A stretch of 40,995 nucleotides of DNA, from NCBI GenBank assembly GCA_016931895.1, contig JAFGDY010000133.1, positions 1-40,995 on the forward strand. Direction: 5' to 3'. Position numbers and translations under genes: made by a program. Source of the stretch: Anaerolineae bacterium (GTDB taxonomy: Bacteria > Chloroflexota > Anaerolineae > 4572-78 > J111). The notes under the pieces are model-generated. The model did not search any database. It saw only the letters and a list, made by a program, of their open reading frames with translations, and was not told the origin of the DNA. Shown piece by piece: positions 1-40,995 of the stretch. The stretch's first letter is position 1; every line of letters starts with the position of its first letter.

Positions 1-209
1 CCATAAACAAGACCGGTCAACAGAACGCCTGCTACGCTGGGGCCAACATACATCGCCAGCATAGCGAATGGTAACAGTTCCTCGTTGCCTGTCCTGGGAC
101 CCGGGATTCCGCCGAGTACGAGGATGACGCTGCCCCATGAGAGAGCGAACGCCAGGACAAAGTAGGTCAACACCGGGTGCTTTTTGATGAAAGTTCTTAT
201 GGTTGTCAT
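1..209 (-). CDS. CPBP-family intramembrane protease, N-terminal fragment (cut by window edge)
   Basis: Only the first 69 codons are in the window; the gene runs off the left edge. The visible part starts MTTIRTFIKKHPVLTYF, has a membrane segment at about residues 13-33, then a loop with GGIPGPRTG, then a second hydrophobic segment with the motif YVGPSVAGVLLTG. This arrangement (short basic start, HPVLTYF, and a GPSVAG helix) is typical of the N-terminus of CPBP/CAAX-type membrane metalloproteases. The catalytic EExxxR and HxxxN motifs would lie outside the window, so activity cannot be judged. The ATG at 209 is preceded by a good AAGGAG ribosome site. It is the last visible gene of a minus-strand run that begins with the LuxR regulator. 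Confidence 0.75.
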   Translation of the reverse strand, partial: MTTIRTFIKKHPVLTYFVLAFALSWGSVILVLGGIPGPRTGNEELLPFAMLAMYVGPSVAGVLLTGLVY

Positions 210-241
210 AATATTCTCCTTTCGATTAGAAAATCCTTTAC

Positions 242-412
242 TTATGGTTTTGCTTGTTCAGTCAGATGAGCCTGGTAAGCTTTCCAGCCGGGGCACCAGC
301 CGGTGTGCCAGCGCCACAGCCGCGCCATCAAGGATGTGGGGTTGGCTTCAGCCTTTTGCCTCAAGGCGCAGGTCTCACAAGCAAATGTCTTTGAGGTTTG
401 GTTGGTTTTCAT
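242..412 (-). CDS. 56-residue Cys/His-containing small protein
   Basis: This short reading frame starts at ATG 412, preceded by an AAAGGAAA ribosome-site-like stretch, and stops with TAA at 242-244. The protein has Cys12-x2-Cys15, then an aromatic segment (LWRWHTGWCPGWKAYQ, residues 32-47) carrying His36 and Cys40. The four residues could bind one zinc ion, which is an inference. I recall similar short proteins from other bacteria but cannot name a family. It lies 66 bases downstream of the 76-residue gene and 32 bases upstream of the CPBP gene, all on the same strand. The coding density, ribosome site and unusual conserved-looking Trp/Cys segment favour a real gene. Confidence 0.68.
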   Translation of the reverse strand: MKTNQTSKTFACETCALRQKAEANPTSLMARLWRWHTGWCPGWKAYQAHLTEQAKP

Positions 413-478
413 TGTCGTTTCCTTTCATTGATGTAAACTTAAAATAGTCAAAACGGTAGCGCCGGAAAACGCGCCGCA

Positions 479-709
479 TTATTCCTTGTCTAAAGGTCCG
501 GCGGGTGGATGGCCGCAAGTAACCGAGACCAGGGTCAGGTTGAGATCGCGGATGCGCTCAAGCAGGCCGTGGAGAGCGGCCTGGTCGGGCAGCGGGCCGG
601 AAAGCAAGGTTTCATTGCCGGCCAGGTGGGTCAATTGTAAATCTGCAAACCATTCCGACCAGCGTTGGTCTAAATGGCCTTTGATTTTGATCTCGTAATA
701 TTCCGGCAT
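479..709 (-). CDS. Conserved-looking 76-residue protein of unknown function
   Basis: The 76-residue protein begins MPEYYEIKIKGHLDQRWSEW and contains GNETLLSGPLPDQAALHGLL followed by RIRDLNLTLVSV. The alternating pattern (beta, helix with WSEWF, beta hairpin with GxETLLxGPLPDQ, helix, beta) suggests a small alpha/beta ferredoxin-like fold; that is inference. I recognise the motif as one that recurs as a short hypothetical protein in Chloroflexota, often near regulators, but no function is known to me. The ATG at 709 has a near-perfect AGGAGG site. It sits about 150 bases downstream of the LuxR gene on the same strand. Confidence 0.8.
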   Translation of the reverse strand: MPEYYEIKIKGHLDQRWSEWFADLQLTHLAGNETLLSGPLPDQAALHGLLERIRDLNLTLVSVTCGHPPAGPLDKE

Positions 710-809
710 AACAGCCTCCTGCTGAGTACTGACTATAATTTAGCACACGGCCAGGAAGCCCGCATCTGCCAAACGGGATATCCAGGGTTTATTTGCAGGG
801 TTTAGGGGT

Positions 810-827
810 CGGTAAACTCGTTTACCG
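810..827. other. 18-bp perfect palindrome between regulator and small gene
   Basis: The arms CGGTAAAC and GTTTACCG meet with essentially no loop, in the 148-base gap between the LuxR gene stop (858) and the next minus-strand start (709). No T-run follows on the minus strand, so it is a poor intrinsic terminator. It could be an operator-like palindrome or a weak hairpin. Confidence 0.35.
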
Positions 828-857
828 CGCCGGGGTATTTACAGAATGGGGGAATTT

Positions 858-3620
858 TTAGGGAAGAATGCCAAACTGCCGGGCGCGCGCCGCCGCCTCG
901 GTGCGGTTGGCGACATCGAGCTTGCGATAGATGCTGGCGGTGTGGGCTTTGACGGTGCCCGGAGAGATGATAAGCTGCCGGGCGATCTCCTGATTGGTTT
1001 GGCCCAGGGCGATGAGTTGGAGAACTTCCACCTCACGCCGGCTCAGTGGTTCAACAAGGCTCTCCCCATAGCTTACCGGGAGAGCGCCGGTGGCCGGGGT
1101 TGGCGCGGCCGCCTGCGGTTCGGCATCAAATTGGGAGAGCAGCCGGGTGGCGTAATCCTTTAAAGGGCCGGCGCCGGCATGGATCAGCCACTGCGCAAGC
1201 AACATTTGCAGAGGCCCGCCTTCGTCAATAAAGATACGCCCATAACCTTCCGGCTCGGCCAAAGCCAGAGCGCGCTCAAGGTCTGCCTGCGCTTTTGGTG
1301 TATCGCTCCGACGCAGAAAGGCCAGGCTGCGCAGGATGCGCAATTCAAGCGCCGCGCCAAACCGGCCGCTTTCTTCCGCCGCGGCGAGCGCTTGCGTCAA
1401 TTCCGCAACGGCTTTGTCGGGATTGCGTTGAGCGAGCATTACCCTGGCCCCGGCGAGCCTCACCATCTCTCTGATCAATCCTCGATCTTGCTCCGCCAGG
1501 CGTGCTGCCCCCTCAATGCATCGTGTGGCTTCAGTCAGCGCTCCCTGCCGGACCAGTATCCTTGCCCTGAGCGCCAGCAGTTCAGCTCGCCACAAGGGGG
1601 ATGGCGATTCGCCCAACGCCGCTTCCGCCTCTTGCGCGGCTGCCAGCGCGCCGTTGGCGTCGCCTTGCGCTTGCCTCAGACGCGCCAGCGCCGGCGCCGC
1701 GTTCAGCGCTGCGTCAAAACGCCCGCTCCACTTACCCAGTTCAATTCCCCGGGCCAGGTGGGCTTCCGCGGCTTCCAGTTTGTTGCACTCCAGGTATACT
1801 TCGCTCATCCTCAAGTGCAGGATCCCGGCCACCGGCAGGCGAGCCATTCCCTGTTCCTCAAAGTAGCTTAAGGCCGCCCGGCACGCCTCGTCCGCCGCCC
1901 GCAAACGCCCCAGCAACCACAATATCCCGATCTGCCGGTGAGTCATGCCGGCCACCCCGGCGGCATTTGCCCCTAGGCGGCTCCAGCGGATGGTTTCGGC
2001 ATAGGCATCGCCAGCTTTCTCCAGATCGCCTGCGCCGTCATAGGCTGACGCCAGCGCCATAAAAATCACCGTCCGCAGCAGGGCGTTATCCGGCGACGGC
2101 AAATTCTCGGGGGCCAGGTAGAGAGCGCGTTCGGCAAAGGCAATCGCGACCTCAAAGTTATTGTCGTAGCGGGCAACGATTGACCGCATAGCGGCGAGAT
2201 GGGCGGGTAAATCGGGGTAGGCCGCGTCATCCGCGCCCAATCTTTCAACCTGTTTGTTTAGCGCGTTCTCCGCATCGGTCAGGTGCGGCTCAATCGCGTC
2301 AACCCGGCTTCTAAACCATAGCACCCAGCAATAGGCCAGGTTAAGCAGCGCGCTGCTCTTGACCACGTCTTTGGGCAGGGCTTCCAGCCAAGACCAGACG
2401 GTTTCGATCTCCCCTTTGTTCACCGTGTGGTGCCAGTTTTTGGCGATCAGGCCGGCGGCCCGGTGATAGTCTGGGGCGGCGAGCGCGTAAGCCACGGCGT
2501 CGGCAACCTGCCCCTGCTGCTCGCACCATGCGGCGGCGCGTGTCAGGAGTCGCACAACCCGATCAGGTTCCGCCTGATGAAGCCGGGCGCGCAGCAGATC
2601 GGCAAAGAGGTGATGATAACGGTACCAGATCCGCTTATCATCCAGAGAAACCAGGAAAAGATTGGCTCGTTCCAGGTACTCCAGAATGGAGACTGATTGG
2701 CTCTTAAATCCTTCCTCGTCAGCCAGCACAGCATCGCACAGGGGGGCGGTCAGGCGCTCCAGAATTGAGGTATGCAGAAGAAAATGCCGGATTTCCTGCG
2801 GCTGGCCGGCCAAAACCTCTTCCAACAGATAGTCCAGAATGTAGCGATTGGTGCCGGAGAAACCTTTGATAAACCCGGTTACATCTTCACGATCGCGCAT
2901 GGAGCGCGCGCCTTGCAAAGCAAGGGCCGCCATCTGCAAGCCGGCAATCCAGCCTTCCGTACGCTTTTTGAGTACCGCCACCGCTCCGGTATCCAGGCCG
3001 AGACCCATAACCTTGTTCAGGAACTGGGCCGTTTCTGGCTCTGTAAAGCCAAGCTCGGCGGCCCGGATTTCAATTACCTGGCCGCGCGCTCGCAAGCGGG
3101 CTAAAGGAAGCGGAGGGTCAGAGCGACTGGCAATGACCAGATGGAAGGTTCGGGGACAGTGGTCGAGCAAAAAAGTCATGCCCTCGTGGATAGTTTGGTT
3201 ACTGATAAACTGGTAGTCGTCCAACACCAGGGCCATCTCGCCGCCGGCGGCATCCAGGTTGTTGATGAGGCTGGTCAGGATCGCTTCGGGGGGCGCTTGT
3301 GGGGCCGCGGCTACAAGTTGGGCAGCTTCGCCGCCGACCGTATGATCAGCCTCTTGCAGGGCAGTGACCAGATAACTCAGGAAGCGTCCGGCCTGGTTGT
3401 CATTCTTATCCAGAGACAGCCAGGCTACCGGCATATCACAACCGGCGACACAAGAAGCCACCAGGGTGGTCTTACCAAAACCGGCGGGGGCGGTTATCAA
3501 CGTCAGCGGGCCGTGCAGCCCCTGGGTGATCCGCGCTTGAAGCCGAGGCCGGGGGACCAACTCTGACCGGGTGAAGGGCCAGTGCAGCTTTGTGCGGATG
3601 AGGGTGTTGGTCTTTTGCAT
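858..3620 (-). CDS. MalT-type LuxR-family ATP-dependent transcriptional regulator
   Basis: This 920-residue cytoplasmic regulator has the MalT/LAL layout. An N-terminal P-loop NTPase carries Walker A APAGFGKTT at 44-52 and a Walker B-like LVLDDYQ at 131-137. A long helical TPR-like region follows at about 400-800, and a LuxR helix-turn-helix sits at about 856-920 (LSRREVEVLQLIALGQ, then TNQEIARQLIISPGTVKAH). In this family ATP and an inducer drive oligomerisation and activation of target promoters; the inducer here is unknown. The length is typical. The ATG at 3620 has a GGAG site about ten bases upstream. The small genes and CPBP protease downstream on the same strand may be targets or co-transcribed, but this is inferred only from position. 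Confidence 0.94.
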   Translation of the reverse strand: MQKTNTLIRTKLHWPFTRSELVPRPRLQARITQGLHGPLTLITAPAGFGKTTLVASCVAGCDMPVAWLSLDKNDNQAGRFLSYLVTALQEADHTVGGEAAQLVAAAPQAPPEAILTSLINNLDAAGGEMALVLDDYQFISNQTIHEGMTFLLDHCPRTFHLVIASRSDPPLPLARLRARGQVIEIRAAELGFTEPETAQFLNKVMGLGLDTGAVAVLKKRTEGWIAGLQMAALALQGARSMRDREDVTGFIKGFSGTNRYILDYLLEEVLAGQPQEIRHFLLHTSILERLTAPLCDAVLADEEGFKSQSVSILEYLERANLFLVSLDDKRIWYRYHHLFADLLRARLHQAEPDRVVRLLTRAAAWCEQQGQVADAVAYALAAPDYHRAAGLIAKNWHHTVNKGEIETVWSWLEALPKDVVKSSALLNLAYCWVLWFRSRVDAIEPHLTDAENALNKQVERLGADDAAYPDLPAHLAAMRSIVARYDNNFEVAIAFAERALYLAPENLPSPDNALLRTVIFMALASAYDGAGDLEKAGDAYAETIRWSRLGANAAGVAGMTHRQIGILWLLGRLRAADEACRAALSYFEEQGMARLPVAGILHLRMSEVYLECNKLEAAEAHLARGIELGKWSGRFDAALNAAPALARLRQAQGDANGALAAAQEAEAALGESPSPLWRAELLALRARILVRQGALTEATRCIEGAARLAEQDRGLIREMVRLAGARVMLAQRNPDKAVAELTQALAAAEESGRFGAALELRILRSLAFLRRSDTPKAQADLERALALAEPEGYGRIFIDEGGPLQMLLAQWLIHAGAGPLKDYATRLLSQFDAEPQAAAPTPATGALPVSYGESLVEPLSRREVEVLQLIALGQTNQEIARQLIISPGTVKAHTASIYRKLDVANRTEAAARARQFGILP

Positions 3621-3984
3621 ACGGCAATCTCCGGTGATAATGGGAGAACACGATCATGCTCCCTGATTTGCATCATCTATGATCTGTACAGCCTTCACTT
3701 CCACGGGCAAAGTAGGGGTATTTCAACCATTGCCGTTAACCAGCCAGAGGCAAGCGATCTGGCGTGACTATGATACCATCAAGTGAACGGCATGGTCAAG
3801 AGGCAATTGTCTTGGCGACCCCTGAGCAGGACATTGCGTAGGGCTAACATCGCTTGCGTCCTACCTCGGCTCCAGCGCATCTGTCTTGGCTACTTAGCTC
3901 ATCCGCCCGGTTCTGATGTGCTGATATGATCCAAATCAAGTATCATGCGAAAAAATCGACAAGATACGGGGAGACCATTTCCGT
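3621..3984. other. Gene-free stretch upstream of the LuxR gene and transposase remnant
   Basis: These 364 bases hold the presumed promoter region of the minus-strand LuxR gene and the left flank of the transposase remnant. I found no convincing reading frame, strong hairpin or clear terminal inverted repeat. Confidence 0.5.
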
Positions 3985-4385
3985 ATGCTCACATCCCTTT
4001 TCACTTTCTGCAACAACTTCGGTAGCCGGATCAAACAATGGGTCAAGCCGACCACCACTATGCTCGTCGCTGCCTCGCTGACAGATATGACCCGCAGCAA
4101 GGCCGATCTCATCGCCGAAAACGCGATGGCTCCGCCAACAACTCATCGTGCTCAACCGCCAGATCAAACGTCCCCAATTGACCAATGGCGACCGTTTTCG
4201 CCTGGTGCTGCTGGCTCGCTGCACCCAATTCTGGCAACAAGCCCTGCATATCGTCCAACCTGATACCCTGATCCGATGGCATCGGGAGCTATTCCAACTC
4301 TACTGGCGCTACAAGTCACGGAAGAAGAACCGCGAACCCCGTATCACCCAGGAAATCATCGCTCTCATCAAAAAACAAAGTTGCA
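3985..4385 (+). pseudogene. Transposase remnant, frameshifted and 3'-truncated (DDE integrase-type)
   Basis: The N-terminal part of an integrase-catalytic-type transposase is recognisable: MLTSLFTF near 3985, then WVKPTTT, SLTDMTRSKADLIAENAM, and after a frame change LIVLNRQIKRPQLTNGDRF and VQPDTLIRWHRELF. Removing one G at 4128/4129 restores a continuous reading through LRQQLIVLNRQ, so the gene carries a +1 frameshift. Homology stops near 4380 after ITQEIIALIKK; the expected WGAERIRGELLKLG-like segment and the whole catalytic core are missing. No terminal repeats were identified, so only a dead fragment remains. Its 3' break abuts the truncated substrate-binding-protein gene on the other strand. 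Confidence 0.85.
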
Positions 4386-4410
4386 TCGCCTGGTGGGTCA
4401 TTTGCCATGC

Positions 4411-4878
4411 TTATGCAGATTCTTTAGTGATTCTTTCAATGATCGATTTGCGTCGTCGTATACGGCGAATACAAGCGCCGGTGATGGCCGGGAGGCTCGC
4501 TTGCCGGTAAACTTCGCCGCCCTTGAGCGAAGTGAAACTAAAAATGTGGCCGATGACCACCACAGCCTGGCTTTTAGCCGCCTGTTGCGCGGCGGCGGTA
4601 GCCTGCGCTTCGTCGCTTTGGTCATCAAAAGTGATAAATTTTATCGGCCGGCCATTGACGCCGCCTTGTTGATTAATCTCTTCCATGCATAGCGTCACGC
4701 TTTGAATCTGCTCCTCGCCATAGCTGGCATCTTCCCCGCTGATTGGCCCAACTACGGCAATGTAGATGGCCTCGTTGTCCGGCCTGAAGACAAACCAGCC
4801 GACCGCTGCAACCACGACCAGCAAAACCAGAGTCGCTACAACCCACCCGATAGAACGCCGGTTTAATTTCGATGTCAT
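4411..4878 (-). pseudogene. Truncated periplasmic-binding-protein (branched-chain amino acid type) gene
   Basis: The frame opens at ATG 4878 with an AGGAGG site seven bases upstream. It encodes a basic start, a single hydrophobic segment (about 11-32, IGWVVATLVLLVVVAAVGW) and the first lobe of a type 1 periplasmic-binding fold: IYIAVVGPISGEDASYGEEQ, INQQGGVNGRPIKFITFDDQ and VVVIGHIFSFTSLKG. The resemblance ends at LPAITGA (near 4478). The last ~22 residues are an unrelated Arg-rich tail, then a stop at 4411. Family members are about 380-450 residues, so two thirds is missing. In this phylum the domain also occurs as the sensor of larger signalling proteins, so the original may not have been a simple transporter component. 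The loss coincides with the broken end of the transposase remnant. Confidence 0.75.
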
Positions 4879-5216
4879 CGCATGACCTCCTGCCGCACGT
4901 TTTGAATTTATGTGGTTATCAAATGAATTTGGATTTTTATCTGGCCCTGTGATTATTTTATCAGAAATGGAAGGAAACGGTATACCAAAAATTGGTTATT
5001 TTTGATTGCCTTAATCCGGCAAAACGTTGAATTAAGCATAATCGGTGTCCAGTTAAAAACCCCCCCAATTATTGGGGCTGACAAACCAGCCAAGATACTT
5101 TATTATACAACAAGAATTTCCCTTTTTTTAATCCAGCGATTAATATTACAGCGTAAAAGGTATTCCCACCCTACGGCCGATAGTGAACAATCTATAACTT
5201 GATAAGGAGTCAAATT
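4879..5216. other. AT-rich intergenic region between diverging genes
   Basis: These 338 bases separate the minus-strand binding-protein remnant from the plus-strand lipoprotein. They are clearly more AT-rich than the flanking genes. A plausible plus-strand promoter (listed separately) lies inside, together with a short CCCCAATTATTGGGG palindrome at about 5063-5077. The 66-codon open frame at 5002-5202 has no ribosome site or recognisable motif and is not called. Confidence 0.5.
5078..5106 (+). promoter_or_regulatory. Predicted sigma-70-like promoter for the lipoprotein gene
   Basis: A -35-like CTGACA (5078-5083) and a -10-like TATTAT (5101-5106) are separated by exactly 17 bases. Each matches the consensus at five of six positions. 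Transcription would begin near 5113, giving a leader of about 100 bases before ATG 5217. The call rests on sequence match alone. Confidence 0.4.
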
Positions 5217-6953
5217 ATGTATACCCCCATCAAATCAACCCTGGTTATTTTTCTACTTATTGTTTTGTTCGTTGGAGCGTGTTCTGCGCCGGCGCCCCCC
5301 AGTATCTCCCAGCCGCCGCCCGCGGCAACCAGCGCACCGCCAACTGTGGCGGCGGTATTGGATGATCCCTTTGCCTATTGCGCGGCGGTGGGATCAATTG
5401 ACGCCCCGGACGCGCGCTACAATGGCCCCAAGTTGCCCGCTTCTGTTGCGCAAAACGCGATAGAGCAAGGTATCGTTCCACCCGACATGCCGCCGGATAT
5501 CCAAATGGCGATGGAGTGGCGCTGCATGAACGGCCAGGTGTGGGTCTGCCACGTGGGCGCCAATTTGCCGTGCGGGGAAAAAGCTGACCTATCCAAGACG
5601 CCCACTTCGGCTATGGAAGACTTTTGCCAGGCGAATCCGACCGCCGATAACATCCCGGCTGTGGTGACCGGACGCGCCACCGTGTACGAGTGGAAGTGCA
5701 ATACCGGAAAAGCGGAAATCATCCGCCAGATTTTCCAGGCAGACCCCCAGGGCTATCTGGCCGATTTCTGGTATCAACTGGCACCGCCCCCCATTATTGC
5801 GCGCAATCAACCTCTTCGTTTCGATGTCGGGCCGATGACAGTGCAAGTGACGGGCACCGTCGTCAGCGGCCAGCGCGACTATTACCCGTTGAGCTTGATG
5901 CAAGGTGAACTGTTGCAGGTTCAGCTCACGGCGTTAGAATCCAATGCCGCGTTCTCCCTCAAGACGTCGGAGGGAACGCCCTGGCCCGGCACTGAAGAAG
6001 GCACGGACACTACCAGCGGCTTTTGGATCGTCCCCGCCGATGGCGAGTATCTTATCGACGTCGGGCCGACGCGCGGCAATGCCAGCTATACCTTGAACGC
6101 GCAAACGCAGGACCCGGCCTATGCGCCCGCGCCTGATTGCGCCGCCATTGGTGCGGCGGCGGAAAAGGCCCTGGGCGTCAAATTCGCCCAATCCAGCAAG
6201 GCCTTTAACGACGGCGGCAAGAGCGGCGGCGTCGGCTGCGCGCTGACGGCCTCCGCCACCGGGGCGCAGTGGGCCGAGGCGCAAACTCCGCTTGACCAGC
6301 TTCGTCCCACGCTCAACGGGTGGGCGGATGAAGGTATGCTGGCCGGCGGCGCAACGGGCGTTGTTTATAGTTTCTCCAAAGACGACCAGTGGCTAATGGT
6401 AAGCTCAAGCTGGCAGCCTTCGCCCGACGCCAATTGTCCCCCAGACCAGCCTATCTCGGCCTGCGATGTCAAGCCGGAACAAAAACTGTACACGCTGGAG
6501 CTTATCGCGGCGCAGGGGGTGTGGAGCCAGATGGCTTACAAGCCTGTTTCCCGCCCGGTGTGCAACCAGTTGAACCAAGATTTGATAACCGCCGCATCGG
6601 TTGGCTTTGTTCAGTCTTTTGCCGCGCCGTTCACCGATTTCATCAGCGGCGAAAGCGGCCTGGGCTGTGCGCTTGAGGCCAGCGGCACGGGTTTAGAGTT
6701 CAAAAGCGCGCCCGAAGTGATGAATCAATTACGCGGCGCGCTGGCCGGCTGGACCGAAAATCCCACCTACCAGGCCGATGGTCCCACCGGCACGGCGATG
6801 GCTTTTACCCGCGATAAGGCCTTGTTACTGGTCAACGTGGACTGGCAGCCTTCGCCCGACGCCAACTGCCCACAAGATCAGCCCATCTCAGCCTGCCCGC
6901 TCAAGCCGGAGCAGCAACTGTATATGATCAAGGTCCAGGCGGCGCACAAGTAA
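5217..6953 (+). CDS. Secreted lipoprotein with a tandemly duplicated C-terminal module, function unknown
   Basis: Translation most likely starts at ATG 5217, seven bases after AAGGAG (5202-5207); an in-frame ATG at 5199 lies upstream of that site. The 578-residue product opens with a signal peptide ending LFVGACSAPAP, so the Cys is the likely lipidation site, followed by a Pro/Ala/Thr-rich linker. The N-terminal half has paired Cys motifs (WRCMNGQVWVCHVGANLPCG) and a beta-rich stretch around VQVTGTVVSGQRDYYPL that resembles bacterial pre-peptidase-like beta domains. The C-terminal half holds two copies of a module of about 140 residues, each ending WQPSPDANCP-x-DQPISAC and then KPEQ-x-LY. Four conserved cysteines per copy suggest disulfides. 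It is probably a surface-anchored extracellular protein; I do not recognise the family. A strong terminator follows. Confidence 0.85.
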   Translation: MYTPIKSTLVIFLLIVLFVGACSAPAPPSISQPPPAATSAPPTVAAVLDDPFAYCAAVGSIDAPDARYNGPKLPASVAQNAIEQGIVPPDMPPDIQMAMEWRCMNGQVWVCHVGANLPCGEKADLSKTPTSAMEDFCQANPTADNIPAVVTGRATVYEWKCNTGKAEIIRQIFQADPQGYLADFWYQLAPPPIIARNQPLRFDVGPMTVQVTGTVVSGQRDYYPLSLMQGELLQVQLTALESNAAFSLKTSEGTPWPGTEEGTDTTSGFWIVPADGEYLIDVGPTRGNASYTLNAQTQDPAYAPAPDCAAIGAAAEKALGVKFAQSSKAFNDGGKSGGVGCALTASATGAQWAEAQTPLDQLRPTLNGWADEGMLAGGATGVVYSFSKDDQWLMVSSSWQPSPDANCPPDQPISACDVKPEQKLYTLELIAAQGVWSQMAYKPVSRPVCNQLNQDLITAASVGFVQSFAAPFTDFISGESGLGCALEASGTGLEFKSAPEVMNQLRGALAGWTENPTYQADGPTGTAMAFTRDKALLLVNVDWQPSPDANCPQDQPISACPLKPEQQLYMIKVQAAHK

Positions 6954-6991
6954 CCATCAGAGTGTCAATTTTGCGGCCTGTACTGCACAAC

Positions 6992-7027
6992 ACGAGCGCC
7001 CTCCCGGCGAGCCGGGAGGGCGCTCGT
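6992..7027 (+). terminator. Strong intrinsic terminator after the lipoprotein gene
   Basis: A perfect 16-bp stem (6992-7007 with 7012-7027, ACGAGCGCCCTCCCGG and its complement) closes a four-base CGAG loop and is followed by TGTTTGG. It lies 38 bases after the stop codon. The T-run is short, but the stem is very stable. Confidence 0.85.
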
Positions 7028-7111
7028 TGTTTGGCAAGTCCCATTCTTATCATTTTTCCACTGGGAAGCTGCGCCATTACCATTGGATTTATTTTTAAAA
7101 TCATTACCTTA

Positions 7112-7120
7112 TGGTATACT
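7112..7120 (+). promoter_or_regulatory. Possible extended -10 promoter element for the duplicated binding protein
   Basis: The sequence TGGTATACT is an extended -10 (TGN followed by TATACT) in an AT-rich stretch just after the upstream terminator. No good -35 lies 17 bases upstream, which is tolerated for extended -10 promoters. The leader to ATG 7297 would be about 170 bases. Confidence 0.32.
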
Positions 7121-7193
7121 TTAATGAGTTGCCTCTATTTTTATTCACTCACAAAACTATAGTTTTTCAGACAAAGATTTTGACCGGGTAAGC

Positions 7194-7240
7194 CAGGAAC
7201 TTAGTTCCTGACCTCCCCAAAGCTGCCGCCACTACGGCAG
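7194..7240 (+). other. Two adjacent hairpins in the leader of the binding-protein gene
   Basis: Hairpin one pairs CAGGAAC (7194-7200) with GTTCCTG (7204-7210). Hairpin two pairs CTGCCG (7223-7228) with CGGCAG (7235-7240). Both lie 57-103 bases upstream of ATG 7297. They match no riboswitch I can name; they could be a structured leader or chance. Confidence 0.35.
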
Positions 7241-7296
7241 ATTCAAAAACACTATCTGAATATCTAATATCATACCGTGTCCAGGGGAAAAAGAAA

Positions 7297-9621
7297 ATGT
7301 TAAGAAACTACAAGGGAGTTACCTTATTTATAGCCATGCTCATGATGGCGTTGGTCGCCGCTCAATGCGATACGACGGCGACAGTTGAAGCTATCCCCAC
7401 GGCCACCCCGGCCGCCGTTCCAGTAGTCGAGTCCGCTCCGGCCGGAGGAGTAGCCACAGAGCCGGCTGCGCCAGCGCCCGCCTTTGAGGCGGCGGGCGTG
7501 ACTAATTTGCCCGACCTGTCCGGGCAGACGCTCCATATTTTAACCTGGGATGGTTATGCCCCGGATGAGTTGGTCGTCGCGTTTGAGCGGGCCACCGGAG
7601 CCAAGGTCGAAATAACTTACATTGAAGACAACGACGAACTGGTGGCTAAACTCCAAAACGAGCAGAAGGGTTGGGATATTGCTCAACCAACCTTAACTGA
7701 ATTGGGGCTGACCCAGCAACTTTATAAACTTTACCAGCCTATTGATACGGCCCGGGTTACCAATCTGGACAAGGTGATTGGCTCCCTCAAGGAACAGGTG
7801 GTTAAGTATTCCACGGTGGAGGGCAGCCAATACGGTCTACCCTTTACCTGGGGTACCTCAGGCCTGATTGTCAATACCGCCAAAATTAAAGAACCAGTCA
7901 CTTCTTACCGGCAATTGTGTGACGCCAAGTATGCCGGCCGTATCACCTATCGTTATCGTTACGCTACCTTAGTTTGGGCGGCCTATGGCCTGGGCCGCGA
8001 CCTATACGCCGCAGCCGATAAGCCGGACGAGTGGCGAAAGATTATGGAAGAGGCCCTGGCCTATCTGGTTGAGTGCGACCCCAATGTCAAATCCTATTGG
8101 ACCAGTCGTCAGGAGAGTATTGACTTGATGCTGCGGGAAGAGACCTACCTGGCCGAAGGATGGGACGGCACCGGCTGGTTGTTGAGCCAATCCAAACCGG
8201 AAATCAAGTATGTCGTTCCCAAAGAAGGGGGTTTGGGGTGGGTTGATACCCTGGCCATTCCGGCCCAGGCCGACAACCTGGAAGCAGCTTATGCCTGGAT
8301 TAACTACATGTACGAGGCCAAAAATGCGGGCAAATTGGCCGAGGTCAGCGGCTATATGCCAGCGGTAGAGGAGGCCATCAATTATTTATCTAAAAACCGC
8401 GCGGCCTTAATTAAAGAAAGCTTACCGCCAGAAGCCATTGATAACATCAAATGGTCTCCCCCCCTCACCCCGGCGTTGGAGGAGATTAATGCCGAAATGG
8501 TTGAAAACTTGCGGCTTGTGGCCGAAAATCGGACGCGTCAGGTTGACGTAGAGGCCATTACTGCCCGCTTTGACGTGGCCGGCCTGGCCGAATTGCCCAA
8601 TCTCTCCGGGCAGACCCTGCGCCTGTTGACCTGGGAAGGGTATGCGCCTGACGATTTAAAGCAGGCGTTTGAGCAGGCTAGCGGGGCCAAGGTGGAAGTT
8701 ACCTACGTTTCAGACAACGACGAATTGATAAGCAAACTCCGCGAAAACGGAGGGGGATGGGATTTGGCCCAACCGACAGCGGCCGAGGTGTTGGTGGCCC
8801 AGCAGTTATACCACATCTACCAGCCGTTTGAGATCAATCGAATTTCAAAGCTGGCCGGTGTAAATTCTACCCTTAGGGAGAAGGTAGCTACTCACGCCAC
8901 GTTGGATGGTCAGACTTACGCCGTTCCCTTTACCTGGGGCGCTACCGGCTTGATTGTCAACACGGCCAAAGTCAAGGAACCCATCACCTCTTATCTTCAG
9001 TTATGCGACCCCAAATACGCCGGCCGGGTGACGTATCGCTATCGTTACGCTATGTTTGTGGCCACAGCCTACGGCCTGGGCGACGACTTATATGCCGCTG
9101 CCAATGACCCGGCCGAGTGGCAGAAAATTATGGAAAAATCGCTGGATTACCTGATGAAGTGTCGGGGTAATGTTAGAACTTACTGGAATACGCGCCAGCA
9201 GAATATTGACCTGATGCTGCGGGAAGAGACCTACCTGGCCGAAGGATGGGACGGCACCGGCTGGTTGTTAAGCCGGCAAAATCCAGATATTAAATTCATT
9301 GCCCCCAAAGAAGGGGCAATAGGTTTTATTGACGTTTTTGCCGTCCCGGCCGGGGCCAAGAACTTGAATGCGGCCTACGCCTGGATTAACTACCTGCTTG
9401 AACCTAAAAATGCCGGTAAATTGGTACGCAGCAGTGGGTACCTGTCGGCCGTTGACGAGGCGGTAAACTATCTGCCTAAGGAGCAAATCGCCTTAATTAA
9501 AGAAAGCTATCCCCAGCAGGATTTCGACAACATCCGCTGGTCCCCGGCTCTGACGCCTGAGATTAAACAACTCAACATCGAAATCCCGAAAAAGTTGGAG
9601 GCTGAAGTAACCAAGAAGTAA
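7297..9621 (+). CDS. PotD-like extracellular solute-binding protein with two complete binding domains in one chain
   Basis: The 774-residue product has a signal peptide ending LVAAQC, so Cys24 may be lipidated although Gln at -1 is unusual. A Thr/Pro/Ala linker follows, then two spermidine/putrescine-binding-type (SBP type 8) domains at about 70-425 and 432-774. Paired landmarks are LPDLSGQTLHILTWDGYAPD and LPNLSGQTLRLLTWEGYAPD; PFTWGTSGLIVNTAKIKEP and PFTWGATGLIVNTAKVKEP; and LMLREETYLAEGWDGTGWLL in both. The repeat period is 362 codons. In transporters such a protein delivers polyamines or similar solutes to a PotABC permease, but no permease or ATPase gene is in the window. ATG 7297 follows an AGGGG-type site. 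Fused tandem binding domains could deliver two ligands or raise local ligand concentration (inference). Confidence 0.92.
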   Translation: MLRNYKGVTLFIAMLMMALVAAQCDTTATVEAIPTATPAAVPVVESAPAGGVATEPAAPAPAFEAAGVTNLPDLSGQTLHILTWDGYAPDELVVAFERATGAKVEITYIEDNDELVAKLQNEQKGWDIAQPTLTELGLTQQLYKLYQPIDTARVTNLDKVIGSLKEQVVKYSTVEGSQYGLPFTWGTSGLIVNTAKIKEPVTSYRQLCDAKYAGRITYRYRYATLVWAAYGLGRDLYAAADKPDEWRKIMEEALAYLVECDPNVKSYWTSRQESIDLMLREETYLAEGWDGTGWLLSQSKPEIKYVVPKEGGLGWVDTLAIPAQADNLEAAYAWINYMYEAKNAGKLAEVSGYMPAVEEAINYLSKNRAALIKESLPPEAIDNIKWSPPLTPALEEINAEMVENLRLVAENRTRQVDVEAITARFDVAGLAELPNLSGQTLRLLTWEGYAPDDLKQAFEQASGAKVEVTYVSDNDELISKLRENGGGWDLAQPTAAEVLVAQQLYHIYQPFEINRISKLAGVNSTLREKVATHATLDGQTYAVPFTWGATGLIVNTAKVKEPITSYLQLCDPKYAGRVTYRYRYAMFVATAYGLGDDLYAAANDPAEWQKIMEKSLDYLMKCRGNVRTYWNTRQQNIDLMLREETYLAEGWDGTGWLLSRQNPDIKFIAPKEGAIGFIDVFAVPAGAKNLNAAYAWINYLLEPKNAGKLVRSSGYLSAVDEAVNYLPKEQIALIKESYPQQDFDNIRWSPALTPEIKQLNIEIPKKLEAEVTKK

Positions 9622-9634
9622 CCATCTTTTGGGA

Positions 9635-9667
9635 AGACTTCCGAGGTTTTCAAAACCTCGGAAGTCT
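9635..9667. terminator. Palindrome between convergent genes, likely bidirectional terminator
   Basis: The arm AGACTTCCGAGGT (9635-9647) pairs with ACCTCGGAAGTCT (9655-9667), leaving a short T/A-rich middle (TTTCAAA). It sits in the 52-base gap between the plus-strand binding protein (stop 9621) and the minus-strand synthetase (stop 9674), so it could end transcripts from both sides. A CTTTT run precedes it on the plus strand, which reads as AAAAG on the minus strand. The same palindrome type is, from memory, a common dispersed repeat in Chloroflexota. Confidence 0.6.
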
Positions 9668-9673
9668 CATGCA

Positions 9674-12600
9674 TTACGTCCCTTCCGTTTCAAGCAGACC
9701 CAACAAGGCGGCCAGGGATTGCTGGGAATTAACCATAAAAGCTTCCAATAAGCGCTGGAAACGGTTCAATATCTGTTGAATCGTTTCTTTTTTAAAGGAA
9801 TTCTGTTGATAGCTAATCTGCAATAACAATCTTGACCCCGGTATGACTTCGACGTTGAGCGGATAAGGCCACCGGTCTATCCAACGCGTGTTACGGATTT
9901 CCGGGCGGCGACCCGATTTTGGGGCGACCTCTTCCCCTGTGAGCACGGGACTCACGGGGTAATTCTGAAAGCGGAGCAGGCTCTCAAACAAAGGGTTAAA
10001 GTTCTCTCTCTCACCGGGAGAGAGGATAAAAGGCGGGTCATGCTCACGCTGCTGACGCAGTTCAACCTGTTGCTGCTGAAGGCGGGTCAGCCAGGGGATA
10101 AGGGGCATCGCCGGAGAAATGTCCACTGGCGCGGGTAAAATGTTAATCAGCAAGCCAACCATCATCTCAAAATCGGCTGCCGTTGGCCGGTCAGAAACCA
10201 CCGTCCAAAAGGTGACTCTATCCCGGCCGGTGTAGTAGCGCAGCAGCAGCGCCCACACGCCCTGAGTTACGCTGTTCAGGGTCAGGTGATGCTGTTGGGC
10301 AAAGGATTGTAGCCGGCTGGTTGTATCCGGGGACAACCGAAGTTGCTGTTCGTCATAGTCGGCAGGCCGCAGTAAGTCATTCTGAGGTTTCCAGACCCTA
10401 AAGGTCTTTGAGACCTTTAGGGTTTCCAATTCTCGCAGCCAGGCGATGTAAGCCCGATAGGGTGGAGCAGGGAGCGTCGCTGGCGGAATTTCACCCCGGC
10501 AAAACGCTTCGTAAAATGTAAAGACGTCGCGCCAGAGGGGATAAGTTGACCAGCCATCCAGCAGTAAATGGTGATGGTTCCAGATAAACTCGCAGGTTTT
10601 GGCCCCCGTTTGGATGAGGGTCAATCGCATGAGCGGGGGAGAGGTCAAGTCGAAGCCGCGGGCGTGGTCGGCCTGTAACAGCTCGGCTAATTTTACCTGC
10701 TGTTGGGTTAAAGACATCTCTTGCCAATTGTGGTACTCCCAGGGAAGGCTGGCCTGCTGATGCACCACCTGGAGCGGTTCAGCCAAACCCTGCCACATGA
10801 AAGCAGTCCGCAACATCGGATGACGCTCTACCACGCGCTGCCACGCCCGTCGAAAGGCAGCAATATCCAGGTGGCCGTGCAAGGTACAGGCCCACTGTAC
10901 CCGGTAAACGCTCGAACCGGGCGCGGCCTGAGTGTACGCCAGCATAGCCTGTTGCAGGGGCGAAAGAGGGTAAATGTCCTCGATGGAGGGGTTGTTGACC
11001 CATTGCTCGATCGTTGGCCGGTCGAGCCGGGCCAATGGAAAATCGAGCGGCATATAACGCCGGCCCTGTCCGGCTTGACCGGCGGCAATCAGCGAGCGTA
11101 AGATAGTGGTAAAGCTGTCGGCCAAGGCGGCGATGGTGGTTTGTTGATGGGCCAGCTCACTGTAGGTCCAATCCACGTAGAGGTGGCCGTCGGCAATGTA
11201 GCAGTCAACTTCTAACGGGTGACTGCGGTGGTTGGCGGGGCCGCGGGCCGGCCCGGTCAGCCGGCGAGTCGTGGACAGCGGCAGCAGGCGAAAGTCGCCT
11301 GCCGGCGGGGCCTGTTCAAATTGACCCAGGTAATTAAAACTTACTTCGGCTTGAGGCAAAGCTCGTAATTGGGCGGCAAGGTCGGCCTCGCCGTTGAGGT
11401 AGCGTAATAAGCCATAACCAAGGCCGCGCCGGGGGATACGAGCGAGGGTTTGTTGAACCAATTGGATGGCCTGCTCTGGCGAAGCGTCTACCGCCAGGCG
11501 CAGGGAGACGGGAAAGAGGGTGGTAAACCAACCAACGGTGCGCGAAAGGTCCAGGCCAGGCCCAATTTCCTCCCGGCCGTGTCCTTCCAGGTCAATCAAT
11601 AGCGGCTTCAAATCCATACCTCTGGCCGCCAGCCAGCGGGCCAGGGTGAGGGCCAGGCCGGCCAGCAATATTTCGTTGACCTGGCTGCGATAGAGGGCCG
11701 GAACTTGGTGGAGTAAGGCGTGGGTAGCCTCAATATCGAGCGACGCCGACGCCACTCGGGCCGAGGCCTCGGTATTTTCGGCGGGGGGGTAGTCTATCGG
11801 CAGCCGGGCCGCCTGGGCCGGTAATTCGTTTAGCCAGTAGGCAGCTTCGGCGCGCAGGGCGTCGGATTGGGCGTACTCGCTTAACAGTTCGGCCCACTGT
11901 TTGAACGAAGTGGTCTTGGCTGGCAGCCGCAACGGCTCACTCTGAGCAAGCTGGCGGTAAGCCATCTGTAAATCTTCCCGCAAAATGCGCCAGGAAACGC
12001 CATCAACGGCCAGGTGGTGCACAACAATGAGCAACCCGGCCGCCTTTTGCGGGCCAAGCTGAAACAGAGCGGCCCGCAGCAGCGGCCCGGTGGATAGGTT
12101 CAAGCCAGCCTGCAATTCCTCGGCCACGGCTCGAATGGCTGCCTCTTGCTCCGGCGTGGATAGGGTTGACACATCGGTTTCGATTAAAGGGACAACGCTG
12201 GCATCCTCCTCAAGGTCGGCGTTTATTTGCTGCCAGCCGGCCGGGTCGTAGCGCCCAAAACGAAGCCGGAGCGCATCGTGGTGGCAGAGGAGGTGATGAA
12301 TGGCCTGGGCCACCAGGGTTGGTTCAGGAGACGGCTCAAGCTCAAATAGCACCGGCATATTCCAATGGTGGGGCGCGGCAAAGTTCTGCTCAAAAAACCA
12401 ACATTGAATGGGAGTCAGGGGTAGCGGGCCTGTTACCGGCCCCTGTTCGGCCTCGATGACGACGGCGGTGTCTACCACCTCGGCCAACCCGGCAATCGTC
12501 TGCCGCTCGAAAATTTGGCGGGGAGTGAGCCGCAGGCCGGCCTGGTTGGCCCGGGCGATAAGCTGTAGGCTGAGGATAGAGTCCCCTCCCAATTCAAAGA

Positions 12601-15600
12601 AGTTGTCGTCAATGCCCACCCGCTCAAAACCAAGCGCCTGGCCCCATAGTTCGGCCAGAATTTGCTCGACCCGGTTGCGCGGCGCGACAAAACTTTCCAC
12701 CGGCGCGGAATCGGACAGGTCAACCGCCGGCAGGGCGCGACGGTCTACTTTGCCGTTTGGGGTTAGCGGTAACGCCTCCAGGAGCGCAAGCGCCGCGGGG
12801 AGCATATACTCTGGCAATTTGCCTTTCAAAAAGTGGTGGAGGTCACGTTTGAAGGTTAAGGGTTGAGTGGCCGAAGGTGATTGAGCCGGAACAATGTAGG
12901 CAACAAGGCGGTTGTGGCCGGCCTTGTCTGCTTGCGCGATGACTAACGCTTCGCGTACCTGAGGATGTTGGGCCAGGATGGCCTCGATTTCGGCCAATTC
13001 AACCCGGAAGCCTCGAATTTTGACTTGCTGGTCAAAGCGGCCCAGATATTCGATGGTACCATCCGACCGGTAACGAGCCATATCGCCGGTCTTGTACAGA
13101 CGAGGGAAGGGAGAAGGGAGAGGAGAGAAGAGAGAGGGATGAAGGATGAAATTAATCTCCCCGTCTTCCGCCTTCATCCTTCCGCCTTCATCCCCTGTAA
13201 ATGGGTTGTGAATAAACCTGGCGGCGGTCAGCTTGGGCTGATTGAGGTAGCCACGCGCTACTCCCTCGCCGCCAATGTGCAACTCGCCAGGCACGCCGAC
13301 CGGCGCGGGCTGTAAATTTTGGTCGAGGATATAGACCTGCGCGCCGGGAATCACCCGGCCAATCGAGGAGGCCGACCAGGCGGCGGCTTCGGCGGTGTCT
13401 GACAATTGGCAGAGCGTCGCAACGACAGTGGTTTCGGTGGGGCCGTAGCCGTTCATCAATTGCACCCGGTTGCCGATGGCCCGGCGCCAAGCTGCCACTC
13501 GCTCTGGCAGCACCTTTTCGCCGCCAAAGCTGACCAGTCGCAACGAGGCTGGCAGTCGCCACGGCTCGTTAGCCAGGCCGGTCGCCAGTTCGTGCCAGAA
13601 GGCGGTCGGCAAAAACAGGGCCGTGATGCCTCCCTGCCGACACGCCTCCAGAAAAGCAGGAATAGAGCCGGCTATTTCCTCGGCGCGCAACGCCAACGTC
13701 GCTCCACAGGTTAGACAGGGATATATTTCTTCCACACTAATGTCAAAACTGATGGGAGCAAACTGTAAAACCCGGTCATTGGCCGTTAACCCATACATCG
13801 CCGTGGCTGTTTTGGCGTACCAGGCCAAAGAGTGATGCTCAATCATTACGCCTTTAGGTTGACCCGTGGAGCCGGAGGTGTACATTATGTAAGCCAGGTT
13901 CTCAGCCGTAGCCCCGCTCATCGGATTTTCCACGCTTTCCCGGGCAATGACGGCCCCTGCTGTGTCCAGGCAGATGACCCTGAGAGGCGCGATTTTAGAT
14001 GTTAGATTTTCGATTTTAGCCGCAATCTGCTGTTGAGTGAGCAGGATAGGGGCCTGGGTATCGGCCAGCATAAAGGCCAGTCGTTCTGGAGGATAATCCG
14101 GGTCCAGGGGCAGGTAAGCCCCACCGGCCTTGAGGATACCCAACAGGCTCACCACCATCTCCGGGGAACGCTCGAAACAGAGACCAACCGGCGTCTCCGG
14201 CCCGACTCCCAACTTTTGCAAATAGTGGGCCAGTTGGTTGGCCCGCCGATTCAGTTCACGGTAGGTTAGCTCGGGTGCCTGGTGTCCAAGGCAAATCACG
14301 GCGACCGCAGCCGGGGTGCGCTCGGCCTGGCTCTCAAACAACTTGTGCAGGCAACGAGCGGGGGGGGAGATGTAGCTGGCCAGGCCATTCCACTCCACCA
14401 GCAGTTGATGCCGTTCGACCTGGGACAGCAGGGGTAAATCCGATAGACGTTCATCCGGCCTGGCCACGATACCCTTTAGCAGCATTTGAAAATGCCCGGC
14501 CAGCCGGGCGATGGTCGGCGGGTCAAACAGGTCGGTATTGTATTCAAACGCCCCGCTCAAGCCCTCGCTTTCTTGAATCAATTCCAGAGAAAGGTCAAAT
14601 TGGGCCGCGCCGGGGTCAACCGGCAGCCAGGCGGCGGTCAGGCCAGGCAGGGCCAGGGCTTGCAAGGGTGGCTCGTTTTGCCAGCTAAACATCACCTGGA
14701 AGAGGGGGTGCCGGCCAGGGTCGCGTTCCGGCTGAAGCACCTCGACCAGTTGGTCAAAGGGAAGGTCTTGCTGGGCGTAAGCATCAAGGGCGACCTGGCG
14801 CACCCGCGCCAGCAACTCTCGAAAGGTGGGATTGCCAGACAGGTCGGCGCGCAGCACCAGGGTATTGACAAAAAAACCGATCAGGTTTTCAACCTCGCGG
14901 TGGCGGCGATTGGCAATGGGCGAGCCAACGGGAATGTCTAGCTGGCTGGTGTAACGATGCAGGAGGGTTTGAAAAGCGGCCAATAAGGTCATAAAAAGAG
15001 TAACTCCCTCCTGCTGACTCAAGACGCGGAGTGACTCGGCCAGCGAGCCGGGCAGGACAAACGTATAGGTTGCGCCACGGAATGTTTGCGTAGTCGGCCG
15101 AGGTCGGTCGGTGGGGAGTTGCAAAGTGGGCAGGTCATCAAGCTGCTGCCGCCAGTAATCCAGTTGGGGCCGGAGGGGAAAATCGTCACTCTCCGGTCTC
15201 GCCGCCAACCACTGCCGCTGCCAGAGGGCAAAGTCGGCGTATTGGAGGGGCAGGTTGGCCAGCGGAGAGGGCTGGCCGGCGGCGCAGGCCCGATAAAGAG
15301 TGGAGAGGTCCTGGAACATGATTTTTCTGGACCACCCATCAGAAACGAGATGGTGGAGAGTTAGCAGGAAGATGTGTTCCTGTTCAGCCAATCGTAATAA
15401 CGTCGTCCGCCAAAGTGGGCCTCGCCCCAGGTCAAAGGGTTGCCGGGACTCTGCTGTAGCCAGCCGATGGGCCTCAATTTCTCGCTCGGCTGCGGGCAGT
15501 TGGGAAAGGTCCACCACCGGCAGCGGTAAGGTCAAGGTGGGGGCAATGCGCTGCGCCGGTTCCCCATTCACTACGGTAAAGGTCGTGCGCAAGGCGGCGT

Positions 15601-18600
15601 GGCGCTGCGCAAGCTGGTTGAGGCTGTGCGCCAGCGCGTCCACCTGGAGTGGGCCGCTGAGGCGAATAGCCGTCGGCACGTTATAAGCAGCGCTGGCGGG
15701 GTCTAGCTGGTGCAGAAACCATAGTCGTTGTTGGGCAAACGAAAGAGGCAGCGCTTCCGCCGCTGAAACAGGCAGGATGGGCGGCGCATTGACGCTGCGC
15801 TGGCGCAGCAGCATGAGGGCGTTGCCCAGGCCGCTGACCGTAGGGGTCTCAAACAGAGTGGATAGAGACACCTCGACCTGGAAGGTGTCGCGCAAGCGGG
15901 AAACGAGTTGAGTTGCCAGCAGGGAATGCCCGCCCAACTCAAAGAAATTATCGTGGGCGCCGATTGGCTCCAGACCGAGCAGGTCAGCCCACCAGCCGGC
16001 CAGCAGTTCCTCGACGATAGTGCGGGGAGGGGCGAAGCCGCCGGACAGAGGGGGACGAGAACGGCCAGGCGGCGGCAGGGCGTGGCGATCCAATTTTTTA
16101 TTGGCCGTCATGGGCATGGCGTCCAGCATGACAAACGCCGAAGGCAGCATGTAATCAGGCAGCCTGTCCTGCAAGAAAGCGCGTAATTCACTGGCGGTTG
16201 GGGCCGGCGACTGGCCGGGAACGATGTAGGCTACCAACCGCTTTTCAGCGGGAATATCTTCCCTGGCCAGGACTACCCCTTCTCGCACAGCCGGATGCTG
16301 ATGCAACACCGCTTCAATCTCGCCCAACTCCACCCGGAAACCGCGAATCTTGACCTGGTGGTCAAGCCGCCCCAGAAACTCGATGACGCCATCGGCCAGG
16401 TAGCGGGCCAGGTCGCCGGTTTTATAGAGCAGAGAGGGGGGATGAGGGTTAAGAGATGAAGGATGAGGGATGAAGGATGAGGAAAGACCATTTTCATCCT
16501 TCCGCCTTCCGCCTTCCGCCTTTATCCCTCCAAATGGGTTGGGAATGAATGTTTCGGCGGTCAGGTCAGGCCGGTTGAGATAGCCCCGGGCCAGGCCGGC
16601 TCCGCCGATATATAACTCACCGGGCACACCGATGGGCACAGGTTGCAACCGGCTGTCCAAGATGTAGAGTTGCGTATCAGGCAGGGGACGGCCAATAGGA
16701 ATTGAGGCCAGGAAAGCGTCGGCGGCTTTAGCCTGATGAATAGCAGCCCAGACGGTGGCTTCGGTCGGCCCGTAAAAATTCCAGACCGGCGCGTTCCACT
16801 CAAGCAAAGCGGGCAGCATTTCGCCGGGAAAGGTTTCGCCCCCGCAAACAATGAGGCGCAGGGCCAACCCGGTGGGGGGAGTCTCTTTCTGGGCGTGAAT
16901 CAGTTGGCGCATCGCCGACGGGGTTTGATTGAGTACGGTTACTTGCTCGGCACGCAACAGGTCGTAAAACAGCGTCGGCGACTGAATGGCCTGGGTGGGA
17001 ACGATGACGAGCCGGCTGCCGCAACCGAGAGGCATCCAAATTTCCCAGACTGAGAAATCAAAGGCGTAAGAGTGAAAAACGGTCCAAACGTCCTCCTCGT
17101 TGAAGTCAAACAAGGGGCGCGTGGTTTCAAGCAGGTGTACAACGCTGCGGTGGCAAATCTGCACCCCCTTGGGCCGGCCCGTGGAACCCGAGGTATAAAT
17201 CACATACGCCAGGTTTTCAGGCTCGACCGGGCTAACCGGGTTGGCTGCGCTCTCCCGGCTGATGAGGTCCCAATCCGAGTCCAGGTATACTACCTCCGCC
17301 TGGTGTTCAGGCAGTCCCGGCCGCAATCGCGCCTGGGTAAGCAGGATGGAAACCCCGCTGTCCTCCAGCATGAAGGCCAGCCGTTGGGGATAGGCCGGCT
17401 CTAACGGCAGGTAGGCTCCTCCGGCCTTGAGGATGCCCAGCAGTCCCACCATCATTTCCAAAGAACGCTCCACGTAAATTCCTACCACCACCTCCGGCCC
17501 TACCCCCCGCGCTTGCAGGTAATGGGCCAACTGATTTGCCCGGCCATTCAGTTCGTGATAGGTGAGTTGTTGGTCAGCGAAACGCACGGCGACGGCTTCA
17601 GGCGCGCGGCCGGCCTGGGCCTCGAATAATTGATGGAGACAGCGCTGGCGGGGATAATCCATCGCCGGGAGGTCTGACCCGGCTAAATCTACCAGGAGGT
17701 GACGACGCTCTTCGTCGCTCAGGAGGGGCAGGTCAACGATAGGCTGGCGGGGATTACGCGCGATGGCTTGCAGCAGGGCCATAAATTGATGGTCTATCGT
17801 CTTGACGCTCTCCTCGGCCAATATCTCCGGGTCATAGAGCCAATAACCGGCCAGACGAGACTCGTCCGGGGCGAGGGCGAGGGTCAGTTCGGCGCCAGGG
17901 AGGGGGGCATCGTTATCCGGGTCTATACCCTGTTCGACAATGACCGGCCAGGCGAGCGGACTTGCCACTGTCTTCGGCGACGATGACAGGGTGGGGTATC
18001 GGGCTATAATATCCCGGGCATAACTCTGACGGCATCTGACTAAGGCTGTCTCTGCCTGCAAGATGTCGAAAATGTCGGCAAAACTTTGCTCGTAGCCAAT
18101 ATTTACCCGCAGCGGCGCCAGGGGGGCAAAAAAGCCGGTCAATCCGGCCAGGTCACGCCGCAGTCTGGCGTCCCTGAAGCCAAAATCAAAACAGCCGCTC
18201 CCGCCAACACGGGCCAGGTAGACGGCAAACGCAGCCAGCAGAAGCTCTCCCCGGGGCCAGGTTTGAGCAAAAGCGGCGACCTCCTCCGGGATGGATAGCG
18301 GCGTTAAGACTTTGGGAGTCTGTTTAGTTTGCTTAAGTGGGCCTCGCCTGGCATAAGGAAGGGAGACAGGCTGTAAATCGGCCAGCCGTTCCACCCAAAA
18401 CGGCTCATGCTGGCAGAGGGTCTCATTCAGCCTGGTCAGGCGTTGCGCTGTGTCCGGCGCAAGCTCGGCCAGGCGAGAGCCTTGACCCAGTTTGAGCCTG
18501 GCGACGACATCGGGTATAGAGAGCGACTGGCCGTCAATGGTCAGGATGTGATGGAAGGCGAGGTCGTAAGTGGTGGTCGCCACTTTGATTGAGTCAGGCT

Positions 18601-19378
18601 CGATGGCGGTAATCGTGCCCGGCGGGACTCCGCACCTGGAGGTGAGCGTCTCAACTTTTGGCGCGATGATGAACTCCTGAGCGACGGCAATCTTGGGCAG
18701 GCCAAGCGGGTTAGGGTAGGGACCAAAATCCAGGCTGCGCGCCAGAGCGTCAATATCGTGAGCGGTCTGGTTCCAGGAGAGAACAGCGCCGGCAGCCGGT
18801 CTTTGGTAAAGGGGAAAATAGGCGCGCCGGGCCAAATCTTGCTTGATTGGCGATGCCTGACCGGAGGAAAGTTCCTCGACCAGTTCGGTGAAGGAGGTGA
18901 TGGCGGCGTCGTAGCACTTGGCATTGAGGGTAAAGGCGGTCTCATGGGGTGCCAGGGGAATGGGCCGCTGCTTGAGGATGTCGCCGGCGTCAACCAGGTT
19001 GGTCACAACATGCCAGGTGACGGCATGGTCTGTTTCTCGCTGCATAATTGCCCAAGAGGTAGCATGCGCGCCGGCGTATTTCGGCAGGGGGGCGTCGTGG
19101 TAGTTGATGGGGTAACGACGAGGCAGGGCCAAAACCTCTTTGGGCAGGATGCGCCAGTTGACGATGCTGAACAGGTAATCAAAGGGCCGGCTCATAAAGG
19201 CAACGAGGTCGGCGGCTGGTTCAGCACAAAGGAGGTTATTAGCCCTGGCCCAGTCATTGACCGTCGCATCGGGCGAGATGATGCCGTAAATTTCGTGACC
19301 GCGCCGGAGCAGAATTTTGGCGCATTGAATGAGCAGGGTGGTTTCACCAATAATAAAACAACTGAATTTGGGCATCAC
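9674..19378 (-). CDS. Formylating non-ribosomal peptide synthetase, F-(C)-A-T-C-A-T-E-C
   Basis: This 3234-residue enzyme assembles a short N-formylated peptide from carrier-bound amino acids. Domains by rough residue are: formyltransferase 1-300 (NYHDAPLPKYAG and VDAGDIL, the Asn/His/Asp set, then DFGPYPNPLGLPK); a C-terminal-half condensation domain 310-560 without HHxxxDG; A1 573-1070 (YTSGSTGRPKG, YGPTEATVW, YKTGDLARY); T1 with LGGHSLL near 1149; C1 1190-1620 (HHLVSDGW near 1344); A2 1678-2180 (YTSGSTGQPKG); T2 with LGGDSIL near 2264; epimerisation 2280-2720 (HHLAVDGVSWRIL near 2454, EGHGRE, SRTVGWFT); and a final C 2740-3234 (HHHLLLDGW near 2936). A1 pocket residues read D-F-W-N-I-C-F-V-W, the first five as in the threonine code; A2 reads D-I-E-F-V-F-G-V-V, which I cannot assign. 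T1 should therefore carry a formylated residue, and residue two should become D. No thioesterase, reductase, MbtH or phosphopantetheinyl transferase is visible. The GTG at 19378 or the ATG at 19375 may be used; the GAGG site is better spaced for the ATG. Confidence 0.95.
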   Translation of the reverse strand: MMPKFSCFIIGETTLLIQCAKILLRRGHEIYGIISPDATVNDWARANNLLCAEPAADLVAFMSRPFDYLFSIVNWRILPKEVLALPRRYPINYHDAPLPKYAGAHATSWAIMQRETDHAVTWHVVTNLVDAGDILKQRPIPLAPHETAFTLNAKCYDAAITSFTELVEELSSGQASPIKQDLARRAYFPLYQRPAAGAVLSWNQTAHDIDALARSLDFGPYPNPLGLPKIAVAQEFIIAPKVETLTSRCGVPPGTITAIEPDSIKVATTTYDLAFHHILTIDGQSLSIPDVVARLKLGQGSRLAELAPDTAQRLTRLNETLCQHEPFWVERLADLQPVSLPYARRGPLKQTKQTPKVLTPLSIPEEVAAFAQTWPRGELLLAAFAVYLARVGGSGCFDFGFRDARLRRDLAGLTGFFAPLAPLRVNIGYEQSFADIFDILQAETALVRCRQSYARDIIARYPTLSSSPKTVASPLAWPVIVEQGIDPDNDAPLPGAELTLALAPDESRLAGYWLYDPEILAEESVKTIDHQFMALLQAIARNPRQPIVDLPLLSDEERRHLLVDLAGSDLPAMDYPRQRCLHQLFEAQAGRAPEAVAVRFADQQLTYHELNGRANQLAHYLQARGVGPEVVVGIYVERSLEMMVGLLGILKAGGAYLPLEPAYPQRLAFMLEDSGVSILLTQARLRPGLPEHQAEVVYLDSDWDLISRESAANPVSPVEPENLAYVIYTSGSTGRPKGVQICHRSVVHLLETTRPLFDFNEEDVWTVFHSYAFDFSVWEIWMPLGCGSRLVIVPTQAIQSPTLFYDLLRAEQVTVLNQTPSAMRQLIHAQKETPPTGLALRLIVCGGETFPGEMLPALLEWNAPVWNFYGPTEATVWAAIHQAKAADAFLASIPIGRPLPDTQLYILDSRLQPVPIGVPGELYIGGAGLARGYLNRPDLTAETFIPNPFGGIKAEGGRRKDENGLSSSFIPHPSSLNPHPPSLLYKTGDLARYLADGVIEFLGRLDHQVKIRGFRVELGEIEAVLHQHPAVREGVVLAREDIPAEKRLVAYIVPGQSPAPTASELRAFLQDRLPDYMLPSAFVMLDAMPMTANKKLDRHALPPPGRSRPPLSGGFAPPRTIVEELLAGWWADLLGLEPIGAHDNFFELGGHSLLATQLVSRLRDTFQVEVSLSTLFETPTVSGLGNALMLLRQRSVNAPPILPVSAAEALPLSFAQQRLWFLHQLDPASAAYNVPTAIRLSGPLQVDALAHSLNQLAQRHAALRTTFTVVNGEPAQRIAPTLTLPLPVVDLSQLPAAEREIEAHRLATAESRQPFDLGRGPLWRTTLLRLAEQEHIFLLTLHHLVSDGWSRKIMFQDLSTLYRACAAGQPSPLANLPLQYADFALWQRQWLAARPESDDFPLRPQLDYWRQQLDDLPTLQLPTDRPRPTTQTFRGATYTFVLPGSLAESLRVLSQQEGVTLFMTLLAAFQTLLHRYTSQLDIPVGSPIANRRHREVENLIGFFVNTLVLRADLSGNPTFRELLARVRQVALDAYAQQDLPFDQLVEVLQPERDPGRHPLFQVMFSWQNEPPLQALALPGLTAAWLPVDPGAAQFDLSLELIQESEGLSGAFEYNTDLFDPPTIARLAGHFQMLLKGIVARPDERLSDLPLLSQVERHQLLVEWNGLASYISPPARCLHKLFESQAERTPAAVAVICLGHQAPELTYRELNRRANQLAHYLQKLGVGPETPVGLCFERSPEMVVSLLGILKAGGAYLPLDPDYPPERLAFMLADTQAPILLTQQQIAAKIENLTSKIAPLRVICLDTAGAVIARESVENPMSGATAENLAYIMYTSGSTGQPKGVMIEHHSLAWYAKTATAMYGLTANDRVLQFAPISFDISVEEIYPCLTCGATLALRAEEIAGSIPAFLEACRQGGITALFLPTAFWHELATGLANEPWRLPASLRLVSFGGEKVLPERVAAWRRAIGNRVQLMNGYGPTETTVVATLCQLSDTAEAAAWSASSIGRVIPGAQVYILDQNLQPAPVGVPGELHIGGEGVARGYLNQPKLTAARFIHNPFTGDEGGRMKAEDGEINFILHPSLFSPLPSPFPRLYKTGDMARYRSDGTIEYLGRFDQQVKIRGFRVELAEIEAILAQHPQVREALVIAQADKAGHNRLVAYIVPAQSPSATQPLTFKRDLHHFLKGKLPEYMLPAALALLEALPLTPNGKVDRRALPAVDLSDSAPVESFVAPRNRVEQILAELWGQALGFERVGIDDNFFELGGDSILSLQLIARANQAGLRLTPRQIFERQTIAGLAEVVDTAVVIEAEQGPVTGPLPLTPIQCWFFEQNFAAPHHWNMPVLFELEPSPEPTLVAQAIHHLLCHHDALRLRFGRYDPAGWQQINADLEEDASVVPLIETDVSTLSTPEQEAAIRAVAEELQAGLNLSTGPLLRAALFQLGPQKAAGLLIVVHHLAVDGVSWRILREDLQMAYRQLAQSEPLRLPAKTTSFKQWAELLSEYAQSDALRAEAAYWLNELPAQAARLPIDYPPAENTEASARVASASLDIEATHALLHQVPALYRSQVNEILLAGLALTLARWLAARGMDLKPLLIDLEGHGREEIGPGLDLSRTVGWFTTLFPVSLRLAVDASPEQAIQLVQQTLARIPRRGLGYGLLRYLNGEADLAAQLRALPQAEVSFNYLGQFEQAPPAGDFRLLPLSTTRRLTGPARGPANHRSHPLEVDCYIADGHLYVDWTYSELAHQQTTIAALADSFTTILRSLIAAGQAGQGRRYMPLDFPLARLDRPTIEQWVNNPSIEDIYPLSPLQQAMLAYTQAAPGSSVYRVQWACTLHGHLDIAAFRRAWQRVVERHPMLRTAFMWQGLAEPLQVVHQQASLPWEYHNWQEMSLTQQQVKLAELLQADHARGFDLTSPPLMRLTLIQTGAKTCEFIWNHHHLLLDGWSTYPLWRDVFTFYEAFCRGEIPPATLPAPPYRAYIAWLRELETLKVSKTFRVWKPQNDLLRPADYDEQQLRLSPDTTSRLQSFAQQHHLTLNSVTQGVWALLLRYYTGRDRVTFWTVVSDRPTAADFEMMVGLLINILPAPVDISPAMPLIPWLTRLQQQQVELRQQREHDPPFILSPGERENFNPLFESLLRFQNYPVSPVLTGEEVAPKSGRRPEIRNTRWIDRWPYPLNVEVIPGSRLLLQISYQQNSFKKETIQQILNRFQRLLEAFMVNSQQSLAALLGLLETEGT
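10395..10423. repeat. Palindromic element inside the last condensation domain
   Basis: A 13-bp stem (10395-10407, ACCCTAAAGGTCT, with 10411-10423) has a three-base loop. It is flanked by GGTTTCCA at 10386-10393 and 10421-10428; the second copy overlaps the stem end. It encodes residues around 2985-2995 of the synthetase (ETLKVSKTFRVW). It replaces the segment that normally follows YIAWL in condensation domains. Confidence 0.8.
13099..13193. repeat. Heptamer repeat array inside adenylation domain 2
   Basis: Two exact GGATGAA units (13137-13150), preceded by degenerate purine heptamers, face four inverted units TTCCGCC/TTCATCC (13166-13193). The array encodes about 30 low-complexity residues between FIHNPFTG and LYKTGD, a surface loop between motifs A6 and A7. 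Confidence 0.75.
16440..16527. repeat. Heptamer repeat array inside adenylation domain 1
   Basis: Six GGATGAG/GGATGAA-type heptamers (16440-16481; two are degenerate) face five inverted units TTCATCC/TTCCGCC/TTTATCC (16493-16527) across an 11-base spacer. It encodes about 30 residues between FIPNPFGG and LLYKTGD. This is the same A6-A7 loop as in adenylation domain 2. Confidence 0.85.
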
Positions 19379-19382
19379 GCCT

Positions 19383-19526
19383 CTACTCTATCCAGCCTAA
19401 ACGGTGGGGCGACCCACAGTAGCACTGAAATAATGGATAAGCCAGCTTTTCTGTGGTGCTTTTGTAGTTGATGGTGATTTGTTCGCCGACCTTAATGTGG
19501 CGCAAGGCGACGAGGCTGAACCGTTC
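19383..19526 (-). pseudogene. C-terminal remnant of a SET-domain (protein-lysine methyltransferase) gene
   Basis: The frame reads ERFSLVALRHIKVGEQITIN, then Y, and later FQCYCGSPHRLGWIE before TAG at 19383-19385. This is the closing part of a SET domain: the LVALRDIKxGEEITINY core and the post-SET CxCGSPxC motif. The third Cys of the post-SET zinc site is replaced by Arg. A stop (19539-19541) closes the frame upstream, and no ATG, GTG or ribosome site is available, so the catalytic GxG and NHS segments are absent. The stop lies four bases before the synthetase start, the spacing of a translationally coupled gene. I infer that an intact SET gene once preceded the synthetase in an operon. Alternatively it is a 40-odd-residue frame read by coupling, which is less likely. 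Confidence 0.65.
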
Positions 19527-19527
19527 T

Positions 19528-22500
19528 TTACAACTTTCTCATGATGCCGTCCAGCAAAACATCCCTGGACTTGCCGGGTTTTTCGCGCTTTTGGTCAAGT
19601 TGGCCTTGCGAATCGGCCAACTTTTGGTTCAGGAGGTGTATCCGCCGGCCTAAGACGCGAATGACCCCCTGGGCAACCTCACTCCGGTCGGCCAGCAACT
19701 CATAAAAGGGGGACTGGTCCAGGCGCAACAGGCGGGTATCCTCCAGCGCCGTGGCCGCGGCCGAATGTAACTCGGATTCAAACAGGGCTATTTCTCCCAA
19801 AATGTCGCCGTTGCCCAGTTCAGCCAGGGTTTGTTGGTCGTCATGCACCCGGACGCGACCTTCAAAGATCAGATACAAACTATGGCCCGGTTCACCTTTG
19901 GCAAAAATTGTTTCGCCACTCTTGACCTCTACCTCTTCCAGGATAGAAGCGACTTCGGCCAGCGCTTCTTCGGGGGTCTCGGCAAAAATATCTACGGCTT
20001 TCAAAGCAAAAACCTTTTCTATGGTTGATAACATGGTCACTTTGGCTCCGTTTCTAACTGCTTGCAAATGTTGCGCTACCCGCGCCACCTGGGGACTGGG
20101 GTCGTTGCAGGCTGTAAGGGGGGGCCAATATCCGGCCGGGGCCAACTTGATCAGGGCCCACAGGGCGGTTTCCCGCACCATGGGATTGGCCGCCGCGAGG
20201 GCTTTGCTGACAACCGGCGCGGCCTCCGTAAGAGAGAGGTGGGCTATGGCATCCAGGGCGCAGGCTGTAATCCAGTCGCCGAGTCGGTTATCTGGTTGGG
20301 ACAGCTCGACCAGTCGCTGGGATTGGCCCAATTTTTGTTGAGGAAAAACAGCCGTTAATTGTTCCAGTCGGCGCTGGGGAGAAATCGTCTCGTCAAACAG
20401 GGGCAGTAATATCGCTTTTAATTCCGCCGGCAGCAAAAGGTCAATGACTTCCAGGGCATAGGCTCTTTTTTCAGCCGAGCTATCCCGCAGGGCCTCTTGA
20501 GCCTGTAGAATTGAGGCCGAGTCGTGTACAAAAGAAAGCAGCAAAAAAAGACAGGCCTGGTTTTGCGCCAATTCATGATGCAGGGCGCGCCGGAGGGGTT
20601 TTAAGATCTCGTCTTCACCCAGGTCGGTCAGGCTCATCAGCAGCCAGGTGGTGTCGGCGACTTCTTGCTTGAGACGGTCACGAATCAAGGCCGCCTCTTC
20701 CGGCTCAGGGCGATAGCCGCACCCGTTCAACGATTTTAACACCTGTAGACGAACATCCCGGTCAGGATAATCCAGCTTATCGCGCAGCAGGGCGATGACC
20801 TGGTTTCCCCGCATACGGCCGCAGACCCGGGCCAGCCGGATCAAGGTCTGGCGGGATTGGCCGGGGCGGTCAAAAGCGGCCCGCACTTGTGGCAGCGCCG
20901 CCTCGCCTCCGGCTGCCAGGGCCGAAAACGCCGCGGTGGACAGGTTAGGCGTAGATAAAGCTTGAATGACCAACGGCCACAATTGCGGGGCCCGCAGTTT
21001 ACCTGCTGCCACCAGGGCGGCCCGTTGAACCACGACGTTTTCGTTTTGCAGTAAATTCTGGAGGGGTTGGTAAAAACTACTAATGCCCACTTCTCCCAAA
21101 ACTTGGGCGGCAAAGGCGCGTTCCGCGCTATCAGGCGCGGCGACGGCTTGCAACAATTGTTGCCCGGCGATGAGCACGCCCTCAATGCCGCCGCTGCGGA
21201 GCAAGCCAATCAGCGCGCCTTGCCGGATTTGAGGGTTGGCGTCATCCAGATAAGGTTTTACATTTTCCACCACGTCTGCGCCGCCCAGGGCGGCCAGAGC
21301 GCGCAGAGCCGCCGCTCGCACCAGGACCACCTGTTCATACGTCACAACCAACCTGACAGCGCGCAGGGCCGAGGTCGCCTGCCGGCGTTCAATACGCCGC
21401 AGCGCCTCCAGCCGCACTTCCGGGGCAGGATGGCGCAAGGCTCGACGCAGAAATGTGTCAAGCGACTCGTGCTCAATTTCTTCCAGGACATCCAAAGCGT
21501 AGAGAACCTGGCCCACGTGCGGACTATTAAGTCCTTGCTGCAACACGGCCAGGCTGGACCCATCGGCCAGGGCCAGCAAATCACCCTCCAGCCGGCGCCG
21601 GGTCAGGGCTTGGGTCAGAACGACGGCGTATTGCCGGTTTAATAAAAAGATAAGGATAATCCAGCCTACCAGGATGACGAGCAAAATATAATAAAGCTGG
21701 ATGGCCCCAAACGTCAGATAGTTGGTTAAAACCAGCAAGAGAATGCCGGCCACCCCCCCGGCCATGGGTTCGACGACGCTCTCCACCGCCGTTTGAACCT
21801 GTAATTGTTGTTGAGCCGGGAGGGGTTGGTAGAGAACCAGTCCACCGGAGCGGTAAATCGAATATCTGAGGCTACTGTCAAATAACTTGGCGGCGGTGGT
21901 CAGCCAGAAAATAAACGCAATTGGTCCCCAGCCGGTGCCAATGATGATGACCAATATGGCGCCGATAGCGACCATTGTCGGCAGCGAGAGTAGCCCACCC
22001 AACAAGCCGTATCGTTCCATAAACGGTCCTGAGATGAAAATCCGGCTGACCAGTGAGAGTATTCCGGCCATCGCCAAAAAGTTGCCTATAAAAGCGGCCA
22101 GTTGGTCGGCGTTGGTATAGCGAACCTGGGCGCGGTCAAAAAAGGCGTTGTCAACAACATAATAGCTGAGCAAGGCCGTGGCAGACAGGGCAAAAATTAA
22201 GACGATGTAACGATTTTTGAAGAAATCCAGGTATGATTTTTGCTCTTTGGCCGGTTGAGACCGTTGACGTTGGAGGGTATCAACGGGGGCAGCAAGCTGG
22301 TCGTGGTACAGGTGGGCAATATAGAGAAGCATCCCCAGCGAACCGGCCACGCCGCCGGCCGCCACCAGCAGCAGGTTGGGTGTGCCGATGAGGGCCACGA
22401 GGTAGCTCATGGCAAAGCCGCTGATAATCGTGGCCGTTACCTCTCCAGAACCGACCAGGCCAAACAGGCGTTTGCCCTGGCGTAAATTGAACAGCCGGCT

Positions 22501-22905
22501 GGCCAAGCCCCAAAATTCCAGGCCGGTCAGGGCCCACAACATTTCAAACCAAATCATCAGGGCTAACGTTGGCCACCTGGCCCCGGTTAGCCCCAGTACC
22601 AAGCGAAAGGCGCCCAGTCCCATCAATAACATGCTCAAGTTAGCCACCAGCAGCGCCTTAAAGGAGAGATGTTCTTCCAGCCTGGTATAGACGAATCCAA
22701 CCAGGCTGACCGCGACAGCTACGCCGATATAAACATAGGGCAAGGCCTGGGCGCTATACGCATTGATGAATAAAGCGCTGGCCGCGGCGCTGGTAAAAAC
22801 TTTGGCAATCCCTATGAAAAGCGAATGCACCAGCAGCAGCATGACCAGTTGCCCCTCGCCGGGGCGAATATTTAAGGCAACCGATAGTCTATTCAGAATG
22901 GACAT
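19528..22905 (-). CDS. Transporter-like membrane protein fused to HEAT repeats and a cyclic-nucleotide-binding-type domain
   Basis: The first ~430 of 1125 residues form about 10-12 membrane segments, with features of the MFS / ADP-ATP-exchanger-like group (LFGLVGSGEVTATIISGFAM near 170). Residues 440-940 are HEAT-like helical repeats (for example HPAPEVRLEALRRIERR and NPQIRQGALIGLLRSGG). Residues 969-1090 are a cNMP-binding beta roll (KSGETIFAKGEPGHSLYLIF, GDILGEIALFESELHSAAAT), and a short coiled tail follows. In the phosphate-binding cassette the usual Arg before S/T-A is His, so nucleotide binding is doubtful. Such fusions occur in Chloroflexota and Cyanobacteria without an assigned substrate. 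A GGGAG abuts the ATG at 22905, unusually close, but an in-frame stop lies just upstream. It lies upstream of the synthetase on the same strand and could be its exporter (inference). Confidence 0.92.
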   Translation of the reverse strand: MSILNRLSVALNIRPGEGQLVMLLLVHSLFIGIAKVFTSAAASALFINAYSAQALPYVYIGVAVAVSLVGFVYTRLEEHLSFKALLVANLSMLLMGLGAFRLVLGLTGARWPTLALMIWFEMLWALTGLEFWGLASRLFNLRQGKRLFGLVGSGEVTATIISGFAMSYLVALIGTPNLLLVAAGGVAGSLGMLLYIAHLYHDQLAAPVDTLQRQRSQPAKEQKSYLDFFKNRYIVLIFALSATALLSYYVVDNAFFDRAQVRYTNADQLAAFIGNFLAMAGILSLVSRIFISGPFMERYGLLGGLLSLPTMVAIGAILVIIIGTGWGPIAFIFWLTTAAKLFDSSLRYSIYRSGGLVLYQPLPAQQQLQVQTAVESVVEPMAGGVAGILLLVLTNYLTFGAIQLYYILLVILVGWIILIFLLNRQYAVVLTQALTRRRLEGDLLALADGSSLAVLQQGLNSPHVGQVLYALDVLEEIEHESLDTFLRRALRHPAPEVRLEALRRIERRQATSALRAVRLVVTYEQVVLVRAAALRALAALGGADVVENVKPYLDDANPQIRQGALIGLLRSGGIEGVLIAGQQLLQAVAAPDSAERAFAAQVLGEVGISSFYQPLQNLLQNENVVVQRAALVAAGKLRAPQLWPLVIQALSTPNLSTAAFSALAAGGEAALPQVRAAFDRPGQSRQTLIRLARVCGRMRGNQVIALLRDKLDYPDRDVRLQVLKSLNGCGYRPEPEEAALIRDRLKQEVADTTWLLMSLTDLGEDEILKPLRRALHHELAQNQACLFLLLSFVHDSASILQAQEALRDSSAEKRAYALEVIDLLLPAELKAILLPLFDETISPQRRLEQLTAVFPQQKLGQSQRLVELSQPDNRLGDWITACALDAIAHLSLTEAAPVVSKALAAANPMVRETALWALIKLAPAGYWPPLTACNDPSPQVARVAQHLQAVRNGAKVTMLSTIEKVFALKAVDIFAETPEEALAEVASILEEVEVKSGETIFAKGEPGHSLYLIFEGRVRVHDDQQTLAELGNGDILGEIALFESELHSAAATALEDTRLLRLDQSPFYELLADRSEVAQGVIRVLGRRIHLLNQKLADSQGQLDQKREKPGKSRDVLLDGIMRKL

Positions 22906-22946
22906 CTCCCTAATGCATCTGGCACGCTGATTGTTTGAATGTGGCT

Positions 22947-22979
22947 AGATTGGGCCAGTCTCAAAGACTGGCCCAATCT
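22947..22979. repeat. Palindrome with 14-bp stem between two minus-strand genes
   Basis: The arm AGATTGGGCCAGTC (22947-22960) pairs perfectly with GACTGGCCCAATCT (22966-22979) around a TCAAA loop. It lies 42 bases upstream of the ATG at 22905 and 140 bases after the lipoprotein stop at 23120. No T-run follows on the minus strand, so it is more likely a dispersed palindrome than a classical terminator. Confidence 0.6.
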
Positions 22980-23119
22980 CAAAGCATCAGGCTGACATTG
23001 GCACTAAATATACAAAACTGGGGAGTAAGTTCAAAACCTGCTCCCCAGTAATGATAATATGAATTGCGGAACGGTTCATTATTATTAAATTTGTCTATCA
23101 ACCATTCCGGGTCAGGAGG

Positions 23120-26100
23120 CTATCCACCTCCACCCCCCGCCGATGGTTCCTGAGTTGGTGGCGGTGGTGGTTCCTGGGTTGGCGGCGGCGGTTCCTCGGT
23201 CGGCGGCGGTTCCTCGGTCGGTGGTGGCGGTGGTTCCTCGGTCGGTGGGGGCGGTGGTTCCTCGGTCGGTGGCGGTGGTTCCTGGGTTGGCGGTGCCGGC
23301 GGTTCCTGGGTTGGTGGTGGGCTTAAGACATAGAAAAATGTCCACCAGGGGCTTTGCGGGCCGGGATTGCCGGCGGCGTCCATACCCCAGACTCGCCAGC
23401 GGCCTTGCGCTGCCCCATTCCACTCAAAAGCATACACCGGGTCAACCACCGAGAATTGGCCTACTCCTTCAATCTCAACCACATAGCCCACCGCATTGGC
23501 TACAGACCCCCACTGTAAGGCGACACGGGAGGTGGTGGCATCAATCTGGGTGCCATCGGCCGGGAAGGGATTGCCGGGAGTCTCGGTGACGGGGAGAATG
23601 GTTGGGCCAGGTTCAGTGGTTGGTTGAGGTTGCGGTTCGGTAGTGGGTTCGGTGGTTGGTTGCGGCTGCGGTTCCGGTGGGGTATAAACATAGGTAAACT
23701 GCCACCAGGGACTTTGAGTCCCCGCGGCGCCGGCGGCATCTATTGCCCACGCTCGCCAGCGAATTGGATTGGTTCCATTCCACTCCATCGAACAGGCATT
23801 AACCGGGCAGGCAATTCCACCTACGCCCTCAATTTCAAAGTTATATCCGGCGGCATTGGGGATTGCATCCCATTGCAGGGCAATGATATTGGTGGTGCCG
23901 TTGACCGTGGCTCCATCGGCCGGGTAAGGGTTGCCAGGCGCGGGCAGGACGTTTGGATTGGGAGGGGTCACTTGTGATTGGTAAGCAAATTCAAACCAAT
24001 CGCTTTTCGCGCCGGGATTATTGGCCGCGTCAACCGCCGCTACGCGCCAGCGACCCCGTTGCAGATTCGGGTCCCAGTTCAACACGTAGGTCGTTTCAGT
24101 CACTCCGATGACTTGCAGATTACCGGGGTCGGAGTCGGCGCACCATTTACCCGGCCCACACTTGTCAAAGAAGTCAACCTCAACCACGTAGCCCACAGCC
24201 TGGTCCACCGCTGACCAGGCCAGGCTAAACTGGGGCGTATTCGACACAAAGCCGTTGGCCGGACTATTGAGGACGGGAGCAGGAAGAGGTGTAGACGGCA
24301 TTGGGCCAGGGCCAGGAGGGGTGTCGGGGTCTCCACCCTCAAGCAGCACCGTTAACGTTTGCCAATCACTGGGCGGTCCATCCCCATCGTTGTTCCTGCC
24401 CCACACGCGCCATTGCCATGTTTCTACGGGTTGTTGGGCCAAAAGAGGCGCGCCGGTCAGACTGGCAAAGAGGTCGCTCAATTGCAATGGCGCTTGCGCC
24501 AGTTCCGCCATCAGTTGCACGGGAATAAAGATAAACTCCGGTGTCGTCACCTCAAACGTTTTAGATTTGCCGCTGCTGGATTTGATTTCGATAACGTACC
24601 GGATATTCTCGCCGGGGAGCGGCTCCCAGGTCAATTTGATCGGCTGATTGGCCGGCACCGGCGGCAGTTGGATAGTAATTTTCGGCGGCTGGGTCGGCGG
24701 CCCAGGGGGTACAGGAGGGGCCTGGTAAGAGAAAGACAACCAATCGGTTCTGGAGCTGGAAACGCCATCGGTGTTGACTATCCAGAGTTGCCAGCGATAG
24801 GCTTCTTTGAGATTGAAGCCAAATTTGCCTACAGCCAGTTGGTAACTGGTCGTCGTCACCCCTTCGAGAACGAGGTCGCGCCACGTCCCATTTTCGTACC
24901 GCTGAATTTGAATGCCGTACCGCAACACATTCGCATTCGGCACCGACTGCCATTGCAGGTTGATGGGGACGGTTTTATCGCTAAAAATGGTGCCGTCGAG
25001 GGTGATAGGTACCGGCGGTCGGGGCGGGTCAACGCAGTTGGGGGTGGGACAGGGTTGATAGAACACGTGTCGCCACTCGCTTTTGGGGCCTTCTCGATTT
25101 TGAGCATCTACCGCCCAGACACGCCATCGGAATAAAGTGAGATTATTGGGGGCGGTGTCAACATACCAGGTGTCGCTCGTTTCGGCGATTTTGGTTTTGC
25201 CCCCCACATTGCTGCACCATTTACCGGCCTGGCAGATGTCGTGAGCATCAATCTCCACCCGGTATTTTCTGGCGTTCGCCACCGATTTCCACTCCAGGAT
25301 GGTCTGGCGAGAGGTATGATTAAAGACGGCGCCGTCGGCCGGATAGAGTAATTTGGGCGTGCTCAGTCCAGGAATCACCTCGACGCGCAGCCCGGCCGTG
25401 GTTTCGCCAGCCGGATTTTTGGTGTATAACGTAAAGTCGGTCGTACGTTTCAGTTTAATAACCTGTTTACCCGGAGAAACCAGAGGGTCGCGGTGGTCTT
25501 CATAGACCAGATAGGCCACCGTGTTCAGACCGCCCTCTAAATCCCAACTCAACACCACCTCCTCATCAGGATTGATGATAGTGCGGTCGGCGACGAATTT
25601 ATAGATGACCGGCTTGGTTTGAGGCGGCGGCGGTGGCGTCGGTGGAGCGCCGGGCGAAGGTGGGGGCGGCACATTCACAATTGGCAGTTGCGCCACATTA
25701 CTGGGCGAGGAATATTGAGCATTGGCCGAAATCCAACCCCGCCTGTCGCTGTCGGAGGGATAAACAACCTGCCACCACGTTCCCTCCGGGTTTTTGCCCG
25801 TAATCTGCGCAGATTGACCATACGCCAGCACGCCCAGAATCGGGTAATTGGTGCCCGGCCCGGCCCGGACATACAACCCCTTCACAATAATCGTGGCGCG
25901 CGGGCTACTGCTGACAATGCTGACCGGTTGCGCGCCGCTGACGGCCTGGCTCGGCTCGACCAGGCTGGGAGGGGCAACCAGGGTAGGGGTAGGCGCAACC
26001 GCGCCCTCTCCCGGCGCAGACGGTTGTTCGGGGAGGACGGACTGGGAGGCGCTTACCGTGACCACGTGGGGGTCGCTTGCCTGGTTTTTTACATTATACG

Positions 26101-26434
26101 CGCGAAGCTCAAGCGCGTGGCTGCCAACAGCCTGCGGAGTCCAGCGATAACTATCGCGTAGCACATTGACAGGCGGCTCAACCGGTTTATTGTAAACGGG
26201 CTGACCATCAATCAACAACTCCACTCGCGCCACACCTTGAACATCGGTTGCGCCAAATTCTACTACCACTACTTGACCCATCACCACATTGACACCATTT
26301 TGTGGATAGGTAATGACAGCATTTGGCTTACCACCACTTTGACCTAACCCAGAACTAAGGCTGCAAGCCAGAGTGGTGAGCGTAATCAATAAAACAACAA
26401 CCTTGAGGCGGGACATGCTGAAAATTCTAGTCAT
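23120..26434 (-). CDS. Large secreted lipoprotein: Ig-like, SH3b and repeated fibronectin-like modules with Pro-Thr-Glu tail
   Basis: I place the start at ATG 26434 (MTRIFSMSRLK), seven bases after GGAGG; an in-frame TTG lies upstream of that site. The 1104-residue product has a signal peptide ending TTLACS, a likely lipidation Cys. An Ig-like domain follows at about 35-130 (NAVITYPQNGVNVVMGQVVV), then an SH3b domain at about 180-240 (GLYVRAGPGTNYPILGVLAY and GWISANAQY). Six or so fibronectin-like modules come next, each with a YPADGA-type opening, a central Val-Ala-Asn-Ala-x-Tyr strand, and WRVWAVDAQN. The last 60 residues are PPPTEEPPP repeats ending in a Gly run. SH3b and Ig/Fn modules usually bind cell wall or carbohydrate. 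There is no catalytic motif, so it is probably a surface adhesion or scaffold protein. Confidence 0.85.
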   Translation of the reverse strand: MTRIFSMSRLKVVVLLITLTTLACSLSSGLGQSGGKPNAVITYPQNGVNVVMGQVVVVEFGATDVQGVARVELLIDGQPVYNKPVEPPVNVLRDSYRWTPQAVGSHALELRAYNVKNQASDPHVVTVSASQSVLPEQPSAPGEGAVAPTPTLVAPPSLVEPSQAVSGAQPVSIVSSSPRATIIVKGLYVRAGPGTNYPILGVLAYGQSAQITGKNPEGTWWQVVYPSDSDRRGWISANAQYSSPSNVAQLPIVNVPPPPSPGAPPTPPPPPQTKPVIYKFVADRTIINPDEEVVLSWDLEGGLNTVAYLVYEDHRDPLVSPGKQVIKLKRTTDFTLYTKNPAGETTAGLRVEVIPGLSTPKLLYPADGAVFNHTSRQTILEWKSVANARKYRVEIDAHDICQAGKWCSNVGGKTKIAETSDTWYVDTAPNNLTLFRWRVWAVDAQNREGPKSEWRHVFYQPCPTPNCVDPPRPPVPITLDGTIFSDKTVPINLQWQSVPNANVLRYGIQIQRYENGTWRDLVLEGVTTTSYQLAVGKFGFNLKEAYRWQLWIVNTDGVSSSRTDWLSFSYQAPPVPPGPPTQPPKITIQLPPVPANQPIKLTWEPLPGENIRYVIEIKSSSGKSKTFEVTTPEFIFIPVQLMAELAQAPLQLSDLFASLTGAPLLAQQPVETWQWRVWGRNNDGDGPPSDWQTLTVLLEGGDPDTPPGPGPMPSTPLPAPVLNSPANGFVSNTPQFSLAWSAVDQAVGYVVEVDFFDKCGPGKWCADSDPGNLQVIGVTETTYVLNWDPNLQRGRWRVAAVDAANNPGAKSDWFEFAYQSQVTPPNPNVLPAPGNPYPADGATVNGTTNIIALQWDAIPNAAGYNFEIEGVGGIACPVNACSMEWNGTNPIRWRAWAIDAAGAAGTQSPWWQFTYVYTPPEPQPQPTTEPTTEPQPQPTTEPGPTILPVTETPGNPFPADGTQIDATTSRVALQWGSVANAVGYVVEIEGVGQFSVVDPVYAFEWNGAAQGRWRVWGMDAAGNPGPQSPWWTFFYVLSPPPTQEPPAPPTQEPPPPTEEPPPPPTEEPPPPPTEEPPPTEEPPPPTQEPPPPPTQEPSAGGGGG
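23143..23325. repeat. Degenerate tandem repeats encoding the Pro-Thr-Glu tail
   Basis: Units of about 21-27 bases built from GGTTCCTCGGTCGGTGG recur about eight times, with GGTTCCTGGGTTGG variants at the ends. They encode PPTEEPPP/PPTQEPPP. A related but separate TTEPQPQPTTEP stretch lies at about 23590-23675. Unit lengths stay multiples of three. Confidence 0.7.
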
Positions 26435-26526
26435 CAAATTCCTCCATTTCAATCTAGCCAGGAATAAAGCACATTAGTACTACCTTAACAACTAACTTCT
26501 TGTACATTGCCAGGATGATCACCACG

Positions 26527-26667
26527 CTATTTTTCTGTCATCAGCATGGTTGCCATCTCGATCACCTCGTCTCGACTTGGGGAGTTGAGGTATTTTACAT
26601 CACTCCAATCGTAGTGCAGGTCTGAAACTTTTTGGTTCTGGCTTGTCCAGGTTAGGATATATGGCAA
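26527..26667 (-). other. Possible 46-residue protein or C-terminal gene fragment
   Basis: The frame from TTG 26667 to TAG 26527 reads as protein-like sequence ending DWSDVKYLNSPSRDEVIEMA and then TMLMTEK, with plausible amphipathic helix spacing. There is no Shine-Dalgarno site before the TTG and an in-frame stop precedes it, so it may be the tail of a lost gene in this rearranged region. I do not recognise the family. Confidence 0.25.
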
Positions 26668-26686
26668 TTATTATACCATAAAAAGT

Positions 26687-26874
26687 TATTTTCTGGCCCA
26701 CGAGATTAGTATGCCTCTGGCAAGCAATCCGGCCAAATCGGTTAAGGTCATCAAAACCGAAGAAAAAGGTTCGGGTGTGAACATTGCGGCTCATCTCGTC
26801 AATGTGGGCATAAGCAACGTTTTGATGTCGCGGTGCTCATCACCAACGACTCTGATTTGCTTGAACCTCTCAAG
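26687..26874 (+). pseudogene. C-terminal half of a broken NYN-domain (PIN-like nuclease) gene, inverted
   Basis: The plus strand encodes YFLAHEISMPLASNP, KSVKVIKTEEKGSGVNIAAH, LVNVG, then after a frame change FDVAVLITNDSDLLEPLK. These are the middle and second acidic motifs of a NYN nuclease-like domain (KTEEKGSDVN and ITNDSDLL). Inserting one base after GGC (26807-26809) restores GYKQRFDVAVLI, so there is a single-base deletion near 26810. The matching N-terminal half lies about 320 bases away on the minus strand, so the gene was split by an inversion. No usable start or C-terminal segment remains. Confidence 0.75.
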
Positions 26875-27021
26875 ACCCCACGCTGTGGTGATGCACGAAC
26901 CGTGCTGTCCAATGCACGCGGCCTGGCCAAATTGGCGGTTCGGCCAGGGTTTCTGGATTAGGGCTTTGTTTGCCAATTACTTGGTACTGGTGGTGATGAC
27001 AAAGGAAGTTGGCTCTTTGGG

Positions 27022-27109
27022 ATTTTCCGTGGCATACCCCAATATATAGGGGCGAATCCTTGTGGTCGCCCTGGGCAGGCACAAGACCTGCCCCTACACC
27101 ACGGAAATT
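27022..27109. mobile_element. Small MITE-like element with inverted ends, in the split NYN locus
   Basis: The ends ATTTTCCGTGG (27022-27032) and CCACGGAAATT (27099-27109) are inverted repeats matching at 10 of 11 positions. The 88-base unit contains two hairpins: GGGCGA with TCGCCC (27050-27071) and GGGCAGG with CCTGCCC (27073-27093). It has no coding capacity. The inner sequence is a type that, from memory, recurs across many bacterial genomes. Whether it ever moved by a transposase is not shown here. Confidence 0.5.
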
Positions 27110-27190
27110 CTGGAAGAACCAGGAAGTTATTTGGGGATAACGTCTAAACGGTTTATTTTTTGGGGGGTAAAAAATCAAGGTTATTTTCTG

Positions 27191-27418
27191 CGCCCGTAAA
27201 TAGGTTTGCTGGCGAATTGGTTGGTCAGGATCGTGAGGCCGAGCGCTGACTTTGGCGGTGAAATATTTGATGGCGATAGTCTCGTTTTGGGGTAGCAATA
27301 GCTCACATAACCGTTGCAGATTAAGCCATTTGTAAGGTGTTCCTCTTAACGAACCGTAATAGAGGTTAAATCCGTCTACATAAACAATGGTGGGGTATAA
27401 ATGCAGAAGCCGCAGCAT
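27191..27418 (-). pseudogene. N-terminal half of a broken NYN-domain (PIN-like nuclease) gene
   Basis: The first 76 residues are a clear NYN-domain start: TIVYVDGFNLYYGSLRGTPY with the first catalytic-type Asp, then WLNLQRLCELLLPQNETIAI, KYFTAKVSARPHDPDQPIRQ and QTYLRA. Family members continue with a short strand and then the HEISMPLA and KTEEKGSDVN segments. Here the frame instead runs into unrelated sequence and the palindromic element before stopping at 26870. The intact protein would be a PIN-like RNase of about 200 residues. ATG 27418 has a GAGG about ten bases upstream, so a hybrid 182-residue product could still be translated, but it lacks most acidic residues. Confidence 0.8.
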
Positions 27419-27780
27419 CTGCTACGGCCTCGCGCCCTATTCTCAAAAGAATAGGGGGGATATGCAGATATGATACGGCGAAAAGGGTCATTTGTCAAGA
27501 ATAAATCTCTACTCAGATTGGTAATTTTACGGCGAAAACCCTCGTTGCCCTGACGGATGAGTTAAGTAGCCAGCACAGTGTTCTTGCTGATGGCCTTTAG
27601 CTTAACATTGATCTCGTTTGTTGGAAATCTTTTCTCTCCGACAGGCTGCTAGCCGTAGCAATCCCTACCTTGGCTTTTGCCGAAATTTAACAGCGCTATG
27701 CTTGCGAAATGAGACGGGCTATAGTACAGTAGGCCGGTTGCTTTAATCCCGCAGAAGCGGTTAGGTTATGGAGTACCGGG
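27419..27780. other. Intergenic region upstream of the nucleotidase-his genes
   Basis: These 362 bases separate the NYN fragment from the plus-strand operon. They contain a 9-bp-stem hairpin at 27435-27456 (CCCTATTCT paired with AGAATAGGG), followed on the plus strand by GGGA and so not a classical terminator. No credible reading frame was found. The operon promoter should lie here, but I could not place a convincing -35/-10 pair. Confidence 0.5.
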
Positions 27781-28470
27781 ATGAAATACAAATGGCTACT
27801 TTTTGACGCCGACGGCACCTTATTTGATTACGACCGGGCTGAACAATTTGCCCTGCAACATACCTTTGGGCAACTCGGCTATCCGTTTGAGGAGCGGTAT
27901 TTGCATGCGTATCGCCGCATCAACCACGCCATCTGGCTTGAGTTTGAACAGGGCAAAATAGATCAGGCCAGCCTCAGAACGCGACGTTTTGAATTGCTTT
28001 TTGAAACGGTTAACATTACTTATAACCCGCAAGTTTTTAGCGCCGCCTACCTGGCCAACCTGGCCGCAGCCTCTTTTTTGATGGCAGGGGCAGAGGAAAC
28101 CGTTGAATTACTGTCGCCAAAATATAATATCCTCATCATCACCAACGGCCTGGCCGAAGTGCAAAGGCCCCGCTTCAAAGGTTCAGCCATTTATAGGCAC
28201 ATCAAAGAAATCATTATCTCCGAAGAAGTTGGCGCGGCCAAACCGGACCCGCAAATTTTTAGCCTTGCTTTTGCCCGCATGCGCCATCCGGCCAAAAATG
28301 AGGTGTTGATCATCGGCGACAGCCTGACCTCGGATATTCAGGGCGGGCGCAATTACGGGATTGATACGTGTTGGTTCAACCCGCACAGACAAATAAACGG
28401 CCAAATACTGCCTACGTTTGAAATACAAACGTTAGCGGAACTGCCCAGGATATTGGAGAGCGTTAAATAA
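27781..28470 (+). CDS. yjjG: HAD-family pyrimidine 5'-nucleotidase, YjjG type
   Basis: The 229-residue product has all HAD motifs: FDADGTLFDY with nucleophile Asp9 and acid/base Asp11, the ITNG motif at 120-123, Lys154 in AKPDP, and GDSLTSDI with metal-binding Asp near 180. The helical cap (about 15-90) and overall length match the YjjG group, which dephosphorylates nucleoside monophosphates including noncanonical pyrimidine nucleotides and so cleans the pool. ATG 27781 follows GGAG at good spacing. Its TAA overlaps the hisI ATG by one base (TAATG), so the two are translationally coupled. A housekeeping nucleotidase at the head of a his operon is unusual; substrate assignment within the HAD superfamily is less certain than the fold. 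Confidence 0.88.
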   Translation: MKYKWLLFDADGTLFDYDRAEQFALQHTFGQLGYPFEERYLHAYRRINHAIWLEFEQGKIDQASLRTRRFELLFETVNITYNPQVFSAAYLANLAAASFLMAGAEETVELLSPKYNILIITNGLAEVQRPRFKGSAIYRHIKEIIISEEVGAAKPDPQIFSLAFARMRHPAKNEVLIIGDSLTSDIQGGRNYGIDTCWFNPHRQINGQILPTFEIQTLAELPRILESVK

Positions 28471-28913
28471 TGATCCAACAAAAAATAGAGCCTCAACGCC
28501 TGGAAGAGGGCAGCGAGCTATTGCTTGACTTCAACAAATTGAAAAAAGTGGCCCAGGCGCGGGCGGCGGTGCTGCCGGTAGTGGTGCAGCACGCCGACAC
28601 GCGCGAGGTGCTGCTGATAGGCTACGCCAATGAAACGGCGCTAAATTATACGCTGGCGCACAGGGTGGCTGCGTTTTGGAGCACTTCCAGGGATGAGTTA
28701 TGGATCAAGGGGGCCACCTCCGGCGACACCCTGGCCATTGTGGAGATACGGGTGAATTGCGAACAAAATTCTTTGTTGTACCTGGTCAAACCTCTGGGCG
28801 TGGGCGCATGTCATACCAAAAACGCTGCCGGAAAAGCGCGGCTGAGTTGTTACTACCGCCGGATCAAGCAGGGGCAACTGGAATTTGTAACTGAACAAGA
28901 AAGGGATCTTTAA
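28470..28913 (+). CDS. hisI: Phosphoribosyl-AMP cyclohydrolase with altered metal motif
   Basis: HisI opens the adenine ring of phosphoribosyl-AMP, the third step of histidine synthesis, as a cytoplasmic dimer. The 147-residue product shows the family signatures: [43 protein letters not shown] at 113-117 and SCYYRRI. The three zinc-type cysteines (97, 114, 127) are present. The family's D-C-D-x-D motif, which provides the Mg ligands, is instead N96-C97-E98-Q99-N100. An extra ~10 residues separate ACHTK from SCYY. This may be a divergent branch that still works, or a paralogue with another role. No HisE domain is fused. The start overlaps the yjjG stop, and hisG follows after four bases, so all three genes form one operon. 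Confidence 0.9.
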
Positions 28914-28917
28914 CAGA

Positions 28918-29790
28918 ATGAGTGTTTTGAAACTGGGCTTGCCTAAAGGCAGTCTCCAAGAATCAACCATAAAACTTTTTGGCAAGGCCGGTTATAAAAT
29001 ATCGCTGTCGGGCCGTTCTTACGTGCCCCAAATTGACGACCCGGAGATTGAGTGTTTGATGTTCCGCGCCCAGGAAATGGCCCGCTACGTGGAACGCGGC
29101 GTGCTGGACGTGGGCTTAACGGGCAAAGACTGGATTACCGAAAACAACGCGGACGTGGTTGAAGTGGAAGATTTGGTTTACAGCAAATCCACCTCGGATT
29201 CTTATCGCTGGGTGGTGGCTGTGCCGGAGGCTTCGGATATTCACAGCGTGAAAGACCTGGAAGGCAAACGCATTGCCACCGAACTGGTGCAGGCCACCCG
29301 GCGATATTTAGAACGGCATGGCGTTTCGGCAGAAGTGGAGTATTCATGGGGCGCAACAGAGATTAAAGTGCCGCATCTGGTTGACGCCATTGTTGAGGGC
29401 ACGGAAACCGGCGCTTCATTGCGGGCGCACCGCCTGCGGATTGTGGATACGGTGGTGGAATCAAACACCAAACTTATTGCCAATCAGCAAGCCTGGGCCG
29501 ACCGGTGGAAGCGTGAAAAAATAGAGATAGTGGCTATGCTGCTCAAGGGCGCGCTGGAAGCCGAGGGCAAGGTGGGGCTGAAGATGAACGTGCCCAAGTC
29601 CAAACTGGAACAGGTTTCCGGCCAGCTTTCGGCGCTGCACACCCCCACCATTTCTAATCAGACTGACGCCGATTGGGTGGCCCTGGAAGTGGTGATTGAC
29701 AAACAAACCGTGCGAGATGTCATTCCCAGGCTCAAAAAAGCCGGGGCCGAGGGGATTATTGAATATCCGTTGAATAGTGTGATTTATTAA
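28918..29790 (+). CDS. hisG: ATP phosphoribosyltransferase, long (regulated) form
   Basis: HisG couples ATP and PRPP, the first committed step of histidine synthesis. The 290-residue length and a C-terminal ~75-residue ACT-like domain (about 215-290) mark the long form, which is normally inhibited by histidine and needs no HisZ. Catalytic landmarks are [16 protein letters not shown] at 5-20, [11 protein letters not shown] near 64, and the PRPP loop region [20 protein letters not shown] near 155-175. The ATG is four bases after the hisI stop; a GAAAGGGA stretch inside hisI can serve as its ribosome site. The 3' end overlaps the convergent signalling gene by 35 bases. The remaining his genes must be elsewhere. 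Confidence 0.96.
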
Positions 29791-32700
29791 GCCCCAAAAG
29801 CTCTTTATTTTCCGGCACGTTTTCCAAAAACGAAGCGCGCAACTCGGGGTCGTCAATATTATCGGCATGGCGACGGAGCAGGGCCAGGCCCGTTTGCAAA
29901 ACTTCGGCGGCGGCCTCGGTATTACCGGCGGCTTGCAAAACCCGGTAAACGGTCAAATAAAGGCGAATGGGATCGTGAATGCCCAGGGTGGCGTGGGGCT
30001 TGAGCCAGGTCAAACAGACATCTATTTCGGTTTGGGCCTGGCCCACCTCGCCTTTGGCCAGTAGACAGCGGGCCAAACCGGCTCGCGCCTCAATAACGCC
30101 GGCCTCTTTGCCGGCCTGGGTATGGATGGTTTGCGCCTGCTGATAAGCATGCCTGGCTTTCACCAGGTCATTCAATCCTTCTAAAGCCAGCCCCAACACC
30201 AACCATGTATCGCCCTCAAAAGCGCGAATTTTGAGGCTCTGGAATATCTCCAACGCCTGGCCAATGTGTTCCCGGGCCGCAGCATACTCCCCGTTATCCA
30301 GGTGAATAAAGCCGACAGCCCTTAAATCTTCGGCCTCCCCCTGGTTATCCTCAATCTGCCGCCGGATGGTCATGGCCTGTTGGAGATACGTTTGAGCCGT
30401 TTGATAATGCCCCAACGCTTTATAAATCAAGGCCAGGCGGTGCAGGCAAATGGCCTCTCCGCGCCGATAACCGATCAAACGGTTGATTTCCAGAGCTTGT
30501 TGGCCTAACGTTTTAGCGCCGGCGTAATCGCCCGTCTCCTGATACCACGCCCCCAAATTACTCAGGCAAACTGCCTGGCCCGGCCAATGGCTCACCGCCC
30601 GATTGATGGTCAGGGCGCGCTGGTAATAATCTTCTGCCTGGGCGTAATCATACAATTGCCGGTGGACGGTGCCCAACGCATTGAGACACCGGGCCTGGCC
30701 ATGTTGACATTCAGCTTTGGCAAAGATATTTTGGGCAGCCTGGAGATGTTCGCGCGCCGCCTTAAAATCGCCCCGGTTAATGGCAATCTGGGCCATTTGC
30801 TCCAGACTTTCGCCCTCTAAAACAGGATTCCCGGCCTGGCGCGCCGTCTGCAAGCCTGCTTCGGCCTCGGTAGTGGCCTGGACAAAACGACTGGCCGCCC
30901 GTTCGTAAGCCGCCCGCCGGTTATGCACGGCGGACTGCCGGGCCGGATCACCAGACGTTTGGGCCAACGTTTGTAGAGTCACCAAATCGGCGGCTTGGGC
31001 TTTGCGCTGGCCCTGCCGGCTATAGATTTGTTCCCTGGCCAACAACAACTCAAATTGCTGCTGCTCAGTTTTGTCATTCCGCTCCAGGTGATCCAGGGCT
31101 TCGAGGGCCTGCGTATACCAGAACAAGGCTATGGGGCCGGCATAGCGGGCCTCGGCTTGTGTGGCTGCTTGTAAGCTATACTTTAACCTTTTTTCAGATT
31201 CCTGGGCCTGGTGAAAATGGCCGGCCAGGGCGGGGGCAATGGTTTCGGTTTCGGCGGCGTAACGCCGTTCCAGGGCCTCGCCGGCCTCGCGGTGCATCAA
31301 CCGCCGTTTAAGCCCGCCCAGATTTTGATAAAATACTTGCCGGATCTCCGGGTGTTTGAAGCGCAGCACGCCCTCGTGCGGCGTTTCTCTGATGAATTGC
31401 CGCTCCAGGGCAATATCCAGGTTTTCCAGCGCATCCCATTCCGAAAGGTCGCTCATCTCGTGCAGGTCGGCAAAGCGGAAGGTGGGGCCAAGGATGGCGG
31501 CCTGGTACAAAAGGGTTTGGGTTTCCTTGCTCAAACGATCAATCCGGCGATGGACGGCTTCGTGAATATTTTTGGGCAGGTCGCTCTCCACCACTGAGGC
31601 CAGGCGCCGCCGGGCGTCACGCCGGGCCACTACCCCCTCCTCCAACAAACCCCGGGCCACCTCGTCCACAAACAGGGGGTTGCCCTGCGTGCGGCGATAA
31701 ATTGCCGCCACCAGGTCCAGGGGCACCGGCTGCTGCCAGATATTTTCCAACATTTCCTTGACCTTGCCTTGAGGCAGTCGCTCTAAAGAAATAGAGTGGA
31801 ACGTAACATAACGCGGCAGGTCGGCCAGCAGTTGGACCAGGCACTGATTTTGGGCCGGATCATCGTTCCGGCCTGCTTTGTCTTCATTATGAAGGCCCAC
31901 CATCATCAGGCTCATCTGCGCGCAGTGACGCTCCAGGTAGTGCCAGAGTTGCAGGCTGCTCTGGTCGGCCCACTGCAAATCATCCAAAATAAACAACCAG
32001 GGCTGTTTTTGGGCGGCCCGGGCAATGATGCCGGCCACGCCGGTAATTTCGGCCGGCGGGGATTGGGCATCGGCTGTTGCTGCGGCCGGAATCAATTGAG
32101 GGATTTCGGACACAAACCGGCAGATCTCGGCTAACACCTGTTTTACCGGATCATGATCGGCCGGGGCACAGGACAAATAACTTTTCAGGGCGTCAATAAA
32201 AGGTTGGTAGGCCGAATATTTTTTTGACCGGCAGCAATGGCCGATCAGGATGGTCGTCTGCTCAACCTGCTGGACCAGGGCCTGGGCCAACCGGGTTTTG
32301 CCTACGCCCGGCTCGCCGGTAATGAACACAAGCTGGCCCCGGCCCTGTTGGGTTTCGGCCCACAATTCGGCCAAACGCCGGAGCGGTTTTTCCCGGCCAA
32401 CCAGGGCCGGCCGGGAGTGGCGCGCCAGGGGTTCCCGGCTAACGGGCGACACAAGGGCGGCCAGGATACTGCGCACCCGGCGGGCGGTGGCGTAACGTTT
32501 GGTGGGGTCTTTATCCAACAGTTTCAGGATGAGGTGTTCCAACGAGCAGGACAGGTTGGGGTTGAGGGCGCGGGGCGATTGGGGAATACTGCGGCGATGG
32601 TGTTCCAGCACTTCCTCATCGCTGCCTTCAAAGGGGCGCACGCCGGTGAACAATTCGTACATCATCACGCCCAGGGCGTATAAATCGGTGCGGGCGTCAA

Positions 32701-34657
32701 TGGGGTGGCCCAGCACTTGCTCCGGGGCCAGGTAGTGGGCGGTGACCAAAGCCAGGGGCACGTCAAAATTAAGCAACGATTTGCCGCTTTCCAGGCGGCC
32801 CAGGCCAAAATCGCTGATCTTTACCCGGCCGGCCAGCAGCACGTTTTTGGGCTTGAGGTCGCCGTGAATAACGCCGTGGTTATGGGCATATTCCAGGCCC
32901 AGGGCAATGTCTTGGGCAATGCTCAGGGCCAGGTCAAAGGGAACCGGCTGCCCGCCGCCCTCGTCAATCAAGTCGCGCAGTAGTTTGCTTTCAACCAACT
33001 CCTCAACCATGAACGAAAGGCCGTGTTCTTCGTCGCAATCATAAACGTTAACAATATTGGGGTGATCCAGTTCAACTATCTGGCGGCCCTGGTCCAAAAA
33101 TTGCTCAATGGCTTCCTCGCTAAAAGAGGCCGATAGAATTTTAATGGCCACCGGCTGGTTAAGGCGGGTGTCGGTGGCTCTGAACACCGTGCCCAAAATA
33201 CCCTCGCCAATTTTGTCTTCAATGTAGTAACGGTTTTTTAAGGTTTGGCCGGGCAGGTTCAGGGTTTCGCGCACGCGCAGAGCGTTGAGGGCGGAATGGA
33301 CCGAGGGGTAGATGGCAAAAAAGTCAAGATAGCCGGCCAGTTCAATGAGCTGCTGCACGTTGATGGAGGGGCCGGCCAAAGCCAGGTGCGCGCCCCTGGT
33401 TTCTTTGCGAAACCTGACCAGCGCCCTGAGTCCGGCCACTTGCATCAATTCCACCTCAGACATGTCAATGATCAGTTGAGTGGGCCAGCCGTTTTCCACC
33501 AATTCGGCCAACTGTTGTTTCAATTCGGCCACCACCTGCTCGTCAAAAATGCCGGTGGCTTTTAAGATGGCGGCTTTGCCGCCGGGTACCTGTTTTAGTT
33601 GGGCGCTTTGGGTGGGGGTGAGGTCAAACATGTGGCCTTCCTGGGCAATCATCACGTTGACCGGCTTTTGCCCGGGATATTGATTTTGCTGGAACTTGAG
33701 GGTGTCGGCCAAAATTTTTTCCAGGTCCTGGTCGGTGTAGGTGGGATCGTAGTGGAAGAGCAGCAGGTTTTCAACGCGGGCCGCCTGGGCCATCTCCACG
33801 CCCATAAACGAGGAACTGTGGCCCCAATCCTCTTTTTCGTCAGACTCGCGCTGGGTAAATTGGGCGTCAAAAATAAGCACGTTGGCCCCGGCAAAAAAGT
33901 CAAGATAGGGCCGCAGGTCGGCCCCGCTGGGGTAGGCCGCATCGCTGGCGTAAACAAATACCTTGTCTCCTTTTTCAAAGCGAAAAGAGTAGGCGTCGCC
34001 GGGGTGATGGTTGCGGATGGTGTGGAGGCGCAGGTCGCCAAACTCAAGCGGCTCGCCCGGCTCCAGGTGGATAAAGGTTATTTCGGCCTGCATGTAGTCC
34101 AGCGACACCGGGAAACTGAGTGGCTCTTGCTGCCGGCGCAAAGCCGCTTCCAGATCATGCACGCCGTAGATAAAGATTTTGTTGCCGGGGATAAAGGCGG
34201 GCCGGAAAAAGGGAAACCCCTGGATATGGTCCCAATGGGGATGGCTGAAGAACAGGTGGATCACGCCCTGGCCCTGGCCCCACACGCCCTGCATCAACTC
34301 CCGGCCCAATTCGCGGATACCGGAACCGGCGTCAATGATGAACAGGTCGTCGTCTGAACGGATTTCGATGCAGGGGGTGTTGCCCCCGGCCGTCATGCTG
34401 CCCAACGGCGATAAACCATCCAGGTAGGTTTCAATAATTTGGCGACGTTCCTGTTGCAACCGCAATAAGCCCGTGTGAGTGTGCGTGGGGGCAATGACCA
34501 TTTGGTCATCTAATACCGCGGCAATGAGTTCTTCTCTAAATGTGCCGCTTTCCACTTTGGAGATATTGAGGATGGCCGAAACAATTTTCTCCCGCACTTC
34601 CTCCGGCCGGATGGGGGTGGGAACGGACCCCCGCGCTCCCCAAATTTTTACTCTCAT
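29756..34657 (-). CDS. Five-part signalling protein: MBL fold, STAS, Ser/Thr kinase, AAA-type ATPase, TPR
   Basis: One 1633-residue chain joins five modules. Residues 1-340 are a metallo-beta-lactamase fold with the metal motif [14 protein letters not shown] near 135-148, and [11 protein letters not shown] and [10 protein letters not shown]. Residues 356-469 are a STAS anti-sigma-antagonist-like domain ([20 protein letters not shown]). The kinase spans 478-745: GEGILGTVF glycine loop, VAIKIL lysine, [11 protein letters not shown] near 597 (HGD in place of HRD), KISDFGLG near 614. A predicted STAND/AAA ATPase spans 760-1080 ([12 protein letters not shown] near 784, [14 protein letters not shown] near 892). 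TPR repeats fill about 1250-1600 (for example [18 protein letters not shown]). The kinase-AAA-TPR order is known from bacterial STAND-type kinases; the MBL and STAS front end is unusual. No membrane segment is seen. ATG 34657 follows AGAGG. Confidence 0.93.
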
Positions 34658-34752
34658 GCCTCTGCCTTTACCAACGGTTGGGGTTTGGTAATTTATCTTA
34701 TTATATCGGTTTTTGAGTTAAAACGCTATAGGCTTTTTTGGTAAAAAGGAGC

Positions 34753-35838
34753 CTACTGCACTTGCTCAAGATTAGCCCAGGGAACAAAATGCTCTTGCTT
34801 ATCTATGGTGACATAAGCCCCCGGCGCAACCACCCCACCGGGGACAGGCTGCGGTTCTGCCGGCATAGAGGCAATATGGCCGGTGACGCCCAATAAGCTT
34901 CCCCGCGTAATGCGCACCCGGCTGCCTACCTTAATCTCCCGCGCCGGCTGCGCGCCGGTTGCGTTGGGCAAGGCCAGGCCACTGGTGGTGGCTAAAATAA
35001 CCGGGGGCGCTGCCGGTTGGCCCTGAACTGATGAAGCCAGGCCAGGGGTTTGGCCCCGCATGGAGACGTGCCGCCCGTTTAAGGCAGTGAGCAAGGCAAA
35101 GGTGTAAGCCGACATTGGCGCGTGGCCAAAACCTTCCGTAGCCACCACCCGCACTTTAACCGGCGGGTCTAAATTTAGGAGCGCGGCATTGATACTGCCC
35201 ACTATAATGCCCCGCACCTGCATGGCTTCGGCCCGGCGCAGCAGGGTTTCGTCCACCGAACGCCCGCCTACCAGAATGGTCTGCTCAACACCCTGGTTCA
35301 AGGCCCCGGCCGGGAGCGACTCAAAAGGCGAGGCGGCCAGCCGGTGCAGCCGGCCGTAGGCTTCGCCGCCAAAACCGCAGGCGGCCTGGATCATGGCCCC
35401 GTGAGCCTCAATAACCACTCCCCGGTAGGGGATGATTTTGGTCACTACCCCGTTAATGAACGCCTGTATCTCGATGATGGTGCGTTCTGTTTCCAAAAGA
35501 ACCCAGCCGGGACCAACTGCCGCAATGTAACCGGCTGCCGGAGCGCGGGCGCTGCGCTGCAAAAAGGGCAAACCACCCCCGGCCACGGCCATAACTTCTT
35601 TTGCCTTCACCCAGTCGCCCACGGCTTTGAGCATTACCCGGCTCATATCCACCTCGGGCTGGGCCAGTTGTCGGGCCACGTCAATGATGCGGTAACGGTG
35701 GGGCAGCTCAACGCGGGCCACCACATCAAGGGCCTCTACCTGCTGGCCGCGCTGCGCCAATACCTCTCCGTTTGCGGGGAGGGTGCGATTAATCATGATG
35801 CTGCTATCGGCATTAATTGTTCTGCCCGGAAGCTGCAT
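34753..35838 (-). CDS. Barrel-like/KOW-like protein of the MutL-like operon, function unknown
   Basis: The 361-residue protein starts at ATG 35838 after GGAGG and overlaps the end of the MutL-like gene by 26 bases. Its N-terminus (LPANGEVLAQRGQQVEALDV) resembles the barrel-sandwich-hybrid (biotinyl/RnfC-like) fold. A second hammerhead-like stretch (GYIAAVGPGWVLLETERTII) follows. A Rossmann-like middle (about 180-250, GGRSVDETLLRRAEAMQVRG and IIVGSINAAL) leads to a C-terminal KOW/SH3-type beta barrel (IKVGSRVRITRGSLLGVTGH and FVPWANLEQVQ). No transmembrane segment is evident. I recognise no named family. The gene overlap and order suggest it works with the MutL-like ATPase. Confidence 0.85.
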   Translation of the reverse strand: MQLPGRTINADSSIMINRTLPANGEVLAQRGQQVEALDVVARVELPHRYRIIDVARQLAQPEVDMSRVMLKAVGDWVKAKEVMAVAGGGLPFLQRSARAPAAGYIAAVGPGWVLLETERTIIEIQAFINGVVTKIIPYRGVVIEAHGAMIQAACGFGGEAYGRLHRLAASPFESLPAGALNQGVEQTILVGGRSVDETLLRRAEAMQVRGIIVGSINAALLNLDPPVKVRVVATEGFGHAPMSAYTFALLTALNGRHVSMRGQTPGLASSVQGQPAAPPVILATTSGLALPNATGAQPAREIKVGSRVRITRGSLLGVTGHIASMPAEPQPVPGGVVAPGAYVTIDKQEHFVPWANLEQVQ

Positions 35839-37588
35839 GCCGCCCTCCTATTTCTGCCGACCATTGTTTCAAACGCTCCTGCCGCATAGTATCATCCCGG
35901 GGTAAACGTAACGGGCGTCCCCTGGCGTCAATGATAATGCCTAAAACGCCTCCTTCCACTTCGGCCAGCGCCCCTCGCCCCCGCTGGCCGATCATGTTGA
36001 AATTATTGGTGGGCCGTATCTCCAGGGTGGCTTTGCGACCGGCCGGCAGGTCAAGCACCTTGATAGAGCCGTAAGGTATTTCTGTTTCCAGCGGGTCGCC
36101 CTCGCCGTAATCAATTTTAAGATTCAGCGCGGGTTTGCCGGGGGAACCGTGGCCGGCCGGCGCTACCACCGTGCCCAGGTTCAAAAAGGCATGCCGGACC
36201 ATCACTTCCACCGCCGCCACCGGCTGCGCTACGGCCACAGCGCCCAAAATATTGGCCAGGCCGTTGGCGTCCAGGGCCAGGCTGGCCACACCCCAGGGTT
36301 CAAGCGCGTCTAACAATACCAGCGCCGCCTGGTAAACCTGAGGCGTTTGGGTCAGGGGACGGCCCGCCCCCACCAGCAAATTCCACTGCACATCGCGCCG
36401 GCCGGTTGAGGGCTGCAAGGGCCAACCGGCCCTGGCCTGCTCTACCACTAACCGCAAAGCTTCCCTGGCCACAGCAAGTTCAATAAATAATTCTTCCTCT
36501 GTGGTGGGGATGCTGGCGGGCTGTAAACATTTATTCAACAATTGATGGCGCAATTCTGCCAGGGGCAGATCGAAGGGCAGCCAACGCCGAATTTTTTCCA
36601 GGGGGACAATATTCAAGAGAGACGCCAGGCTATGGCCCACGCCGGCGTCGCTGCGAACGGTAGAGCCTCGAACGTCTTGGGCCTGGGTGGAAATCATGGT
36701 TGCGCCGCTGCCAATGTTGGCCCCCAGCACGTTGAGGTGATTGTGTTGGCCAATGTAGGTGATTGCTTTTTCAAACGATTTGCTGGCCAGGGCTGGGGGC
36801 AAGCGGGACCAATTCTGTAATTTCTCAAAGCCGGGCAATTGGAACAGTTTCCGTTGCAGGTAAAGATTTTCTAACTCCACCTGAACGCTCGCCAGGTTTT
36901 CGGCATCCAACGTGGGGCGGATGTTGGCAATGGTTCTGAGCCAGGCCACCGCGCCCAAAATTTCGGACACGCGGGCGTGGGTATCAATATTTCCGGCAAA
37001 AAGGATGTCCGGCTTGCGTTTGCCGGGCAGCACTTGCAGGGCCATGGAGATAACGTTGGCCATCTCAATAACCGGACGTTCGGCCCCGCCATCCGTACCG
37101 CCGGTGAGCAGAATAACTTCGGGCGGGTCGGCCTGGAGGGTTTGCACCTGGGCTTCGGCGCTGCGCCGGCGGCTGCGGCGGTCGCTGTCCAGGGATAATT
37201 CGGCCGTAATGTGGGTGTAGGTGGTAGCTGCGGCCCGCCGGGCGCTGGCCAGGGAAATATCCTGCATTAAACCGGCCAGGGCCACCGCCAACGGCGGGCC
37301 GGCGCTGGACACCATCACAAAAACGTCTACGCCCTGCCGGCCCGCGCCGCGCGGCGTAATCGGCCAGCCGCCGGGAGCCAGCAGGGTGCGGCCTGTTTCT
37401 TTTTCTATTTGGCGGGTTGCTTCTTGGATGCCCAGGGTAATATCCCGCCAGGGTGGGCCATAGGTGCTGGTCGCCTGCCCCGTAGCCAGCAGGCGATGTT
37501 GGCCATCAACAACTTCAATAAGCGCCGTTGTAGTGGTGGTGTTGCCACAATCAGCCGCCAGAATGCTTTCTATTTTTGAAACGGTCAT
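35813..37588 (-). CDS. MutL-like (glutamate mutase L family) ASKHA ATPase
   Basis: The 591-residue protein has the GlmL/MutL family landmarks: the phosphate-1 motif ILAADCGNTTTTTALIE at 9-25, VSSAGPPLAVALAGLMQDIS near 93, ILLTGGTDGG near 160, and LGANIGSGATMISTQ and SDAGVGHSLASLLNI near 290-325. In clostridia, MutL is linked to reactivating B12-dependent glutamate or ornithine mutases. This protein is over 100 residues longer than those, and no mutase subunit is nearby. The start at ATG 37588 lacks a strong ribosome site. It lies 81 bases downstream of the membrane-protein gene and overlaps the barrel/KOW gene. It is therefore more likely an ATPase serving the membrane operon than a mutase chaperone (inference). 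It is not the mismatch-repair MutL. Confidence 0.87.
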   Translation of the reverse strand: MTVSKIESILAADCGNTTTTTALIEVVDGQHRLLATGQATSTYGPPWRDITLGIQEATRQIEKETGRTLLAPGGWPITPRGAGRQGVDVFVMVSSAGPPLAVALAGLMQDISLASARRAAATTYTHITAELSLDSDRRSRRRSAEAQVQTLQADPPEVILLTGGTDGGAERPVIEMANVISMALQVLPGKRKPDILFAGNIDTHARVSEILGAVAWLRTIANIRPTLDAENLASVQVELENLYLQRKLFQLPGFEKLQNWSRLPPALASKSFEKAITYIGQHNHLNVLGANIGSGATMISTQAQDVRGSTVRSDAGVGHSLASLLNIVPLEKIRRWLPFDLPLAELRHQLLNKCLQPASIPTTEEELFIELAVAREALRLVVEQARAGWPLQPSTGRRDVQWNLLVGAGRPLTQTPQVYQAALVLLDALEPWGVASLALDANGLANILGAVAVAQPVAAVEVMVRHAFLNLGTVVAPAGHGSPGKPALNLKIDYGEGDPLETEIPYGSIKVLDLPAGRKATLEIRPTNNFNMIGQRGRGALAEVEGGVLGIIIDARGRPLRLPRDDTMRQERLKQWSAEIGGRHAASGQNN

Positions 37589-37669
37589 TTGGCTAGGCGT
37601 AGCAGAAAAAAGATTTTTAAGTGATTATCACGGCTAAAACAATTGTCACCGGCCTAACTAACCTGGGCG

Positions 37670-38362
37670 TTATCCGCCCTGTCCCCAAAAATTGGCCAGT
37701 AAGTTGGCGGTATCGGCCAAAAACTGTAAACGGGAGATAAGCAAAGCCACCCGCGAATTGACGGTATTGGCAAATAAAGCGCCCAGAGTAAAAATAATCA
37801 CCAGACGCCCCATGCCCGCCAAAAATCTGACCAGGCCCTCACGCAGGCCGCCCCAAAAACCATACGCTCTTACAGCAAAGGTAAAGTAAAAAAATACGCC
37901 CAACGTGCCCAAGATAATGATGATGTTATTTAACCATTGCACCAGGCCCACTTCGGTTTCGGTATTGGGGTAATGGTTAGGGTTGAGCGACAGGCCGGCC
38001 GTGGCCGCCACCTGGGGTAACAACGTGCCAAACAACGCGCCGCCAACAGCCAGGGCCACCCCTACCCCTAACACAAAAGCCAGGGTTATACTGCCCAACA
38101 CATTGCCGACCTCCCCCTGAGCCGGCCGAATTTTAAATATGAGCAAAAAACACAAAAACAAGGCGGGCAATACGCTGACAATATGGCCGGAAGTTAAGGT
38201 GGGAATAAAAACCTGATGCCAGACAACCAGGAGGGCGTATCCCACGGCTACCCCCACAAAGATGTGAGCCGCCAGCTTAAAAAGAGCGTTGTCGCCAAAA
38301 ATATAGCTAAACACCATTAGGGTAAGCACGGCGGCAATAACGGAGAAGAGTATTTCCGGCAA
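37670..38362 (-). CDS. Polytopic membrane protein of the MutL-like operon
   Basis: The 230-residue product has about six membrane segments: 1-20 (PEILFSVIAAVLTLMVFSYI), 30-52 (KLAAHIFVGVAVGYALLVVW), 60-77, 88-113 (GSITLAFVLGVGVALAVGGA), 145-168 (NNIIIILGTLGVFFYFTFAV) and 180-205 (AGMGRLVIIFTLGALFANTV). A TTG start at 38362 is supported by AGGAG about nine bases upstream; the TTG directly follows the stop codon of the preceding gene, so the two are coupled. No catalytic or transport motif is recognised. It probably forms a membrane complex with the upstream P-x-W-L protein. Confidence 0.85.
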   Translation of the reverse strand: MPEILFSVIAAVLTLMVFSYIFGDNALFKLAAHIFVGVAVGYALLVVWHQVFIPTLTSGHIVSVLPALFLCFLLIFKIRPAQGEVGNVLGSITLAFVLGVGVALAVGGALFGTLLPQVAATAGLSLNPNHYPNTETEVGLVQWLNNIIIILGTLGVFFYFTFAVRAYGFWGGLREGLVRFLAGMGRLVIIFTLGALFANTVNSRVALLISRLQFLADTANLLANFWGQGG

Positions 38363-40995
38363 TTAAGTGGTCTCCTCTGCTTGCTTTTCCGGTTCAGGGG
38401 AAGAGAGTCGGGGCATCCAGCCGGCCACAATCCCGGCCACAATCAAGACGATGATGAGCAAATGGGCAATGCTCTGGCTGTCTAACATTTGGCGGGCCGG
38501 GCCAAACTGCTGGCGGCTGGCCTCAATGGCTGCCGCCCCGTTGATCCCCGCTATCAAACCGTCTAACTGGCCGCTGTGGCGATAGGGCTGCAAAAACGGC
38601 GCGGCGGTGGCGCTGGTGGCGGCCAATAAAAATTGTTTATCCTGGCCGAGGGAAGAGACTATTTCCATTTGTTCAACCCACCACTTAACCGTGGCCGGGT
38701 TGTCGGCCAGAGTCACCAAAAGGTCAATCTGATGCAGGTTATGGACGTTGCCCCAATCGCTTCGATTCTCAAGGGATACGCCCTCCTTAAAATCCTTGAT
38801 GGTGGAAAGCTGTTTCCGGCCGGTAGCCAGCTCGCGCACAGCCACCACCTGGCCCGGCAGATAACCCAGGTTGATCACCTCAACGCCATACGCATCATCA
38901 CGGTTATCCAACAGGGTCTGGGCCAGGGCTGCTCCCTCCGGCTCCAGGCTGACCAGGATAACGCGCATCCCTTGCCCTCGCAGCCGGCCAATGATGGCCT
39001 CGGCCAGCGGTTGCATTTCGCCCTGGGTGGCTGTTGAAAAATCAAAAGAAACCAGGGCCACCGCGCCCGGCTGTTGCCGGTCAATAATGCCCAACTGCTC
39101 GCTGATCATCTGACGCCGCCGGTCGCCCAAAACATCACTGACTTCGGGCGGGGGTTCTGTCCAGGGTGTTGTTTTGGACCAACCCGGCCACAGGGGTAAG
39201 GCTAACAAAATAATGAACAGAATAAAAAGCCCCGTGCGAATGACATTATTTATAATAAAACGTTTATGTAGTTGCCCCGGCAAGGTAGGCAGCACGGCCG
39301 GTTGAGGGGGTTGGGTGGCAATGGCGTAAAAATCCTGGGCGGCTTGCAGCGTGGCGTCGGCGTGGCCGTTAGCCGGTTTGGGCGTGATAGTGGGGATGGC
39401 CGTTACCATTTTTTCGGCGGGGAGCAGGCCGGTTAAACCGGCCAAAACGCCGGTCGACTCGACGGCCTGCCCATCTTCGGCCTCAAGCACCATTTCGACA
39501 GTTTCAGCCGGTTTTAACGCTTGCAGCCAGCCGGGGGCCTGTCCCCGGACAGGTGAGTCTGCCCCGGACGAGGGAGGCAACGCTTGACTTGCTTTAGGGC
39601 CGCCCGGCTTTGGCTCGTCTGATTTGTGCGGGTCGGCCTTATCAATTGTGGGGGGAGGCGAAATAGGAGGGGGGGATGTAGCGGGCTTGCTTTCTTCTGA
39701 GGGCAAAACGGCTTCCACGGCTTCTGTGGCTTCGCGCAAGCCGGCCAACCAATCTTCGCCAGAAGATGGCTTGCCGGCCATATCCTCTCCGGTTTCATCG
39801 GCAGATGTTGTTTCGGGGGAGTCGAATAACCATGCCGGGAGGTCCGCTTCTTCCTCTGCCGTTTCCGCCTTTTCCGGGGTCGCTGGCTGCTTTTCTGAAA
39901 CCATTGGCTCGTCTAACGCAGACAGCCAGGCCGGTTCTTCTTTATCTGTACTTTTACCGGGTGATGAGGCGGGTGATACTGTTGGAGGGGATGTTTCCGG
40001 CTCTTCATCTTCAGCTAACCAGGGCGGCAGCGGCGGCTCTTCATCTTCATCTTCATCAGCCAACCAGGGGGTATCTGATTCTATCTCAGCCGCAGGCACT
40101 TGTTCCATCCCGGCCGGTGTTGTTTCAGATAACCATTCAAGATCGAAAGTGTCTTCAGCAGGAGAGGCTGCCGGCGGCTGTTCAACGGACGGAATCTTGA
40201 TGTCGGACAGCCAACCAGTCTCTTCAGTTTTTGCCTCGTCAACCGCTTCAACCTGGCCAATAGCTGGCGGCTCTTTTGTCACTTCTTGGGGCAATTCAGA
40301 CAACCACGCCGGCAATTCAAGCTCTTCTTCAGGGATAGGTTCAAGCGACGGTTCAGCAGGAGTTTCCTCTACCTCAGACAACCATTCAGGCATTTCCCTT
40401 TCACCGCCGGTGGCAGGCGTAACCGGGGCCGCCGGGGGGTGTTCTGCCTCTACTTCCGGCAGTTCAGATAGCCAAGCGGGTAATTCAAGTTCTTCCTCGG
40501 CAGCAGGCTCGGTAGAGAATTCGCCGCCGGGTGACTCCTCAGCCTCAGACAACGGGGCAGGCGTATCGTGTTGGCGAAGCGATAAGGTCCCGGTATCAGG
40601 CGCTTTGGGTAAATCAGATAACCAGTCCGGCATTTCCGGTTCCGCCTTAGTAGCGGATTTGGGTTCCGGGAGTGATGAGAGTAAGCCGGTATCCGGCGCT
40701 TCAGGCAATTCAGTCAGCCAGGCAGGGGTCTCCGGTTCCACTTCAGCAGCAGGTTCAGTTGGCGCTGACTCAACCTGTTCTGCCTCCGGCCATTCGGCCA
40801 GCCACGGGGGAGTATCGGGTTCCATTTCACCCTTCTCCTCAACCGGCGTCTCTTGGATCCCACTCAACCAATCTGGCATCTCCAGTTCTTCTTCGGACGC
40901 GGCTTCAGGGGACAGTGGCTCAGCCTGTTCTGCCTCCGGCCATTCGGCCAGCCAGGGAGGAGTCTCCGGCTCCACTTCGCCCTCCCCCTCAACCG
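38363..40995 (-). CDS. P-x-W-L repeat protein with two membrane segments (5' end outside window)
   Basis: The frame is open to the right edge, so the gene is partial; a GTG at 40975 is in frame but lies inside the repeat pattern. The first ~500 residues are acidic, Pro/Glu-rich and carry 16 Trp-Leu motifs, mostly P-x-W-L-x-x-L/W/D (MPDWLSGIQ, PPWLAEW, LPAWLSELPE, APGWLQALKP). A membrane segment follows (IRTGLFILFIILLALPLWPG, about 575-595 from that GTG). Then comes a ~230-residue alpha/beta domain (GAVALVSFDFSTATQGEMQP, MRVILVSLEPEGAALAQTLL, IDLLVTLAD), and a final helix (AHLLIIVLIVAGIVAGWM, about 832-855). The tail repeats resemble short linear binding motifs. I know no named family. It heads the visible operon. 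Confidence 0.85.
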   Translation of the reverse strand, partial: VEGEGEVEPETPPWLAEWPEAEQAEPLSPEAASEEELEMPDWLSGIQETPVEEKGEMEPDTPPWLAEWPEAEQVESAPTEPAAEVEPETPAWLTELPEAPDTGLLSSLPEPKSATKAEPEMPDWLSDLPKAPDTGTLSLRQHDTPAPLSEAEESPGGEFSTEPAAEEELELPAWLSELPEVEAEHPPAAPVTPATGGEREMPEWLSEVEETPAEPSLEPIPEEELELPAWLSELPQEVTKEPPAIGQVEAVDEAKTEETGWLSDIKIPSVEQPPAASPAEDTFDLEWLSETTPAGMEQVPAAEIESDTPWLADEDEDEEPPLPPWLAEDEEPETSPPTVSPASSPGKSTDKEEPAWLSALDEPMVSEKQPATPEKAETAEEEADLPAWLFDSPETTSADETGEDMAGKPSSGEDWLAGLREATEAVEAVLPSEESKPATSPPPISPPPTIDKADPHKSDEPKPGGPKASQALPPSSGADSPVRGQAPGWLQALKPAETVEMVLEAEDGQAVESTGVLAGLTGLLPAEKMVTAIPTITPKPANGHADATLQAAQDFYAIATQPPQPAVLPTLPGQLHKRFIINNVIRTGLFILFIILLALPLWPGWSKTTPWTEPPPEVSDVLGDRRRQMISEQLGIIDRQQPGAVALVSFDFSTATQGEMQPLAEAIIGRLRGQGMRVILVSLEPEGAALAQTLLDNRDDAYGVEVINLGYLPGQVVAVRELATGRKQLSTIKDFKEGVSLENRSDWGNVHNLHQIDLLVTLADNPATVKWWVEQMEIVSSLGQDKQFLLAATSATAAPFLQPYRHSGQLDGLIAGINGAAAIEASRQQFGPARQMLDSQSIAHLLIIVLIVAGIVAGWMPRLSSPEPEKQAEETT
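40774..40954. repeat. 150-base internal repeat in the P-x-W-L gene
   Basis: A 31-base sequence beginning CCTGTTCTGCCTCCGGCC is identical at 40774-40804 and 40924-40954, a period of 150 bases or 50 codons. Each copy encodes PWLAEWPEAEQ. The identity at DNA level points to recent duplication within the acidic region. Confidence 0.65.

What the first reader, a model, noticed from the sequence alone, without database searches (positions are those of the whole stretch)
34753..40995. Candidate undescribed system: P-x-W-L membrane protein, polytopic membrane protein, MutL-like ATPase and barrel/KOW protein
Seen: four same-strand genes with TAA-TTG abutment, an 81-base gap, then a 26-base overlap. 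Known: MutL/GlmL proteins are ASKHA ATPases tied to B12-dependent mutases. Here no mutase or B12 gene is visible and the partners are membrane proteins. Inference: an ATPase-driven membrane complex, with the acidic W-L motif tail recruiting cytosolic partners and the barrel/KOW protein acting as adaptor.
Basis: partly seen in the sequence, partly recalled or inferred. Interest (0 to 1): 0.7.

Follow-up and report, generated by a model that had tools for sequence, protein, structure and literature searches.

The report
Chloroflexota MutL-type ATPase and membrane operon
A set of genes kept together across much of the bacterial phylum Chloroflexota pairs an ATP-binding protein, related to helpers of vitamin-B12 enzymes, with a membrane complex and a long tail of repeated short motifs, apparently for a job that nobody has described.

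Summary
In detail: four minus-strand genes with the stated spacings. It is only part of the unit: the window is a whole contig that breaks inside the P-x-W-L gene. The rest lies on contig C256 of the same genome (small ORF, DUF6754, six-TM protein, start of the P-x-W-L gene; 79-nt overlap). The order DUF6754 - 6TM - PxWL/TM/alpha-beta/TM - 6TM - MutL - barrel/KOW (c1) recurs across Chloroflexota. MutL occurs in 178/301 genomes; DUF6754 in 67, of which 66 have MutL, always under 8 kb away when on one contig. c1 was found in 37 of 39 MutL genomes and convincingly in none of 20 MutL-less ones. It is not a glutamate-mutase helper: GlmE is in 1 of 40 carriers, and that genome has a separate glmS-glmL-glmE 480 kb away. 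Most likely a membrane-anchored ASKHA ATPase complex with c1 as its cytosolic partner and the P-x-W-L tail as a multivalent docking strip. The motif resembles the FtsZ C-terminal peptide. Binding, ATP turnover and cellular function are untested. I found no description of it in the papers searched.

The parts
38363..40993 (-). c2: P-x-W-L protein, 5' end cut by the contig edge (continues on C256 = L073). Acidic disordered tail, TM, Rossmann-like alpha/beta domain, TM
37670..38362 (-). c3: six-TM membrane protein, TTG start abutting the c2 stop; directly upstream of MutL in 21 other loci
35813..37588 (-). MutL-type ASKHA protein (PF13941 over residues 9-465) with a C-terminal extension carrying the DARGRP signature
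34753..35838 (-). c1: barrel-sandwich domain, swivelling beta/beta/alpha domain and C-terminal KOW/SH3-like domain

Best explanation
This is the 3' part of an operon of at least seven genes encoding a membrane-anchored complex around a MutL-type ASKHA nucleotide-binding protein. SHOWN by sequence: conserved order, co-occurrence, domain content and predicted membrane topology. INFERRED: the DUF6754 protein, c2 and two six-TM proteins (c5, c3) form a membrane platform. DUF6754 shows a globular domain to the cytosol; c2 shows one to the outside and a long acidic disordered tail to the cytosol. MutL binds, and probably hydrolyses, ATP and works with c1 as one cytosolic unit, its DARGRP C-terminal domain being the likely contact. 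The P-x-W-L tail is a multivalent docking strip whose copy number (0 to 49 between species) sets how many copies of a cytosolic partner, most simply MutL-c1 itself, gather at the membrane. The nucleotide cycle of MutL would load and release that partner, as in other ASKHA proteins. The cargo or process served is not identified.
For: Order DUF6754-c5-c2-c3-MutL in at least 17 of 39 loci plus the own genome across two contigs, often with overlapping or abutting genes. 66 of 67 DUF6754 genomes have MutL and all 51 same-contig pairs lie 3.5-7.6 kb apart. c1 found in 37 of 39 MutL genomes, adjacent in 31; the only hit in 20 MutL-less genomes is a 44-residue match at E 6e-4; c2 domain in none of those 20. 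ASKHA phosphate and adenosine motifs kept in most MutLs; D, R and W of the C-terminal extension in 30 of 30. Topology by K/R counts.
Against: No interaction, ATPase or localisation data. Nucleotide motifs are weakened in some lineages. MutL+c1 occurs without the membrane genes in many lineages and c1 relocates in six genomes, so the platform is not obligatory. The P-x-W-L array is nearly absent in some c2 orthologues (L043, L045, L062), so docking by it cannot be essential everywhere.
Confidence: 0.42

Rival explanations
1. Division- or cytoskeleton-linked scaffold: the P-x-W-L motifs copy the FtsZ C-terminal peptide, so c2 gathers proteins that bind that peptide (FtsA, or MutL as a second FtsA-like ASKHA protein) at the membrane.
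For: Motif consensus [DE][LVI]P[DA]WL[RQK] over 348 sites against FtsZ ends DDLDIPPFLRNR and, in this genome, DNLEVPAFLRKR. The FtsZ peptide is a short linear motif bound by FtsA and many others (PMC12607630). FtsA in 38 of 40 genomes.
Against: W in place of F throughout; MutL shows no FtsA domain in Pfam; no operon member lies near ftsZ (places); the likeness may be convergence. Nothing tests binding.
Confidence: 0.13
2. ATPase-driven export, lipid or envelope-assembly machine: DUF6754/c5/c2/c3 form a transport or assembly unit powered by MutL, with c1 coupling them.
For: Four membrane proteins in one operon, one cytosolic and one outside domain predicted, ASKHA protein in the same operon.
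Against: No transporter family recognised in Pfam; ASKHA proteins are not known transport motors (own knowledge); MutL+c1 exist without the membrane genes.
Confidence: 0.15
3. GlmL-like reactivating chaperone for a B12-dependent mutase (glutamate, ornithine or methylmalonyl-CoA mutase).
For: PF13941 membership; a B12-binding mutase subunit lies divergently upstream in three loci, with MeaB among two neighbours; methylmalonyl-CoA mutase in 34 of 40 carriers.
Against: GlmE in 1 of 40 carriers, and that genome has its own GlmL beside its mutase; methylmalonyl-CoA mutase no nearer than about 60 kb; GlmL forms a separate, long branch; NCBIfam scores far below cut-offs.
Confidence: 0.07
4. Two independent units that happen to be neighbours: a cytosolic MutL+c1 pair and a separate DUF6754/c5/c2/c3 membrane complex.
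For: MutL+c1 occurs without the membrane genes, and c1 relocates in six genomes.
Against: The membrane genes almost never occur without MutL (1 of 67, in a fragmented assembly) and were always close when on one contig. P-x-W-L proteins of two architectures (c2, c13) both sit beside MutL.
Confidence: 0.12

Closest known systems
GlmL / MutL accessory proteins of glutamate mutase (PF13941; NF040745; TIGR01319)
   Same: Same Pfam family; ASKHA motifs; homologous over residues 9-465
   Different: No mutase partner, C-terminal DARGRP extension, separate branch in the tree, scores far below the GlmL cut-offs, membrane-gene neighbours
DUF6754 (PF20539) proteins
   Same: The DUF6754 gene of this operon, on C256, is a full-length member
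   Different: The family has no known function; here it is tied to MutL and c1
FtsZ C-terminal peptide / FtsA (ASKHA) membrane tethering
   Same: Acidic-aliphatic-P-x-aromatic-L-R/K motif; an ASKHA protein in the same operon
   Different: Trp rather than Phe, tandem copies in a membrane protein, MutL not an FtsA family member, FtsA present as well
NqrA/RnfC barrel-sandwich domains, RraA/UPF0107 swivelling domains, NusG/SPT5 KOW domains
   Same: c1 resembles each in a separate part, Z about 8 to 10
   Different: None of the listed proteins has this combination, and identity is low; a shared fold does not show a shared function

Membership tests
PF13941 MutL superfamily (window MutL) | Pfam score over curated cut-off | tested here: met
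   197 bits against 27
GlmL (methylaspartate mutase accessory protein) | NCBIfam equivalog score over cut-off | tested here: not met
   77.6 bits against 475
GlmL (methylaspartate mutase accessory protein) | Encoded beside glmS/glmE | tested here: not met
   GlmE over cut-off in 1 of 40 carriers, about 480 kb from the operon; positive controls: Prevotella and G174
GlmL (methylaspartate mutase accessory protein) | Groups with GlmL in a tree | tested here: not met
   Two GlmL rows form one branch, 100/100, apart from all operon MutLs
GlmL (methylaspartate mutase accessory protein) | Reactivates a B12 mutase | not testable with these tools
   needs biochemistry
ASKHA ATPases | Phosphate and adenosine motifs | tested here: met
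   D 24/30, G 27/30, T 28/30 in motif 1; D 23/30, G 26/30 in motif 2; adenosine G 30/30. The window has N for D in motif 2. Hydrolysis not tested
FtsA | FtsA domains in MutL | tested here: not met
   Only PF13941 matches the window MutL; FtsA itself is encoded elsewhere in these genomes
FtsZ C-terminal-peptide-like motif | Consensus D/E-aliphatic-P-x-F-L-R | tested here: inconclusive
   Same pattern but Trp for Phe
FtsZ C-terminal-peptide-like motif | Binding to FtsA or another peptide-binding protein | not testable with these tools
   needs complex prediction or binding assays
DUF6754 (gene on C256) | Pfam score over cut-off | tested here: met
   142 bits against 27
KOW/NusG-SPT5 domain (c1) | Pfam cut-off or clear fold match | tested here: inconclusive
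   Pfam 14.9 bits against 27, and at residues 35-57 rather than the C-terminus; profile hits to SPT5/NusG chains E 7e-7 to 0.02; fold Z about 8 over about 50 residues 298-361

The most novel reading that the evidence does not exclude
A phylum-specific membrane scaffold in which an actin-fold (ASKHA) protein other than FtsA works with a membrane protein carrying up to dozens of FtsZ-peptide-like motifs, a tunable multivalent hub between cytoskeleton and envelope without a described counterpart.
Probability: 0.12. Interest if true: 0.85.

Novelty: new variant of a known kind. Interest (0 to 1): 0.55.

Why it matters
PF13941 proteins are named by default as glutamate-mutase helpers (MutL/GlmL). 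Here a widespread Chloroflexota subfamily is separated from that role, given a diagnostic C-terminal signature (DARGRP), and linked to a family of unknown function (DUF6754) and a membrane complex. That makes both families testable in cultivable hosts and argues against an annotation that such proteins are likely to carry. The P-x-W-L array, 0 to 49 copies between species, would be a natural series for studying multivalent motif docking.

Tried and rejected
c2 domain against DUF6754, and c3 against c5, tested as possible duplicated pairs: no detectable homology by profile comparison. Solved-structure sequence searches gave nothing useful for c2 or DUF6754; the MutL profile gave only weak PilM hits, E 0.04, in keeping with an ASKHA fold. 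The best c2 fold matches are generic Rossmann-like proteins and are not used as evidence of enzyme activity. MutL as a stand-in for a missing FtsA: rejected, FtsA is nearly universal. SepF as the motif's partner: no hit in 40 genomes. Plasmid search: DUF6754 no match; MutL only GlmL-type hits. Gene families beside the operon ends: none recurs widely. Literature: no paper in the library mentions DUF6754 and none found describes this operon; the library lacks most subscription journals. Other phyla could not be sampled; 14 control genomes gave no DUF6754.

Full report
WHAT IS THERE. The window is a complete 40,995-base contig (C133 of G000). The four reported genes exist as described: c2 38363-40993 (open at the contig edge), c3 37670-38362, MutL 35813-37588, c1 34753-35838, all on the minus strand, with spacings 0 (TAA|TTG), 81 and -26 nt. 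MutL matches PF13941 over residues 9-465 (197 bits). c2 and c3 match no Pfam or NCBIfam family; c1 has only sub-threshold hits.

THE MISSING HALF. DUF6754 occurs once in the own genome, on contig C256. That contig (L073) carries a 108-aa small ORF (8248-8574), DUF6754 (8571-9353), a six-TM protein (9376-10032) and the start of the P-x-W-L gene, which runs off the end. Its last 79 nt match the minus-strand start of the window at 98.7%. The two contigs are therefore very probably adjacent and broken inside the repeat. c2 would then be about 1,730 aa with roughly 38 W-L/I motifs. Adjacency rests on the overlap and the gene content, not on reads.

CONSERVATION. The window's MutL has matches in 178 of 301 Chloroflexota genomes. 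Loci were fetched from 40 genomes, plus L032. In the 39 with a called MutL gene, c3 lies directly upstream in 21 and the order DUF6754 - c5 - c2 - c3 - MutL holds in at least 17. c1 lies directly downstream in 31 (28 by gene call, three more by profile search). Six genomes of four families (G164, G059, G068, G116, G108, G148) carry c1 elsewhere. Of the last two, one contig ends just after MutL and one genome gave no c1 hit. DUF6754 occurs in 67 of 301 genomes, 66 of them with MutL (Fisher p about 6e-17, not corrected for ancestry). All 51 pairs on one contig are 3.5-7.6 kb apart. In 20 MutL-negative genomes the c2 domain was not found, and the only c1 hit is 44 residues at E 6e-4. Sixteen of 40 MutL carriers have no DUF6754 hit. 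Five sampled loci of three families have instead a P-x-W-L protein without TM helices (c13), and several others have only MutL+c1. A small protein (c7/c31, about 80-110 aa) precedes DUF6754, usually overlapping it by 1-17 nt.

NOT A MUTASE HELPER. Glutamate mutase E passes its cut-off in 1 of 40 carriers. That genome, G174, has a glmS-glmL-glmE set about 480 kb from the operon; its GlmL is 461 aa. The Prevotella GlmL, also 461 aa, lacks the DARGRP sequence and lies in the textbook glmS-glmL-glmE-ammonia-lyase order. In a tree the two GlmL rows form one branch (100/100, length 1.62) apart from all operon MutLs. The literature names GlmL/MutL a chaperone that reactivates glutamate mutase (PMC4682846). 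Methylmalonyl-CoA mutase is in 34 of 40 genomes but no nearer than about 60 kb to MutL. A B12-binding mutase subunit lies divergently upstream in three loci of one family. This is the only mutase signal and it is not general.

ANATOMY. MutL keeps ASKHA phosphate and adenosine motifs in most members. Its most conserved residues are in the C-terminal extension ([IV][IV]DARGRP and a Trp), with D, R and W in 30 of 30. c1 was modelled at pLDDT 87. Residues 44-120 resemble RnfC/NqrA barrel-sandwich domains (Z about 7.8, 64-68 residues). Residues 148-284 resemble a swivelling domain (UPF0107 Z 10.1, 109 residues, 2.5 A; RraA Z 9.6, 128 residues, 3.6 A). Residues 298-361 resemble KOW/SH3 domains (Z about 8, about 50 residues). 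The c2 C-terminal part was modelled at pLDDT 86 as TM, Rossmann-like alpha/beta domain, TM, with no specific relative. Counts of K+R around the TMs put the DUF6754 domain in the cytosol (0.6 before and 3.4 after TM1). They put the c2 domain outside and its tail inside (2.4 before and 0.6 after TM1).

THE P-x-W-L TAIL. Copy number runs from 0 to 49 and is far above shuffled expectation in most tails (window 12 against 0.22). Over 348 sites: D/E at -2 in 67%, L/V/I at -1 in 70%, then P, D/A (64%), W, L, and R/Q/K in 63%. FtsZ in this phylum ends in sequences such as DDLDIPPFLRNR, and DNLEVPAFLRKR in this genome. The likeness is clear but could be convergence. FtsA is nearly universal in these genomes and SepF was not found. 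c13 proteins end in basic tails with aromatic residues (for example KKRGIFEAIRDWLSR), and some MutLs in KRGFFRRK-like tails. I read these as possible membrane-binding ends, which is inference.

MECHANISM AND LIMITS. The best-supported reading is a membrane-anchored ASKHA complex: MutL+c1 as the conserved cytosolic core, DUF6754/c5/c2/c3 as the membrane platform, the P-x-W-L tail as a multivalent docking strip. Shown: co-occurrence, order, topology by rule, folds by prediction. Inferred: complex formation, ATP turnover, docking and any cellular role. In the genomes where c1 has moved it is followed by a receiver/histidine kinase and a receiver protein (pattern, domains for L084). In four of these loci a further run of shared genes follows. 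By my reading of the L084 sequences, two of these are ATP synthase subunits a and c. This hints at a signalling or energy link and was not tested.

NOVELTY. The families are known by name only (MutL, DUF6754) or are unnamed. I found no paper on this operon or on DUF6754 in the open library. Because a divergent member of a known ATPase family is at its core, I class it as a new variant of a known kind; a categorically new machine is the less likely reading.

Noticed in passing
window 40915-40995 and L073 12619-12697: Assembly breaks inside the P-x-W-L repeat; several relatives also have DUF6754 and MutL on different contigs (for example G012, G023, G050, G204, G272), probably for the same reason.
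   Followed up: partly
window 29756-34657 (-): 1633-aa fusion of metallo-beta-lactamase fold, STAS, Ser/Thr kinase, AAA ATPase and TPRs, 95 nt downstream of c1 on the same strand; not next to c1 in the close relative L032.
   Followed up: partly
window 9674-19378 (-): 3234-aa protein with formyltransferase, four condensation and two adenylation domains: a nonribosomal peptide synthetase.
   Followed up: no
window 19528-22905 (-): 1125-aa protein joining a TLC ATP/ADP transporter domain, HEAT repeats and a cyclic-nucleotide-binding domain.
   Followed up: no
L084, L085, L086, L087, L088, L089: Six genomes carry c1 away from MutL, beside receiver-domain signalling proteins; in L084 these are followed by genes I read as ATP synthase subunits.
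   Followed up: partly
L034 9900-10295, L037 3473-3868, L038 2955-3377: A B12-binding mutase subunit is divergently encoded upstream of the operon in three loci of one family.
   Followed up: partly
L057 8598-10772; L048, L049, L052, L053, L059 MutL C-termini: These MutLs have extended C-terminal tails ending in basic aromatic stretches; that of L057 also carries P-x-W-L motifs of its own.
   Followed up: no
L047, L054, L055, L060, L072 (c13 genes): P-x-W-L proteins without TM helices beside MutL, ending in basic tails with aromatic residues that might bind membrane; some show a longer motif such as LIDxxxLPxWL.
   Followed up: no
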